NCBI GenBank assembly: GCA_023251075.1
Contig: JAHEZM010000022.1
Span: 1-55,145, forward strand
DNA length: 55,145 nucleotides
Source of the DNA: Flavobacteriales bacterium
GTDB lineage: Bacteria; Bacteroidota; Bacteroidia; Flavobacteriales_C; GCA-002722245
Direction of reading: 5' to 3'
In this document: piece by piece, positions 1 through 55,145 of the stretch
Layout: every line of letters starts with the position of its first letter
Numbering within the stretch: position 1 is the first letter of the stretch
The notes under the pieces: generated by a model
The model's input: only the letters and a program-made list of their open reading frames with translations
Database searches by the model: none
What the model was told of the DNA's origin: nothing
Made by a program: the position numbers and the translations under genes

Positions 1-44
1 TTCTCTTGAGTGTTTAATGAAGTGATAATTTCTATTAATTCCAT
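1..44 (-). CDS. 5' end of an unidentified gene, cut by the window edge
   Basis: On the minus strand an ATG at 44 opens a frame that runs off the left edge and encodes MELIEIITSLNTQE. The bases just upstream of the start are A-rich, as is usual for Bacteroidota start sites. Fourteen residues are too few to name a product. It would be divergent from proS. Confidence 0.35.
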   Translation of the reverse strand, partial: MELIEIITSLNTQE

Positions 45-172
45 AAGTTTTTTCTTTCAAAGAAACACTTACAGACCGTATTCTATTTACGGTTTGCCTT
101 AATATGGGTCATTACCCCTCCGAGAGGGAATCCCACACCCTGAAATCCATATTCGATAAAGTGAATAGTAAG

Positions 173-203
173 TTTTCAATTACGAGTTTAAAGCTTATTT
201 TTG
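173..203 (+). promoter_or_regulatory. Predicted promoter of proS-tsaB
   Basis: TATTTTTG at 196-203 matches the Bacteroidota -7 consensus TAnnTTTG, and TTTTC at 173-177 lies 18 bases upstream, near the usual -33 position. Transcription would begin at about 209, giving a 5' leader of roughly 13 bases before the ATG at 222. The box overlaps the alternative TTG start at 201, which argues against that start. Confidence 0.5.
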
Positions 204-221
204 CCGCACAATCACATTATC

Positions 222-1457
222 ATGAAATATTCAAAAGCGTTTATCCATACTGAAAGAACCATCAACGATAAGTTAGATGCAACGAGTCATAAATTAAGTA
301 TTCAGGCCGGATTGATCCAACAGGTGTCGGCGGGGTTGTACGATTTTTTACCTCTCGGACACAAAGTTTTATCGAAAATAGAAAGCGTAATTCGTGAGGA
401 ATTAAACGCAATTGACTGTCAGGAAATCTCTATGCCCATCGTTCAACCTAAAGAATTGTGGGAAGAATCAGGAAGATGGAACGTGTACGGAAAAGAGATG
501 TTGAAATTCAAAAATCGTGATGAAAGAGAATTTTGTTTCGGACCCACGCACGAAGAAGTGGTAATTGATTTAGTACGCACCAAAATAACTTCTTACAAAC
601 AATTTCCTTTTACACTTTACCAAATTGGTAGAAAATTTCGCGATGAAATGCGACCTAAAAATGGTTTGTTGCGTGGTAAAGAATTCATGATGAAAGATGC
701 TTACAGTTTTCACACATCGAACGAAGATTTAGATAGAGAATACAACGCATTGCGCACCGCTTACTTCAATATTTTCAATCGCTTAGGATTAAAAGTAATT
801 GGCATACCAGCTGACCCAGGTGAAATTGGTGGCGATGGTAGTGAAGAAGTTGTAGCATTCTCCAAATTTGGTGAAGATTATTTCATTGAAGAAAACGGAG
901 TAGCCACGAAAATTGAAGAAAATGAAGTGGAAAAATATTCGGCTACACATGAAGTATATCGCGGTATTGAAGTAGGACATATCTTTAAACTCGGCACTAA
1001 ATATTCTTCTGCCATGAATTTTAATTTCGTGAACAGAGAAGGAAAAAAAGAACCTGTTATTATGGGTTGCTACGGTATTGGTGTGAGCAGAATTGTAAAT
1101 GCTATTTTAGAACAAAACAACGACGAAAAAGGAATTAAATGGCCAGTGGCTGTTGCTCCTTACACCCTATCTATTATTCCTTTAAAATATCAAGGTTCAG
1201 AATTTGAAGCCGTTGCTTTAGAGCTAGAAAAAGCTTTTGAAAAAGTAGGAGTTTCTACTTTATTGGATGACCGCGATATGGGCATGGGTGCTAAAATTAA
1301 AGACTCTGATTTAATTGGTGTGCCTTTCAAAATAATCTTAGGAAAACGCTTCAGCGAAGCCAAAGAATTCGAATTGGAATTTAGAGCTACTGGAGAGAAA
1401 AAAGTGTTGGTGTATAAAGGCGAAGAGACGGTGAAGGAGATTTTAGCAATGATTTAA
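222..1457 (+). CDS. proS: Prolyl-tRNA synthetase, bacterial type lacking the insertion (editing) domain
   Basis: This cytoplasmic class II aminoacyl-tRNA synthetase charges tRNA-Pro with proline. The class II motifs are visible: motif 1 around EISMPIVQPKELW, motif 2 as RPKNGLLRGKEFMMKD and motif 3 as GCYGIGVSRI. Downstream of motif 2 the protein goes almost directly to EVGHIFKLGTKYS, so the roughly 180-residue YbaK-like INS domain of the E. coli enzyme (about 572 aa) is missing; the protein is 411 aa, like the short alphaproteobacterial form. The anticodon-binding domain is C-terminal (from about residue 315). I chose ATG 222 rather than the in-frame TTG at 201, because the TTG lies in the predicted -7 box and the protein then starts MKYSKAFIHTERT. 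tsaB follows 12 bases downstream, probably in the same transcript. Confidence 0.93.
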   Translation: MKYSKAFIHTERTINDKLDATSHKLSIQAGLIQQVSAGLYDFLPLGHKVLSKIESVIREELNAIDCQEISMPIVQPKELWEESGRWNVYGKEMLKFKNRDEREFCFGPTHEEVVIDLVRTKITSYKQFPFTLYQIGRKFRDEMRPKNGLLRGKEFMMKDAYSFHTSNEDLDREYNALRTAYFNIFNRLGLKVIGIPADPGEIGGDGSEEVVAFSKFGEDYFIEENGVATKIEENEVEKYSATHEVYRGIEVGHIFKLGTKYSSAMNFNFVNREGKKEPVIMGCYGIGVSRIVNAILEQNNDEKGIKWPVAVAPYTLSIIPLKYQGSEFEAVALELEKAFEKVGVSTLLDDRDMGMGAKIKDSDLIGVPFKIILGKRFSEAKEFELEFRATGEKKVLVYKGEETVKEILAMI

Positions 1458-1469
1458 CTATCTTTCTTC

Positions 1470-2162
1470 ATGTCTTTTATCCTTCACATCGATACCACCA
1501 CCAAGCTTTGCTCGGTTTCCCTTGCAAAAGATGGTGTGTTGTTATCGTTAAAAGAAGAGTACGACGAACAATATTCTCACGCTGAAAAGCTCAACCTATT
1601 TATTCAGGATGTTCTTGCAGAAGCAAAAATTACCTTAAAAGAATTGAATGCGGTGGCTGTAAGTAAAGGTCCGGGAAGCTACACCGGTTTGCGCATTGGA
1701 GTTTCAACTGCTAAAGGACTATGCTATGGTTTAGATATTCCATTGATTGCAGTAGATACTCTATTATCGTTAGCCTATGGTTGCCGAAAAAAAATTGAAA
1801 AACAAATTCAGGGAGGTGATTTATTTTGTCCGATGATAGACGCCCGAAGAATGGAAGTTTATACCCAATTGTTCGATTCCCAATTAAATTCTATACGAAA
1901 TATAAAAGCTCAAATTATAGAAGAGAATTCATATCAGGAATTTCAAGAGCAAACTATTTATTTTTGTGGAGATGGGGCCGAAAAATGCAGTAAAGTAATA
2001 ACACAAAGCAACATAGAATTTATTTCGGGTATTCAAACTTCAACAAAATGGATGCTTCCTTTTGCTTATGAATGTTTCAAGCAAAACAAATTTGAAGATG
2101 TTGCCTATTTCGAACCTTTCTATTTAAAAGATTTTGTGGCTGGATCACCTAAAAAGAGTTGA
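1470..2162 (+). CDS. tsaB: tRNA threonylcarbamoyladenosine biosynthesis protein TsaB
   Basis: TsaB is the non-catalytic ASKHA-fold partner of TsaD, needed for the t6A37 modification of tRNAs that read ANN codons. The N-terminus FILHIDTTTKLCSVSLAKDG is the phosphate-1-like strand-loop-strand of the fold, and VSKGPGSYTGLRIGVSTAKG (about residues 63-82) is the family signature. At 230 aa the length is normal. It lies 12 bases after proS on the same strand, so the two are probably cotranscribed. The C-terminal half (FYLKDFVAG near the end) also fits Bacteroidota TsaB proteins. Confidence 0.92.
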   Translation: MSFILHIDTTTKLCSVSLAKDGVLLSLKEEYDEQYSHAEKLNLFIQDVLAEAKITLKELNAVAVSKGPGSYTGLRIGVSTAKGLCYGLDIPLIAVDTLLSLAYGCRKKIEKQIQGGDLFCPMIDARRMEVYTQLFDSQLNSIRNIKAQIIEENSYQEFQEQTIYFCGDGAEKCSKVITQSNIEFISGIQTSTKWMLPFAYECFKQNKFEDVAYFEPFYLKDFVAGSPKKS

Positions 2163-2315
2163 TTTCCAAATTCAATAACCCTCTCTTTAAAAATATTTTT
2201 ATTGGCTTGTAACTTCTTTCTAACTATTAGATCTAACAGTTATAAAATCAATTTAACAATGAAAACTCATTAATGAGTTATTCCATAGATCTCCCGTAGT
2301 TTTGTTTTTTTTCTG

Positions 2316-2346
2316 GAAAGCTGTCTAACCCTCTTAGACAGCTTTC
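2316..2346. terminator. Perfect 13-bp hairpin between convergent genes
   Basis: GAAAGCTGTCTAA (2316-2328) and TTAGACAGCTTTC (2334-2346) form a perfect 13-bp stem with a 5-base loop. It lies between the 3' ends of tsaB (+) and the lipoprotein gene at 2352 (-). On the plus strand it is followed by T/A-rich sequence; on the minus strand the flank is A-rich. It could end both transcripts, most plausibly the plus-strand one. Confidence 0.6.
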
Positions 2347-2351
2347 TTAAT

Positions 2352-2840
2352 TTATAAAGTGGTGATATTTACGGAAGAGCTTGTAACAGTATTACTTTGA
2401 TTGCCTGCTCTATCTTTCATGTAAATAGAAAAAGTAGCAGATTCTAAAGTAACACCATCCGTTATTCCCACATTAGGCATAGCAATATCTAACTGACCCT
2501 GAATAGAAATTGTAGCACCACTGGGCGATAATTGTTGAACACGAAACTGATACACTACTCCATTGCGATTATCGGTAACAAAAAGATTTTTTACATCAGG
2601 ATTATTTTCACCTAAATCGCCATCAGCATCTTTGTAGGAAATGGTAATAGTTAAATTACTTTTTCCGATTTCTACTGTACTTGGATTCACTTTTACAAAC
2701 TCAATGCTTGGAGCATTTGAAACAATTTCTTTTTTACAGGAAAAAAGAGTGAAGAGAGATAATAATATAATAAGGTTGCTTCGTCCCGTCAGCTGACGGA
2801 TCCTCGCAATGACGTACTGCATGTAATTACGGTTTAACAT
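2352..2840 (-). CDS. Small exported lipoprotein with a repeat inserted in its signal peptide
   Basis: The 162-aa product has a hydrophobic stretch LIILLSLFTL followed by the lipobox LFSC, so it should be lipidated at Cys35. The mature part is beta-rich, with SYKDADGDLGENN, a pattern of Ig-like or cadherin-like exported proteins; no specific family is certain. The N-terminal region QYVIARIRQLTGRSN is encoded by an interspersed palindromic repeat (2774-2814), so the natural start has probably been replaced. ATG 2840 overlaps the upstream gene by 14 bases; ATG 2822, four bases after the upstream stop, is an equally good start (156 aa). It is last in the operon 6563-2352. Confidence 0.75.
   Translation of the reverse strand: MLNRNYMQYVIARIRQLTGRSNLIILLSLFTLFSCKKEIVSNAPSIEFVKVNPSTVEIGKSNLTITISYKDADGDLGENNPDVKNLFVTDNRNGVVYQFRVQQLSPSGATISIQGQLDIAMPNVGITDGVTLESATFSIYMKDRAGNQSNTVTSSSVNITTL
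2774..2814 (-). repeat. Interspersed palindromic repeat embedded in a coding sequence
   Basis: Read on the minus strand the segment begins CGTCATTGCGAGGA and ends GACGAAGCAACC, flanking a perfect 14-bp palindrome CCGTCAGCTGACGG at 2786-2799. CGTCATTGCGAGGA...ACGAAGCAA is, from memory, the core of short repeats scattered through many Bacteroidota and Rickettsia genomes. Here it is read in frame as part of a lipoprotein signal peptide. Only one copy of this type is visible in the window. Confidence 0.65.
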
Positions 2841-3807
2841 AAAACGACCAAAAAGTTTTAAAGGGATCTATACTTTCATTCACGGGGAATTCTGCCGGTG
2901 TTGTATGATCAGGATCTTTGATGTAAAAACGCAGATAAACTGTAGTATCGCTTAACAATGCTGAAGTATTCAACGTTGCATACCAAAAACATTTTCCCTG
3001 ATAAGTTAAATTAGAAGCCGTAACCGTTTGTATGGGAGATGAAAAATCATCTTTCTTGTAAGATAATTTCAATTGTCCTTGCGTTAAACTTATGGTTGCT
3101 GTGCTGTCATCAGTAATGGGAGTAAAATCACTACCACTATAATTTCCAGGCAACACTGTAATTACATCTCCTTTGGTCACATAAAAGGAATAATAATCAA
3201 CATTATTAATTCTGTTATCACTTCCTGAAACTGCATTGAATGCTAAGGGGAAAGTATTATCCAGTGCCACCATTGCCTGGTAAAATGGTTGTTTATTAGG
3301 ATACTTCGCTGCGGTACCATCGAGATTTGCAGCACCATCATTAATCCATTTTTTAATTCTATCTAAATCATCATTAGGTAATGGAACACCAATATTATCT
3401 TGTGGCATTCTGTCGTTGGTATTTACAAAACAACAATTGGAAATTCTTTCATACAAAACACTTTTGGTCGTGTTGTAAGGAACTACACGAAAAGAAAAAT
3501 CCTGATTGGCATTATTCTTTAAAATAGGATGGTACACCATAGTAGAGTAAGAAGATTCTACGGTGCGAAAATCGGGTTCAAAATGGCCGTCGTGACAACC
3601 GGGTTTTCCACATTTTGGAAAAAAAATATCGCGATGCAATGCTGCAAAAGAATATTTATTCAATGGATCGGTGGGAGTACTGTTTCCATAATCAACACTA
3701 TCGTAAGGATTGGTAGGAACAGGATCTTTTTTACATCCGTATTCCGAAGTAAGCATCATGCTTAATACCAGAAAAAAAGACACTATGTAAATTCCCGATC
3801 TTTTCAT
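2827..3807 (-). CDS. Exported cytochrome-like lipoprotein with a CX4CH motif
   Basis: A signal peptide ends at a possible lipobox (SEYGC, Cys25), placing the 326-aa protein in the periplasm or an outer-membrane leaflet. FFPKCGKPGCHDGHFEPDF (about residues 62-80) has the layout of planctomycete-type cytochrome domains, but the heme-like site reads C-X4-CH instead of CXXCH. The stretch LPNDDLDRIKKWINDGAAN further on is the usual end of such domains. The C-terminal half is beta-rich and unassigned. Its ATG overlaps the stop codon of the DUF1501 gene (TAATG), indicating translational coupling. Heme binding is inferred, not shown. Confidence 0.75.
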   Translation of the reverse strand: MKRSGIYIVSFFLVLSMMLTSEYGCKKDPVPTNPYDSVDYGNSTPTDPLNKYSFAALHRDIFFPKCGKPGCHDGHFEPDFRTVESSYSTMVYHPILKNNANQDFSFRVVPYNTTKSVLYERISNCCFVNTNDRMPQDNIGVPLPNDDLDRIKKWINDGAANLDGTAAKYPNKQPFYQAMVALDNTFPLAFNAVSGSDNRINNVDYYSFYVTKGDVITVLPGNYSGSDFTPITDDSTATISLTQGQLKLSYKKDDFSSPIQTVTASNLTYQGKCFWYATLNTSALLSDTTVYLRFYIKDPDHTTPAEFPVNESIDPFKTFWSFYVKP

Positions 3808-5120
3808 TATTTAATCGCTTCAGATAAAACTTTACCATCTAATAAACCACCCGGAATGCGATCTTTAAAGCCCAATAAATCGGCAATAGTAGGAAGTACA
3901 TCAATACTTTCACCATACTCCTGAGTAACTACTTTATTTTGATTCACCACAGAACTAGGACCAGCGATTAAACAAAATATTTCACGTGAGGTAGCATCGC
4001 TGTTGTGATCAAAAGCAGGGCGGCCATAAGCATCAATTACCGTATTAGAATCGAAATTTCTTCCATGTTCCGGCACCACAATCATTACTGTATCGCCAGC
4101 CATTCCGGAAGTGTTTTCAATGGTATTCCACAAATGAGAAACACCCCAATCGGCTCTTCTTAATAAATTGCAATATTGTGTAAAATCGGTATGGCAAATA
4201 TCTACATCCTGCATATTCAAAACAGTGAGCTCGGGTTTAAATTTCTGAATCACTTTTTCGGTGTAATACAAATTAACCAAATCGTTAGAAGCATAAGAAG
4301 AAAAACCCCAATTGTTGTAACCGGCACCTTGAACTGCATCTTGAAACAGATCGCTAATAAAGGCATCTAGCTGTGCTCTTTCCGAAACACTATTCACCAC
4401 ACCTACCGATTCTGCAGCATATTGATTGGCGAAATTGGCATCACAAAAAGATCTTATTTTTTCTACCTGAACCATTTGCTGCTGCGTGAAATTTTTAGGA
4501 TTGCCCAAAGCGTTATAACCATCTAAACTAATCATGGAAGAGGGTTGAATGTAGTTAGCGCCATAAGCAGCACCATAACCCGGATACGAACTATAATTCA
4601 ACGCAGGATAAGGACCTAAAGCATTAGAAATCCACCATGAATTTAGTGCACTACTTTTAGATGCATCATCATTGTGTTTTCTATAGTATTCAAAAATAGT
4701 AGGGAAATCGGGATTGGTTCTTAAATTAATTTCTGCCTGCGAATATCGTCCGGTAAGAGAAGTGATATGTCCGTTAAAATGGCCTGTAGGACCTTCCTTA
4801 AAGCGAAATTCTTTCATCAGTGTGCCATATTCCTGTAAGCGTTTTCCATTAGGCAAAGGCGATGCAGGGAGTACTTCACCGATACCTGCCTGGGCAGAAA
4901 ATGGTGTAATATCGCTCAACATCGTGCTCATCAAATTACTTTGATTTTGCTTCACTGTTTCAATATTTCGGAGTCCACCGGCAAACAAAACCAACACCAC
5001 ATGATTCACTTTTCTATTGCCTGTAGCAGCAAACAATCTACCCGACGGTAAAATGTAAGGAAGCACGAAAGCCCCTGCTGTGGCGATTCCTGCTTTCTTT
5101 ATGAAGTCTCTTCTTTTCAT
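3807..5120 (-). CDS. Tat-exported DUF1501 family protein
   Basis: The N-terminus carries a twin-arginine signal, KRRDFIKKAG followed by a hydrophobic stretch ending near RLFA, so the folded protein is exported by Tat. The 437-aa body matches DUF1501, a branch of the alkaline phosphatase/sulfatase superfamily: LVLFAGG near residue 43, SLTGRYSQ near residue 126, VMIVVPEHGRNFDSN near residue 346, and the C-terminal IDVLPTIADLLGF seen in sulfatase-like folds. In planctomycetes and Bacteroidota DUF1501 genes sit with cytochrome-type PSCyt/PSD genes, matching the CX4CH lipoprotein immediately downstream. Substrate is unknown. Confidence 0.85.
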   Translation of the reverse strand: MKRRDFIKKAGIATAGAFVLPYILPSGRLFAATGNRKVNHVVLVLFAGGLRNIETVKQNQSNLMSTMLSDITPFSAQAGIGEVLPASPLPNGKRLQEYGTLMKEFRFKEGPTGHFNGHITSLTGRYSQAEINLRTNPDFPTIFEYYRKHNDDASKSSALNSWWISNALGPYPALNYSSYPGYGAAYGANYIQPSSMISLDGYNALGNPKNFTQQQMVQVEKIRSFCDANFANQYAAESVGVVNSVSERAQLDAFISDLFQDAVQGAGYNNWGFSSYASNDLVNLYYTEKVIQKFKPELTVLNMQDVDICHTDFTQYCNLLRRADWGVSHLWNTIENTSGMAGDTVMIVVPEHGRNFDSNTVIDAYGRPAFDHNSDATSREIFCLIAGPSSVVNQNKVVTQEYGESIDVLPTIADLLGFKDRIPGGLLDGKVLSEAIK

Positions 5121-5200
5121 ATGAAATCTTTCTTCTTTTTAAGGTCATATGCTATACCCATGTAATCTTTTATTTCTCTATGGTACATGAGGTATTTCAT

Positions 5201-5704
5201 TTAAAATTGTCGGTATTCGTTTGACGTCATTAATGAATAATAAAACATTTCTGCGGTAATATTAGGATCTTTACTGAGTAAATCGCTGAGATAAAATATT
5301 TCATATTCATTAGGAACACGATTGAATATTTTCTTGTAAGCATTGGTAACAAACACTTTTTTATCGGTATCTATCGATGTTGGAATTTGATTTCCACTTT
5401 TCGTTAAATAATTTCTGATGATTAAATCTTCCACCACTCCTTTATCGCCAAATGAAATATATTGAACTTTCAGCTGATCTAAATTACTGGAAGAAATGGT
5501 AGCTCCCATCACATCGGTATAAGCGATAGAAATAAATTCAGTGTTTGATTTTACATTGGGTTTTAGAACTCCAGCTTCGCTAATTGTTTCGGTATTTACA
5601 TCATACACATACTTTGTTTCGCGTTTGCACGAAAATGCAAAAAGCATCAGCACAAGCAATAAACCAATATTGAATTTATATTTATTTAATTCCTGCATAT
5701 TCAT
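5201..5704 (-). CDS. Exported lipoprotein, DUF4214-like C-terminus
   Basis: The 167-aa product has a signal peptide with lipobox FAFSC (Cys26). Its last third, AYKKIFNRVPNEYEIFYLSD followed later by MTSNEYRQF, resembles one unit of the helical repeat found in the upstream gene product and in DUF4214-type proteins (YxxxxxRxPxxxE...S.EY). It overlaps the upstream gene by 23 bases and precedes the DUF1501 gene by 80 bases, so it belongs to the same operon. I do not recognise a catalytic motif; a structural or partner role for the DUF1501 protein is inference. Confidence 0.7.
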   Translation of the reverse strand: MNMQELNKYKFNIGLLLVLMLFAFSCKRETKYVYDVNTETISEAGVLKPNVKSNTEFISIAYTDVMGATISSSNLDQLKVQYISFGDKGVVEDLIIRNYLTKSGNQIPTSIDTDKKVFVTNAYKKIFNRVPNEYEIFYLSDLLSKDPNITAEMFYYSLMTSNEYRQF

Positions 5705-6563
5705 CGCTTGCTAAAACATTTTTTTGCATTGCTTTATAATCATTGGAATTCTTGTAAGTACTGGTTTGAGTGGACATTTCCTGAGAAGAAGGTTCACGGA
5801 ATAAAAAGCGAACATACTGTGCGCGAATCTGTCCTTCATAGTATTCCTGTGAATTGAAAAATATATCAATGAAGTCACTTTTGCTATTCCCCTCCACCAA
5901 AAACACAACCGGGGAGGTGGAAGCCATAGGATCGAAATCAATCATTTGTTTCGAACTGGTTAATTCAGGAGTGGTAGGATAACGGGAAAGAAAATTTTGA
6001 AACATGGAAACCACAAAGTTTTCGGTACCCATATTCACCTGATCGTAAATAAAATTGTTCACCACTACCGAATGCATTTCTTTAAAAGTAATAGCTCCGC
6101 TTTTCAAATTCGTTGCTAAATCTTTGAATAATTTAAGTTCATCAATCTCTGTTTGATAAGCTTGAATAACATTAGGATCGGTAGCCAAAGATTGACTTTG
6201 AGTAAAAATAGTGATCCAGGTGTTGGCATCATTCGTATCCGATTCGTTTAAAAAATCTACCTGAGCTCTTTTGATTTCATTATCGATGTACTCTGGTTTT
6301 GTTTGCAAGGAACTAACCAATGCCATTCTTTCGGTTAAGGAAAAGTTAGTTTTAACCAAATCATAACCCGCATTAAATTCTTGTTCAGTAGCTTTTCTAC
6401 CCAGTAGAGAGATGTATAATTTATTAACGTAGTTTTCCTTCACCACGTTTTCAATGGTTTTGTCGGGAGGAGCCTGATTACCGGAAATAATTACAGGATC
6501 TTTCTTGCAGGAAGAAATACCTATAAAAACAAAAAAGAAATATACAATTTGGGGTACCTTCAT
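5682..6563 (-). CDS. Exported lipoprotein with DUF4214-like helical repeats
   Basis: From ATG 6563 the 293-aa product starts MKVPQIVYFFFVFIGISSCKK, a clean lipoprotein signal with Cys19. The frame is open upstream to 6674, but that extension would bury the signal peptide, so I reject it. The mature protein has three recognisable helical units: LYISLLGRKATEQEF, FLSRYPTTPEL and YVRFLFREPSSQEM, each followed by a segment ending in a NSQEYY or SDEYAG motif, the pattern of DUF4214/phycobilisome-linker-like repeats. It is first in the operon 6563-2352 and overlaps the next gene. The function is unknown; a binding scaffold is plausible. Confidence 0.72.
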   Translation of the reverse strand: MKVPQIVYFFFVFIGISSCKKDPVIISGNQAPPDKTIENVVKENYVNKLYISLLGRKATEQEFNAGYDLVKTNFSLTERMALVSSLQTKPEYIDNEIKRAQVDFLNESDTNDANTWITIFTQSQSLATDPNVIQAYQTEIDELKLFKDLATNLKSGAITFKEMHSVVVNNFIYDQVNMGTENFVVSMFQNFLSRYPTTPELTSSKQMIDFDPMASTSPVVFLVEGNSKSDFIDIFFNSQEYYEGQIRAQYVRFLFREPSSQEMSTQTSTYKNSNDYKAMQKNVLASDEYAGIK

Positions 6564-6651
6564 TCTTCCGTTAAAATATTCAATTTTGGCCGTAATTAAA
6601 AGAATGACGAGATTTTTTTCAAAGGTTGCTGAACAAAGGCACATTTTATAC

Positions 6652-6682
6652 TTTAATCCTTGCCCATAATTCAATATATTCG
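6652..6682 (+). promoter_or_regulatory. Predicted promoter of the propeller/barrel gene, close to its start codon
   Basis: TATATTCG (6675-6682) matches TAnnTTTG at seven of eight positions, and TTTA (6652-6655) lies exactly 19 bases upstream. Only five bases separate the box from the GTG start at 6688, so the mRNA would be leaderless or nearly so. Confidence 0.45.
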
Positions 6683-6687
6683 TTGAA

Positions 6688-9600
6688 GTGAGACTACTTG
6701 TTATTATATTTCTTTTTCTAGGTGTTTCTGTAAAAGGCCAGTTTTACAACGGAACCCAAATGGAATTTGGTAAAAACAGGGTGCAGTATCAAAACTTCTT
6801 TTGGTCGTACTATAAGTACAAAAAATTCAACATTTACTTTTATACCGATGGTAAGGAAATAGCTGATTATACAGCACAATCGGCGAATAAGAATTTAATA
6901 GAATTTGAAGACTTCTTTGATTACGAAATCACCACCAAATTTGATATTGTGGTGTACAACTCCTACCACCAGGCGCTACAAAGTAACCTTGCCCATGTTG
7001 GAGAAGAACAACAAAACAACGCATCGGTAACGCGTTTACTGGGCAACAAGCTATGTGTTTATTATGATGGCACACGCGAAAATCTTGATAAAAGTATTCG
7101 TTCAGGCATAGCAAGTATCATGATTAACAAGGTAATTTATGGTGAAAATCTTGCCGATATTGTAAAAAGCTCTGCCACCACTTCTCTACCCGACTGGTAC
7201 TATTACGGGCTCATCTCTATGCTCTCTCAGGAAAATAATTCACTTTTTATTGATCAGCTGAAAGATGGTTTAGCACTACACCGTTACAATAATTTTAATG
7301 GCTTGCACGGAGAAGATGCCCGTATTGCCGGCCATTCCATTTGGCAATACATTGCAGAAACTTATGGTTGGGATAATGCTATGCGTGTTATACAAATGAC
7401 CAAAGCCATGCATAGCGTGGAAGAAGCCATGATTTTTGTTTTGGGAAAAACCACCGAAAACTTAATTAAGGATTGGAAAAATACACAAAGCAAAATATTT
7501 AACGATACCAACACCGTAGTAAACGATAAAGAATTTACTTTACCTATTAAAACCAAAAAGAAGTACCAATACAACGCTATCAAAATTTCCCCTAACAATG
7601 AATTCATTGCCTACTCTACTATTGAGAGTGGAAAAAATAAATTGTACCTCTATTCCACAAAAGACCATAAGAAAAAAAGAATCTTTAAAAATGGCTATGC
7701 TATTGGTATTCCGGCTGATTTAAACTACCCCATTTTCACCTGGCACCCTTCGGCCAACAGCGAATTTATTTCTATATTTTTTGAGAAAAAAGGAGAAATT
7801 CATTGGTGGTTATACAATGTAAAAGACAAAAGTATTACCAAAAGTAAGATTCAATATTTTTCACAAATAATGGATGCTGAATATTCTCCTGATGGAAAAA
7901 AATTCGTAATGTCGGCAGTGCATCAGGGCAAAAGCGATATTTACGTTTATGATGTTGCTGCACGTTCTCAGGAAATCATTACGAACGATTTTTTCGACGA
8001 TTTACATCCTCAGTTTATTGATGGAGGAAGAAGAATTATTTTTTCGTCGAATAGAAACAACGACACACTTAATGCAGGTGGAAATAAAAATGAATTATTC
8101 TCTAATAATTTTGATTTGTATGTGTACGATTACGCCAGCAAAAAATCTACTCGCTTCGAAAATCAAGTACTCAAAAAAGCAAGTACTACTGAATACTCCA
8201 ATGAATTATTTCCTTTAGAACTTAGGCCCGGAGAATTTACTTATGTATCGGATCAAAACAATACTTACAACCGATTTACCGGAAAATTTGATAGCGCTAT
8301 TACACACATTGATACCAGTATTCATTACCGATATTTCACACACAATACGCCTGTAAGCAATTACCATAGAGGAATTATTTATCAGTCGGCCAACGGCAAC
8401 AACATTACGCAAATCATGAAATTTCATGGTAAAACATTTCTGATGAATATTCCCAAAAATAAAATACAGCAAGCAGCACATTCTCCTTCTGTAGTTAAGA
8501 ATTTATCGATTCCTACTGTCAACAGAGATAGCTCAAAAGCAATTTATTCAGAGCAAGAAATTCATCGAAGCAGAAAAAATGAAATTGAAAAATTCAGAAA
8601 TGATTCGGATTTTGTGGATGTAAGTAATTACATTTTTGAAGATGATGTTAATTCCGGAAAAACAAAAATTGATAGTGTTGTTACACAGCAAACTTCAGTA
8701 GCTGCTAAAAAGAATAACAAAGCAATGGAACACAATTACGATCCGGCTTTTCAGATAGATGAAGTTTCCTTAGAATTTACTAACAATTATTTGAATCCTG
8801 TTTATCAGGCATACACCGGTGGGCCATTGGCCAACCCAGGATTGAGTCCGCTAATAACTTTTGGAACTTCTGATTTACTAGAAGATTATTTTGTAAAAGG
8901 AGCAGCACGTTTTGCAGGGGTGCGCAACAATGAAATTTTGGTGAGTTTTGAAAACCGACAAAAACAACTCGACAAAGAATATGCTTTGTATCGCAGAGTA
9001 ACTTCTTCGAAAAGTAAAGGAGTATCGTGGGAAAATGTTACTTACGAAGCCACTTATAAACTAACCTATCCTATGGATATTGTAAATCGATGGAGAGCCA
9101 GCGCAACCTTACGTTACGATGATCAAATTGCATTAAGTAAAGATGATATTTCCCTCAACACAAAAAATATTCAAACTTACCGTACCGTGCTGAGAGCAGA
9201 ATATGTGCATGATGCTACGCGAGTAAAAGATGTAAATATTTTGTTGGGCGAAAGATTTAAAACTTTTGGTGAATACTATCAAAATATTCAAAACTGGAAT
9301 AAAAATACTTTCATTCTTGGTTTTGATTACCGCAAATATATTTCGGTACACAAAAACATAATTTGGGCAAACAGAATAGCCGGATCAAGTTCTTTGGGTA
9401 CTGAACAACTTCTATATTATTTAGGAGGAGTAGATGGTTGGATTTTACCAAAATTTAATCCTCAGTTAGATCCTTCACAATTGCCATCCGGACAAAATTA
9501 TACTTTCCAAACTTTAGCATCGCACATGCGGGGATTCACACAAAATGCGAGAAACGGAAACAACTTTATCGTGATCAATTCCGAATTGAGATTTCCAATC

Positions 9601-9933
9601 ATAAAATATCTTTATTCAAAACCTTTAAAATCGGCATGGTTGAGGAATTTACAATTAACCGGTTTTGCCGATGTGGGTACGGCCTGGGGAGGATGGAATC
9701 CTTTTTCACCCAACAATTCATTAAACAACAAAACGTATAATTTAGGAGGTAATTCTTACACCGGAGTAGTGAATGTAAAAACCCAGCGCGATCCTTTAAT
9801 TGGTGGAATTGGATTTGGATTACACACTACTTTATGGGGATATTATGTGCGGGCTGATTGGGCCTGGGGAATTGAAGATTCGGCGATTAAAAAAGATAAC
9901 GTTTTCTACCTTTCACTGAATTATGATTTTTAA
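6688..9933 (+). CDS. Outer-membrane protein: degenerate peptidase-like domain, TolB-like propeller, C-terminal barrel
   Basis: The 1081-aa protein begins with a signal peptide (RLLVIIFLFLGVSVKGQ) from a GTG start. Residues about 30-280 resemble the gluzincin/peptidase-MA fold (LPDWYYYGLISML matches the usual PxWxxEGxA segment), but HEXXH and the glutamate are absent. Residues about 285-640 carry beta-propeller PD40 motifs such as SPDGKKFVMSAVHQGKSDIYV and GGRRIIFSSNRNND. The last 350 residues look like an Omp85/surface-antigen beta barrel, with LGGVDGWILPKF, FADVGTAWGGW and the final aromatic YLSLNYDF. It stands alone, divergent from the DUF1501 operon. Role unknown; a cell-surface anchoring or assembly function is inference. 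Confidence 0.78.
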   Translation: MRLLVIIFLFLGVSVKGQFYNGTQMEFGKNRVQYQNFFWSYYKYKKFNIYFYTDGKEIADYTAQSANKNLIEFEDFFDYEITTKFDIVVYNSYHQALQSNLAHVGEEQQNNASVTRLLGNKLCVYYDGTRENLDKSIRSGIASIMINKVIYGENLADIVKSSATTSLPDWYYYGLISMLSQENNSLFIDQLKDGLALHRYNNFNGLHGEDARIAGHSIWQYIAETYGWDNAMRVIQMTKAMHSVEEAMIFVLGKTTENLIKDWKNTQSKIFNDTNTVVNDKEFTLPIKTKKKYQYNAIKISPNNEFIAYSTIESGKNKLYLYSTKDHKKKRIFKNGYAIGIPADLNYPIFTWHPSANSEFISIFFEKKGEIHWWLYNVKDKSITKSKIQYFSQIMDAEYSPDGKKFVMSAVHQGKSDIYVYDVAARSQEIITNDFFDDLHPQFIDGGRRIIFSSNRNNDTLNAGGNKNELFSNNFDLYVYDYASKKSTRFENQVLKKASTTEYSNELFPLELRPGEFTYVSDQNNTYNRFTGKFDSAITHIDTSIHYRYFTHNTPVSNYHRGIIYQSANGNNITQIMKFHGKTFLMNIPKNKIQQAAHSPSVVKNLSIPTVNRDSSKAIYSEQEIHRSRKNEIEKFRNDSDFVDVSNYIFEDDVNSGKTKIDSVVTQQTSVAAKKNNKAMEHNYDPAFQIDEVSLEFTNNYLNPVYQAYTGGPLANPGLSPLITFGTSDLLEDYFVKGAARFAGVRNNEILVSFENRQKQLDKEYALYRRVTSSKSKGVSWENVTYEATYKLTYPMDIVNRWRASATLRYDDQIALSKDDISLNTKNIQTYRTVLRAEYVHDATRVKDVNILLGERFKTFGEYYQNIQNWNKNTFILGFDYRKYISVHKNIIWANRIAGSSSLGTEQLLYYLGGVDGWILPKFNPQLDPSQLPSGQNYTFQTLASHMRGFTQNARNGNNFIVINSELRFPIIKYLYSKPLKSAWLRNLQLTGFADVGTAWGGWNPFSPNNSLNNKTYNLGGNSYTGVVNVKTQRDPLIGGIGFGLHTTLWGYYVRADWAWGIEDSAIKKDNVFYLSLNYDF

Positions 9934-9948
9934 GAAATTGAATCTTGT

Positions 9949-10110
9949 TCACAATCTCACCACCTCATCAGCCAGATCGAATAAATATTCCTTGCGAGTA
10001 ATTAAAATCACAATACTATCTTTTTCAATTTCATTGATCGTTGCCAAAATAATATCTTCATTTTACGGTCTAAAGTAGACCCTAATAGTTTCAATAATTA
10101 TACCTCCCGC
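9949..10110 (-). pseudogene. Degenerate 3' end of an ABC transporter ATPase gene
   Basis: On the minus strand the frame ending at TGA 9949-9951 encodes EDIILATINEIEKDSIVILI and then TRKEYLFDLADEVVRL, which matches the end of an ABC nucleotide-binding domain (the ITHR H-loop region followed by aD.iv.L). One base out of frame just upstream is LLGSTLDR, aligning with the Walker B/D-loop LDEATSALD; seven residues before STLD is EV, as in PEVLLLDEPTSALD. A stop and a frameshift interrupt it and everything upstream is missing, so it is dead. It abuts the start of the nucleotidyltransferase gene on the opposite strand. Confidence 0.62.
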
Positions 10111-10114
10111 GGTG

Positions 10115-10122
10115 TACTTTTT
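10115..10122 (+). promoter_or_regulatory. Possible -7 box four bases before the nucleotidyltransferase start
   Basis: TACTTTTT matches TAnnTTTG at seven of eight positions and ends four bases before ATG 10127. This spacing recurs upstream of wza, rlmN and dnaG. No clear -33 element was seen. Confidence 0.3.
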
Positions 10123-10126
10123 TTAC

Positions 10127-11278
10127 ATGATCCAGAAATACGTACTTTCGAAGAAAAATTACCAATTGTTCAAAAAACACTCCTATATCACTCCCGAATT
10201 TCAACTGTTGCTGTGCGTAATAAAAATAATATTACTTAAAACAAGTATTCCTCTGCCCACTAATAACTATGATGAAAGCAAACTATTGCAACTGATCAAA
10301 AGAAATAATTTGAGTGCTTTTATAGCTGCTCATATCCACCTTTTTCAAGAATTAGAAAAAATTAAACCTTCCATCACACAGCTATCGAAAATCAATTTAT
10401 CGAAAAACCTTTTGCTTCAGGCCGACTTATTGAAAGTAATTGATTTAACAACAGAAAATAACCTGTATTTGGTATTGTTTAAAGGGCATCCAGTCAACGA
10501 AATGATTTATGGAAATAACAATGGAAGAACCTCTACAGATATTGATATTATGCTTCCTCCGGAAGAACTACAACTCTTGGAAAATATTTTATTTGAAAAA
10601 GAATATATCATTGATCGTCCTTCCTTCGAAATGAATGAAAAAGAATTTAAACTTTTCTTGAAAATCGACAATAAAAAAAGTTATTTCTCTCCTAACAAAA
10701 GTAAACTAGACGTACATTTCAAATTATTCAAAAATCCTTACTTGATTGCACTTCCAAAAGAGGAAGAAAAATATTTACTGAGAACTACTTTTTTCAATCG
10801 CAACATTTACAGAATGAATAATCAATACACACTTCTGTATTTAATGGTGGATGGAAAAATACATTATTGGGAAAAAATGATGTGGCTGATTGATATTGTG
10901 AAATTGATGGAAAAAATGTCGGAAAATGAATTATCAGCTTCTTATGATTTAGCAAAAAAAAACAAGCTGGATCATCTATTTATTGCCACCATTTCTTTGT
11001 GCAACGTGGTATTTGAAAGCCCTATTCCTCCGCCATTTGAAAACAAAATAACCAGCAAACATGCAGAGTATATTATGTTAGCTTTAAAATCATTGTCGGG
11101 AAAAAACAATTCGAAATTGAGCAAATGGAAGCAACGTGTTTCTATGAAACCTGATCTTAAATACTTTCTGTATCAAATTAGTTTGTTTCCTACCAGAGAT
11201 ATAAATATTGTGAGAATACCTTTTGCCAAAAGAATACTATATCCTTTGTTTCGTCCTATTACTCATTTGTTCAGTTGA
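10127..11278 (+). CDS. Nucleotidyltransferase family protein (NTP_transf_5 type)
   Basis: The 383-aa protein has the layout of the uncharacterised nucleotidyltransferase family: FKGHPVNEMIYGNNNGRTST (from about residue 122) followed by DIDIMLPPEELQLLENILFE, where the KG...RTSTDIDIM pattern supplies the metal-binding acidic residues, then LDVHFKLF (third acidic position). Such proteins often accompany ABC transporters, PqqD or RiPP genes, or sit in polysaccharide loci; substrate unknown. I prefer ATG 10127 to the in-frame GTG at 10112. It is the only plus-strand gene between 9933 and 15670 and is bordered by two truncated minus-strand genes, so it probably arrived by recombination. Confidence 0.75.
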   Translation: MIQKYVLSKKNYQLFKKHSYITPEFQLLLCVIKIILLKTSIPLPTNNYDESKLLQLIKRNNLSAFIAAHIHLFQELEKIKPSITQLSKINLSKNLLLQADLLKVIDLTTENNLYLVLFKGHPVNEMIYGNNNGRTSTDIDIMLPPEELQLLENILFEKEYIIDRPSFEMNEKEFKLFLKIDNKKSYFSPNKSKLDVHFKLFKNPYLIALPKEEEKYLLRTTFFNRNIYRMNNQYTLLYLMVDGKIHYWEKMMWLIDIVKLMEKMSENELSASYDLAKKNKLDHLFIATISLCNVVFESPIPPPFENKITSKHAEYIMLALKSLSGKNNSKLSKWKQRVSMKPDLKYFLYQISLFPTRDINIVRIPFAKRILYPLFRPITHLFS

Positions 11279-11413
11279 TAAGAATTCCGGACTGGCAGTA
11301 AAAAAGTCATTGCCTCCTATATCAGCATCCTTCAATTGATCTAAAAAATTATATGCCAATTGTACACGGCCACCCGACTTAAGAGGACTCATATCAATCA
11401 GGATTCTAGTCAT
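11237..11413 (-). pseudogene. 5' fragment of a glycosyltransferase gene
   Basis: An ATG at 11413 overlaps the stop of the upstream GT4 gene by eight bases, a normal coupled arrangement. It opens a frame encoding MTRILIDMSPLKSGGRVQLA and then YNFLDQLKDADIGGNDFFTA, matching the N-terminus of GT4-type glycosyltransferases (kilIdxSxLksGGgvq). After about 47 residues it runs into antisense of the nucleotidyltransferase gene and stops at 11237-11239. The rest of the gene is missing, so this is a truncated remnant; translation of a 58-aa peptide remains possible. Confidence 0.62.
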
Positions 11414-12509
11414 TCCAAAACATTTTACTATATCTGGCTATCATCCCATCCACCGAATGTTTTTGCTCAATTTGTTTTCTGGCGGCTGCGCCATATTGCT
11501 GTCGTAATGAAGCATTCATGAGTAATTTTTTTAAGGCCTCTGCCAATTGCAGGGAATCAGCAGAAGGAATCAACAATCCACTCACTTCATTTTGTAATAT
11601 ATCAGGAATGGCCCCTACAGAAGTAGCAACAGAAGGAAGTGCGCTAGCCATAGCTTCTAATAGGGCATTAGGCATTCCTTCATTATAAGTTGGAAGAACA
11701 AAAATATCGGCACGTTTTAGAATTTCATTTTTTTCCTCTTCGTAAATCCATCCTTTTAAATCAATCACCTCTTGTAGTTTTTTATCACTAATTAAAATTT
11801 TAATCGCATCGAAATCTTTACCATGTCCACACATCGTTAATGAGAATTTGAAACCTTCCTTTTTTAAAATTTCAACTGCTTCAATCAACTCATATACTCC
11901 CTTATTTCTGTCTACCCAGGCAATAAAAACAATTTCTGGTACAAGATTGTTTTTAGGTGAGGAGGAAATATTGTACTTAGTAATGTCCAAAGCATTATAA
12001 ATCACCTTAAATTTATTTTTATCCAGATGAGGAAATTCTTTTTCAAAAGTATTTTTCCAGCTTTCACTCTGACAAATTACCACATCTGTTTTTGTAAAAA
12101 CTTTTTCAATAAATTTCTTGTTTTTACTTTCAAAATCATTAAGTATTGCACCTGATCGCGGAGCGATAATAACATATTTACCAAAGAATTTAGCAATTAA
12201 AGCCATCAATCCTTTTTCTTTGAAAGAGGCGCCACTACCGGTAAATATTAAAACTTTATCAACTCTTGAAAACAGGATATGAAACACAAATTTTATGATA
12301 CGAAGAACTGCTCTGAAAACTCTAATATGCAGAGGAGTTTTAATATTATTCAATGCAGTGGTATCAAGTTTAATCCACTCTATTCTTTCACTCAATTTAC
12401 TCTCTGTAATGGTTTTTGAAGCGAACATTTGTCCACCCACACCGCCTGTTTTAGTTTTACCCAAAAAGGAGCCTACGAACAGCACTTTTATTTTTGCTTC
12501 TTTACTCAA
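11406..12509 (-). CDS. Glycosyltransferase family 4 protein
   Basis: A 367-aa GT-B fold enzyme, predicted to transfer a nucleotide-activated sugar to the growing repeat unit at the cytoplasmic membrane face. The N-terminal domain contains GSFLGKTKTGGVGGQMFASK; the C-terminal GT4 signature is DIFVLPTYNEGMPNALLEAM followed by ASALPSVATSVGAIPDIL, including the conserved EGMPNALLEAMA nucleotide-sugar-binding segment (near residue 277). Its ATG overlaps the asnB stop by four bases, and a truncated glycosyltransferase gene overlaps its own 3' end. It forms a minus-strand operon with asnB and the acyltransferase. Confidence 0.9.
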   Translation of the reverse strand: MSKEAKIKVLFVGSFLGKTKTGGVGGQMFASKTITESKLSERIEWIKLDTTALNNIKTPLHIRVFRAVLRIIKFVFHILFSRVDKVLIFTGSGASFKEKGLMALIAKFFGKYVIIAPRSGAILNDFESKNKKFIEKVFTKTDVVICQSESWKNTFEKEFPHLDKNKFKVIYNALDITKYNISSSPKNNLVPEIVFIAWVDRNKGVYELIEAVEILKKEGFKFSLTMCGHGKDFDAIKILISDKKLQEVIDLKGWIYEEEKNEILKRADIFVLPTYNEGMPNALLEAMASALPSVATSVGAIPDILQNEVSGLLIPSADSLQLAEALKKLLMNASLRQQYGAAARKQIEQKHSVDGMIARYSKMFWND

Positions 12510-14380
12510 AACTTAACTTTATTTTTTTCAACCCAAAGGGAAAAGTTCATCAACTTCCACAACAAAAATCCATGATCTGCTTTAGAAGATTGATGTTCAC
12601 GAATTAATTTCTCCAGAACAACTTCATCCAATAAATTGAGTTGCTTTATCTTCTGTGTAAAGAGCGTTTCTTTTAAAAAATCTTTCAAAGGTTGTCGCAG
12701 CCAATTTTCATACGGAACACCAAAACCAGTTTTAGGAGCATCCAGAATAGTATCAGGAATTATACCACGCAAAGCTTGTCGCAACAGCCATTTTTTCTCC
12801 CCTTTTTTCACTTTAAATTCTTGCGGCAAGCCCATTACAAATTCTGTAAGATCGTTATCGAGCAAGGGAACTCTCACCTCTATAGATTGCGCCATAGTAG
12901 ATTTATCTACCTTTTCTAAAAAAATGCTTGGTAAAATTATTTGAGTATCGGTGTACAACATTCTTTGCACCAGAGGTAAATGAGCAAAACGCTGATTGCA
13001 TTTTTTGTATTCTAAAAACGGGTCATATTCGCCCAGCTTATTTCTGAAATCTTTTGTTAAAACCTTTAGCGGAGATTTTTTTTGTGATTCAACCGTTAAC
13101 AAAAGTGCCATTCGCATGGCATCATCTTTATGACCTAATGCTGCGGCCATTCTTTCCACTCTGTTTTTGGTAGGATGAGAAAAAGGAAAAACATTGGAAA
13201 TTTTTCCTGCTAAAATTAAGCTTCTGTATTTTTTTAATTCCTCTAAAAGCTGGTATCGTCGGTATCCTGCAAAAATTTCATCTCCTCCGTCACCTTGTAA
13301 AATCACTTTGTATTTACTCTTCACTTTTTCACTTAAAAGATACAGCGGAATATTAGCCGCATCAGAGAAAGGAGCATCATGATGATCAACTAAAGTTGTG
13401 ATAATATCCGGTAAACTTCCTCCTTTGATTTCCAATTCTTCATGATCTGTTCCAAAATGATGGGCTACCGATTTTGCTTTTTGCAGTTCGTTTGATCCTT
13501 TATCAAAATCGAAATGAGCAGCGTACGTTTTTAATTTTCCTTTATAGTGTTTGGAAGCAAATGCAGTAATTGCAGAAGAATCAATTCCACCGCTTAAAAA
13601 AACACCCACCGGCACATCACTTACCAACTGATTTTTTACAGCTTGTTCGAGTAAAAAACGGGTACGCTCAACAGCTTCTTTTTCTGGAATACCGACTGGC
13701 ATTACTTCTTCTGCTTTCCAAAAATAATTCGTTTGCATTTTTCCTTTTTGAAAACAAACAAAATTTCCAGGTGTTAATTGTTTAATTCCACTGAACAAAG
13801 TTTCTTGTCCGATTGGATTTCCATAAAACATAAATTCATGAAAAGCCTGGTAATTAATGGTACGACTATCTGTATCTAAAGCCAGAATACATTTTGGTTC
13901 TGAAGCGAAAACAATATTTTCGTTTTTATATTCGAAGTATAAAGGTTTAACACCAAAACGATCGCGAGCCAAGAAAAGAGATTCATTTTTTTTATCCCAA
14001 ATAGCAATGGCAAAAATTCCATTCAATTTAGCAAATACCTTTGTTCCCCACTGGGCAAAGCCATTCAAAATAACCTCTGTATCAGAATGGGAATTAAAAA
14101 CTCTTCCCTGTTTTTTTAACTCCTCTCTTAAAGCTTGGAAATTATAGATTTCTCCATTAAAAATAATTTGCAATTGTTCTTTTTCCAAAACCATGGGCTG
14201 ATGGCCGGCACTACTTAAATCAATAATACTTAATCGGGCATGACCCAATGCTACTTGTTCATCAACATAAATCCCACTATCATCAGGCCCACGATGATTG
14301 AGCAAATGCACCATTTTACGAATAGCAATTTGCTTTTCGCCAAGGTTCATTTTTATAGTAAATCCTGAAATACCACACAT
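12506..14380 (-). CDS. asnB: Asparagine synthetase B-type amidotransferase (paralogue 1)
   Basis: The 624-aa enzyme has an N-terminal glutaminase domain with nucleophile Cys2 (MCGISGF), HRGPDDSG near residue 30 and an intact NGEIYNF, then an ATP pyrophosphatase synthetase domain with SGGIDSSA near residue 261 and GDGGDEIFAGY near residue 360. It uses glutamine and ATP to amidate a carboxylate through an adenylate. In a polysaccharide operon (acyltransferase before it, GT4 after it) the target may be a uronic acid or an amino acid on the glycan rather than free aspartate; that is inference. All canonical glutamine-binding motifs are present, unlike in paralogues 2 and 3. Confidence 0.9.
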   Translation of the reverse strand: MCGISGFTIKMNLGEKQIAIRKMVHLLNHRGPDDSGIYVDEQVALGHARLSIIDLSSAGHQPMVLEKEQLQIIFNGEIYNFQALREELKKQGRVFNSHSDTEVILNGFAQWGTKVFAKLNGIFAIAIWDKKNESLFLARDRFGVKPLYFEYKNENIVFASEPKCILALDTDSRTINYQAFHEFMFYGNPIGQETLFSGIKQLTPGNFVCFQKGKMQTNYFWKAEEVMPVGIPEKEAVERTRFLLEQAVKNQLVSDVPVGVFLSGGIDSSAITAFASKHYKGKLKTYAAHFDFDKGSNELQKAKSVAHHFGTDHEELEIKGGSLPDIITTLVDHHDAPFSDAANIPLYLLSEKVKSKYKVILQGDGGDEIFAGYRRYQLLEELKKYRSLILAGKISNVFPFSHPTKNRVERMAAALGHKDDAMRMALLLTVESQKKSPLKVLTKDFRNKLGEYDPFLEYKKCNQRFAHLPLVQRMLYTDTQIILPSIFLEKVDKSTMAQSIEVRVPLLDNDLTEFVMGLPQEFKVKKGEKKWLLRQALRGIIPDTILDAPKTGFGVPYENWLRQPLKDFLKETLFTQKIKQLNLLDEVVLEKLIREHQSSKADHGFLLWKLMNFSLWVEKNKVKF

Positions 14381-14383
14381 AAA

Positions 14384-15472
14384 TTAACTCGTCTTTTTCT
14401 TCAAAGTCATTATTCTTTTCTCCACAAAAATCCACGATAAAAATCCACTTATAAGAGTAAGAAGATATGCAAAGAAAAAATATTTAACCTCTTTTATATA
14501 CTGATGTTGCACAAAGTAATTAACTACCAACATGTGATAAATGTAAACACCATAGGAGATGTCATTTCCGCGCAATAAAGTATGACTCAAAGAAATTTTA
14601 GTAAAGGCAAAAGAAACGGTGAGCGACATCAATAAAATATCAGCCAAAAGTTTTAAGGGTGAAGAAACCCAATAAGAACTTATGTTAAACTCGAAATAAA
14701 CACCAAATACGCTGTAAAAAATAAAATAAGCGATGAACCAATACAAAAATTTACCCTCAAAAAAAGAACGAATACGATCCCAGTATTTATAAATTAAAAT
14801 GCCACATAAAAAGTAATATAAATAAGGAAGAATAAATACTCCGCCTAGTTTTCTCAGCATACTTTCGTCGTTCAGTGTATCAATAAAAATATTGCATCCC
14901 AATGAAATGGTAATTAATGCAAAAAGTCCTGTTTTCCAATATTTTCCTAATCTTTTAAAGAAATAAAATAATATAGGAACCAGCATATAAAATTGTAGCT
15001 CCACAGTAATCGTCCACAAACTTCCGTTAGGAGCCCCCACTCCCCAAAAGCGTAAGGAATCGGGAGTATAAAATTGAAAAAAAGTAGCCTGGGCTAAAAA
15101 CCATTTGCTAAAATCTCCCGAAAACAACAATTGTGTTTTCTCAAAAGGATAGTCCAAAACCAGCAAAACCGCAGCCACCAACAAACAAACCCAAAGAGCG
15201 GGATACAATCGTAAAAATCGATTTCGATAAAATTTCCTAACCTCATTTTGGTTTCTGTCAAACGACCAGAATATTAGAAATCCACTCACTAAAAAAAATA
15301 CCGGAACACCCGGAAAATACTGAAGGAAATTTCGATTGATAAAACGAATAGCATTATTCTCTATCCTCAAATGTTCGAGAGCATGTGTAAACACTACCTG
15401 TATCGCCGCTAAAATGCGCACCAAATCAAAATTATTTAAGGTAGATAATTTGCCTTTTTCTATTGGAAACAT
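14384..15472 (-). CDS. Acyltransferase 3 family membrane protein (OafA-like)
   Basis: A 362-aa polytopic membrane protein with about ten hydrophobic segments. The family signature lies at the N-terminus, NFDLVRILAAIQVVFTHALE (about residues 13-32), with the conserved Arg in the first helix and the His of FTHA; FPGVPVFFLVSGFLIFWSF and FYRNRFLRLYPALW follow. Family members O-acylate surface glycans, usually with acetyl groups taken across the inner membrane. It is the first gene of the minus-strand operon running to 11406 and is divergent from the epimerase. No SGNH domain is attached. Confidence 0.88.
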   Translation of the reverse strand: MFPIEKGKLSTLNNFDLVRILAAIQVVFTHALEHLRIENNAIRFINRNFLQYFPGVPVFFLVSGFLIFWSFDRNQNEVRKFYRNRFLRLYPALWVCLLVAAVLLVLDYPFEKTQLLFSGDFSKWFLAQATFFQFYTPDSLRFWGVGAPNGSLWTITVELQFYMLVPILFYFFKRLGKYWKTGLFALITISLGCNIFIDTLNDESMLRKLGGVFILPYLYYFLCGILIYKYWDRIRSFFEGKFLYWFIAYFIFYSVFGVYFEFNISSYWVSSPLKLLADILLMSLTVSFAFTKISLSHTLLRGNDISYGVYIYHMLVVNYFVQHQYIKEVKYFFFAYLLTLISGFLSWIFVEKRIMTLKKKTS

Positions 15473-15580
15473 AGGTGAAATATGGATAAAACCTCCACCA
15501 AGATACAGATATTTATCTATCGGAAAATTATTCAGCTTTCATCGTTGAAAAGTAAAGCCCTTTTTATCGAATAATTCTAT

Positions 15581-15588
15581 TATTTTTG
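15581..15588 (+). promoter_or_regulatory. Predicted -7 box of the sugar-modification operon
   Basis: TATTTTTG exactly matches TAnnTTTG in the 197-base divergent gap between the acyltransferase and epimerase genes. Transcription would start near 15594, leaving a 5' leader of about 75 bases before ATG 15670. No clear -33 element was seen. Confidence 0.45.
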
Positions 15589-15669
15589 TGGCAGTTACAA
15601 GTTTTAAGAAAGGGTCATTTTTCAATTCAACGGAATACTCTTCAATCGTATCAATGAAAAAAATAAATT

Positions 15670-16674
15670 ATGAAATTAAACAATGCTAAAGTTCTGGTAA
15701 TCGGAGGTTCAGGTTTTATTGGAGGTTTTCTCGTAAGAGAATTGCTAAAACATCCAGTAAAAGAAGTGATTATTTACGACAATTTTACTCGCGGTAAATA
15801 CGAAAATATCAACGATTGCCTGGAAGATAAAAGATGTTATGTTTATCCAGTTGGCGGAGATGTGCGCGAAACCGATATTTTAAATGATGCTATGAAAGGG
15901 GTTGATTATGTTTTTCACCTTGCAGCCATGTGGTTATTGCATTGCAAAGATTACCCAAGAACTGCCTTTGATGTAAATATTGCCGGAACCTATAATGTTT
16001 TAGAAGCTTGTGTAAAAAACAATATTAAAAAATTAGTTTATTCTTCTTCTGCTTCAGTTTATGGAGATGCAGTTCAAGTGCCCATGACAGAAGAACACCC
16101 TTTCAACAACAAAAATTTTTATGGTGCTACAAAAATTGCCGGAGAAGCAATGTGTACGGCCATTAATGACAGATTTGGGTTGGAAATTGTTGGCTTAAGA
16201 TACATGAATGTTTATGGTCCGGGGCAAGACCAACATGCGGTGTACAGCGGTGTAGTACCTATCATGTTAAATAAAATTGATGCTAACGAAGCACCCACTA
16301 TCAACGGAGATGGAACACAAGCTTACGATTTTATTTATGTGGAAGATGTTGCCATTGCAAATATTGCTGCATTGGAAAGTGATGTGAAACTTGGATTTTA
16401 CAACGTGGGAACACAAATTCAAACCACTATCAAAGAATTGTGCGATTCTATTTTACGTTTGACGAAATCAGATTTAAAAGTAACTTTCAAACCATATAGC
16501 GCTGATGATGCTCGTCGTTTAGTTCAAAACAGAATTGGTTCAGCGAAAAAAGCAACAGAAGAAATTAATTTTACTTATCAATATTCTTTAGACCAGGGAT
16601 TAAACAAATTAATTCAATGGAGAAAAGAAAAAGGAATTACCAAAGGAATTAAAGAAAAAGCAGGATTAGCATAA
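15670..16674 (+). CDS. NAD-dependent epimerase/dehydratase (extended SDR)
   Basis: A 334-aa sugar-nucleotide enzyme. The Rossmann NAD-binding motif is GGSGFIGG (residues 12-19), and the catalytic YxxxK is YGATK (Tyr151, Lys155), with SSSASVYGD supplying the active-site Ser. The likely substrates are UDP- or GDP-hexoses, which it would epimerise at C4 or dehydrate; sequence alone does not decide between these. It is first in the plus-strand operon 15670-25398, one base before the aminotransferase, and could feed that enzyme a keto-sugar. Confidence 0.88.
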   Translation: MKLNNAKVLVIGGSGFIGGFLVRELLKHPVKEVIIYDNFTRGKYENINDCLEDKRCYVYPVGGDVRETDILNDAMKGVDYVFHLAAMWLLHCKDYPRTAFDVNIAGTYNVLEACVKNNIKKLVYSSSASVYGDAVQVPMTEEHPFNNKNFYGATKIAGEAMCTAINDRFGLEIVGLRYMNVYGPGQDQHAVYSGVVPIMLNKIDANEAPTINGDGTQAYDFIYVEDVAIANIAALESDVKLGFYNVGTQIQTTIKELCDSILRLTKSDLKVTFKPYSADDARRLVQNRIGSAKKATEEINFTYQYSLDQGLNKLIQWRKEKGITKGIKEKAGLA

Positions 16675-16675
16675 T

Positions 16676-17815
16676 ATGGAAAAAAGAAATATATACATCT
16701 CACAGCCTGTATTAGGTGAAGAGGAATGGCAAGCTTGTAAAGAACCATTGTTTAGTGGTTGGGTAACACAGGGTCCGAAAGTAAAAGCTTTTGAACAGCG
16801 CTTTGCTCAAATTCATGGGGTTAAACATGCTTTCGCGGTGACTAGCTGCACAACAGGATTGCACTTGGCTTTGGAAGCTTTGGGTATTGGTGCGGGCGAC
16901 GATGTATTGGTTCCTGCCTTCACCTGGGTAGCTACAGCCAATGCGGTTTTGTACGTAGGTGCAAATCCAATTTTAGTAGATATTGAAATCCCTTCTTTCA
17001 ATATTTCCATTGAAGATTTTAAAAGAAAATTAACACCCAAAACAAAAGCAGTTATACCTGTGCATCTTTTTGGGTTGTGTGCAGATATTGATGCCATTAA
17101 AAAAATTGCTCCAGGAATTAAAATTGTGGAAGATGCAGCTTGTGCAGCGGGTTCAATGTACAACGGAAAATATGCAGGTAACTTAGGTGATATCGCAAGT
17201 TTCTCTTTTCATCCGCGCAAATCTATCACCACCGGTGAAGGAGGTATGGTTACTACCAATGACGATGCTATTGCAGAAAAAATGGATAAGTTGAGAAATC
17301 ATGGTGCTGAAATTTCAGAAGAACAAAGACATCGTGGTGCCAAACCTTATATCCTTCCTGATTTCAACATGATGGGATTCAATTTTAGAATGACCGATTT
17401 ACAAGGTGCTGTGGGTTTAGTACAAATTGAAAAACTACAAGGCTTTATCGAAGAAAGAGAAAAATGGGCGCAGTACTATACTGATGAATTAAAAGACCTA
17501 AAGTGGTTCCAAACACCTGTAATTCCTAAAGGATACAAGCACGGATGGCAATCTTTTGCTTGTTTCATTGATGAAAAAATATCACCATTATCGAGAAATG
17601 AGATCATGGAAAAATTACAAGAAAAAGGTATCAGTACTCGTCCGGGAACACATGCCGTTCACATGCTTAATTTCTATAAAGATAAATACGGATTTAAAGC
17701 GCAAGATTTTCCAAATGCTCAATTGGCAAATGATCAATCCATTGCTATTCCATTACACAACAGAATGGTGAAAGAAGATTACGATTATGTAATTGCAGCT
17801 TTGAAATCATTTTAA
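16676..17815 (+). CDS. DegT/DnrJ/EryC1/StrS family sugar aminotransferase
   Basis: A 379-aa PLP-dependent enzyme that transfers an amino group, usually from glutamate, to a keto-sugar nucleotide. The PLP lysine is Lys182 in SFHPRKSITTGEGG, and VEDAACAAGS (near residue 151) holds the Asp that contacts the PLP ring nitrogen. The N-terminal WVTQGPKVKAFEQRFA and the C-terminal RPGTHAVHM are family landmarks. It follows the epimerase by one base and precedes AsnB paralogue 2 by 13 bases. Its product would be the amino sugar acted on by the downstream formyltransferase or amidotransferase; this order is inference. Confidence 0.9.
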   Translation: MEKRNIYISQPVLGEEEWQACKEPLFSGWVTQGPKVKAFEQRFAQIHGVKHAFAVTSCTTGLHLALEALGIGAGDDVLVPAFTWVATANAVLYVGANPILVDIEIPSFNISIEDFKRKLTPKTKAVIPVHLFGLCADIDAIKKIAPGIKIVEDAACAAGSMYNGKYAGNLGDIASFSFHPRKSITTGEGGMVTTNDDAIAEKMDKLRNHGAEISEEQRHRGAKPYILPDFNMMGFNFRMTDLQGAVGLVQIEKLQGFIEEREKWAQYYTDELKDLKWFQTPVIPKGYKHGWQSFACFIDEKISPLSRNEIMEKLQEKGISTRPGTHAVHMLNFYKDKYGFKAQDFPNAQLANDQSIAIPLHNRMVKEDYDYVIAALKSF

Positions 17816-17828
17816 GCTTTTAATAAAT

Positions 17829-19724
17829 ATGTGCGGAATAACGGGAATATATAACTTAAACAGAAAGCCGGTAAGCTCTAGTTTACTAAAGGTGATGACT
17901 GATGTTATTGCGCATCGTGGACCAGATGGAGAAGGTGTTTTCACTGAAGACGGAATTGGTTTGGGTCATCGCCGGTTGGCCATTTTAGATGTGAATCCAA
18001 GATCTAATCAACCCATGCCTTCTAAAAACAGCGATTGGATTATTGTTTTCAATGGTTGTATTTACAATTTCCAGAAATTGAAATTGGAATTGCGCACAAA
18101 AGGACATGAATTTCATACTACTTCTGATACCGAAGTAATCGCAGAAGGATTGGCTAATGAAGGAGTAAAATTTGTAGAGAAACTAAATGGTATGTTTGCT
18201 ATTGCAGCTTATCAGAAATCTACAAAAACATTGTATTTATGCAGAGACCGATATGGCGTAAAGCCCTTGTATTACTGGTTCAATGGAAAAACATTAGTAT
18301 TCGGTTCAGAAATAAAATCGATCATTAAACATCCTGAAATTAAAACAGAATTGAATTTAGAAGCATTGAATGAATACTTCACTTTTCAAAATCTTTTTCG
18401 CTACAATACTTTCTTCAAAGGCGTTAAAATGGTTCCGCCTGCCAACACTTTAAAAATAGATTTAAACACCACCGAAATAATTCACAACAGTTGGTGGGAT
18501 TATAATTTCAACGAACAAGACGAAAGTCTCTCTTTTGAAGAAGCGAAGGAAGAAACCAAAAGATTAATGGAACAAGCAGTTGCCAATCAAATGGTATCTG
18601 ATGTTCCGGTGGGAAGCTACTTATCAGGAGGAATGGATTCTGGCTCTATGACTTCTTTGGCTTCGCGACACGTAAATAGATTAACCACTTTCACTTGTGG
18701 CTTCGACATGTCGGAAGTGCTAGGCTACGAAGCCAATTACGACGAACGAAGAGATGCCGAATTAATGGCCAATCATTTTAAAACAGAACATTACGAACAG
18801 GTAATGAATGCTGGAGATATACGATGGTCGTTACCGCGATTGGTATATCATTTAGAAGATCCAAAGGTAGGAATGAGTTACCCCAATTATTACATTAGCA
18901 GATTGGCCTCTAAATTTGTGAAAGTATGTTTGCAGGGAACAGGCGGTGATGAATTGTTTGGTGGTTATCCGTGGAGATATTATCGCGTTTTTCGTTCTCT
19001 TAATCAAAAAGAATTTTTCGATCAATATTATGATTTTTGGCAAAGACTAGTTCCCCAAGATGAAAAGAAAATTTTGTTTCAGGAAAATGTGATGAAGCAA
19101 ATGGATTTCAACGTACCAAGAAAATCCTTTGAAGGTGTTTTTACCTTCAATGAAAAGTTGCGCTACGATACACCGGAAGCACATATCAACAACTCTTTGT
19201 ATTTTGAAATCAAAACATTTTTACCGGGATTGTTATTGGTAGGAGATAAATTATCTATGGCCAATGGCTTGGAAGAAAGGTTTCCTTTTCTAGATAATGA
19301 TTTGGTAGATTTTGCGCAGAAAATTCCAGTGAAATACAAACTGGGAAATTTGGAAAACATGCTAAAAATCGACGAGAACGATTACCGTGATAAAAGAAAG
19401 GTATATACCGAATTTGATGATGGAAAAAATATTTTGCGAAAAGCAATGTTGGATTTTCTTCCGGAAAAAATAATTAACCGAAAAAAACAAGGCTTCTCTG
19501 CTCCCGACGAATCGTGGTACAGAGGCGAAAATGCTGCCTATGTGAAAGAACTTCTTTTGGATAAAAATACGATCTCCAAAGAATTCATCAATCCTGAATA
19601 CGTGAAAAAAATTATTCACGAACACATCGATCAAAAAATCAATCACCGCCTATTAATATGGTCATTCATGAATTTTGAATGGTGGTGCCGAATTTTCCTG
19701 AATAATGAAAAAATTGAAAACTAA
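17829..19724 (+). CDS. asnB: Asparagine synthetase B-like amidotransferase (paralogue 2) with Glu-to-Cys change
   Basis: A 631-aa two-domain glutamine amidotransferase: Cys2 and MCGITGIYN, AHRGPDGEG, then a synthetase domain with SGGMDSGSMTS near residue 265 and GTGGDELFGGYPWRYY. Two segments are unusual. The glutamine-site loop reads FNGCIYNF instead of NGEIYN, and the substrate region reads EDPKVGMSYPNYYISRLASK where true asparagine synthetases have DEPFADPSAIP. The Cys variant is, from memory, also found in N-acetylglutaminylglutamine amidotransferases. An acceptor other than aspartate, such as a uronic acid or acyl-sugar, is therefore likely. Its 3' end overlaps the next gene by 20 bases. 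Confidence 0.85.
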   Translation: MCGITGIYNLNRKPVSSSLLKVMTDVIAHRGPDGEGVFTEDGIGLGHRRLAILDVNPRSNQPMPSKNSDWIIVFNGCIYNFQKLKLELRTKGHEFHTTSDTEVIAEGLANEGVKFVEKLNGMFAIAAYQKSTKTLYLCRDRYGVKPLYYWFNGKTLVFGSEIKSIIKHPEIKTELNLEALNEYFTFQNLFRYNTFFKGVKMVPPANTLKIDLNTTEIIHNSWWDYNFNEQDESLSFEEAKEETKRLMEQAVANQMVSDVPVGSYLSGGMDSGSMTSLASRHVNRLTTFTCGFDMSEVLGYEANYDERRDAELMANHFKTEHYEQVMNAGDIRWSLPRLVYHLEDPKVGMSYPNYYISRLASKFVKVCLQGTGGDELFGGYPWRYYRVFRSLNQKEFFDQYYDFWQRLVPQDEKKILFQENVMKQMDFNVPRKSFEGVFTFNEKLRYDTPEAHINNSLYFEIKTFLPGLLLVGDKLSMANGLEERFPFLDNDLVDFAQKIPVKYKLGNLENMLKIDENDYRDKRKVYTEFDDGKNILRKAMLDFLPEKIINRKKQGFSAPDESWYRGENAAYVKELLLDKNTISKEFINPEYVKKIIHEHIDQKINHRLLIWSFMNFEWWCRIFLNNEKIEN

Positions 19725-20712
19725 TTATTCTCGTGAAATAAAACTCATCAAAAAGAGCATCAAAAAACTTGATGTCGATCTTAGCGGACTTACAGTTTTA
19801 ACCGAAGTGGGCAGCGGAAGTTATGTAATCAGTCCAATCATTCCGTTATTGGCCGGGGCAAAAAAAGTATATGCGTGGACTGCTGATTCACGCTATGGAA
19901 AAGCTGCAGATATTATTGAAGAATGTTTGGAAATAGCGAAAATTTTAGGCGTAGAAAATCAAATAGAATTTTCCCCGAATTTCAAAAATCCTGAACAGGT
20001 AAAACAAGCAGATATTATTACCAATTCAGGATTTTTGCGACCCTTAAATGAAATCATTTTAAAAGATATAAATCCTCGTTGTGTAATTCCACTGATGTAT
20101 GAAAAATGGGAATTGCGCGATAGTGATATCGATATCGCTTATTGCCAACAAAAAAATATAAAAGTTGCAGGGACTTGGGAAAATCATCCATCCATAGGTG
20201 TTTTTACGGGTGTTGGTCACTTAGCCATTAAACTTTGTTTAGAAGCCGGAATGGAAGTTTACCAAAATAATATTTTCATTTGGTCGGATGATCATTTTGG
20301 AGAAGAAACAGAAACTGCCTTTAAAAAATTTGGTGCAAATAAAGTTTATCATTCTACCAAAAAAGAAGAATTTTACACTGTTTTAGAATCACTGGATATT
20401 TTATACCTCTGTGATTACGATGAAAAAAAATCTTATTTTTCAGAAGGAGGGATTTTCGATTTAAAAAAAATAAAAGAAATCAATTCGTCTTTAACCATTG
20501 TACATTTATATGGCGATGTAGATCATGAATTACTACAAAAAAATGAAATCAAAATTTATCCTGCTAAGAGAGGTCATGCTAGTTTAATGACCGAAACACT
20601 GGCTTATCTTGGTCCGAATTTGATTGTAAATTTGCAAGTAGCAGGATATAAAGTAGCACAAAGTATGTATCATGGAAAGGCATCGGATTTAGCTCAACCC
20701 ATAACTTATTAA
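19705..20712 (+). CDS. Unrecognised two-domain Rossmann-like protein of the sugar-modification operon
   Basis: I do not recognise this 335-aa protein. Residues about 29-92 resemble a Rossmann or SAM-type nucleotide-binding unit: LTVLTEVGSGSYVISPIIPL, with a glycine-rich loop after the first strand, then AGAKKVYAWTADSRYG with an acidic residue after strand two. A second alpha/beta unit starts near residue 170 with GTWENHPSIGVFTGVGHLAI. The overall look is of hydroxyacid-dehydrogenase-like or adenosylhomocysteinase-like folds, but the usual catalytic Arg-Glu-His set is not obvious. It is coupled to AsnB paralogue 2 (20-base overlap) and lies two bases before the formyltransferase, so it very probably acts in the same sugar pathway. 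Confidence 0.7.
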   Translation: MKKLKTNYSREIKLIKKSIKKLDVDLSGLTVLTEVGSGSYVISPIIPLLAGAKKVYAWTADSRYGKAADIIEECLEIAKILGVENQIEFSPNFKNPEQVKQADIITNSGFLRPLNEIILKDINPRCVIPLMYEKWELRDSDIDIAYCQQKNIKVAGTWENHPSIGVFTGVGHLAIKLCLEAGMEVYQNNIFIWSDDHFGEETETAFKKFGANKVYHSTKKEEFYTVLESLDILYLCDYDEKKSYFSEGGIFDLKKIKEINSSLTIVHLYGDVDHELLQKNEIKIYPAKRGHASLMTETLAYLGPNLIVNLQVAGYKVAQSMYHGKASDLAQPITY

Positions 20713-20714
20713 TT

Positions 20715-21650
20715 ATGAAAGTTGGTATCATAGGAAGAGGACAATGGACATACGATTCGGCAAAATTATTATTGCAGAAAGGTTATGAAATACCTGTGAT
20801 TATTACTGCCAAAGCTCCTGAAGAATATACTGTGAAGGAAAAAGATTTTGAAAATTTAGCAAAGGAAATAGGCGCAAAATATTTATGCTCTGCCAAAATA
20901 AAATCACAAGAAGCACTGGATTTATTAGATAGTGTTGGTGAAATGGATATTTGTGTAAGCGTAAATTATTCGGGAGTAATTCCTGATGAGGTCATTCATA
21001 AATTCAAAATTGGAATTTTAAATGCACATGGAGGCGATTTACCTAAATACAGAGGAAATGCTTGCCAGGCCTGGGCTATTATTAACGGCGAAGAAAAAAT
21101 TGGAATCTGTATTCATAAAATGATTGGCGGTGAATTGGATTCGGGAGATATCATAGGAAAAAAATATATGCCTCTTACTATTGACACACGCCTGAAAGAA
21201 GTTTACGATTGGTTTGATAAAGTCATTCCACCCATGTTCATGGAAGCGGTAGAGGAACTGAAAAAAAATCGGAATTATATTACGGAAAAGCAATCGAAAA
21301 ACCCGGAAGATGCCTTACGATGCTACCCACGAATGCCGGAAGATGGAGAAATTGACTGGAGCAAAAGCAACTTTGATATTGTTCGGTTGGTGAATGCTTC
21401 TTCAGAACCTTATCCCGGGGCTTTTTGTTACCTCGACGGAAAAAAACTAACGGTGTGGAGAGCAAAAATTCAGGAGGATAACGAAATATATGTAGGAATT
21501 AAAGGTCAGGTTTCCCGCATAGATATGGAAAAAGGAGAAATAGATGTATTGTGCGGCAACGGAAAAATAACTATTTCAGAAATTGAAGTGGAAGGAAACA
21601 GAACAAAACCAACTACTTTTATTAAATCAATTAGAACCAGACTCAAATAA
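20715..21650 (+). CDS. Formyltransferase family protein (sugar N-formyltransferase)
   Basis: A 311-aa protein of the methionyl-tRNA formyltransferase superfamily. NAHGGDLPKYRGN (near residue 100) contains the catalytic Asn and His, and GGELDSGDIIG (near residue 142) contains the catalytic Asp; the C-terminal domain includes the usual RCYPRMPEDGEIDW. Such enzymes use N10-formyltetrahydrofolate to formylate a primary amine. In this operon, after an aminotransferase, the substrate is most likely an amino sugar nucleotide rather than Met-tRNA. It sits two bases after the unrecognised Rossmann-like gene and 12 bases before the WbpG-type amidotransferase. Confidence 0.88.
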   Translation: MKVGIIGRGQWTYDSAKLLLQKGYEIPVIITAKAPEEYTVKEKDFENLAKEIGAKYLCSAKIKSQEALDLLDSVGEMDICVSVNYSGVIPDEVIHKFKIGILNAHGGDLPKYRGNACQAWAIINGEEKIGICIHKMIGGELDSGDIIGKKYMPLTIDTRLKEVYDWFDKVIPPMFMEAVEELKKNRNYITEKQSKNPEDALRCYPRMPEDGEIDWSKSNFDIVRLVNASSEPYPGAFCYLDGKKLTVWRAKIQEDNEIYVGIKGQVSRIDMEKGEIDVLCGNGKITISEIEVEGNRTKPTTFIKSIRTRLK

Positions 21651-21662
21651 ATTGCATTAATA

Positions 21663-22829
21663 ATGAAGAATGAAATTATACAACCGGGAGAGGGAGGGTA
21701 CAAAATATGTTCGCGCTGTATTTATGATACTCGCGTACCGGGAATAACCTTCAACACAAAAGGAGAATGCAGTTATTGTGAAATGTCGGATAGTTTGAAA
21801 ACAGAATACGGATCCGGTGAAGAAAAAGGAGAACAAGCCTGGTTAAAAATTGTAGAGGAAATAAAAGCAGCAGGTAAAGGAAAAAAATACGACTGTGTAA
21901 TTGGCGTAAGTGGCGGAGTAGATTCTTCATATATGGTGCATATGGCTATAGAACTAGGTCTTCGCCCCTTAGCGGTACATTATGATAACACGTGGAACAG
22001 TGCTATTGCTACAGAAAATATTAGAAAAATATTGAATAAACTCAACGTTGATTTATACACACATGTTACCGACAATAAAGAATCTGATGATATTTTTCGT
22101 GCTTTTTTTAAGGCAGGTGTCCCCGAATTAGATGCTGCTACCGATTTAGCTTTTGCAGAAACGCACTATCGCGCTGCCGCAAAATATGGGATTAAATATG
22201 TTTTGGAAGGACATTCCTTTATTGAAGAAGGTGTTTCTCCACTATCTACCATGTACTTCGATGGCAAGTATATTAAATCCATTCATAAAAAATTTGGTAA
22301 TCAGAAAATGAAAACCTATCCGCTCATGAACTTCTTTAATTTCATGAAATGGATATTGTTTTATAGAATCAGAAAAATACGCCCTTACTGGTTAATCAAA
22401 TATTCTAAAGAAGAGGCCAAAAAATTATTAGAAGAAAAGTACGACTGGAAATATTATGGCGGACATCATTTAGAAAACCGTATGTCGGCATTCATGCACA
22501 GCTATTACCTTCCACACCGTTTTAAAATCGACCAGAGAAACAATAGTCTTAGTGCTTTAGTACGCAACGGAGCAATGAAAAAAGAAGATGCTCTGAACAT
22601 TTACAATTCTAAACCGCATATCGAAGATCAACTTTTAGAATACTTCAAAAAAAGAATCAACCTGAGCGAAGAAGATTTTGAAAAATACATGAATCAATCT
22701 CTTCATTCTTTCAGAGAATTTCCAACCTACAAAAGAAGATTTGAAAGATTGAAACCCTTTTTCTATTTGATGTATAAAGCCAATTTAGTTCCTAAAAGTT
22801 TTTACATTAAATACACCAACAAACTATGA
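21663..22829 (+). CDS. wbpG: N-acetyl sugar amidotransferase (WbpG-like)
   Basis: A 388-aa PP-loop enzyme of the WbpG family, which converts an acyl-amido group on a sugar to an amidino group using ATP and ammonia. A zinc-ribbon-like cluster CSRC...CSYC occupies residues 16-39, and the pyrophosphatase loop SGGVDSS is at residues 83-89. The GHSFIEEG and FMHSYYLPHRF segments are characteristic of the family. Ammonia should come from the HisH/HisF-like pair immediately downstream; the hisH start overlaps its stop by four bases. The best-known product type is the 2-acetamidino sugar of Pseudomonas O-antigens; here an N-formyl group is a possible alternative substrate. Confidence 0.88.
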   Translation: MKNEIIQPGEGGYKICSRCIYDTRVPGITFNTKGECSYCEMSDSLKTEYGSGEEKGEQAWLKIVEEIKAAGKGKKYDCVIGVSGGVDSSYMVHMAIELGLRPLAVHYDNTWNSAIATENIRKILNKLNVDLYTHVTDNKESDDIFRAFFKAGVPELDAATDLAFAETHYRAAAKYGIKYVLEGHSFIEEGVSPLSTMYFDGKYIKSIHKKFGNQKMKTYPLMNFFNFMKWILFYRIRKIRPYWLIKYSKEEAKKLLEEKYDWKYYGGHHLENRMSAFMHSYYLPHRFKIDQRNNSLSALVRNGAMKKEDALNIYNSKPHIEDQLLEYFKKRINLSEEDFEKYMNQSLHSFREFPTYKRRFERLKPFFYLMYKANLVPKSFYIKYTNKL

Positions 22830-23440
22830 TAACCATTGTTGATTATGGAATGGGCAATTTGGGTTCCATTCACAACATGTTCAAAAAAATTGGCGCTGAA
22901 ACGGAAATCACATCTGATCTGGACAAAATAAGCAAAGCCAAAAAAATTCTTTTGCCAGGTGTAGGTGCCTTTGATGCGGCAATGAAAATTATTGCAGGTA
23001 GTGAATTGATTCATGTATTGAATGATAAAGCATTGAAAGAAAAAATTCCTGTTTTGGGAATATGTTTGGGAATGCAACTACTTACGAATCACTCTGATGA
23101 AGGTGAATTAAAAGGATTGGGGTGGATAGATGCAGAAACATTAAAATTCAAACCTGAAAATTATACTGAAAAAATACGGGTTCCACATATGGGATGGAAT
23201 CTCGTTAAAATTGAAAAGGAAACCCTACTCACTAAAAATTTCTTTCCCGAAAACAGATTCTATTTTGTACACTCCTACTATGTAAAATGCAAGCATGAAA
23301 AAAATAAATTAATGACTACCCATCACGGATTAGATTTTGATAGTGCAATAATAAACGACAACATTTTTGGCGCGCAATTTCATCCTGAAAAAAGTCATAA
23401 ATTCGGTATGCAATTGTTTAAAAACTTCAGTAGCTTATAA
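22826..23440 (+). CDS. hisH: HisH-type glutaminase serving the sugar amidotransferase
   Basis: A 204-aa class I glutamine amidotransferase. The nucleophile is Cys80 in GICLGMQLL, with His186 and Glu188 in QFHPEKS completing the triad; the start MITIVDYGMGNLGSIHNMFK is typical of HisH. It is coupled to the WbpG-like gene (ATGA overlap) and lies two bases before the hisF-like gene. No other his genes are nearby, so its role is almost certainly ammonia supply for sugar amidination, as for the HisH2/HisF2 pair in Pseudomonas O-antigen loci, and not histidine synthesis. Confidence 0.9.
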   Translation: MITIVDYGMGNLGSIHNMFKKIGAETEITSDLDKISKAKKILLPGVGAFDAAMKIIAGSELIHVLNDKALKEKIPVLGICLGMQLLTNHSDEGELKGLGWIDAETLKFKPENYTEKIRVPHMGWNLVKIEKETLLTKNFFPENRFYFVHSYYVKCKHEKNKLMTTHHGLDFDSAIINDNIFGAQFHPEKSHKFGMQLFKNFSSL

Positions 23441-23442
23441 TT

Positions 23443-24207
23443 ATGTTGCAAACACGAGTTATACCTTGTTTATTACTCAATGAAGATAGTTTAGTAAAAA
23501 CTGTCAAATTCGATAACGCAGCCTACATTGGTGATCCAATAAATACAGTAAGAATATTTAATGAGCTGGAAGTAGATGAATTGATTTTTTTAGATATCAC
23601 TGCCAGCAAAGAAAACAGGAAAGTTAATTTTCAAATTCTGGAGGAAATTGCCAATGAATGTTTCATGCCCTTGGCCTATGGAGGGGGAATAAAATCGGTA
23701 GAGGATATCAAAAAAATTCTTCAAATCGGATTGGAAAAAGTGGCCATCAACTCGGAAGCTTTTACACACCCCGAATTAATCACCCAGGCTGCAGCACAAT
23801 TTGGAAGTCAAAGTATTATTGGCGCTATCGACATAAAGAAAAACTTCTGGGGAAAATACGAAGTATACTCACATAGCGGAACGCAAAAACAAAAAGCAGA
23901 TCCTGTGGAGTGGGCTAAACAACTGGCAAAATTAGGTGTTGGGGAAATTTTACTTACCGCTATTCATAAAGAAGGAACATGGAGTGGGTTTGATATTGAC
24001 CTCATCGAACAAATTACTAAAGCGGTGAATGTTCCGGTAATTGTAAATGGTGGCGCACAAAACATCAATTCAATTGGTGAAGCAGTACATAAAGGGGGCG
24101 CTTCAGCAGTGGCCTTGGGAAGCATGGTAGTTTTTCAGGCAAAAGGCATGGGGGTTTTAGTAAATTTTCCCGATAGAAAAGAATTAGAAAAAGAATTAAA
24201 TAAATAA
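23443..24207 (+). CDS. hisF: HisF-like ammonia-channel subunit lacking catalytic Asp11
   Basis: A 254-aa TIM-barrel homologue of imidazole glycerol phosphate synthase subunit HisF. Family landmarks include GGGIKSVEDI, KVAINSEA and VNGGAQNI. The first catalytic aspartate (Asp11 of Thermotoga HisF, in CLDV) is replaced: the sequence reads IPCLLLNED with Leu at position 11. The second aspartate is kept in GAIDIKKN. The barrel probably works only as docking partner and ammonia tunnel for the HisH-like glutaminase and the WbpG-like enzyme. Confidence 0.88.
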   Translation: MLQTRVIPCLLLNEDSLVKTVKFDNAAYIGDPINTVRIFNELEVDELIFLDITASKENRKVNFQILEEIANECFMPLAYGGGIKSVEDIKKILQIGLEKVAINSEAFTHPELITQAAAQFGSQSIIGAIDIKKNFWGKYEVYSHSGTQKQKADPVEWAKQLAKLGVGEILLTAIHKEGTWSGFDIDLIEQITKAVNVPVIVNGGAQNINSIGEAVHKGGASAVALGSMVVFQAKGMGVLVNFPDRKELEKELNK

Positions 24208-24210
24208 TCC

Positions 24211-25398
24211 ATGAAGGTTGCATTAATAGGCAATATGAACAACAACAATTTTTCGCTTTTACGCTATTTGAGAGATGCGGGAATAGATGCTTATTTGCTA
24301 CTTTACACGAATGAACTGGAACACTTTACTCCTTTAAGTGATACATGGTTTTTCGAAAAACATAAGCCTTACATCATACAAACCAATCTTGAGAATTCGG
24401 AACGAGGAGTATTATTCACTTCAAAAAAAAATATTGAAAATAACTTTAAAAATTACAACGTCTTTATAGGCTCGGGATTGACTCCTGCCTATTTTGCCAA
24501 GATGGGAAAAACACTTGATATTTATTACCCTTACGGTATTGGAATAGAATACTACGGTAATAAAATAAACTACCTCAGAATTGCAAATCTATTTAAAATT
24601 CCTGCAAGAATTTTACAGAAAAGAGGCTTGAAAAAAACAAAAAAATGTATCATTTCAAATGTGATGGAGCATGAAACTGTTGAATCGTACAAAAAACTTT
24701 CTATCACTCCCATAGGACTTAATATTCCTATGGTATATAATCTTGAAATACTGGAAGAAAAAGACATTCCTGAAAAATTAAAAAAAATAATCACTGAATT
24801 TAAACAGTACGAAAAAATTGTTTTTTCACACGTAACGCATCGATGGGATTTTGAAGATTCGGGATCTATCAATCATAAATTATACAACATCAACCGTAGG
24901 AACGATAAACTGATTCGGGGTTTCGCTATATATCAAAAAAACAACCCAAAGAAAAGCTTATTGGTGCTATCGGAATATGGTCCTGACGCACCTAAAAGCA
25001 AAGCTTTAATAGAAGAATTAAATATTCAAAAATCTGTTTTATGGTTGCCTATATTAGGAAGAAAAGAATTGATGCTATTAATACGCCACGCCCATATTTG
25101 TGTAGGTGAATTAGGAGAAGCAGGAACCTGGGGAGGAAGTACATGGGAATTTTTGGCTATGGGAAAACCCGTAATCAATCGATATAAAATGGATGAAGGA
25201 AAATACAAAGAAATGATGGGAATACCCTTTCCTCCCTTAATCAATATTGAAAATGAAAACAATATTGCCGATGTACTTCTGGAACATGATTTAAACCTTC
25301 CGAAATATCAAAAAATAGGAGAAGAATCTCTTCTATGGTTTAACCATTACAATGGTGCATCGCTCATACCTGAATTTAAAAAATTAATCACTGAATAA
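24211..25398 (+). CDS. Glycosyltransferase, GT-B fold
   Basis: A 395-aa protein with the N-terminus MKVALIGNMNNNNFSLLRYL and the C-terminal nucleotide-sugar segment VGELGEAGTWGGSTWEFLAM followed by GKPVI, which corresponds to the GT4/GT1 donor-binding region although EX7E is not canonical. It probably adds the modified sugar made by the operon to the lipid-linked repeat unit. It starts three bases after the hisF stop and is the last gene of the block; a new promoter and another gene set begin 115 bases downstream. The precise family is uncertain. Confidence 0.75.
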   Translation: MKVALIGNMNNNNFSLLRYLRDAGIDAYLLLYTNELEHFTPLSDTWFFEKHKPYIIQTNLENSERGVLFTSKKNIENNFKNYNVFIGSGLTPAYFAKMGKTLDIYYPYGIGIEYYGNKINYLRIANLFKIPARILQKRGLKKTKKCIISNVMEHETVESYKKLSITPIGLNIPMVYNLEILEEKDIPEKLKKIITEFKQYEKIVFSHVTHRWDFEDSGSINHKLYNINRRNDKLIRGFAIYQKNNPKKSLLVLSEYGPDAPKSKALIEELNIQKSVLWLPILGRKELMLLIRHAHICVGELGEAGTWGGSTWEFLAMGKPVINRYKMDEGKYKEMMGIPFPPLINIENENNIADVLLEHDLNLPKYQKIGEESLLWFNHYNGASLIPEFKKLITE

Positions 25399-25484
25399 AG
25401 CAGACAGAGATTTATTATTCAAATCAAATGGATTCACTCCTAATGAGGAACACAATTCTATTACACCTACATCAATTTGTTTCA

Positions 25485-25492
25485 TATATTTG
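25485..25492 (+). promoter_or_regulatory. Predicted -7 box of the methyltransferase-sulfotransferase pair
   Basis: TATATTTG matches TAnnTTTG exactly and lies 20 bases before ATG 25513, predicting a leader of about 15 bases. It suggests this two-gene block is transcribed apart from the operon upstream. Confidence 0.5.
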
Positions 25493-25512
25493 CATAAAAT
25501 CGATAACCCTAT

Positions 25513-26352
25513 ATGAAGACGAATACTGATTCCATTACTTATAACGACTCCGTTAATTCTGGGGAACGATTTGAATTCGGGAAGAACTGGAAATCTTTTC
25601 TTAAAACATTGAACGACGAAAGAATTGAGGTAGCTATTCAATCATTAAAGGATATGCTTGAAGTGGATTCATTAGAGGGGAAATCATTTTTAGATATCGG
25701 CTCGGGAAGTGGTTTATTTAGTTTAGCGGCAAAAAAAATGGGAGCAAAAGTTCATTCCTTAGATTTTGATCCCAATTCAGTAGGATGTACAAAAGAATTA
25801 AAAAATCGATTTTTTAAAAATGATCCCAACTGGACCATTGAAGAAGGATCAGCTTTAGACACAAAATATATAAGCTCTTTAGGTTTCTTTGATATAGTTT
25901 ATTCCTGGGGAGTTTTACACCACACGGGAAACATGTATTTGGCTTTAGACAATGCAGATCTTCCTGTTAAAAACGGAGGACTCCTCTTCATCGCTATATA
26001 CAACGATCAAGGTAAAAGATCTAAATTGTGGACACGCATAAAAAAAACATATTGCAGCGGTTTTTTAGGAAAAATGTTCATTCTCTCGATCTTCCTTCCT
26101 TATTATCTAACCCGAGGATTAGTAGAAGATTTATTAAGATTTAGAAATCCTTATAAACGTTATAGAGATTATAAAAAACAGAGGGGAATGCAAATGATTT
26201 ATGATTGGTATGACTGGCTGGGGGGTTTACCTTTCGAAGTAGCCAGTGTTAAACAACTTTTTCATTTTTATCAAAAAAAGAAATATATCCTTCAAAATAT
26301 AATAACCGGACCGGGAATGAACCAATTGGTATTTAAAAAGAATATGAATTAA
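25513..26352 (+). CDS. Class I SAM-dependent methyltransferase
   Basis: A 279-aa Rossmann methyltransferase. Motif I is FLDIGSGSGLF (near residue 60), followed by an acidic ribose-binding residue in HSLDFDPNSV; motif IV resembles YSWGVLHHTG (near residue 135). The C-terminal third is basic and rich in Tyr and Lys, with no clear membrane helix beyond a hydrophobic stretch FILSIFLPYYLTRGL. With the sulfotransferase 13 bases downstream it forms a glycan-decoration pair; O-methylation of a sugar is the simplest guess. The acceptor cannot be read from the sequence. Confidence 0.85.
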   Translation: MKTNTDSITYNDSVNSGERFEFGKNWKSFLKTLNDERIEVAIQSLKDMLEVDSLEGKSFLDIGSGSGLFSLAAKKMGAKVHSLDFDPNSVGCTKELKNRFFKNDPNWTIEEGSALDTKYISSLGFFDIVYSWGVLHHTGNMYLALDNADLPVKNGGLLFIAIYNDQGKRSKLWTRIKKTYCSGFLGKMFILSIFLPYYLTRGLVEDLLRFRNPYKRYRDYKKQRGMQMIYDWYDWLGGLPFEVASVKQLFHFYQKKKYILQNIITGPGMNQLVFKKNMN

Positions 26353-26365
26353 GCTCAAGAAATTT

Positions 26366-27454
26366 ATGATCGATATACAAACCCCTTTAAAACAACCTAT
26401 TTTTATTTCAGGACTTCCTAAATCAGGAACTTCAATGTTTAAAACATTACTGGATAGCCATCCTGAAATATTTATGTTTCCTGCTAATGAATTTGAGCTT
26501 TTTTATTATTCTCATCACAAGTCGATGATGTTAGGAAAATTAGCTTATGAAAGGGATTTGAACAAATTGAAAGAACTCATTATTACCAATGAATTTATTA
26601 CCCGTTTAAATAATCCAGAAAGTGAAGCTTTAAAATCATACAAAAGAGATACCATAAATATTCCTGCATTTCAAGAAGAAGTACGCGCACAAAATCCGAA
26701 AAATTATTCGGAATTAACGGCGCTGATTTATAAAGCAATGGCAAAAAATTCATCTTATTTCGACGGAAATATTGATCAGGTGAGATATGCTTCAAAATGT
26801 GTGTTAACCAATGAATTTTTTCCTGAACTTTTATCCTGGTTTCCCGATTTAAAGTTTGTTGAAGTATTGAGAAATCCATACGGACATTTTAATGCAGTAC
26901 GCAACTCTGCCAGAAAAGGAGCAAAATACGAAGGAGAAAAAATAACGTCTAAACATAAATATCCTGTTTTAGGGGAAATCATCAGATGTATGAATCAATC
27001 CTATTACAACATGGAAAAATGGAAAGAATTATATCCTAACAATTTTTATGTTATTGTATATGACAGAATTTTAGAAGATCCCGAAAAAGAATTAAATAAA
27101 CTTTCTGAGTTTATAGGTGTGAAGTTTGATCCATCTATGCTTAACCCTACTGTTGGTGGCGAAAAATTTGGTGGAAACAGTTGGTATGTGGAGAATTATG
27201 ATAAAATAGATAAACGTCCGCTTACCCATTGGAAAGGAAAAATATCACCTCTTGAAATTCGATTAGTGAATCATTTTTTTGAAGAAATAATTAAAAAATA
27301 TGGTTTTGAATATTTAGAATCGAATGCTCCTTTATGGAAAAAAATGGGCTCTTCGGAAGATTTAAGAACCTATATAGGCAATAGAATTCTTTTTAAAGCA
27401 AAAGGTTGGTTCGGATATCCCTCTGATGAAGTTCAAAATTTTAAAAAAGGTTAG
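26366..27454 (+). CDS. Sulfotransferase family protein
   Basis: A 362-aa P-loop-like sulfotransferase that would move sulfate from PAPS to a hydroxyl. The 5'-phosphosulfate-binding loop is ISGLPKSGTSMF (near residues 14-25), and the 3'-phosphate-binding region is VLRNPYGHFNAVRNSARKG (near residue 170), as in Sulfotransfer_3 proteins. YDRILEDPEKELNKLSEFIG is a further family landmark. Sulfation would make the glycan acidic. The stop overlaps the convergent flippase gene by four bases. Confidence 0.85.
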   Translation: MIDIQTPLKQPIFISGLPKSGTSMFKTLLDSHPEIFMFPANEFELFYYSHHKSMMLGKLAYERDLNKLKELIITNEFITRLNNPESEALKSYKRDTINIPAFQEEVRAQNPKNYSELTALIYKAMAKNSSYFDGNIDQVRYASKCVLTNEFFPELLSWFPDLKFVEVLRNPYGHFNAVRNSARKGAKYEGEKITSKHKYPVLGEIIRCMNQSYYNMEKWKELYPNNFYVIVYDRILEDPEKELNKLSEFIGVKFDPSMLNPTVGGEKFGGNSWYVENYDKIDKRPLTHWKGKISPLEIRLVNHFFEEIIKKYGFEYLESNAPLWKKMGSSEDLRTYIGNRILFKAKGWFGYPSDEVQNFKKG

Positions 27455-28944
27455 ACTCCCTTTTTTCTATTTTTAATCTTTTGCAACAGTTTTCTGCTGT
27501 CTTCTTTAGAGATAAGGAAAAGGAAGCCTGTTAATGCAACCACCATTCCCAACACAGCATAAATTATCCCTTTGGAAAGAACATCCAGTCCTTGCATATT
27601 TTCTATGAAAATAATCGCCAGTACACTACTTACAAAAAGTAACAACTCCTTAAAAACAGGAATTTTCATGTTATAGGTATACTGACTAAAAATATGCTTT
27701 GAAATTACCAAGCCCATTTTACCACATAAAAATCCTGCACCCACTCCCACAATACCATAAGGACCCACCAAAAGTATCATTGCAGTAATCGACACTCCTA
27801 AGTGCACCAAATAACTTAGAGTATTGTAAATGGTTTTTTTAGATAGTAGAATTCCCATTCCCAGAACTTCTTGAAAAGATTCAGCAATAAAGCCAAATAA
27901 TAAAAAGGGAATGATTTGCAAAGAGCTGAGATATTTTTCTGATGCAAACAAAATAATTAATGGTTCTGAAACAGAAAGAAAAAACAAACCAATAGAAGTT
28001 AGAGCCACCACATAAAGTGTAAAAACCCTACTGTAAATTTTTACGGCATCATGCTCTTTGTAAACAGAATAAGCAAATGGTCCCCACGAAACATTGAAGG
28101 CTCCAGTTAAAATATTGATTAATCGCGAAAACCTCTCCCCTAAGGCATAAGTTCCCATATCAGATGAAGTTAGGTACTCACTAATCACTTTTCTATCAAC
28201 AGCGGGCATAAATGAAAGCAATAAAGTATCCCCCAACATAGGAAAACTAAAACGCATCATTTTTCCCAAGTGTGAAAATTTTTGAGGAATGATAAAATGC
28301 TCTTTACATAGAAAGAACCCAACTAGAGCGATGAGCGAGCTTGAAGCCAATTGACCGTAAAAAACGCCCGCTAAACCCAATTCCAATTTCAGAATAAAAA
28401 ACAATGAAAAGAGAACTAAAGTTAAGGGTCCTCCTATAGAAATAAGCATGTACTGTGCTCTTTTAAAATGCCATTTTAACAACATTTGAAAAAATACCGT
28501 AAATAAAGTAAAAGGAATGGCAAGCACCATTAATCTGAATTCAAAGGTTCTGCTTCCTTCTGGAATAGAAAAATAACTTAGAACAAAATCTCCATTAAAA
28601 AATAGAATCGTACAGGTGAGCAAACACAATCCCAAATTAAAAAGCATGGCTTCTGAAATGATACTTTTTCTTTCCTGTTGATCTTCTGTTTGAAAAATAA
28701 ATCGAGCCACCGCCTGATTCAATCCAAACAAACAGAAAGCCAAAACAATTTCATATACAATTCGAATATTATCAACTACACCATACTCTTCGGGCGCAAA
28801 AACTCTGGCAATAACAGGAACTAAAAAAATTCCCATCAATCTGCTCAGCATTCCCACTACTCCGTACAATACTGAATCTTTGAGTAAAAATTTCATTTTA
28901 CCCATGAATGATGAACTGCGAATTTTATTTATTTCTTCTTGCAT
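27451..28944 (-). CDS. wzx: Wzx-type oligosaccharide flippase
   Basis: A 497-aa integral membrane protein with about 12-14 hydrophobic helices, of the MOP/MATE-like polysaccharide transporter superfamily. The start VLYGVVGMLSRLMGIFLVPV, followed by IARVFAPEEYGVVD, is characteristic (tGx.....FtpeEyG). It moves the undecaprenyl-linked repeat unit across the inner membrane. It is the last gene of the minus-strand assembly operon, three bases after AsnB paralogue 3. The presence of Wzx with Wzy, Wzz and Wza genes defines a Wzx/Wzy-dependent pathway. Confidence 0.88.
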   Translation of the reverse strand: MQEEINKIRSSSFMGKMKFLLKDSVLYGVVGMLSRLMGIFLVPVIARVFAPEEYGVVDNIRIVYEIVLAFCLFGLNQAVARFIFQTEDQQERKSIISEAMLFNLGLCLLTCTILFFNGDFVLSYFSIPEGSRTFEFRLMVLAIPFTLFTVFFQMLLKWHFKRAQYMLISIGGPLTLVLFSLFFILKLELGLAGVFYGQLASSSLIALVGFFLCKEHFIIPQKFSHLGKMMRFSFPMLGDTLLLSFMPAVDRKVISEYLTSSDMGTYALGERFSRLINILTGAFNVSWGPFAYSVYKEHDAVKIYSRVFTLYVVALTSIGLFFLSVSEPLIILFASEKYLSSLQIIPFLLFGFIAESFQEVLGMGILLSKKTIYNTLSYLVHLGVSITAMILLVGPYGIVGVGAGFLCGKMGLVISKHIFSQYTYNMKIPVFKELLLFVSSVLAIIFIENMQGLDVLSKGIIYAVLGMVVALTGFLFLISKEDSRKLLQKIKNRKKGV

Positions 28945-28947
28945 GAT

Positions 28948-30849
28948 CTAGTTCATCCAGCGATTATACCACTTCATAAAAACCAAAATAAACCACAATT
29001 GTTCTAAATTATTTTGATCTTCCTTCAATAATTTTTTTACTAGAGAATCAACTTTATCGCTATTAAACAAATTTGTTTTAGAAATTGATTCTTTATTTAA
29101 TTCACTTTTAATATCATTAATTAAATCATTTTTAAGCCACTGAAATAGAGGAATTCCAAATCCTTTTTTCGGACGGTCATACAAATCCTTCGGAAGGTAT
29201 TCCGATAAAATATCTTTCAAAATATACTTATCGATACCCTCTTTAAATTTGTAATTAATCGGAATTTGTGCGGCCAATTCAATAATGTGATGATCCAGCA
29301 TTGGCTCTCTTCCTTCCAAAGCAACAAACATCGTTGCTCTATCTACTTTGGTCATAATATCACCCGGCAGATAAGTAAGTGTATCAAAAAGCATCATCTG
29401 ATTGGCAAGGTCCATGCTTTTCATTTTCTCGTTCACTAGAAAACTATGATCGAATAAAGAGTGTAATCCTAATTCATTTAATGTTGTGTTATTGTAATAT
29501 TTCAAATAGGAGTTGTAGGCCAATACATCATTTCCAACGCGTAACATTTCACCCGCTTTCACACTTCCATCGCTTATTTTCCGAAATAACTTACTATAAG
29601 GTGCAACATTTTTAAATAAAGGCTGGGCCCAGCCTGAGGCCATTAATGCAGCGGTTTTTTGCAGCGTATTATTTTGTAGTTTATGGAAAAAAGAAGGGAA
29701 CTTTTTATAACGTGTATAACCGAAAAACAATTCATCTCCTCCATCTGCTGAAAGAGAAACTTTTACTTTTTGTTTTGCCACTTTAGCCACCATAATGGTT
29801 GGTATTGCAGAAGAATCGGCAAAAGGCTCATCGTAAATTTCCGGCAATTGATGCAATAATTCTTGCGCATCCTTGGGTTTACAAATATATTCTGTGTGAT
29901 CAGTTCCTAAATAGTTAGCGGTTGCCTTAGCGTGCTTCGATTCATCAAAACCGTTTTCATCAAATCCAATGGTAAATGTTTTTACTTTGCCTTCGGTATG
30001 GTTTTGCAAAATACTGGTCACCAATGAAGAATCAATACCACCGCTCAAAAACATACCCACAGGCACATCAGCTACCATACGTAATTTAAATGCTTCAATA
30101 AGTTCTTGATGTAAAGTATTTTTTACGCTAATGTAATCGGCATCTATTTTCGGTTTTTCGTAAAAATCCTGAACATTCCAATAAATAGTTTCTGTTACTT
30201 CACCACCGTTGTTTATCTCCACAAAACTTCCTGGTTTTACTTTGAATGTATTTTCAAAAATACTGTAAGGAGCGGTGATATAGCCATGTTGAAAATACAG
30301 TGAAACAGCTTTTAATGACAATTCTTTTTTAAACTGTGGATGCTCATGAAAGCTTTTAAGTTCTGATGCAAAAAGAAATAAATTTTGGTGATGATAATAA
30401 TATAAGGGTTTAACACCTACTCTATCGCGACACAATAACAAATTCTTCGTTTCGTGATTCCAAATGGCAAAGGCAAACATTCCTCTAAAACGCTTCACCA
30501 CCTCTTTTCCCCAATGATAAAACCCTTTAAGAATAACTTCGGAATCAGAATCGGAAGTAAACGCATACCCTTCTTTTTCTAAATCATTTTTAATCTCTTT
30601 AAAATTATAAACCTCCCCATTGTACACCATGGAAAGATGTTTAAAATGCATCGGTTGATTTCCCAATTCTGATAAATCGAGAATAGATAAACGACGATGA
30701 CCTAAAGCAATACCATTACCAGTATCGATGAATTCTCCTTTGGCATCGGGACCTCCAGGAATCAAAGTTTCACGCATTTTAGCCAACACATTATCCAAGG
30801 GATATTGTGCCTTAAAATTAAAATCGCGTATACCGGTAATTCTACACAT
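28948..30849 (-). CDS. asnB: Asparagine synthetase B-like amidotransferase (paralogue 3) with degenerate glutaminase site
   Basis: A 633-aa protein with both AsnB domains. The synthetase domain looks intact: SGGIDSSLVTS, DEPFADSSAIPT and SADGGDELFFGY. The glutaminase domain keeps Cys2 and NGEVYNF, but the N-terminus is MCRITG instead of MCGITG, and the usual HRGPD reads IPGGPD, losing the arginine that binds the glutamine carboxylate in AsnB. The enzyme may use free ammonia or work poorly with glutamine. It lies in the assembly operon between a GT4 and the flippase; a glycan carboxylate is a plausible target. Confidence 0.85.
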   Translation of the reverse strand: MCRITGIRDFNFKAQYPLDNVLAKMRETLIPGGPDAKGEFIDTGNGIALGHRRLSILDLSELGNQPMHFKHLSMVYNGEVYNFKEIKNDLEKEGYAFTSDSDSEVILKGFYHWGKEVVKRFRGMFAFAIWNHETKNLLLCRDRVGVKPLYYYHHQNLFLFASELKSFHEHPQFKKELSLKAVSLYFQHGYITAPYSIFENTFKVKPGSFVEINNGGEVTETIYWNVQDFYEKPKIDADYISVKNTLHQELIEAFKLRMVADVPVGMFLSGGIDSSLVTSILQNHTEGKVKTFTIGFDENGFDESKHAKATANYLGTDHTEYICKPKDAQELLHQLPEIYDEPFADSSAIPTIMVAKVAKQKVKVSLSADGGDELFFGYTRYKKFPSFFHKLQNNTLQKTAALMASGWAQPLFKNVAPYSKLFRKISDGSVKAGEMLRVGNDVLAYNSYLKYYNNTTLNELGLHSLFDHSFLVNEKMKSMDLANQMMLFDTLTYLPGDIMTKVDRATMFVALEGREPMLDHHIIELAAQIPINYKFKEGIDKYILKDILSEYLPKDLYDRPKKGFGIPLFQWLKNDLINDIKSELNKESISKTNLFNSDKVDSLVKKLLKEDQNNLEQLWFILVFMKWYNRWMN

Positions 30850-30860
30850 GTTACACTAAG

Positions 30861-31964
30861 TTACAAAAGACGCTTGAACAATGTCTCATACTGAGAACAT
30901 ACTGCATGAATATCAAAATTATTATTGGCAAAAATATGTGCTTCCTGAACTAATTTTATTTTCTGTTCTTGTGATAAAAAATGGAAATTTCTCAGTAATT
31001 CAGCTAATTCCCGTGGCTGATCGGTAGGAAATAAGAATCCGTTTTTACCATGCTGAATAACTTTAGGATGATCATAAACATTGCTGGCGAAAACTGGAAT
31101 TCCTTTGATCATAGCTTCACACACTGCATTGGGAAATCCCTCACCTAAAGAAGGATGAACCAAAATATCATTTTGCTCTAATTGAAAATCAACATTAGAA
31201 ACTTGTCCTAACCATTTCCACTTATTTTCTAAATGATATTCTCGCAACAACGATAAGCATATTTCATGTTCCAGCTCATCCTCTCCCTTTTCAGGTTCTC
31301 TGCCCACATAATTCACTACTACATTCAATTTATATTCATTTACCAAAATGTTGAGTGCCTGAATAAGAATTCTGATATTCTTCAACTTCGCAATTCTTCC
31401 TATTCCAATAATTTTCAATTCCCCGGAATCAAAAACATGTTGTTCTCTGAATTTGAATTCAGAAAAAATTACACCATTGCCAATGGTTCCTATCTTAGAA
31501 TGATATTTTGGAAATAATTTTTTAAGTACCTCTTGTTGATGGTAAGAATTGGCCAAAATATAATCTGCGAAACGATAAAAATATCTGAATTTTTTGTGAA
31601 GAGAAGGAACACAATCTTCAAAAGTTCTTTCCGACAAAACCACTTTAGTTTTTTTACCAGTAAGTAAATTGGCGATCAACAAATGAAAAGAGGGAGCGAT
31701 CATGAAAGAGAGAGCAATATCAAAAGAATTTTTTCGGATAAAGCGACTCATACTCCACATCATGCGAAAACCAAATTTTGATTTTTTCTGAATGAATTTT
31801 ATTTGAATGGGATAATCCTTAATGTGATCTAAAAAATAATGCGGTGCATTATAGTAAAACAAAGTTACCTGATGCCCTTTATTACAAAATGATTTTGCCA
31901 GAGTGATCATTTGTCGCTGTGCTCCACCCGAACCCAAAGTATCTATTACTAAAAGAATTTTCAT
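30861..31964 (-). CDS. Glycosyltransferase family 4 protein
   Basis: A 367-aa GT-B enzyme. The N-terminus ILLVIDTLGSGGAQRQMITL is the classic GT4 acceptor-domain start, and the donor site is LVHPSLGEGFPNAVCEAM followed by IKGIPVFASNVYDHPKVI (near residue 270), with the E-X7-E pair in EGFPNAVCE. GRIAKLKNIRILIQAL is the beginning of the second Rossmann domain. It lies between the polymerase and AsnB paralogue 3 in the export/assembly operon and is predicted to build the lipid-linked repeat unit. Donor and acceptor are not predictable from sequence. Confidence 0.9.
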   Translation of the reverse strand: MKILLVIDTLGSGGAQRQMITLAKSFCNKGHQVTLFYYNAPHYFLDHIKDYPIQIKFIQKKSKFGFRMMWSMSRFIRKNSFDIALSFMIAPSFHLLIANLLTGKKTKVVLSERTFEDCVPSLHKKFRYFYRFADYILANSYHQQEVLKKLFPKYHSKIGTIGNGVIFSEFKFREQHVFDSGELKIIGIGRIAKLKNIRILIQALNILVNEYKLNVVVNYVGREPEKGEDELEHEICLSLLREYHLENKWKWLGQVSNVDFQLEQNDILVHPSLGEGFPNAVCEAMIKGIPVFASNVYDHPKVIQHGKNGFLFPTDQPRELAELLRNFHFLSQEQKIKLVQEAHIFANNNFDIHAVCSQYETLFKRLL

Positions 31965-31970
31965 TAAAAA

Positions 31971-33299
31971 TTAAATCAATTGTAATTTCAACACAGCATA
32001 AACCAATCCAGCCAACACTATTCCACCACAATATAGAACCATTAATTTTGTTCTAAACGCAAAAGAATAATTTTGAAGATAATACACATAGAAAAAAATG
32101 GCCGGAGCATAAATTAATAACTTATGTCTTTCAGATCCTGATATGGTAAACAAAGCTAACAATAATACTAAAACGCTGGTGCCAAATGCAAATGCAAACC
32201 TTTTCAATTTTTCATCCGTCATTGCCTTAAATAAACCAAAAATAAATCCAGGCACAATAAAATACCACACCACAGCTCCTAATCCAATAAAAATATCATC
32301 AACATAAGAACCATGGAAAGGAGGAACTGGATTGTATAATAAAATAACAAAGTAAATTCCCCTAACAAGGGGATTGGTTGAAAACGCTAATTTCATACCT
32401 ACTGAGTTATCAGAAGAAGTTTTATTAGCAAACCCCTTATACTTTTCAAAAACAATATCCTGAACTGCCGAAATACTTTTATAGAAAACGGCAAAAAAAA
32501 CAACCACTAGTGTAACACCTATAAAAAATTTCAACCAATTACTTTTAATTGCATAAAAATAATAAGAGGCAAAAAACAATAAAGTTACAACACCTGTAGC
32601 AGCCCTAAATCCAAAAGAGATATAGCCTAGGAATAAACAAAGTATTATTTTCCAAAAAATACTGATGGGTGAAAGAATAATATTAACCACCCATATAAAA
32701 ATTGCAGCCACCCATATATCGCGCAACAACATGCCGGAAAAAGAGAGGAGAATGGGAAAGAAAAGAACGAGGTAAACAGTTAAATTCACATATTTTGTAG
32801 AGAAATATTTGCTGGAAATAGTATTCACACAAGGAGCGATGGTAGCTCCTATAAAAGCATTTAAAAATGCAATATTTAAATAGCTATGATCAAATAAACC
32901 AAAAAAATCGGCAATACTATATAAGCCATAATTGATATAAATATACATTTCATAATTGCCCAACATTGCCTTTTTTCCTTCTAGCATTTTCATGGTTTGT
33001 AAATAAAAATGTTTGTCGTCTGCTCCAGGAGAAAATGATTCCCCTCTGGCATAATAAAACAACAAACCATGCATTGCTGCTACAAAAACATTGATCGAAA
33101 AAGAAATTAAAAAAAGGCGTTGATTATTATTTTTAAAAATAAATAATCCAAGAATCAAAAAAAGAGTGGAAATCAATAATTCAGAATACCCTTGAAATAC
33201 AGCTACATGAAAAAGTAAAGTACAAAAGCCAAGAAAGTAAAGCGAAACATCCCATAAATTCTCAAACCTATATTGACGTAACCCACTTGTTTCATTCAT
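31971..33299 (-). CDS. Wzy-like polysaccharide polymerase, polytopic membrane protein
   Basis: A 442-aa protein with about ten to twelve hydrophobic helices and few soluble segments, the main one being FSPGADDKHFYLQTMKMLEG (near residue 90), which could be a periplasmic loop. No enzyme motif is recognisable, as is normal for Wzy proteins. The call rests on topology and on position between a Wzz-like gene (overlap 8 bases) and a glycosyltransferase. A Wzy or EpsG-like polymerase is the most likely function; an O-antigen ligase cannot be excluded. Confidence 0.7.
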   Translation of the reverse strand: MNETSGLRQYRFENLWDVSLYFLGFCTLLFHVAVFQGYSELLISTLFLILGLFIFKNNNQRLFLISFSINVFVAAMHGLLFYYARGESFSPGADDKHFYLQTMKMLEGKKAMLGNYEMYIYINYGLYSIADFFGLFDHSYLNIAFLNAFIGATIAPCVNTISSKYFSTKYVNLTVYLVLFFPILLSFSGMLLRDIWVAAIFIWVVNIILSPISIFWKIILCLFLGYISFGFRAATGVVTLLFFASYYFYAIKSNWLKFFIGVTLVVVFFAVFYKSISAVQDIVFEKYKGFANKTSSDNSVGMKLAFSTNPLVRGIYFVILLYNPVPPFHGSYVDDIFIGLGAVVWYFIVPGFIFGLFKAMTDEKLKRFAFAFGTSVLVLLLALFTISGSERHKLLIYAPAIFFYVYYLQNYSFAFRTKLMVLYCGGIVLAGLVYAVLKLQLI

Positions 33300-34329
33300 T
33301 TTGAATTAGTCCTTTTGATTGATTAGAAAGATCTTTCAGAACAGAAGAAATAAAAATATAGAGCACAGAAAACAAGAGGCCAATGATCATAAAAATAAAC
33401 GCGTATTTAAACATGCCCTTCTTCACTTTATCAGCAGGTAATTTAGCATAATCAATTACTCGAAGGAAGGAATTGGTAAATTGTCCATTCATTTTATTTA
33501 ATTCTAAAGACTTCATTGCTTCTAAACGCATTGCATTCAATACTTCAATCTCTCTACGTAAATGCATTTCCTCTACCATTCCTCTGGCCGATACCATACT
33601 ATGATTTGCATCTTTATATCTTATATACTGTTCCTCTGCTCCTCCTAGTGCTCGATCAATAGAATCTAATTTATTGCTAATAACCATTAACGAACGACGA
33701 TTTTTGGCCGCCATTCCCCCCATATAAAAAGATTCAATCTCCTGTACTACTTTTTTATTGATGGCAACTGCCAAATCTTCATCCATTAATGTAACATCTA
33801 CACTAATTAATCCTTCTGGTGAAAGTTGAACTTTTAAATTAGAACTAGAGAACGACTGATAGATTGCTTTGAGCGCCATCATTTGTTTTCGATTTAAATG
33901 GTCTAGCGATTTAAAATATACTCCATCAAAAAAATTCGATCCACCATATTCAGTTCTTATCAATTCATTAATTACCAATACACTAGAATCTTTTTTATAA
34001 GTAGAAAAAAGAACTCTTTCTGTTACAGATCGTGAATAAAATATTTTAATAATCTTCTCTTCCGCAACACTTACTCCTTGTCCCATACCAAATTGCGATG
34101 CAAGATTAGAAAGGGCATCTAATCCTTTCATGCCTTTATTGTCTTCTAAAATTAAAGTTGATTTTGAGGAGTATTTAGTCTTTGAGAGTAAACTAATAGT
34201 GATACCAATACACGCAAATAAAATAGTAATGACAATGATAAAAAGTGCTCTTTTCTTTAATAACTGAATGAAAAACTTAATCTTCAAAAAGATTTGAAGA
34301 ATATTGCTCTCCTTAATTTCTGTTGTCAT
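33292..34329 (-). CDS. Wzz-type chain-length determinant, no kinase domain
   Basis: A 345-aa polysaccharide co-polymerase. It has two membrane helices, one near residues 28-50 (RALFIIVITILFACIGITIS) and one near the C-terminus (FIMIIGLLFSVLYIFISSVL), with a long helical periplasmic domain between. The post-helix segment YSSKSTLILED is the Wzz signature. It ends soon after the second helix, so it lacks the tyrosine autokinase domain of BY-kinases; phosphorylation control, if any, must come from elsewhere. The start is 12 bases after the Wza-like stop and the 3' end overlaps the polymerase gene. Confidence 0.85.
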   Translation of the reverse strand: MTTEIKESNILQIFLKIKFFIQLLKKRALFIIVITILFACIGITISLLSKTKYSSKSTLILEDNKGMKGLDALSNLASQFGMGQGVSVAEEKIIKIFYSRSVTERVLFSTYKKDSSVLVINELIRTEYGGSNFFDGVYFKSLDHLNRKQMMALKAIYQSFSSSNLKVQLSPEGLISVDVTLMDEDLAVAINKKVVQEIESFYMGGMAAKNRRSLMVISNKLDSIDRALGGAEEQYIRYKDANHSMVSARGMVEEMHLRREIEVLNAMRLEAMKSLELNKMNGQFTNSFLRVIDYAKLPADKVKKGMFKYAFIFMIIGLLFSVLYIFISSVLKDLSNQSKGLIQNE

Positions 34330-34341
34330 ACTTAAATAGAA

Positions 34342-36687
34342 TTACTTCACGGCCAATTTATCTACCAACAGCATTAAAGTTAAAACACTGGTTACTTTGG
34401 CAATAAGATTATCTAAAAATTTATTGGGGTCTCCTTCATCTTTTTTTGACGCTTCTTTTTTCTCCTTAGCCCCCACCTTTATTAAATCCCCTTTTTTAAC
34501 AACAGGATAAAAACGAATACCTAAAATCCTTCTTGTTTTCCGAACGTGTCCGCCTGTACTGATTACGTAAATCTTCTTTTTGTCGGATTTTTTAGTAAAT
34601 CCACCCCCAAATTCTTTGATGTAAAAACTAACCCTTTTACCTTTAATATAAGGTGCGTTTACCTGCCCCTTAGGTTTTATTTCAGGGTAACCCATTTCTC
34701 CTATCAGTGAAACGATATCGTTTTCCTTTGGAATAAAAATACTATCGCCTGCCTGTAACACATAATTGTATTCGTTTCTATTTTCATTGTACAAGGCTTT
34801 TAAATTCAATACCAAAAAGCCCAAACTATCATCCTTTCTGTACAACTGTGAACCTTCTAAAAAAGCACCTTCCGTGAAACCACCAGCTCTTTCAATTACT
34901 TCTTTAATAGTCTCTTTTCTATTCATTAAAATATACTGACCGGGATACTTAACTTCTCCTAACAAATAAATCTTTCTTTGCGGTTCAAATTCAGGATTAG
35001 GATAAACATATAGATAGTCCATGGGAAACAATGTAAATCCGGTATCACCTGTTAATGATAAATCATTAGAGATATTGATCGTATGCACCACCACTCTGGA
35101 AGGTGTAATTGCGCCATTTTCTCCTTTAACTTCCATCACTCTGGATATTTCTATTCTGCTACCCATCGCCTCATCTTTCAATCCCCCGGCAAAAAGAATT
35201 AAATCTTCCATAGTAATATCTTTCGCGTACAGCATTCTAAGAGGTTTTCTCACCGAACCGGCAATTTCAATACTATACATATCAAGAAAATCTCCGGCAA
35301 AAAATACAATCAGCTGATCAAATTCTTTTACCTCTATGTTGTATGGAGAAGTAGAATCGGCCAAAAGTTTTCTCAAATCAATTTGAAAATATTCTTTTGT
35401 CAAATCTAAATTGGTTCTTATTACATAAGCTCTGTCAATAAACGCATTAAAACGAACTCCTCCAGCTCTGTTAATTAAATGCAATAATTGCTCACCTTTC
35501 TCAAATTCATAATCACCATTGATGGCAATAGCACCTCTTACAGAAACAAAATTTCTTACTTTACTTGGAATTCTATCTACCCTAACTCTATCACCATTAT
35601 TCAAAGTAAAACGAATTTTTTTCGTTTCATTTTGCAGATAGCCAACATCTATCAATCTGTAATTCGACTCAATTATTCTTTCTACATGAACAATACTTTT
35701 GTAAGCCTGGGAAGTAAAATTCCCAGCATATTTAACAAGATCATTAATATCTTCATTAGGCAATAACTCATACTGACCAATTCTTCCCACTTCACCATCA
35801 ATAAAAGCTAAATTTCCGGCAGGTTGAACAATAATGTAATCATTTTGCTGTAAGAAAAAATCATTTTTTACAGTAGGATCTTGCAAGAACTTATATACGT
35901 CCAAAACCTTTACAATTTTATTATCTCTCTTGATTAAAATATTTCTAACACTTCCTAAATCGGTAATTCCTCCTGCAACACTAATTGAGTTAAAAGCTGA
36001 ATTAATAGAAGAAATAGAATAGGTTCCGGGAAAATTTACTTCGCCCACAATATTCACTTTAATTACTTTAGCGTAATTAAGCTGAATACTGATTTTCGAT
36101 TTATTTAAATCATAAGCACTACCTAATCTTGCTATGATTATTTTTCGAGCCTCTGCAAAAGTGTAGCCATTTAAAAATATTTTACCCACTAGTTTAGGAT
36201 AGATTGCACCATCATCTTCAATTTTTACATTTTCTGATGTTTGAGAATAACCCCAAACTGCAATATTTAACTCATCACCAGGACCTAAAACATAATCTTC
36301 AGGGGCTTTAATATGTGAAGCCGACTGAAACATTTTTAATGATTTATTCTGGAAAAAACTTTTGCCATAAGTATGGATTTTTTCTTCTGGAAAATCTCTC
36401 CACTTTTGCATATGCAAACTATCTAAGGTATCAACCTTATCAGAAATAGTATCTGAAACTCTACCTGGCTTATAGGGAGCCACCCCCTTGTCGGAAGATT
36501 CTCCTGTACCAAATTGTTTTTGTAGGTTCTGCAAATCATCTGCAGTAACCCCATATTGTTCCATTTGACTTTTAGTGATGGAACTAGGATCCATACTTCG
36601 GAGTTCTTTTAACGATTGAGCAGAAAGACTGAAAATACTTCCAAAAAACAGAAGTAGAATTAACTTAAAATAAACTCTTTTTTTCAT
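34342..36687 (-). CDS. wza: Wza-type polysaccharide export protein with several SLBB domains
   Basis: A 781-aa exported protein with signal peptide KRVYFKLILLLFFGSIFSLSAQ. The poly-export domain is marked by YVLGPGDELNIAVWGYSQTS (about residue 130), which starts the usual GDxL.I.V unit. It is followed by repeated SLBB units, seen as VNIVGEVNFPGTYSI, FIDGEVGRIGQYELL, VRGAIAINGDYEF, EIAGSVRKPLRM and LLGEVKYPGQYIL. A final hydrophobic stretch VTSVLTLMLLVDKL lies at the C-terminus. It is much larger than E. coli Wza, which is common in Bacteroidota. It leads the assembly operon 36687-27451 and should form the outer-membrane export channel. Confidence 0.9.
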   Translation of the reverse strand: MKKRVYFKLILLLFFGSIFSLSAQSLKELRSMDPSSITKSQMEQYGVTADDLQNLQKQFGTGESSDKGVAPYKPGRVSDTISDKVDTLDSLHMQKWRDFPEEKIHTYGKSFFQNKSLKMFQSASHIKAPEDYVLGPGDELNIAVWGYSQTSENVKIEDDGAIYPKLVGKIFLNGYTFAEARKIIIARLGSAYDLNKSKISIQLNYAKVIKVNIVGEVNFPGTYSISSINSAFNSISVAGGITDLGSVRNILIKRDNKIVKVLDVYKFLQDPTVKNDFFLQQNDYIIVQPAGNLAFIDGEVGRIGQYELLPNEDINDLVKYAGNFTSQAYKSIVHVERIIESNYRLIDVGYLQNETKKIRFTLNNGDRVRVDRIPSKVRNFVSVRGAIAINGDYEFEKGEQLLHLINRAGGVRFNAFIDRAYVIRTNLDLTKEYFQIDLRKLLADSTSPYNIEVKEFDQLIVFFAGDFLDMYSIEIAGSVRKPLRMLYAKDITMEDLILFAGGLKDEAMGSRIEISRVMEVKGENGAITPSRVVVHTINISNDLSLTGDTGFTLFPMDYLYVYPNPEFEPQRKIYLLGEVKYPGQYILMNRKETIKEVIERAGGFTEGAFLEGSQLYRKDDSLGFLVLNLKALYNENRNEYNYVLQAGDSIFIPKENDIVSLIGEMGYPEIKPKGQVNAPYIKGKRVSFYIKEFGGGFTKKSDKKKIYVISTGGHVRKTRRILGIRFYPVVKKGDLIKVGAKEKKEASKKDEGDPNKFLDNLIAKVTSVLTLMLLVDKLAVK

Positions 36688-36691
36688 AGCG

Positions 36692-36699
36692 CAAAGTTA
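36692..36699 (-). promoter_or_regulatory. Predicted -7 box of the assembly operon, four bases from the start codon
   Basis: On the minus strand TAACTTTG matches TAnnTTTG exactly and is followed by CGCT and then the ATG of the Wza-type gene at 36687. Transcription would begin at or next to the start codon, so the operon mRNA is probably leaderless. Confidence 0.5.
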
Positions 36700-36803
36700 G
36701 AAAAATATTCTAAATGAGCACTTTCGCAGCCGAAATTGGTAATTTAAACACCTGTTTTTCTGAAATATTTAATAATGAATTTCTTACATTTCACTTTCTT
36801 GGT

Positions 36804-36811
36804 TACTTTAG
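36804..36811 (+). promoter_or_regulatory. Possible -7 box of the heptose operon
   Basis: TACTTTAG matches TAnnTTTG at seven of eight positions and lies 13 bases before ATG 36825. It supports that start over the in-frame ATG at 36714. Confidence 0.35.
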
Positions 36812-36824
36812 TGAAAAAGTGTTT

Positions 36825-37847
36825 ATGATCATTAGAAGTCGTGCTCCATTAAGAATTGGCCTTGCCGGCGGGGGTACAGATGTTAGTCCTTATTCCGATT
36901 TGTATGGTGGCGCTATCCTCAATGCAACCATCAACTCGTTTGCTTACGCCAATATTATTCCCCGTGAAGATGGAAAAATAGTGCTTCATTCCAGAGATGG
37001 GAATGGTAGAATAGAGCTGAAAAGTGAGGAACATCTTGAAATCAACGGTGAGCTTGATCTTTTAAAGGGCGTTTACAATAGAATAGTTAAAGACTTTATT
37101 AAAAAGCCCTTAAGCTTTGAGTTACATACTTATGTTGATGCTCCTCCCGGATCGGGCCTAGGCTCATCATCTACCCTGGTAGTAGCCATTGTAGGAGCTT
37201 TTACCGAATGGCTTTCTTTACCTCTGGGAGAATATGATATTGCGCATTTAGCCTATGAAATTGAACGTATAGATCTTAAAATGGCAGGAGGTAAACAAGA
37301 TCAGTATGCTGCTACTTTCGGAGGGTTTAATTTCATGGAATTTTATGCAGGAGATAAAGTAATTGTAAATCCGCTACGCATAAAGGAAAGATTCACCTAT
37401 GAACTAGAAACCAATTTGGTTCTTTTTCATACCTCCACCAGCAGAAATTCCTCTACTATTATTGAACAACAAACTAAAAATATCAGTTCCAAACAAGAAA
37501 AATCATTGGAAGCAACTCATCAATTGAAGCAACAAGCAATCAATATGAAAGAGGCTCTTTTAAAAGGAGATTTATCAAGAGTAGGAGAAATTCTTGATCA
37601 CGGTTGGAAATTCAAAAAACAAATGGCAGAAGGGATCAGCAACCCTATGATCGACAATCTTTATGAAGAAATGATTAAAGCAGGGGCCACCGGTGGTAAA
37701 ATATCTGGTGCCGGTGGTGGTGGGTTTATGATGTTCTATTGCCCAAATAACAGTCATTACAACGTTAAGGCTGCACTCTCCAAATACGAAGGATCAGTAA
37801 AAGAATTTTTATTCACTATAGGCGGATTACAAACATGGAAAATCTAA
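36825..37847 (+). CDS. hddA: D-glycero-D-manno-heptose 7-phosphate kinase (GHMP family)
   Basis: A 340-aa sugar kinase that would phosphorylate the anomeric carbon of D,D-heptose 7-phosphate. It starts MIIRSRAPLRIGLAGGGTDV, the exact HddA/GHMP opening, with the ATP loop PPGSGLGSSSTLVVA near residue 105 and the C-terminal GATGGKISGAGGGGFMMFY. An in-frame ATG at 36714 would add 37 unrelated residues, so I start at 36825. It overlaps gmhA by 13 bases and together with gmhA and hddC encodes three of the four steps to GDP-D-glycero-alpha-D-manno-heptose. Confidence 0.88.
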   Translation: MIIRSRAPLRIGLAGGGTDVSPYSDLYGGAILNATINSFAYANIIPREDGKIVLHSRDGNGRIELKSEEHLEINGELDLLKGVYNRIVKDFIKKPLSFELHTYVDAPPGSGLGSSSTLVVAIVGAFTEWLSLPLGEYDIAHLAYEIERIDLKMAGGKQDQYAATFGGFNFMEFYAGDKVIVNPLRIKERFTYELETNLVLFHTSTSRNSSTIIEQQTKNISSKQEKSLEATHQLKQQAINMKEALLKGDLSRVGEILDHGWKFKKQMAEGISNPMIDNLYEEMIKAGATGGKISGAGGGGFMMFYCPNNSHYNVKAALSKYEGSVKEFLFTIGGLQTWKI

Positions 37848-38410
37848 AAAGAATCATTAAAGATTCAATTGATTTAAAAACAAAAGTTTTAAACTCTCCC
37901 CAACTTTTAGAACTCACTTTAAAAGTTGCTGATGATATTGTTAAATGCTTTAAAAATGACGGTAAAGTATTGTTTTGTGGTAATGGAGGTAGCGCTGCCG
38001 ATGCACAACATTTAGCGGCAGAATTCAGTGGGCGGTTTTATTATGATCGCCCGCCTTTATATTCAGAGGCATTGCATGTAAATACATCTTACCTTACTGC
38101 CGTAGGTAATGATTATTCTTATGATCAAATCTATGCCCGACTCATTCAAGCCAAAGGCAGAAAGGGTGATATTTTAATTGGTATGTCTACCTCCGGTAAT
38201 TCAGGAAATGTGGTGAAAGCCTTTGAACAAGCCAGAAAACAAGGAATGATTATCGTAGCAATGACAGGAGAAACAGGGGGAAAAATGAAAGATTGCTGCG
38301 ATTATTTAATCAATATCCCATCGAAAGACACTCCTCGTATTCAAGAAGCACACATGCTATTAGGTCATGCGATATGTGAAATTGTAGAAAGTAAAATGTT
38401 CCCCAAATAG
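37835..38410 (+). CDS. gmhA: Sedoheptulose 7-phosphate isomerase
   Basis: A 191-aa SIS-domain isomerase that converts sedoheptulose 7-phosphate to D-glycero-D-manno-heptose 7-phosphate, the first step of ADP- or GDP-heptose synthesis. Landmarks are FCGNGGSAADAQHLAAEFSG (residues about 47-66) and GMSTSGNSGNVVKAF near residue 113, the phosphosugar-binding serines. IQEAHMLLGHAICEIVE near the end supplies the catalytic Glu/His region. It is translationally coupled on both sides, to hddA and hddC. Confidence 0.93.
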   Translation: MENLKRIIKDSIDLKTKVLNSPQLLELTLKVADDIVKCFKNDGKVLFCGNGGSAADAQHLAAEFSGRFYYDRPPLYSEALHVNTSYLTAVGNDYSYDQIYARLIQAKGRKGDILIGMSTSGNSGNVVKAFEQARKQGMIIVAMTGETGGKMKDCCDYLINIPSKDTPRIQEAHMLLGHAICEIVESKMFPK

Positions 38411-39099
38411 TGCTGAAAGAGGCAATCATATTGGCCGGTGGATTTGGAACACGCTTAAAAGAAGTGGTTGCTGATGTACCTAAACCTATGGCTCCCATAA
38501 ATGGCAAACCTTTCCTGGAATATATTTTAGAATTTGCTATCCAACAAAAAATAGAGAAAGTTGTTCTTTCCACTGGGTACAAACATGAAGTGATTGAAGA
38601 GTATTTTGGCAATCAATTCAAAAGTATTTCCATTCGGTATGCTCATGAAACAGAGCCTTTAGGCACAGGTGGGGCTATTCAATTTGCTTTGCAAAAATGC
38701 CACGAAGACCAAGTTGCAGTATTGAACGGTGATACTTTTTTTAATATCGATCTATCACTTTTTCTCACCAAACATCTTAAAGAGAAAAGTGAATTCTCTA
38801 TTGCTTCAAAAAAAATGTTCCATTTTGATCGTTACGGAATTATTCAAACAAACAACAATAGGATTACAGCTTTCGAAGAAAAAAAGGTGGTAGAGGAAGG
38901 TTGTATCAATGCAGGAACTTATATGGTTAACCGGAAATTATTTCTTTCTTTAAATCTGCCGCAAAAATTCTCTATGGAAAAAGATTACATGGAAAAATAC
39001 TTCGCATCAAAACACTTTTACGCCTTTGAATTTGATGGCTACTTTATAGATATTGGAATTCCTGAGGATTATAACAAAGCACAAAAAGATTTTAAATAA
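38410..39099 (+). CDS. hddC: D-glycero-D-manno-heptose 1-phosphate guanylyltransferase (sugar nucleotidyltransferase)
   Basis: A 229-aa nucleotidyltransferase with the activating loop ILAGGFGTRLKEVVADVPKP at residues 7-26 and the metal-binding VLNGDTFFNID near residue 105. The GTG start shares a base with the gmhA stop (TAGTG), showing tight coupling. By context it transfers GMP to heptose 1-phosphate; other hexose 1-phosphates are possible. The phosphatase GmhB that should act between HddA and HddC is not in the window. Confidence 0.86.
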   Translation: MLKEAIILAGGFGTRLKEVVADVPKPMAPINGKPFLEYILEFAIQQKIEKVVLSTGYKHEVIEEYFGNQFKSISIRYAHETEPLGTGGAIQFALQKCHEDQVAVLNGDTFFNIDLSLFLTKHLKEKSEFSIASKKMFHFDRYGIIQTNNNRITAFEEKKVVEEGCINAGTYMVNRKLFLSLNLPQKFSMEKDYMEKYFASKHFYAFEFDGYFIDIGIPEDYNKAQKDFK

Positions 39100-39142
39100 C
39101 GTGAGTTCGACGCAAAAATAAAAGTAATATCAACAATTTTCG

Positions 39143-39251
39143 TAGGACGATAGTTCCTTCGTGCCTCAGGATGACAACCACTCTCAAAACTCACCTCACT
39201 CTGTACTTGGGTGTAATTGTCATCCTGAGGCACGAAGGAACTATCGTCCTA
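39143..39251. repeat. Perfect 35-bp inverted repeat, interspersed palindromic element
   Basis: The left arm 39143-39177 and right arm 39217-39251 are exact reverse complements over 35 bases, separated by 39 bases. The arms contain GTCATCCTGAGGCACGAAGG, a core I associate with repeats scattered in many Bacteroidota genomes. A second, outer pair GAGTTCGA (39103-39110) and TCGAACTC (39281-39288) brackets it, so the mobile unit may span 39103-39288. It fills the 203-base gap between the convergent hddC and polyprenyl synthase genes and may also end transcription on both sides. Confidence 0.8.
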
Positions 39252-39302
39252 AACTTAAAATACGACTCGGAATTCTTATATCGAACTCGCATTAAATAGA
39301 AA

Positions 39303-40280
39303 CTATTTGTTTCTTTCAGTACTGAAAATCACTAAATCGATAAACGATTTCTTGGAAGGAGAATCAGGAAAAGTATTTAATATATCAATAGCTTCCTGGC
39401 GGTATTCCATCATTTTTATACGTGCATATTCTAAACCTCCTCTATCCTTAACCATCTGTATTAGCTGCTTCACACGTTTTGAATCTTCATTGTGATTTTT
39501 CACCGTGTTGATAATCCATCTTTTTTCTGAACGATCTGCTTTAGATAAAAGATGAATTAAGGGTAAAGTCATTTTTCTTTCTCTAATATCAATTCCCACT
39601 GGTTTACCTAAAATACTTAGCTGTGCTTCATAATCGAAAAGATCATCTTTTATTTGAAAAGCAATGCCCACTTTCTCCCCTAAAAGTTTCATTTTTTGGA
39701 TAACAGACTGATCAACCCCTGCGGAAGCTGCTCCGGTAGCACAACAAGAGGCAATTAGAGTAGCTGTTTTTTGTCGGATAATCTCAAAATAAACTTCTTC
39801 ATCAATATCTAACCTTCTGGCTTTTTCAATTTGCAGAAGCTCACCTTCACTCATTTCTTTGGTGGCTGCCGACAAAATTTTAAGGAAATCAAAATCGTCA
39901 TTATCTGCTGATAATTGCAGGCTTTTCGACAAGAGATAATCACCCACCAAAACAGCAATTTTATTTTTCCATAAAGCATTAATTGAAAAAAAACTTCTTC
40001 GCACATTGGCATCATCCACCACATCATCATGCACCAAAGTAGCCGTATGTATCATTTCTACCAGCGCAGCGGCACGATAAGTTCTATCGTTAATTCCACC
40101 ACATAAATTGGCCGATAAAAACACAAACATTGGCCTTACATGTTTTCCTTTTTGTTTAACAATGAAATAAGTGATTTTATCCAACAAAGGAGTGCTACTC
40201 TTCATCGACTGTCGGAAGGTTTTTTCAAACTCTTCCATTTCCTTAACAATAGGAGCTTGTATGGATTGAATAGAAATCAT
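39303..40280 (-). CDS. Polyprenyl diphosphate synthase (trans-isoprenyl)
   Basis: A 325-aa all-helical prenyltransferase that extends an allylic diphosphate with isopentenyl diphosphate, making the side chain for menaquinone or another long-chain isoprenoid. The two aspartate-rich motifs are VHDDVVDDA (near residue 88) and FQIKDDLFDYEA (near residue 210), and GKHVRPMFVFLSANLCGG (near residue 50) is the usual substrate-binding opening. Chain length cannot be read reliably. Its ATG lies at the edge of a hairpin (40279-40313), which may affect its translation. Confidence 0.9.
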   Translation of the reverse strand: MISIQSIQAPIVKEMEEFEKTFRQSMKSSTPLLDKITYFIVKQKGKHVRPMFVFLSANLCGGINDRTYRAAALVEMIHTATLVHDDVVDDANVRRSFFSINALWKNKIAVLVGDYLLSKSLQLSADNDDFDFLKILSAATKEMSEGELLQIEKARRLDIDEEVYFEIIRQKTATLIASCCATGAASAGVDQSVIQKMKLLGEKVGIAFQIKDDLFDYEAQLSILGKPVGIDIRERKMTLPLIHLLSKADRSEKRWIINTVKNHNEDSKRVKQLIQMVKDRGGLEYARIKMMEYRQEAIDILNTFPDSPSKKSFIDLVIFSTERNK

Positions 40281-40313
40281 TCAGCCGTGAAATTACATTT
40301 TTCACGGCTGAAT
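40279..40313 (-). promoter_or_regulatory. 14-bp hairpin reaching the polyprenyl synthase start codon
   Basis: ATTCAGCCGTGAAA (40279-40292) and TTTCACGGCTGAAT (40300-40313) form a perfect 14-bp stem with a 7-base loop. On the minus strand it follows the stop of the secreted protein gene, and two bases of the downstream ATG (40278-40280) lie in the stem. It may terminate the upstream gene or mask the start codon of the next one. No long U-run follows it. Confidence 0.5.
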
Positions 40314-40330
40314 CAAGTATTTTTTGAAGT

Positions 40331-41380
40331 CTATTTTTTGATGATCAGCGGAACTGATAAAAGTTCTCCGTTCGGACAAATTAACTGAATAAAATATTGG
40401 GCGGCAGGATAAGGTTCCATAGAAAAAGTAAATTGATTTTCTCCCTTCATTGCCGGTAATTGAGCAGTATATATCTCTGATCCATCACCTCCCAAAAGAA
40501 CTACTTTATAATTCCCTCCATTTACGGAGTTAAAATAAAGCATCACTTTTTCAGCAGCCGGATTGGGAAATACCTGCAGCAATAAATCGGCTTCGTTTTC
40601 AGTATTAATAGCTATAACCGTTGACTGTTGCATTTTACCATCAACATCAAATTCCTGAAGTTGATAATAATTCAACCCCCTCACAGGGGAATAATCCAGA
40701 TAACTATATTTCAATAGTGATAAACTATTTCCTGCAGCAGGCTTTGTGCCTATAGTTACAAAATCAGAACCATTGGAAGAACGTAAAATACTATAATAAT
40801 CACTATTAAATTCAGATTCGGTAGTCCAAATTAACTCCACTTTATCTTCTGCTTTTTTTGCCTTAAAATCAACTAACTCTACCGGAAGAGTAATTCCTGT
40901 ATGAGAACCGTTTTCTGTATATCCACCATCAGCATCAATTGAACCGCTTCCTGTTAAAGCTATAGAATTAACCATCGACCCAGTAGCATGAATATGGCCA
41001 TTAACTGTAATCGCATTGGCCAATACATCTGTAACTGAGCCATTAATATACAATTCTGCATGAGCAGCAATAGTCCATGTTCCTCCATTAATCGCCATAG
41101 ATCCATTAATCGACCATTTCCCTCCGCTATTAATAACAATCGTTGGTGTTCCTGTTACGCTAAAGTTGCTGGAGTTCGAAGCATTTCCGTGATTAACCTC
41201 TACGTAGTCTCCCGTTTCCAGCCAACCATTATCACTAGCGGGACTACAGCTACAATCAGCACCACCATTGGTATTCGACCAGGTTCCATCGGAACGGGAA
41301 TAATAGTTTATTGCATTTACACCTGAAGAAAATACAATAGCAATTATGAACAAATAAAACCGTAGCAACCCCAAATTCAT
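40331..41380 (-). CDS. Secreted protein with type IX secretion C-terminal sorting domain
   Basis: A 349-aa exported protein with signal peptide LGLLRFYLFIIAIVFSSGVN. Residues about 25-165 are rich in Gly, Ser, Asn and Thr in short repeats (WSINGSMAINGGTWTIAAHA), suggesting a right-handed beta-helix. Next comes LPVELVDFKAKKAEDKVELI, a common link in Bacteroidota secreted proteins, then a fibronectin-like segment, and finally LQVFPNPAAEKVML with a C-terminal YFIQLI...PLIIKK, the type A T9SS sorting domain. It should be secreted across the outer membrane and anchored or released. Its target is unknown. Confidence 0.85.
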   Translation of the reverse strand: MNLGLLRFYLFIIAIVFSSGVNAINYYSRSDGTWSNTNGGADCSCSPASDNGWLETGDYVEVNHGNASNSSNFSVTGTPTIVINSGGKWSINGSMAINGGTWTIAAHAELYINGSVTDVLANAITVNGHIHATGSMVNSIALTGSGSIDADGGYTENGSHTGITLPVELVDFKAKKAEDKVELIWTTESEFNSDYYSILRSSNGSDFVTIGTKPAAGNSLSLLKYSYLDYSPVRGLNYYQLQEFDVDGKMQQSTVIAINTENEADLLLQVFPNPAAEKVMLYFNSVNGGNYKVVLLGGDGSEIYTAQLPAMKGENQFTFSMEPYPAAQYFIQLICPNGELLSVPLIIKK

Positions 41381-41404
41381 ATAGATTAGTGATGTATATT
41401 AAAC

Positions 41405-41437
41405 CAAATATAATTCAGTAATTACGGGAAAGTCAAA
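41405..41437 (-). promoter_or_regulatory. Predicted promoter of the T9SS-secreted protein
   Basis: On the minus strand TATATTTG (41412-41405) matches TAnnTTTG exactly, and TTTG (41437-41434) lies 21 bases upstream. The predicted leader before ATG 41380 is about 19 bases. Confidence 0.5.
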
Positions 41438-41462
41438 TCAAAATTCAGTGATTTTGAACAAG

Positions 41463-42500
41463 TTAATGTTTATTAGCCAACTGTCCACAGGCTGCATCTA
41501 TGTCTCTTCCCCTACTCCTACGTATGTTTACCACTAAGTTCTTGGCTTCCAAGTAAGCAGCAAACTTTTTCAATCTTTCTGGAGTAGTTTGCTGAAATTC
41601 ACCATCTTCAATGGGATTGTATTCAATGATATTGATTTTACAGGGAACATTCTTCGCAAAACGAGCCAGATTAGCGGCATCTTCAATGCCATCATTGAAA
41701 TCTTTAAAAACAATAAACTCAAAAGTAGGACGAGTACCTGTTTTATCGTGAAAATATTTTAATGCCTCCGCCAAAGATTCTAATGAATTTTGCTCATTAA
41801 TAGGCATAATTTTATTTCTCTTTTCATCATCAGCAGCGTGCAGAGATAACGCTAAATTGAATTTCACCTCATCGTCACCCAACTTTTGAATCATCTTTGC
41901 TACACCGGCTGTTGATACTGTAATTCTTTGTGGTGACATCCCTAAACCATCGGGAGAAGTAATTCTTTCAATAGAAGTTAAAGTGTTTTTGTAATTCAAC
42001 AAAGGCTCTCCCATCCCCATATATACAATGTTGGTAAGAGGAGTATTGTATTTTTCCATGGCCTGATTTTTAATCAAAACCACTTGATCATAGATTTCAT
42101 CAAATTCAATATTTCTTTCTCTTTTCAATCTACCCGTAGCACAAAATTTACAGGTTAAACTGCAACCTACCTGAGAAGAAATACAAGCGGTCATTCTGGT
42201 ATCAGTAGGAATTAAAACGCCTTCTACTATAAACCCATCATGTAATTTAAAGGCATTTTTAATGGTGCGATCACTACTGATTTGCGATTTGTGAATTTGC
42301 ACAGCGGGAATAAAAAACTTTTCTTTTAATTGATCACGAAGAGGAATCGACAAGCTGGTCATCTGGTCGAAAGAAGTAGCCGATTTTTTCCAAAGCCATT
42401 CATATACCTGCTTAGCTCTAAAGGCCTTTTCACCGAAAGAAATAAAAGCTTCTTTCAATTCGTCGGGCGACAATAATCTTATATTTTGCTGAGCATTCAC
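41463..42500 (-). CDS. rlmN: 23S rRNA/tRNA adenine-C2 methyltransferase RlmN
   Basis: A 345-aa radical SAM enzyme that methylates A2503 of 23S rRNA and A37 of some tRNAs. The 4Fe-4S cluster motif is CSLTCKFC (CX3CX2C, near residue 112), YMGMGEPLLNY follows near residue 162, and the C-terminal RRSRGRDIDAACGQLA contains the methyl-carrying Cys. The N-terminal GEKAFRAKQVYEWLW is diagnostic. It starts with GTG, four bases after a predicted -7 box, and is divergent from dnaG across 77 bases. Confidence 0.95.
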   Translation of the reverse strand: MNAQQNIRLLSPDELKEAFISFGEKAFRAKQVYEWLWKKSATSFDQMTSLSIPLRDQLKEKFFIPAVQIHKSQISSDRTIKNAFKLHDGFIVEGVLIPTDTRMTACISSQVGCSLTCKFCATGRLKRERNIEFDEIYDQVVLIKNQAMEKYNTPLTNIVYMGMGEPLLNYKNTLTSIERITSPDGLGMSPQRITVSTAGVAKMIQKLGDDEVKFNLALSLHAADDEKRNKIMPINEQNSLESLAEALKYFHDKTGTRPTFEFIVFKDFNDGIEDAANLARFAKNVPCKINIIEYNPIEDGEFQQTTPERLKKFAAYLEAKNLVVNIRRSRGRDIDAACGQLANKH

Positions 42501-42504
42501 TGCA

Positions 42505-42512
42505 CAAAGGTA
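42505..42512 (-). promoter_or_regulatory. Predicted -7 box of rlmN, four bases from the start codon
   Basis: TACCTTTG on the minus strand matches TAnnTTTG exactly and is followed by TGCA and then the GTG start at 42500. The transcript would be leaderless. No clear -33 element at the usual spacing. Confidence 0.45.
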
Positions 42513-42540
42513 GTGGTTAATAACAAAAGAAGCAGAATCT

Positions 42541-42573
42541 TTTGCACTTTAAGCGCTAAACTTTATACTTTAG
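42541..42573 (+). promoter_or_regulatory. Predicted promoter of dnaG, four bases from the start codon
   Basis: TTTG (42541-42544) lies 21 bases before TACTTTAG (42566-42573), a seven-of-eight match to TAnnTTTG. ACGG separates the box from the GTG start at 42578, so the mRNA would be leaderless. Confidence 0.45.
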
Positions 42574-42577
42574 ACGG

Positions 42578-44530
42578 GTGATTCCAAAGGAAACCATCGA
42601 TAAAATATTTGAAGAATCCCGCATCGAGGAGGTGATTGGGGAGTTTGTGCATTTAAAAAAATCGGGAAGTAATTTCAAAGGCTTGAGTCCTTTTGTGAAT
42701 GAAAAAACACCTTCATTTTATGTTTCCCCCGCTAAACAAATCTTCAAATGTTTCAGCTCAGGTAAAGGCGGCAGCGCGGTTACCTTTCTTATGGAACACG
42801 AGCACTACACTTATCCGGAAGCGCTTCGTTTTTTAGCTAAAAAATACAATGTTGAAATTGTTGAAGAAGAGCAAAGTGCCGAACAAATTCAAGCTGAAAA
42901 TGAACGTGAAACTTTATACTTGATTCACCAATTTGCAAGCAACATTTACAAAGAAAATATTTTCGACACACAAGAAGGAAAAGCCATTGGAATGAGCTAT
43001 TTCAAAGAGAGAGGTTTTACTTTAGAAACCATCAAAAAATTTGATTTGGGTTATTCTTTGGAAGATAAAAATCAATTGGCCAATAAAGCTCTTGCTAAAG
43101 GATACCATAAAGATTTACTGATTAAATCGGGAATTATATACGAAAAAGGTGAATACCTTATCGATCGTTTTGCCGCAAGAGTGATGTTTCCCATTCACAA
43201 TCTTTCGGGAAGGGTAATAGGATTTGGAGGAAGAACCTTAAAGAAAGATAAAACGGTTGCCAAATATGTTAACAGTCCGGAAACCGATATTTACCATAAA
43301 AGCAAAGTATTATACGGTATTTCACAAGCCAAAAAAACCATCATTAAAAACGACCGTTGCTTTTTAGTGGAAGGATATACCGATGTAATTTCTATGCATC
43401 AGGCGGGAATTGAAAATGTTGTTGCCTCTTCAGGAACTTCCTTAACTACCGAACAAATTCGATTGATAAAACGCTTCACGGAAAATGTCACCGTACTTTT
43501 TGATGGTGATGCTGCCGGTATTCGCGCTGCTTTCCGAGGCATTGATATGATTTTGGAAGAGGGGATGAATGTAAAAGTAATTCTCTTTCCCGATGGCGAA
43601 GATCCTGATTCCTTTTCTCAAAAAAATTCACCGGAAAAATTACAAGAGTTTTTAAATAACGCCACAGATTTTATTCATTTCAAGTGTAAAATCTTGTTAG
43701 AAGAAGCAGGTGGAGATCCTATCAAAAAAGCTGAATTAATTAGAGATATAGTTACTTCTGTAGCTAAAATTCCCGACCCGATTAAACGCACCGTTTTTAC
43801 GCAAGAAACCAGTCGTTTAATGGATATTAGTGAGCAAACATTGCTCAACGAGTTGAATAAAATCAGAGCAAAAGATTTAAAAGAAAGCAATAAAAAACCA
43901 CGTGGAGAGGGGAATTTTGACCCTACTCCTGTTGATACTCCTGAAGAATTAACTACTTTTTTTGAGAACAATGCACAGGAAGCTAGTGAAATTGAAAACA
44001 AAGAAGATTTATTTTTAATTGAACAGGAAAATGAACTGATCAGAATACTTCTTCAATACGGCCATCAGGAAATTAATGCTGAAGATGAAAACGGAGAAGA
44101 AATAAAAATTTGCATCGCAGAATTTATCATTCAAAGCTTAGAAGAAGATAATCTTACTTTCGAAAACCCTATTTATCAGGCAATTTTCAATGAATACAAA
44201 AATGAATTGAGCAACAATAATGTGCCCAATGAAAAATATTTTTTGAATTCTCCCGATCCAGAAATTAATACTGCTATCATTAATTTGATGGATTTCAAAT
44301 ACGAATTGAACAATTGGGAAAAACATCACATTTTGGTAAAGAAAGAAGATGAGTTACTCAACAAAGCTGCTGAAACAGCTGTGAATCGTATTAAGTTGGC
44401 AACCGTGCAGCGGCAAATCAACAAGCTCTCTCTACAAACCAAAGAAAATCCCAACGACAATGATATTATTCTACTGATGAAATATCTGGAAGTTAAAAAA
44501 CAACTCTCTGCAATTTTGGGTCGACATTAA
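42578..44530 (+). CDS. dnaG: DNA primase DnaG with degenerate zinc-binding site
   Basis: A 650-aa primase that makes RNA primers at the replication fork. The start MIPKETIDKIFEESRIEEVI is typical. In the N-terminal zinc domain the usual CPFHNEKTPSF reads SPFVNEKTPSF and the usual CFxCG reads CFSSG, so of the four ligands (Cys, His, Cys, Cys) only Cys58 remains (Ser37, Val40, Ser61). The catalytic core is intact: FGGRTLKKDK, LVEGYTDVISMHQ (TOPRIM Glu) and LFDGDAAGIRAA. The C-terminal third is acidic and probably contacts the helicase. I recall similar zinc loss in other Bacteroidota primases, so this may be a lineage trait. Confidence 0.95.
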   Translation: MIPKETIDKIFEESRIEEVIGEFVHLKKSGSNFKGLSPFVNEKTPSFYVSPAKQIFKCFSSGKGGSAVTFLMEHEHYTYPEALRFLAKKYNVEIVEEEQSAEQIQAENERETLYLIHQFASNIYKENIFDTQEGKAIGMSYFKERGFTLETIKKFDLGYSLEDKNQLANKALAKGYHKDLLIKSGIIYEKGEYLIDRFAARVMFPIHNLSGRVIGFGGRTLKKDKTVAKYVNSPETDIYHKSKVLYGISQAKKTIIKNDRCFLVEGYTDVISMHQAGIENVVASSGTSLTTEQIRLIKRFTENVTVLFDGDAAGIRAAFRGIDMILEEGMNVKVILFPDGEDPDSFSQKNSPEKLQEFLNNATDFIHFKCKILLEEAGGDPIKKAELIRDIVTSVAKIPDPIKRTVFTQETSRLMDISEQTLLNELNKIRAKDLKESNKKPRGEGNFDPTPVDTPEELTTFFENNAQEASEIENKEDLFLIEQENELIRILLQYGHQEINAEDENGEEIKICIAEFIIQSLEEDNLTFENPIYQAIFNEYKNELSNNNVPNEKYFLNSPDPEINTAIINLMDFKYELNNWEKHHILVKKEDELLNKAAETAVNRIKLATVQRQINKLSLQTKENPNDNDIILLMKYLEVKKQLSAILGRH

Positions 44531-44531
44531 A

Positions 44532-44550
44532 ATTTGCATTTTCTGCAAAT
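44532..44550 (+). terminator. Short hairpin after dnaG
   Basis: ATTTGCA and TGCAAAT form a 7-bp AT-rich stem with a 5-base loop, immediately after the dnaG stop codon and followed by GTATTTTCAC. It is a weak terminator candidate. Confidence 0.3.
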
Positions 44551-44600
44551 GTATTTTCACAACAAGTATAATCTAATATAAAAAAGCACTGTTTCAATTT

Positions 44601-44608
44601 CATCTTTG
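44601..44608 (+). promoter_or_regulatory. Possible -7 box of the pseudo-aminotransferase gene
   Basis: CATCTTTG matches TAnnTTTG at seven of eight positions and ends 21 bases before ATG 44630. It overlaps the alternative TTG start at 44606, supporting ATG 44630. Confidence 0.35.
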
Positions 44609-44629
44609 GCCTCGTTAAATACGATCAAA

Positions 44630-45733
44630 ATGGAATTAAAGAACAGTCATAGTTACCAAAACATCCTCGATGAGATCATTGATCTCTCGTTGAGTTCTGT
44701 TCCACCAAAAAATAATTTAAAAAGAAAACACAAATACTTTGATTTCGACATACAAAAGGGAATTGAAATTTCGGATGAAGAAGAAAAAGAAATAAAAAAC
44801 AAAGTATGGGGAGAACTAACCATTAAGGATTTAACGACTCCCCATTCGCAACTTATACAAGAAGCAACATCTATTTTACAAGAGTTAACTGATTTTGAGA
44901 AAATACAATTCTACCCTGATCACAATAATTGCCTCGAACAAATTGGAATTACTGCTCAAGAAAATTTTCCCAACAAACACATTGTTTACGTGGGTAAACA
45001 AACCACAAAAGTCTCCCCTAACTATCTCTATATACCCCAGCTATGCGAAGTGAAAAGCAACATTAAGCAACACCACTCTCGCATAGCTTTTCTCATTGTT
45101 GATCCACTCTATTACATACAACGCTCGAATTATTTCGAGCAACATTTTAATGAACTTAAGGAGCTTTGCTCTGGGTATGGCATTTTCTTCATTCTCGATG
45201 AAAGAATAACTGCCGGAAGAATTCACACGAAAGGAATAAATTATGTTTTTCAGTTTAAAGCCGATGCCATCATCACAGGCATCAACTATTCCAATGGCAA
45301 GCCCCTTGCAGCCATCGCCTACAGTCCCAGGTTTTTCGTTGAATTCCTACCCGGAGCAAAAGCACCTAATGCCATTTCATTACTTCATTTAAAATATTTA
45401 TTTCCCTACCTCAAAAATAATTCTTCTTCTCATCACCTAAACGAATTGGCCAATCAACTTTGTGTTTATGTCAATAAAAAATCAAGCCATTCAATAGGGA
45501 TTGAAGTGATGAATAATTTTGGGAATATTTTATGGGTACAGAGATCTTACGCACGGTGTTTACAATCAAAACTACTACATGATAATATCAGGATTTCAAA
45601 CGAGCAATTTTTCTACATTCATGAAGGAATTACAAAAAAAGATTTTCCTGAAATAACTGAACGAATTTTAGCCAACTTAAAAAACTTGCCCCACCAAATT
45701 TCTTCAGTGGGGCAAGACATCGAAACTACCTAA
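44630..45733 (+). CDS. Class III aminotransferase relative lacking the PLP lysine
   Basis: A 367-aa protein that I read as a degenerate fold-type I, class III aminotransferase (glutamate-1-semialdehyde aminomutase-like). FFILDERITAGRIHTKG (near residue 193) aligns with the family LIFDEVxTGFRxxxGG, keeping the PLP-contacting Asp. ADAIITGINYSNGKPLAAIA (near residue 217) aligns with PDLTTLGKxIGGGxPxGA, with Ile where the Schiff-base Lys should be. The N-terminal half is divergent and the C-terminus is a short small-domain remnant. It is monocistronic, between dnaG and a convergent lipoprotein gene. A binding or regulatory role is likely; transaminase activity is not. Confidence 0.65.
   Translation: MELKNSHSYQNILDEIIDLSLSSVPPKNNLKRKHKYFDFDIQKGIEISDEEEKEIKNKVWGELTIKDLTTPHSQLIQEATSILQELTDFEKIQFYPDHNNCLEQIGITAQENFPNKHIVYVGKQTTKVSPNYLYIPQLCEVKSNIKQHHSRIAFLIVDPLYYIQRSNYFEQHFNELKELCSGYGIFFILDERITAGRIHTKGINYVFQFKADAIITGINYSNGKPLAAIAYSPRFFVEFLPGAKAPNAISLLHLKYLFPYLKNNSSSHHLNELANQLCVYVNKKSSHSIGIEVMNNFGNILWVQRSYARCLQSKLLHDNIRISNEQFFYIHEGITKKDFPEITERILANLKNLPHQISSVGQDIETT
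45685..45716. terminator. GC-rich hairpin at the convergent 3' ends
   Basis: CTTGCCCCAC (45685-45694) and GTGGGGCAAG (45707-45716) form a perfect 10-bp stem with a 12-base loop. It lies inside the last codons of the gene at 44630 and 26 bases from the 3' end of the convergent lipoprotein gene. No U-run follows, so its action as a terminator is uncertain. Confidence 0.4.
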
Positions 45734-45741
45734 CATGAAAT

Positions 45742-46743
45742 CTACAAAGCGCTTATCAAGGTTTTTAATTCAGCTTCGGTAACCATGGTTAAATTGATTA
45801 CAGGTTTTGAATTTGAATTAACTGTAAAAGTGTAGGTTCCATAATACAGTTTGCCACTTTTCTTGCCTTTTCCGGTTACAATCACCGTAGCATTTTTACC
45901 CGGCATCCAATATTCATACGCAATTAAACTCTGGGTTGCAGTAACTACGCCTGTATTTTGTTTGTAGCTAACACACGCATATTCTTTGTAAAATGTTTTT
46001 AATAAAAAATCTATTTCTTCTTTATACTCATTGTTATTTACATTTATTTCACAAACCAACTCTTGAATAAGATTATTCCAATCAACATAACAATCAATAT
46101 TATACCAACCCGATTGGTATAGATTACTCAATATAATAGTGTAATCATTACTATACTGCATCTGATAATTAATATAAGAGGAGGTGTCTGTTTGAGTGGT
46201 TGTATCGGTAGGCAACACCCAATTCACTGTGGAATCTCCCTCTTTGTCATTGGTCATATCTCCCAAAAAAACCTGCATGGTAGAATCTACCTGATCAGCT
46301 GGAACCACAACCGTGATAGGATTAGAAGGATCTACATCTAAAGTCTTTCCATTCAAAGTTGCCGTAAAATAAAACTCTCCACCTGAACTGAGGAACTGAC
46401 CGTTAGAAACGGCACTTACCCCTGAGGTTAACTGATCGCCAATGGATAAAATTTCTTGTAAACTAATGGTTACCGACCCTGTAACAGGATTTCCATTGGC
46501 ATCTACCAATGAATTGGCCGGAATGGTAATTACCGTTCCATCTTCACCCGTAATCGTATTGGGTTGAGTAGGGTCGATCGTAAAGGTTTGCATTTCCGGG
46601 GCCATCTTATCGAAAAGGGCCTCAATCTGTTCCTTTGATGAAGTAGAGGCTTCATCGTTTTTTTGTGTTTCGCATCCAACTGCAAATCCTATAACAGAGG
46701 CTACAGCGATGACCAAGCTTAATTTTTTGAAAGTTTTTTTCAT
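45742..46743 (-). CDS. Exported lipoprotein of unknown function
   Basis: A 333-aa protein with signal peptide KLSLVIAVASVIGFA and lipobox AVGC (Cys24). Residues about 60-170 (GTVITIPANSLVDANGNPVT, then GSVTISLQEILSIGDQL and SSGGEFYFTATLNGKTL) resemble the beta-sandwich that recurs in Bacteroidota surface proteins ahead of carboxypeptidase-like or ZU5-like modules. The rest is unassigned. It is convergent with the pseudo-aminotransferase gene and upstream of nothing in its own operon. Probably surface- or periplasm-anchored. Confidence 0.78.
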   Translation of the reverse strand: MKKTFKKLSLVIAVASVIGFAVGCETQKNDEASTSSKEQIEALFDKMAPEMQTFTIDPTQPNTITGEDGTVITIPANSLVDANGNPVTGSVTISLQEILSIGDQLTSGVSAVSNGQFLSSGGEFYFTATLNGKTLDVDPSNPITVVVPADQVDSTMQVFLGDMTNDKEGDSTVNWVLPTDTTTQTDTSSYINYQMQYSNDYTIILSNLYQSGWYNIDCYVDWNNLIQELVCEINVNNNEYKEEIDFLLKTFYKEYACVSYKQNTGVVTATQSLIAYEYWMPGKNATVIVTGKGKKSGKLYYGTYTFTVNSNSKPVINLTMVTEAELKTLISAL

Positions 46744-46801
46744 AATAACAGTATTGTTTCCTACCAGATGAAAAAAACATAAAATGGTTGCACGGGAAGA
46801 A

Positions 46802-48502
46802 TTAATTTGAAGAAATATCTTTTACTTCTAATTGAAGAATAGACTTACCATTCCAATGATTCATACTTAGATGGTAACACGCAGAAAAAGGATTTCCTTT
46901 TGAGATCAATGGTGAATATCGAGCCAATTTAAAACCAATTGCTGGAATTTTTTTGAAAGAATTTTGTTCATCAGCAGCATCAAATTTTAAATGCTCATTT
47001 CCTAAAACCTTGAATTCACCAGCATTTATCAATTGTTTACTAATAAATAAAGGTGTTTCATTTCCCGGGCCGAAAGGCTCGAATTGTTTGAGCACCCTAT
47101 AAAATTTATCATCAATTTCATTCAGATTCAATGTGGCATCCACTAATAATTTTGATTGTAATAATTCTTCGGTGATAGACTCTTGAACAACTTTTTCAAA
47201 ATGATGTTTAAAGTTTTCTAATTTTTCCGGAAGCAATGTTATCCCCGCTGCATGATCGTGTCCACCATATTGCAACAACAAATGACTGCATTTTTCTATT
47301 GCTCCTAAAATATTAAACCCCTTTACTGAACGAGCACTACCAGTGATTTTACCTTCTACTTCTGTGAGCACCAAAGTAGGACGATAATATTTTTCTTGTA
47401 ACCGGGAAGCAACAATTCCTACCACTCCCTTATGCCAACCTTCTTTAAAAACTACGGTACTCATTCTCTTCTCTTCTCCTCTCAATAACAACAAAGCTTC
47501 TTCGGTCATTTCCTTTTCAGTGACTTTACGCTCTTCATTGTAATTATCAATCCCTTGTGCCAAATCATCACGCAATTGCACATCATCACTAATCAGCAAT
47601 TCTACTACTTCTGCAGCGGAATACATTCTTCCGGCAGCATTAATGCGCGGGCCAATACCAAATCCCACATCACTCATATTCAACTCTCCTTTTCTCTTGG
47701 AAATTAAAATGATGGTTTTCAAACCCGGAAGAGGATTCTTATTTAATTTTTTTAATCCATAATGAGCCAAAATTCTGTTTTCTCCCACAATAGGAACAAT
47801 ATCTGCACCTATACTCACCGCTACTAAATCCAGAAACTTCAAATAATTTTCATTGCCCAATTCATTTTTTTCGCAATAAGCCTGAATGAATTTAAAGGCA
47901 ACACCGGCACCCGATAAATGTTTGCAAGGATAAGCACAGTCTTTTCTCTTCGGATTCAAGAGAGCAATACAATCGGGTAAAATTTCACCAGGTTCATGAT
48001 GATCACAAACGATATAATCAATTCCTCTTTTTTTTGCATCAGCAATTTTATCCATCGATTTTGTTCCACAATCCAATGCAATGATCAAAGTGAAATCATT
48101 ATCGGCTGCAAAATCAATCGAATCAGAAGAGATTCCATAGCCTTCTTTATAGCGATCAGGAATATAAAACGACAACTGAGAAGTCAGTTCTTTCAAAAAT
48201 AAATACATCATAGAAACCGCAGTAGTGCCATCTACATCGTAATCCCCAAACACCAATATTTTTTCATTCGTAAGAACTGCCTTTTCCAAACGCTGCACTG
48301 CTTTATCCATATCCTTCATTAAAAAAGGATAATGTAATTTTTCTATTTCCGGACGAAAAAAAGCTTTAGCCTCTTCAAAAGAATTTATATTTCTATTCAC
48401 TAATAATTGAGCAAGAGCAGGATGAATCGACAATTCTTTAGCCAAGCCCACTACCTTGGGATGCTCTAAATTGAACAATTGAATCCATATTTTATTAGTC
48501 AT
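46802..48502 (-). CDS. recJ: Single-stranded-DNA-specific exonuclease RecJ
   Basis: A 566-aa 5'-3' single-strand exonuclease of the DHH superfamily, used in RecF-pathway recombination and mismatch or base-excision repair. Motifs in order: FGDYDVDGTTAVSMMY (near residue 83), IIALDCGTKS (near residue 140), DYIVCDHHEPG (near residue 160), then the DHHA1 domain with the GGHDHAAGITL signature near residue 415, and the OB-like end (FGPGNETPLF). Length and order are normal. It is divergent from a small lipoprotein gene. Confidence 0.95.
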   Translation of the reverse strand: MTNKIWIQLFNLEHPKVVGLAKELSIHPALAQLLVNRNINSFEEAKAFFRPEIEKLHYPFLMKDMDKAVQRLEKAVLTNEKILVFGDYDVDGTTAVSMMYLFLKELTSQLSFYIPDRYKEGYGISSDSIDFAADNDFTLIIALDCGTKSMDKIADAKKRGIDYIVCDHHEPGEILPDCIALLNPKRKDCAYPCKHLSGAGVAFKFIQAYCEKNELGNENYLKFLDLVAVSIGADIVPIVGENRILAHYGLKKLNKNPLPGLKTIILISKRKGELNMSDVGFGIGPRINAAGRMYSAAEVVELLISDDVQLRDDLAQGIDNYNEERKVTEKEMTEEALLLLRGEEKRMSTVVFKEGWHKGVVGIVASRLQEKYYRPTLVLTEVEGKITGSARSVKGFNILGAIEKCSHLLLQYGGHDHAAGITLLPEKLENFKHHFEKVVQESITEELLQSKLLVDATLNLNEIDDKFYRVLKQFEPFGPGNETPLFISKQLINAGEFKVLGNEHLKFDAADEQNSFKKIPAIGFKLARYSPLISKGNPFSACYHLSMNHWNGKSILQLEVKDISSN

Positions 48503-48513
48503 AATTTTTGCCT

Positions 48514-48521
48514 TACCTTCG
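48514..48521 (+). promoter_or_regulatory. Possible -7 box of a small lipoprotein gene
   Basis: TACCTTCG matches TAnnTTTG at seven of eight positions and ends 19 bases before ATG 48541. It lies within the open frame upstream of that ATG, which supports the later start. Confidence 0.35.
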
Positions 48522-48540
48522 GCTAAAGATCAACCTTTTT

Positions 48541-48969
48541 ATGGTATTCAAAAAGTATATTTCTTTTCTTTTTTTATTACTGCCACTGGTAGTATTTCAT
48601 TCTTGTGATCAGGGAAGTGATAATAACAACTCCAACTTGATGAACACCTGGATTTTTAATGGTAAAGAATTCAGTTCGAATAAAAGTGGATATATTCCTA
48701 CTGATGACCGTTACGACAAATATAAATACATGGATTTAAATAATTCAGGAGTGGGAACATTATGGGGAGGTGCTGTTATATTAGATGGAAAAGTTTCCTG
48801 GAAGGAAAAAGAAAAATGGGTGGAACTGCAGGCAAAAAATAGCGGAGGATTATTATTGGATGTAGAAAAATTTGATATTGATAGCTTGAGTTCTGGTTAT
48901 CTTCACATGACACACCAGCATAGCCAAAATGATACCTTAATCATTAAAGAACTTTTCTTCAAAAGATAA
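48541..48969 (+). CDS. Small exported lipoprotein
   Basis: From ATG 48541 the 142-aa product starts with the signal FKKYISFLFLLLPLVVFHSC (lipobox VFHSC, Cys21). An upstream in-frame TTG at 48508 would put 11 residues before this signal and is rejected. The mature part (MNTWIFNGKEFSSNKSGYIP and WKEKEKWVELQAKNSGGLLL) looks like a small beta-rich lipocalin-like domain; no family is certain. It ends seven bases from the convergent gcdH gene. Confidence 0.7.
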   Translation: MVFKKYISFLFLLLPLVVFHSCDQGSDNNNSNLMNTWIFNGKEFSSNKSGYIPTDDRYDKYKYMDLNNSGVGTLWGGAVILDGKVSWKEKEKWVELQAKNSGGLLLDVEKFDIDSLSSGYLHMTHQHSQNDTLIIKELFFKR

Positions 48970-48976
48970 ATTTCTT

Positions 48977-50155
48977 TTATTTAAAAGCCGAGATTCCCGT
49001 TACATCATTTCCTGTAATCAACAAATGAATATCGTGTGTTCCTTCATACGTTATTACTGATTCGAGATTCATCATGTGTCGCATAATTGGGTATTCTCCG
49101 GTAATACCCATTGCGCCATGTACTTGTCGCGCCTCACGAGCAATCTCCAAAGCCATATTCACATTATTTCTTTTGGCCATTGAAATTTGTGCTGATGTTG
49201 CCTTCCCTTGATTTTTCAATGTCCCTAAACGCCAAACCAACAATTGAGCTTTGGTAATTTCTGTAATCATCTCGGCTAATTTTTTTTGTTGTAATTGAAA
49301 AGAGGCCAGCGGGCGATCGAATTGTTTTCTTTCCAAAGAATATCTTAAAGCCGAATCATAACAATCCATAGCCGCACCAATCGCACCCCATGCAATACCA
49401 TAACGCGCAGAATCTAAACAACCTAGTGGAGCACCTAAACCATCTTTATTAGGAAGCAAATTTTCTTTCGGAACTTTCACATTATCAAACACCAATTCTC
49501 CAGTAGCCGATGCACGTAACGACCATTTTCCATGAGTTTCAGGAGTTGTAAATCCAGTCATTCCACGTTCTACAATCAACCCTTTTATTCTACCTTCCTC
49601 ATTTTTTGCCCACACCACAGCAATATCAGCAAAAGGAGCATTTGAAATCCACATTTTCGCTCCATTCAATAAATAATGATCTCCTTTATCTTTAATATTC
49701 GTAACCATTCCCGAAGGATTAGAACCATGGTCTGGCTCAGTTAAACCAAAACAACCCATCATTTCTCCGGTGGCTAATTTTGGTAAATATTTTTTTCTCT
49801 GTTCTTCCGATCCGTAAGCATAAATCGGATACATCACCAATGAAGACTGAACGGAGGCAGTGGAACGAATTCCCGAATCACCTCTCTCTAATTCCTGCAT
49901 GATCAAACCATAGGAAATATGATCTAAACCAGCACCACCATATTCTTGTGGGATATAAGGACCAAAAGCTCCTATTTCACCTAAGCCTTTTAGAAGGTGC
50001 TTCGGAAAAGTTGCTTTCTGACAATGTTCTTCTATAATTGGGGAAACCTCTTTGCTCACCCACTGACGCGCAGCATCACGCACCATTCTTTGTTCATCGC
50101 TTAACAACTCATCAATGTTGTAATAATCGGCACCTTTAAATTGATTCTTGCTCAT
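48977..50155 (-). CDS. gcdH: Acyl-CoA dehydrogenase, glutaryl-CoA dehydrogenase type
   Basis: A 392-aa FAD enzyme. ERGDSGIRSTASVQSSLVMY (near residue 93) and MGCFGLTEPDHGSNPSGM (near residue 133) are the glutaryl-CoA dehydrogenase versions of the FAD/substrate loops, and the catalytic Glu is in VITYEGTHDIH near the C-terminus. The reaction is oxidative decarboxylation of glutaryl-CoA to crotonyl-CoA in lysine and tryptophan breakdown; an electron-transfer flavoprotein would accept the electrons. The gene stands alone, with no catabolic partners nearby. A short- or branched-chain acyl-CoA dehydrogenase is the less likely alternative. Confidence 0.88.
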   Translation of the reverse strand: MSKNQFKGADYYNIDELLSDEQRMVRDAARQWVSKEVSPIIEEHCQKATFPKHLLKGLGEIGAFGPYIPQEYGGAGLDHISYGLIMQELERGDSGIRSTASVQSSLVMYPIYAYGSEEQRKKYLPKLATGEMMGCFGLTEPDHGSNPSGMVTNIKDKGDHYLLNGAKMWISNAPFADIAVVWAKNEEGRIKGLIVERGMTGFTTPETHGKWSLRASATGELVFDNVKVPKENLLPNKDGLGAPLGCLDSARYGIAWGAIGAAMDCYDSALRYSLERKQFDRPLASFQLQQKKLAEMITEITKAQLLVWRLGTLKNQGKATSAQISMAKRNNVNMALEIAREARQVHGAMGITGEYPIMRHMMNLESVITYEGTHDIHLLITGNDVTGISAFK

Positions 50156-50224
50156 GCTTCCTGTTTTATAATTTGAAGATACACTTTTAAGTAAATTAAT
50201 TTTCAGAAGGGAAAAAATATTTAT

Positions 50225-50232
50225 TACTTTTC
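50225..50232 (+). promoter_or_regulatory. Possible -7 box of the cytochrome-like/YceI/DUF5777 operon
   Basis: TACTTTTC matches TAnnTTTG at seven of eight positions and ends 21 bases before ATG 50254. No clear -33 element. Confidence 0.3.
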
Positions 50233-50253
50233 AACTACAGAAGAACCAACACT

Positions 50254-50634
50254 ATGAAATTCAAAATATTTATTTCGGCATTAACTTTGTCTGCTATTAT
50301 TGGTATGCTGTCTTCACAAACATCTTGTACCTACAATAAAATTGAACCCGTTAACAATACTACCTCTCTTTGCGATACCTTTACGGCAAATTACAATAGC
50401 CAGATAGCCCCCATTATACAAACGAATTGTAACAGTGTAAGTTGTCATAATTCAGGCTCACCTTACGGAGATTTCACTGATACCAACGATTTAAGTTATT
50501 TGATTGGAACAGGTTCTTTCAAAGCAAGAGTTTTTGACGGAAATCCAAGCTACATGCCTGCAGCGGGTTTTGCGGATCCAAAGGATAAAGAAAAATTAAA
50601 ATGTTGGTTTGATAAAGGTCACGCCCTAAAATAA
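50254..50634 (+). CDS. Small cytochrome-like lipoprotein with a CX4CH motif
   Basis: A 126-aa protein with signal FKIFISALTLSAIIGMLSSQ ending at lipobox SQTSC (Cys25). IIQTNCNSVSCHNSGSPYGD (near residue 49) has a C-X4-CH site like the larger lipoprotein at 2827-3807, and the end KDKEKLKCWFDKGHALK matches the final helix of planctomycete-type cytochrome domains. It is followed five bases later by a YceI gene and then a DUF5777 gene. It may carry electrons or bind another ligand; heme attachment at CX4CH is uncertain. Confidence 0.72.
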   Translation: MKFKIFISALTLSAIIGMLSSQTSCTYNKIEPVNNTTSLCDTFTANYNSQIAPIIQTNCNSVSCHNSGSPYGDFTDTNDLSYLIGTGSFKARVFDGNPSYMPAAGFADPKDKEKLKCWFDKGHALK

Positions 50635-50639
50635 ACACC

Positions 50640-51185
50640 ATGAAAAAAATATATCTATTACTTATCATTCTGCTGAATGCCTTTACGCTACATGCACAAT
50701 TGTATATGACCTCCACAGGAAAGATTTCCTTTTTTTCTGCAACCAGCATAGAAAATATTTCTGCTCATTCTGAAAGTGTGAAAAGTGCTATTAATGATGC
50801 AACCGACAGTATTCTGGTTAAAGCAACCATCAAAACATTTGAGTTTACTCAGCCCTTAATGAAGGAGCATTTCAATGAAAAATATTTAGAATCTGATAAA
50901 TATCCATCGGCAACATTTAAAGGAAAAGTTTCTGGCAATATCGATTTAAGTAAAAATGGAAAATATACGGTTCAAGCCACCGGCAAATTAACTTTACATG
51001 GCGTTACGCAAGTAAGAACCATTGATGGAACTCTTGAAGTAAAAGACGGAATGGTTACTTTAGACAGCAAATTTCCAGTTAAATTAGTTGACCACAAGAT
51101 TGAAGTTCCAACTGTTGTTGCGGCAAAAATTGCCGAAAGTATTGATGTTACCGTTCACATAGTATATCAACCAAAGTCTAAATAA
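50640..51185 (+). CDS. YceI family periplasmic protein
   Basis: A 181-aa protein with signal KKIYLLLIILLNAFTLHAQ and the YceI lipocalin-like fold, visible in GKISFFSATSIENISAHSES, FNEKYLESDKYPSATFKGKV (the DxxxYPxxxF signature) and KLTLHGVTQVRTIDGTL. Known members bind polyisoprenoid or other long hydrophobic ligands in a barrel. It sits between a cytochrome-like lipoprotein and a DUF5777 protein; this trio is a recurring arrangement in Bacteroidota, by my recollection, and suggests a shared redox or lipid-related job. Confidence 0.88.
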   Translation: MKKIYLLLIILLNAFTLHAQLYMTSTGKISFFSATSIENISAHSESVKSAINDATDSILVKATIKTFEFTQPLMKEHFNEKYLESDKYPSATFKGKVSGNIDLSKNGKYTVQATGKLTLHGVTQVRTIDGTLEVKDGMVTLDSKFPVKLVDHKIEVPTVVAAKIAESIDVTVHIVYQPKSK

Positions 51186-51187
51186 AA

Positions 51188-52099
51188 ATGAAAATAAAAT
51201 TACTGATCACTCTAAATATTCTCTTTTGTTTCTCCGCTATTGCACAAAACATGGATGATTTATTGGAGGATGAAAAAGACTCCAAAGCAGAAAAAGTAAT
51301 TGCCACATTTAAATCAACCTATTTAATTAACGGCCAAACCAATGAAACCGTAAAAAAAGGAACTCTTGATTTTCGCATTACACATCGATTTGGGGATGTG
51401 GCAGGTACCGGAGGTGGAGTTCATAATTTTTATGGTTTTGATAACGCAAGTAACATTCGCTTTTCATTTGATTATGGAATTACAGATAAACTACAATTAG
51501 GTATTGGTAGATGTAAATTGAACGAAAACGTTGATGGTTCAATAAAATACAAAATATGGGAGCAACGAGATAAAGGACTTCCTTTCTCCGTAGTGGGTTA
51601 TGCAGGTATGGTAATCACTCCTAAAAAAGATTTGAATAATGAATTTGCTGTGTTTGCCAATCGATTATCTTACAGCTATCAACTGGTATTGGCCAGTAAA
51701 GTAAACTGGCGCTTTTCTTATGCCCTTCTTCCTACTTTTGTGCACAGAAATATGATTCATTCGGCTACCAATAGCTATAATAATACAAATGAAACCAATG
51801 ATCTTTTTTCCTTGGGAGGTATTGCGCGATTTAAAATCACACACTCCTTTAGCGTCATTGCAGAATACTTCTATACTTTTTCTCCATTCAGAATCAACAA
51901 TACTACCTCTCCGTATTATATGCCGTTGGGTGTTGGTATTGAAATTGAAACTGGCGGACATGTTTTTCAGATTAATTTAACCAACTGTTCCGGTATTGTT
52001 TATCAGGATTTTATACCAAAATCTACCGACAACTGGCTAAAGGGACAATACAAAATTGGTTTTACTATTTCCCGTCCATTCGGAAAATCTGTGCGCTAA
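51188..52099 (+). CDS. DUF5777 family beta-barrel protein
   Basis: A 303-aa outer-membrane protein with signal KIKLLITLNILFCFSAIAQ. KGTLDFRITHRFGDVAGTGG (near residue 58) and GFDNASNIRFSFDYGITDKL are the family landmarks. Alternating strands and a final aromatic-rich segment fit a barrel of about 12 strands. It starts two bases after the YceI stop. Its own stop overlaps the DUF4271 start by one base, so the hemD operon may be partly cotranscribed with this one. Confidence 0.85.
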   Translation: MKIKLLITLNILFCFSAIAQNMDDLLEDEKDSKAEKVIATFKSTYLINGQTNETVKKGTLDFRITHRFGDVAGTGGGVHNFYGFDNASNIRFSFDYGITDKLQLGIGRCKLNENVDGSIKYKIWEQRDKGLPFSVVGYAGMVITPKKDLNNEFAVFANRLSYSYQLVLASKVNWRFSYALLPTFVHRNMIHSATNSYNNTNETNDLFSLGGIARFKITHSFSVIAEYFYTFSPFRINNTTSPYYMPLGVGIEIETGGHVFQINLTNCSGIVYQDFIPKSTDNWLKGQYKIGFTISRPFGKSVR

Positions 52100-52791
52100 T
52101 GAATCCTCTCCCTCGAATTATTAATCATCATGATTGGATTTTAGCAGTGCTTTTATTGATTGTTCTGCTTTTTACTTTGGTAGTATCAAACAACAGAACC
52201 TTAATTTCAAAAGTACTTCTGGCTAACTTCTTTAAACAATATTACATTAGTTTACAGAGAGAAGAGCATGAAATTTATTCCAAAATTTCCCTATTACTAA
52301 ATTTCATATCCCTACTCAGTGTTTCATTATTCCTGTATTTACTTGCAAAAGTGTCGGGATTTGAAAATCAATTAAAGATTAAAGGATTTATTTTGTTTTT
52401 ATTGACGTTTAGCGCACTAACGGCATTTGTTTTACTGCAATACTTATTTGCTCGTTTATCGGCCTGGGTTTTCAAAACAGAAACAGAAACGAATGAATAT
52501 CAATTTAACATTTGGTTGGCTTTCAAATTATTAGGAATTACTCTCTTACCCTTTTGCTTTTTCATTCAATATTCAGAACAAAATTTTTCAAAATTTTTTA
52601 TTCATATTAGTTTGATTCTAATTGCATTGATACTGGTTCACCGTTATTTTGTGGGGTTAAGAATCGGAATTCAATTAGAATCGTTTCCGAAAATCTATTC
52701 AATTTTGTATATTTGCACTTTAGAACTATTACCGATTTTAATTTTGGTAAAAATGTTCAAAACTGAAATTCAAACAATACTAAGTTTTTAA
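52099..52791 (+). CDS. DUF4271 domain-containing membrane protein
   Basis: A 230-aa inner-membrane protein with about six hydrophobic helices, starting with WILAVLLLIVLLFTLVVSNN (residues about 13-32). The LANFFKQYYISLQREEHEIY segment and a second helix cluster match DUF4271. In Bacteroidota this gene is normally just upstream of hemD, as here (10-base gap), but its role is unknown. Confidence 0.85.
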   Translation: MNPLPRIINHHDWILAVLLLIVLLFTLVVSNNRTLISKVLLANFFKQYYISLQREEHEIYSKISLLLNFISLLSVSLFLYLLAKVSGFENQLKIKGFILFLLTFSALTAFVLLQYLFARLSAWVFKTETETNEYQFNIWLAFKLLGITLLPFCFFIQYSEQNFSKFFIHISLILIALILVHRYFVGLRIGIQLESFPKIYSILYICTLELLPILILVKMFKTEIQTILSF

Positions 52792-52801
52792 AAGGTATTA
52801 A

Positions 52802-53545
52802 ATGAAGAAAGTGCAGAGTATTTTGGTTTCACAACCAGAGCCAGATGACGCAAAATCTCCTTACGGTGAATTGGCAGCAAAGTATAAGTTGAAAATCGAT
52901 TTTCGTTCCTTCATTCATGTTGAAGGCGTTGACATTAAGGATTTTCGCAAACAAAAAATTAATATCCCTGATTATTCCGCAGTGATTTTAACCAGTAAAA
53001 ATGCGGTTGATCACTACTTTAGAATTTGTGAAGAGGTACGTTTTACTGTACCCGATACCATGAAATATTTTTGTACCAGTGAAGCAATTGCTTACTACTT
53101 GCAGAAGTACGTGGTGTACAGAAAACGAAAAATTTTTCATGGCAAACAAACTTTCAACGACTTAATGGAGTTGATTAAAAAGCATAAAGGAGAAAAGTTT
53201 TTACTGCCTTCCTCAGATATTCTGAAATCCATTATTCCTGAATCGCTTGAAAAAGGGGGTATTGATTATACCCGTGCCATTATTTACAATACGGTAGCAA
53301 GTGATCTTTCCGACTTAGAAAATGTATTCTACGATTTATTGGTGTTTTATAGTCCGGCAGGAATTGAATCCCTTTTCAAAAACTTCCCTAAATTCAAGCA
53401 AAACAAAACTTTAATTGCTGCTTATGGCGAAAGCACTAAAAAAGCAGTAGAAAAAGCAGGTTTGAAATTAAACATCGCAGCTCCTCAGGTAAATGCTCCT
53501 TCAATGACGATGGCCATTGAAAAATACATTAAGGAGAATAAATAA
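52802..53545 (+). CDS. hemD: Uroporphyrinogen-III synthase
   Basis: A 247-aa enzyme that closes and inverts ring D of hydroxymethylbilane to give uroporphyrinogen III in heme and siroheme synthesis. It starts KKVQSILVSQPEPDDAKSPY; VILTSKNAVDHYFRICEEVR, FLLPSSDILKSIIPESLEKG and FYSPAGIESLFKNFPKFKQ are the expected family segments, and AAYGESTKKAVEKAGLKL near the end is the canonical second-domain motif. Other hem genes are not adjacent. It is followed without a gap by a small membrane protein gene. Confidence 0.92.
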   Translation: MKKVQSILVSQPEPDDAKSPYGELAAKYKLKIDFRSFIHVEGVDIKDFRKQKINIPDYSAVILTSKNAVDHYFRICEEVRFTVPDTMKYFCTSEAIAYYLQKYVVYRKRKIFHGKQTFNDLMELIKKHKGEKFLLPSSDILKSIIPESLEKGGIDYTRAIIYNTVASDLSDLENVFYDLLVFYSPAGIESLFKNFPKFKQNKTLIAAYGESTKKAVEKAGLKLNIAAPQVNAPSMTMAIEKYIKENK

Positions 53546-53734
53546 ATGTTAGCCAAACTCAAAGTTTTTGAAATAGCTTGGCTCATCATTTTCGGCGTTT
53601 GTGTTGTTACCTTTTTCTATATTACTATTCAGCAAGGTATTGATTTCGCTTACGAATGGCTTTTTCTAATGATTATCTCTGCTTTTTTTTATTTTAGAAG
53701 AAGAAAAATCAGAAAAGATTTTTCACAATCATAA
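53546..53734 (+). CDS. Small two-helix membrane protein
   Basis: A 62-aa protein with two likely helices, AWLIIFGVCVVTFFYITI (about residues 11-28) and AYEWLFLMIISAFFYF (about 35-50), and a basic tail RRRKIRKDFSQS. The start abuts the hemD stop (TAAATG) and the stop abuts the next start (TAAATG), which strongly supports a real coupled gene. Function unknown; the basic tail should face the cytoplasm. Confidence 0.72.
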   Translation: MLAKLKVFEIAWLIIFGVCVVTFFYITIQQGIDFAYEWLFLMIISAFFYFRRRKIRKDFSQS

Positions 53735-54988
53735 ATGACTGTTTTCATTATCATAGGACTTTCCCTCTTTTTTTCTGCCGTATTTTCGGGTAGCGAAATT
53801 GCTTTCGTTTCGGCCAATAAAATGGAAATCGAATTAGAAAGTAAATCGGGAAATTTTCTGGCAGGTATTGTTTCTAAATTTGTTGCTACACCCTCTCGTT
53901 TATTAGCCACCATGCTAATCGGCAATAATTTGGCGCTGGTAGTGTATAGTACCTTTATGGAAGAGTTATTGGAAAAACAACTCATCGAATGGTCGGTAAC
54001 CAATCTTTTTCTTCTCTTCTTTCTACAAACATTGATTAGTACCATTATCATTTTGATCTTAGGAGAATATATTCCTAAAAATATCTTTCACAATCACCCC
54101 ATTAAAACACTTAAAATTTTTGCTCCATTAATTTATCCTATCTATTTCTTGCTCAAATGGGTAGTAGCATTCACCATGTGGGTTTCCAAAGTTTTTTTAA
54201 AAGTATTTTTTAAAACTACAGTGGAAGATGAACCTCCTATTTTCGATCGATTGGATTTAGAGAAATATCTGGAAGACAGAACCAATATGATCGATGAAAA
54301 TACCACTGTCGATCATGAAGTACACATATACAAAAACGCACTCGATTTCTCCCTTATCAAAGCACGTGAATGTATGGTACCCCGAACCGAACTGGTTGCT
54401 TTAGATATTCAATCTTCTGTAAGTACTTTGGTGAAAACATTTTCTGAAACTGGCTTATCTAAAATTTTAATTTACCGCGGAGGCATAGATAACATCGTTG
54501 GTTTTGTTCATTCTATGGAACTCTTTAAAAACCCTAAAGAGATTAAAACCATGACTTTACCTGTTTTTTATGTTCCCGAAACGATGCCTGCCGATCAGTT
54601 GCTAAACTCTTTTATTCAAAAGAAAAAAAGTATCGCTATTGTGGTAGACGAATTTGGTGGCACATCGGGAATGATTACCATGGAAGACGTAATGGAGGAA
54701 ATTTTTGGGGAAATTGAAGACGAACATGATAATCCGGAGCTCATTGAAGAAGTAGTTAACGAAGATGAATTTTTATTCTCTGCACGCATTGAAATTGATT
54801 ACCTCAACCAAAAATATGCACTGAATCTTCCAGTGTCGGATGCTTACGAAACCCTTGCCGGATTGATATTCTCCGTACATGAAACCATTCCAAAAGATGG
54901 AGAACATATTCAACACAAAACCTTCAATTTCCTTATTGAAAAGGTAAGCGATAATCGCATTGAACTGGTTAGAGTTTTTACCCAATAG
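53735..54988 (+). CDS. CNNM/CBS/CorC-HlyC family transporter (hemolysin family)
   Basis: A 417-aa protein with an N-terminal DUF21/CNNM membrane domain of three to four helices (GLSLFFSAVFSGSEIAFVSA), then a paired CBS domain (ARECMVPRTELVALDIQ near residue 210 and FIQKKKSIAIVVDEFGGTSG near residue 288), then a C-terminal CorC_HlyC domain (LPVSDAYETLAGLIF). Related proteins act in magnesium or cobalt efflux; GldE of gliding bacteria belongs to the same family. It directly follows the 62-aa gene and precedes a PpiD-like gene. Confidence 0.9.
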   Translation: MTVFIIIGLSLFFSAVFSGSEIAFVSANKMEIELESKSGNFLAGIVSKFVATPSRLLATMLIGNNLALVVYSTFMEELLEKQLIEWSVTNLFLLFFLQTLISTIIILILGEYIPKNIFHNHPIKTLKIFAPLIYPIYFLLKWVVAFTMWVSKVFLKVFFKTTVEDEPPIFDRLDLEKYLEDRTNMIDENTTVDHEVHIYKNALDFSLIKARECMVPRTELVALDIQSSVSTLVKTFSETGLSKILIYRGGIDNIVGFVHSMELFKNPKEIKTMTLPVFYVPETMPADQLLNSFIQKKKSIAIVVDEFGGTSGMITMEDVMEEIFGEIEDEHDNPELIEEVVNEDEFLFSARIEIDYLNQKYALNLPVSDAYETLAGLIFSVHETIPKDGEHIQHKTFNFLIEKVSDNRIELVRVFTQ

Positions 54989-55041
54989 AAAAATTAATAT
55001 ACTGGTAGCATTTTCCCTTTTTATTTTTACCTAAACTGTAG

Positions 55042-55049
55042 TATATTCG
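55042..55049 (+). promoter_or_regulatory. Predicted -7 box of the PpiD-like gene
   Basis: TATATTCG matches TAnnTTTG at seven of eight positions, with a T-run about 19 bases upstream. The leader before ATG 55071 would be about 16 bases. Confidence 0.4.
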
Positions 55050-55070
55050 TGCCTCTTAAAAAATTACGTA

Positions 55071-55145
55071 ATGGCAATTATTCAGCAATTAAGAAATAAG
55101 TCGGGGCTAATGCTCATCGTTATAGGTGGTTCCCTTTTACTATTC
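55071..55145 (+). CDS. N-terminus of a PpiD/SurA-type peptidylprolyl isomerase, cut by the window edge
   Basis: Twenty-five residues are visible: MAIIQQLRNKSGLMLIVIGG and then SLLLF. This is the N-terminal anchor typical of Bacteroidota PpiD-like (SurA_N-containing) chaperones, a basic amphipathic stretch followed by one membrane helix. The gene runs off the right edge. Its position after a CorC-like gene also fits what I recall of the phylum. Confidence 0.65.
   Translation, partial: MAIIQQLRNKSGLMLIVIGGSLLLF

Follow-up and report, generated by a model that had tools for sequence, protein, structure and literature searches.

A nine-gene Flavobacteriales operon that may build an N-formimidoyl uronamide, with an acyltransferase slot that changes together with WbpG

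We propose, with a probability of roughly one half, that a nine-gene operon in a Flavobacteriales bacterium makes one UDP-activated, nitrogen-rich uronamide with an N-formimidoyl (formamidino) group as its product, and starts its transfer. The operon occupies positions 15670-25398 of the window (the whole stretch of 55,145 nucleotides that was analysed), and no gap between its genes exceeds 13 bases. The proposal draws on gene content, gene families, a conserved module, a swap of the gene in one slot and a convergent residue in WbpG (Glu188), all of them read from sequence. The genes are as follows.

15670..16674, + strand: SDR, an extended short-chain dehydrogenase resembling sugar epimerases/dehydratases (PF01370)
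16676..17815, + strand: DegT, an ArnB-like PLP aminotransferase (PF01041)
17829..19724, + strand: AsnB2, a glutamine-dependent amidotransferase (TIGR01536 above cut-off, N-terminal Cys2)
19705..20712, + strand: R, SAHH / D-2-hydroxyacid dehydrogenase-like (no Pfam family, no GxGxxG)
20715..21650, + strand: FT, an ArnA-like sugar N-formyltransferase (PF00551 and PF02911, NAHGG and LDSGD motifs)
21663..22829, + strand: WbpG/NASAT, a PP-loop N-acyl sugar amidotransferase (amidine synthetase; TIGR03573 WbuX above cut-off)
22826..23440, + strand: HisH-type glutaminase, putative ammonia supplier to WbpG (TIGR01855, Cys and HPE present)
23443..24207, + strand: HisF2/AglZ/WbuZ-type partner, putative ammonia channel (NF038364)
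24211..25398, + strand: glycosyltransferase (weak PF00534, 3 bases from HisF)

An earlier note on this DNA had described the six genes from AsnB2 to HisF as one operon. All six are present with their family signatures intact, and the successive gaps between them (-20, +2, +12, -4 and +2 bases) bear out a single operon, although a longer one than was claimed. Upstream, SDR and DegT precede AsnB2 with gaps of 1 (SDR/DegT) and 13 (DegT/AsnB2) bases; downstream, the glycosyltransferase, likely the carrier of the finished sugar into the glycan, follows HisF after 3 bases, and the next gene lies 114 bases off. The exact six-gene order was found only here, but its component genes stay linked in other genomes well beyond chance. 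The six genes are not a fixed unit: the real architecture is an SDR-DegT-AsnB2 module, a slot between AsnB2 and WbpG that holds an acyltransferase gene, and WbpG/HisH/HisF. The setting is a surface-polysaccharide locus of a Bacteroidota genome.

The first part of this architecture, SDR-DegT-AsnB2, is a conserved module whose relatives adjoin genes for UDP-GlcNAc3NAcA (WbpA/B/D/E); a complete set of the latter is found on another contig of the source genome, and in a sister species too. AsnB2 relatives of ~70% identity stand after DegT, usually after SDR-DegT, in other loci. Among solved sequences, SDR comes nearest to UDP-GlcNAc/Glc 4-epimerase-type SDRs, and DegT to ArnB and perosamine synthase. 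We propose C4 oxidation (or 4-epimerisation) of a nucleotide-sugar uronate for the former and C4 amination for the latter. AsnB2 has both the glutaminase Cys2 and the Asn_synthase domain. Together with TIGR01536 and the linkage of the module to UDP-GlcNAc3NAcA genes, these features support the earlier assignment of AsnB2 as a uronamide-type amidotransferase, and from that linkage we infer that it would convert the carboxylate of a sugar uronic acid to the uronamide. Our best reading is a 2,3-diacetamido-4-amino hexuronamide.

The proposed pathway would start from UDP-GlcNAc3NAcA supplied by the WbpA/B/D/E set. SDR and DegT would place an amine at C4, AsnB2 would amidate the C6 carboxylate, and FT would formylate the new C4 amine, with R acting at or near this stage. 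WbpG, using ammonia from HisH/HisF, would then activate an N-acyl oxygen with ATP and exchange it for NH, giving an amidine; if its target is the N-formyl group, the sugar becomes N-formimidoyl (formamidino). The substrate, the order of steps, the ring positions and the product are what we infer here. For FT, 4-N-formylation of an amino sugar is proposed: both domains are present (PF00551, 1e-19; PF02911, 1e-17), the catalytic Asn-His-Asp residues are in place (NAHGG, LDSGD), and the best solved relative is ArnA. The WbpG protein has the PP-loop SGGVDS and the CxxC...CxxC tetracysteine zinc motif, its closest fold is the Legionella NASAT (8wex, E 2e-13), and it is encoded alongside a HisH glutaminase and an AglZ/HisF2-type HisF (NF038364, acetamidino protein AglZ/HisF2; 362.9 bits against a cut-off of 310). 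Both its gene context and Glu188 point to N-formyl as the substrate.

The acyl slot can be followed into a sister species, whose locus was assembled from contigs that share an exact overlap of 149 bases. Identity to the sister proteins is 95% for SDR and DegT, 90-94% for AsnB2, 85% for HisH and 87% for HisF, and 61% for WbpG and 66% for the glycosyltransferase. In place of R and FT, the sister slot holds one hexapeptide transferase of 168 amino acids, presumed to be an acetyltransferase. DNA similarity between the two loci ends at the end of AsnB2 and picks up again inside WbpG. Third-codon identity of WbpG is 43%, like that of the replaced parts of the locus and unlike that of HisH (55%), HisF (48%) or AsnB2 (58%). 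WbpG appears to have been replaced or to have diverged between the two species while HisH and HisF were retained. A hexapeptide acyltransferase also stands directly before or beside WbpG relatives (49-63% identity) in six further loci. These results favor the suggested link between FT and WbpG, in the form of a slot whose acetyl or formyl identity changes together with WbpG, and because the two change together, N-formyl is the most likely WbpG substrate. The result should be interpreted with some caution, since a single recombination event could have exchanged slot and WbpG as one block, with no functional coupling between them, and GT1, Wzx and Wzy differ from the sister species as much as WbpG does.

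A further combination of formyltransferase and WbpG occurs on plasmids of Agrobacterium sp. MA01 and RAC06, with the order tviB-[WbpB]-WbpD-WbpE-SDR-DegT-AsnB-FT-WbpG...HisH-HisF2 and no R. The SDR there is 55% identical to that of the window and sits in the same place, as it does in the sister species. The Agrobacterium FT, only 25-30% identical to the window FT, comes from another lineage and fills the same slot; it has Gly at the expected catalytic Asn position, which counts against the proposal. A single clade of FT-linked WbpGs was rejected (0% of bootstrap trees); the Agrobacterium plasmids provide an independent pairing of FT and WbpG, in which WbpG is not sister to that of the window. 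The two non-sister lineages share Glu188 by convergence. Residue 188 lies near the ATP site, within a conserved motif, GHSFxTEG, and among 36 non-redundant WbpG relatives it is Thr or Ser in almost all and Glu only in these two FT-linked lineages. As a single shared private residue, Glu188 is modest evidence: at least one private site is common to the pair in 16 of 630 protein pairs, and the FT-linked WbpG pair shows no excess of private residues (8, against 1-19 for other close-clade pairs). Residue 188 alone stands out in the wide WbpG set. A search of 247 genomes for GHSFxEEG, run as a prediction, gave one further match, in a protein other than WbpG among unrelated genes, and so no third case of Glu188.

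Taken with the slot swap, these observations support, short of proof, the conversion of formyl to formimidoyl that had been suggested for this operon. At somewhat less than even odds, we further suggest that WbpG was retuned here and in Agrobacterium, by changes including Thr/Ser188 to Glu, so as to convert sugar N-formyl to N-formimidoyl; the product would be a 4-formimidoylamino-2,3-diacetamido hexuronamide, and the altered specificity would have arisen twice. To our knowledge, the characterised WbpG/WbuX systems act on acetyl groups (see PMC10607449 for NASAT), and in the FucNAm and ManNAc3NAmA pathways the target of WbpG-type enzymes is an N-acetyl group at position 2 or 3. It is possible, though we consider it less likely than the main reading, that the 4-formamido group made by FT stays unchanged and that WbpG-HisH-HisF convert an acetamido group at position 2 or 3 of that uronamide into acetamidino. 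The UDP-GlcNAc3NAcA genes present in the source genome, and linked in Agrobacterium, fit such a target. However, it leaves unexplained why a change of slot enzyme comes with a change in WbpG but not in HisH or HisF, and why Glu188 is common to two FT-linked lineages.

Linkage of FT and WbpG breaks down in part of the family, an outcome that the earlier note had counted against its proposal: R and FT occur without WbpG in L003, L004 and L006, and the single locus L083 has a distant WbpG with Thr188 several genes away from a close FT. Such loci would be expected if the operon served two sugars, with SDR-DegT-AsnB2-R-FT building an N-formyl uronamide and WbpG-HisH-HisF modifying a different residue of the repeat, their adjacency reflecting co-transcription only, and in Francisella the formyl sugar and the uronamides are different residues (PMC10924466). 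We regard this as unlikely, since the operon lacks other sugar-precursor genes and the acyl slot stands directly before WbpG in several lineages. Very improbable, in our view, is that FT formylates an amino acid or a tRNA-linked amine instead of a sugar amine. R would then prepare the acyl donor, and the outcome would be, for example, N-formyl-alanyl sugars. N-formyl-L-alanyl sugars are known from Vibrio anguillarum O2 (PMC10059132), and FemAB-like or other acyltransferases often adjoin R, but the operon has no FemAB gene, FT is closest to the sugar formyltransferase ArnA, and the Agrobacterium FT occurs without R.

Amidine groups place a positive charge on bacterial surface sugars. The acetamidino system WbpG-HisH2-HisF2 / WbuX-WbuY-WbuZ (P. 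aeruginosa O5, FucNAm loci; Legionella NASAT 8wex) has the same three families, motifs and fold; the window WbpG differs in directly following a formyltransferase rather than an acetyltransferase and in having Glu188 in place of Thr/Ser. DegT and FT have their nearest solved counterparts in the ArnA/ArnB pathway to 4-amino-4-deoxy-arabinose, whereas the window SDR is not of the ArnA decarboxylase kind and the window adds AsnB2 and WbpG. The Francisella wbt O-antigen locus (Qui4NFm and GalNAcAN; WbtI, WbtJ) likewise combines a 4-aminotransferase and a formyltransferase with a uronamide in the same repeat, but its formylated sugar is 6-deoxy, the uronamide is on another residue and the cited portion reports no amidine (PMC10924466). 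At the level of a gene list, the combination is not unprecedented: a novel Bordetella bronchiseptica wbm locus is comparable, with formyltransferase, aminotransferase, methyltransferase, asparagine synthase and sugar amidotransferase genes in the account given in PMC12243275. A WbmS-like family that recurs adjoining R and FT in related loci is a further point in common with the Bordetella wbm O-antigen loci; the comparison is at annotation level, and that account reports no R gene. We found no glycan with formimidoyl or formamidino sugars in the literature, chiefly that outside subscription journals, and acetimidoyl, derived from acetyl, is the only amidine among the N-modifications read in a recent review table (PMC10609480). 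If the main reading is true, an amidine derived from formyl would be a decoration new to glycans, and the NASAT family would gain a new specificity. Besides defining the conserved SDR-DegT-AsnB2 module, the data offer two sister operons that differ exactly at the acyl slot and WbpG and make acyl specificity of this family directly testable, with residue 188 as candidate.

Neither Pfam nor the PDB contains a sequence that protein R matches significantly. Its AlphaFold2 model (pLDDT 93) matched 3d4o in Foldseek (E 6e-10), and the highest VIA Z, 17.6, was to SAHH 3x2e (rmsd 4.2, 296 aligned). Judged from the model, R has the two-domain overall fold of the SAHH / D-2-hydroxyacid dehydrogenase / dipicolinate synthase A superfamily. 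The Gly-rich NAD-binding loop is absent from the subfamily of the window R, which has SDDHFG instead, and GGxxTG is confined to the R subfamily of L031-L034; a role as 2-hydroxyacid dehydrogenase was weighed, and the degenerate NAD loop counts against it. Nor is R a step particular to this pathway, and it is dispensable in Agrobacterium, where FT is present and R absent. Phylum-wide searches for R gave no match beyond the window; a profile search over the class was positive in 14 of 395 genomes. Spread over Bacteroidota, Planctomycetota, Alphaproteobacteria and phages, R makes up an unnamed protein family that the data tie to sugar acylation. Its invariant residues are T33, E34, D103, N107, R112, P113, R138, D143, E159 and K316. 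Its neighbours are varied acyltransferase genes, FemAB-like ones often among them.

The earlier note had read six genes, from AsnB2 to HisF, as one operon. Sequence and family checks found all six present and intact in an operon of nine: genes for an SDR (from 15670) and a DegT aminotransferase (from 16676) come first and one for a glycosyltransferase (to 25398) last, with successive intergenic gaps of 1, 13, -20, 2, 12, -4, 2 and 3 bases, and then 114. The operon sits inside a polysaccharide locus of the Wzx/Wzy type that encodes three AsnB paralogues (12506-14380, 17829-19724 and 28948-30849), whose mutual identity is only about 32%. On its 3' side, at 25513-27454, lie methyltransferase and sulfotransferase genes, possibly an extra glycan decoration; both are absent from this place in the sister species, where GT1 directly precedes the Wzx gene. 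Consecutive GHMP kinase, SIS-domain isomerase and nucleotidyltransferase genes (36714-39099) have the make-up of the GDP-D-glycero-D-manno-heptose pathway.

SDR, DegT and AsnB2 form a module conserved in other genomes of the class (72-81%, 63-68% and 67-73% identity to the window, respectively). Among the compared loci (L numbers), all three occur together in L002, L024, L025, L031, L068 and L084; in L003 SDR and AsnB2 are accompanied by a different DegT, and DegT and AsnB2 were found within the stretch covered in L033 and L083. Both L003 and Agrobacterium sp. MA01 have WbpB, WbpD and WbpE homologues upstream of the module; in Agrobacterium a TviB-type UDP-GlcNAc 6-dehydrogenase precedes it as well. 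Genes for WbpE-like aminotransferase, WbpD-like, WbpB-like and TviB-like dehydrogenase proteins are grouped on another contig of this genome (C20), and the sister species carries the same set. On the simplest reading, the module would convert UDP-GlcNAc3NAcA to a 4-amino uronamide.

The acyl slot between AsnB2 and WbpG varies. The sister-species locus spans two contigs (C77 and C76) whose ends share an exact 149-base overlap, and its SDR, DegT and AsnB2 are 95%, 95% and 90-94% identical to those of the window. Its slot holds a single 168-aa hexapeptide transferase in place of R, the Rossmann-like protein, and the formyltransferase. DNA similarity is lost at the end of AsnB2 and regained inside WbpG; beyond the slot, WbpG, HisH and HisF are 61%, 85% and 87% identical. 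Third-position identity is 56-60% in the SDR-DegT-AsnB2 block, 55% in HisH, 48% in HisF and 43% in WbpG, the last being the level of the clearly replaced or fast-diverged GT_A, AT3, Wzx and Wzy. Since WbpG, but not HisH or HisF, diverged like replaced genes, the sugar-seeing part of the amidine machinery changed together with the acyltransferase, leaving the subunits that supply ammonia as they were. A hexapeptide acyltransferase also stands before or beside WbpG in L066, L068 and L070-L073; judged by family, these slot enzymes would transfer acetyl, and to nitrogen. A recurrent second type of slot cassette is found in L031 (5960-11091), where FemAB-like, NeuD-like, methyltransferase, WbmS-like and R genes follow the AsnB2 module, and in L032 and L034, whose gene sizes and order match.

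Two Agrobacterium plasmids (MA01 and RAC06) carry tviB-[WbpB]-WbpD-WbpE-SDR-DegT-AsnB-formyltransferase-WbpG, WbpB not being listed for RAC06, with HisH and HisF2 downstream of WbpG beyond three intervening genes. A formyltransferase seems to have been recruited a second time to the same slot, because the enzyme is only 25-30% identical to that of the window and its close kin (Bacteroidota relatives, 51-55%) and the formyl-linked WbpGs are not sisters: the Agrobacterium WbpG groups with that of L066, linked to a presumed acetyltransferase, and not with that of the window, and a single origin of formyl-linked WbpGs appeared in 0% of bootstrap trees. The Agrobacterium slot formyltransferase (L086, 7874-8827) has Gly at the position expected for the catalytic Asn.

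Both formyl-linked WbpGs have converged on Glu at residue 188. Among 36 non-redundant relatives Glu188 is confined to these two, the others having Thr or Ser save for one Ala and one Asn, and it is the sole residue private to the pair in the wide set. As a control, 16 of 630 pairs had one or more radical private sites of this kind in common, a chance of about 2.5% for a pre-named pair; column 188 was chosen post hoc. The residue lies in a GHSFxTEG motif, which the predicted model places after strand four of the PP-loop fold (strands ordered as in a Legionella NASAT; PMC10607449), a topology suggesting that the residue may touch the acyl group. L083, where the formyltransferase and a distant WbpG lie several genes apart within one locus, has Thr188.

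The earlier note had suggested that an N-formyl group could become formimidoyl. The slot swap, the Agrobacterium case and Glu188 strengthen this idea, which is nevertheless unproven. UDP-GlcNAc3NAcA would be aminated at C4, AsnB2 would form the uronamide, the formyltransferase would add N-formyl, and the amidine would be made on that formyl group. In the main rival reading, a 2- or 3-acetamido group on that sugar would be turned into the amidine instead. Bacterial sugars are known to carry acetimidoyl, formyl and carboxamide groups (PMC10609480, PMC3210612), and 'formimid' is absent from the former's available text. The gene combination has a precedent: for a novel O-antigen locus of B. bronchiseptica, genes for a formyltransferase, an asparagine synthase and a sugar amidotransferase are reported side by side in one list, in a passage that proposes no pathway (PMC12243275).

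R itself matches no Pfam family. Its model (pLDDT 93) resembles S-adenosylhomocysteine hydrolase, D-2-hydroxyacid dehydrogenases and dipicolinate synthase A, but has SDDHFG where their Gly-rich NAD loop would be. Of 395 genomes in the class, 14 encode it, and plasmids from one planctomycete and one Paracoccus carry it too. In bacterial loci R commonly adjoins an acyl-type transferase gene: a formyltransferase (L003, L004, L006, L033), a hexapeptide acyltransferase (L024, L030), a FemAB-like protein (L025) and perhaps another in L026, which has no Pfam match and is so assigned by position and length only. Our best guess, held with low confidence, is that R prepares or presents the sugar for non-acetyl N-acylation; the Agrobacterium loci lack R. 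R also occurs in two phage contigs from IMG/VR, adjoining a gene that resembles a deacetylase and, in L008, is confirmed as WbmS-like. In both (L008, 9256-10900; L009, 1725-3511), SDR, deacetylase-like and R genes lie directly 5' of a DUF4055 gene, placing sugar-modification genes within the phage structural region; FemAB and DegT genes stand farther upstream in L008.
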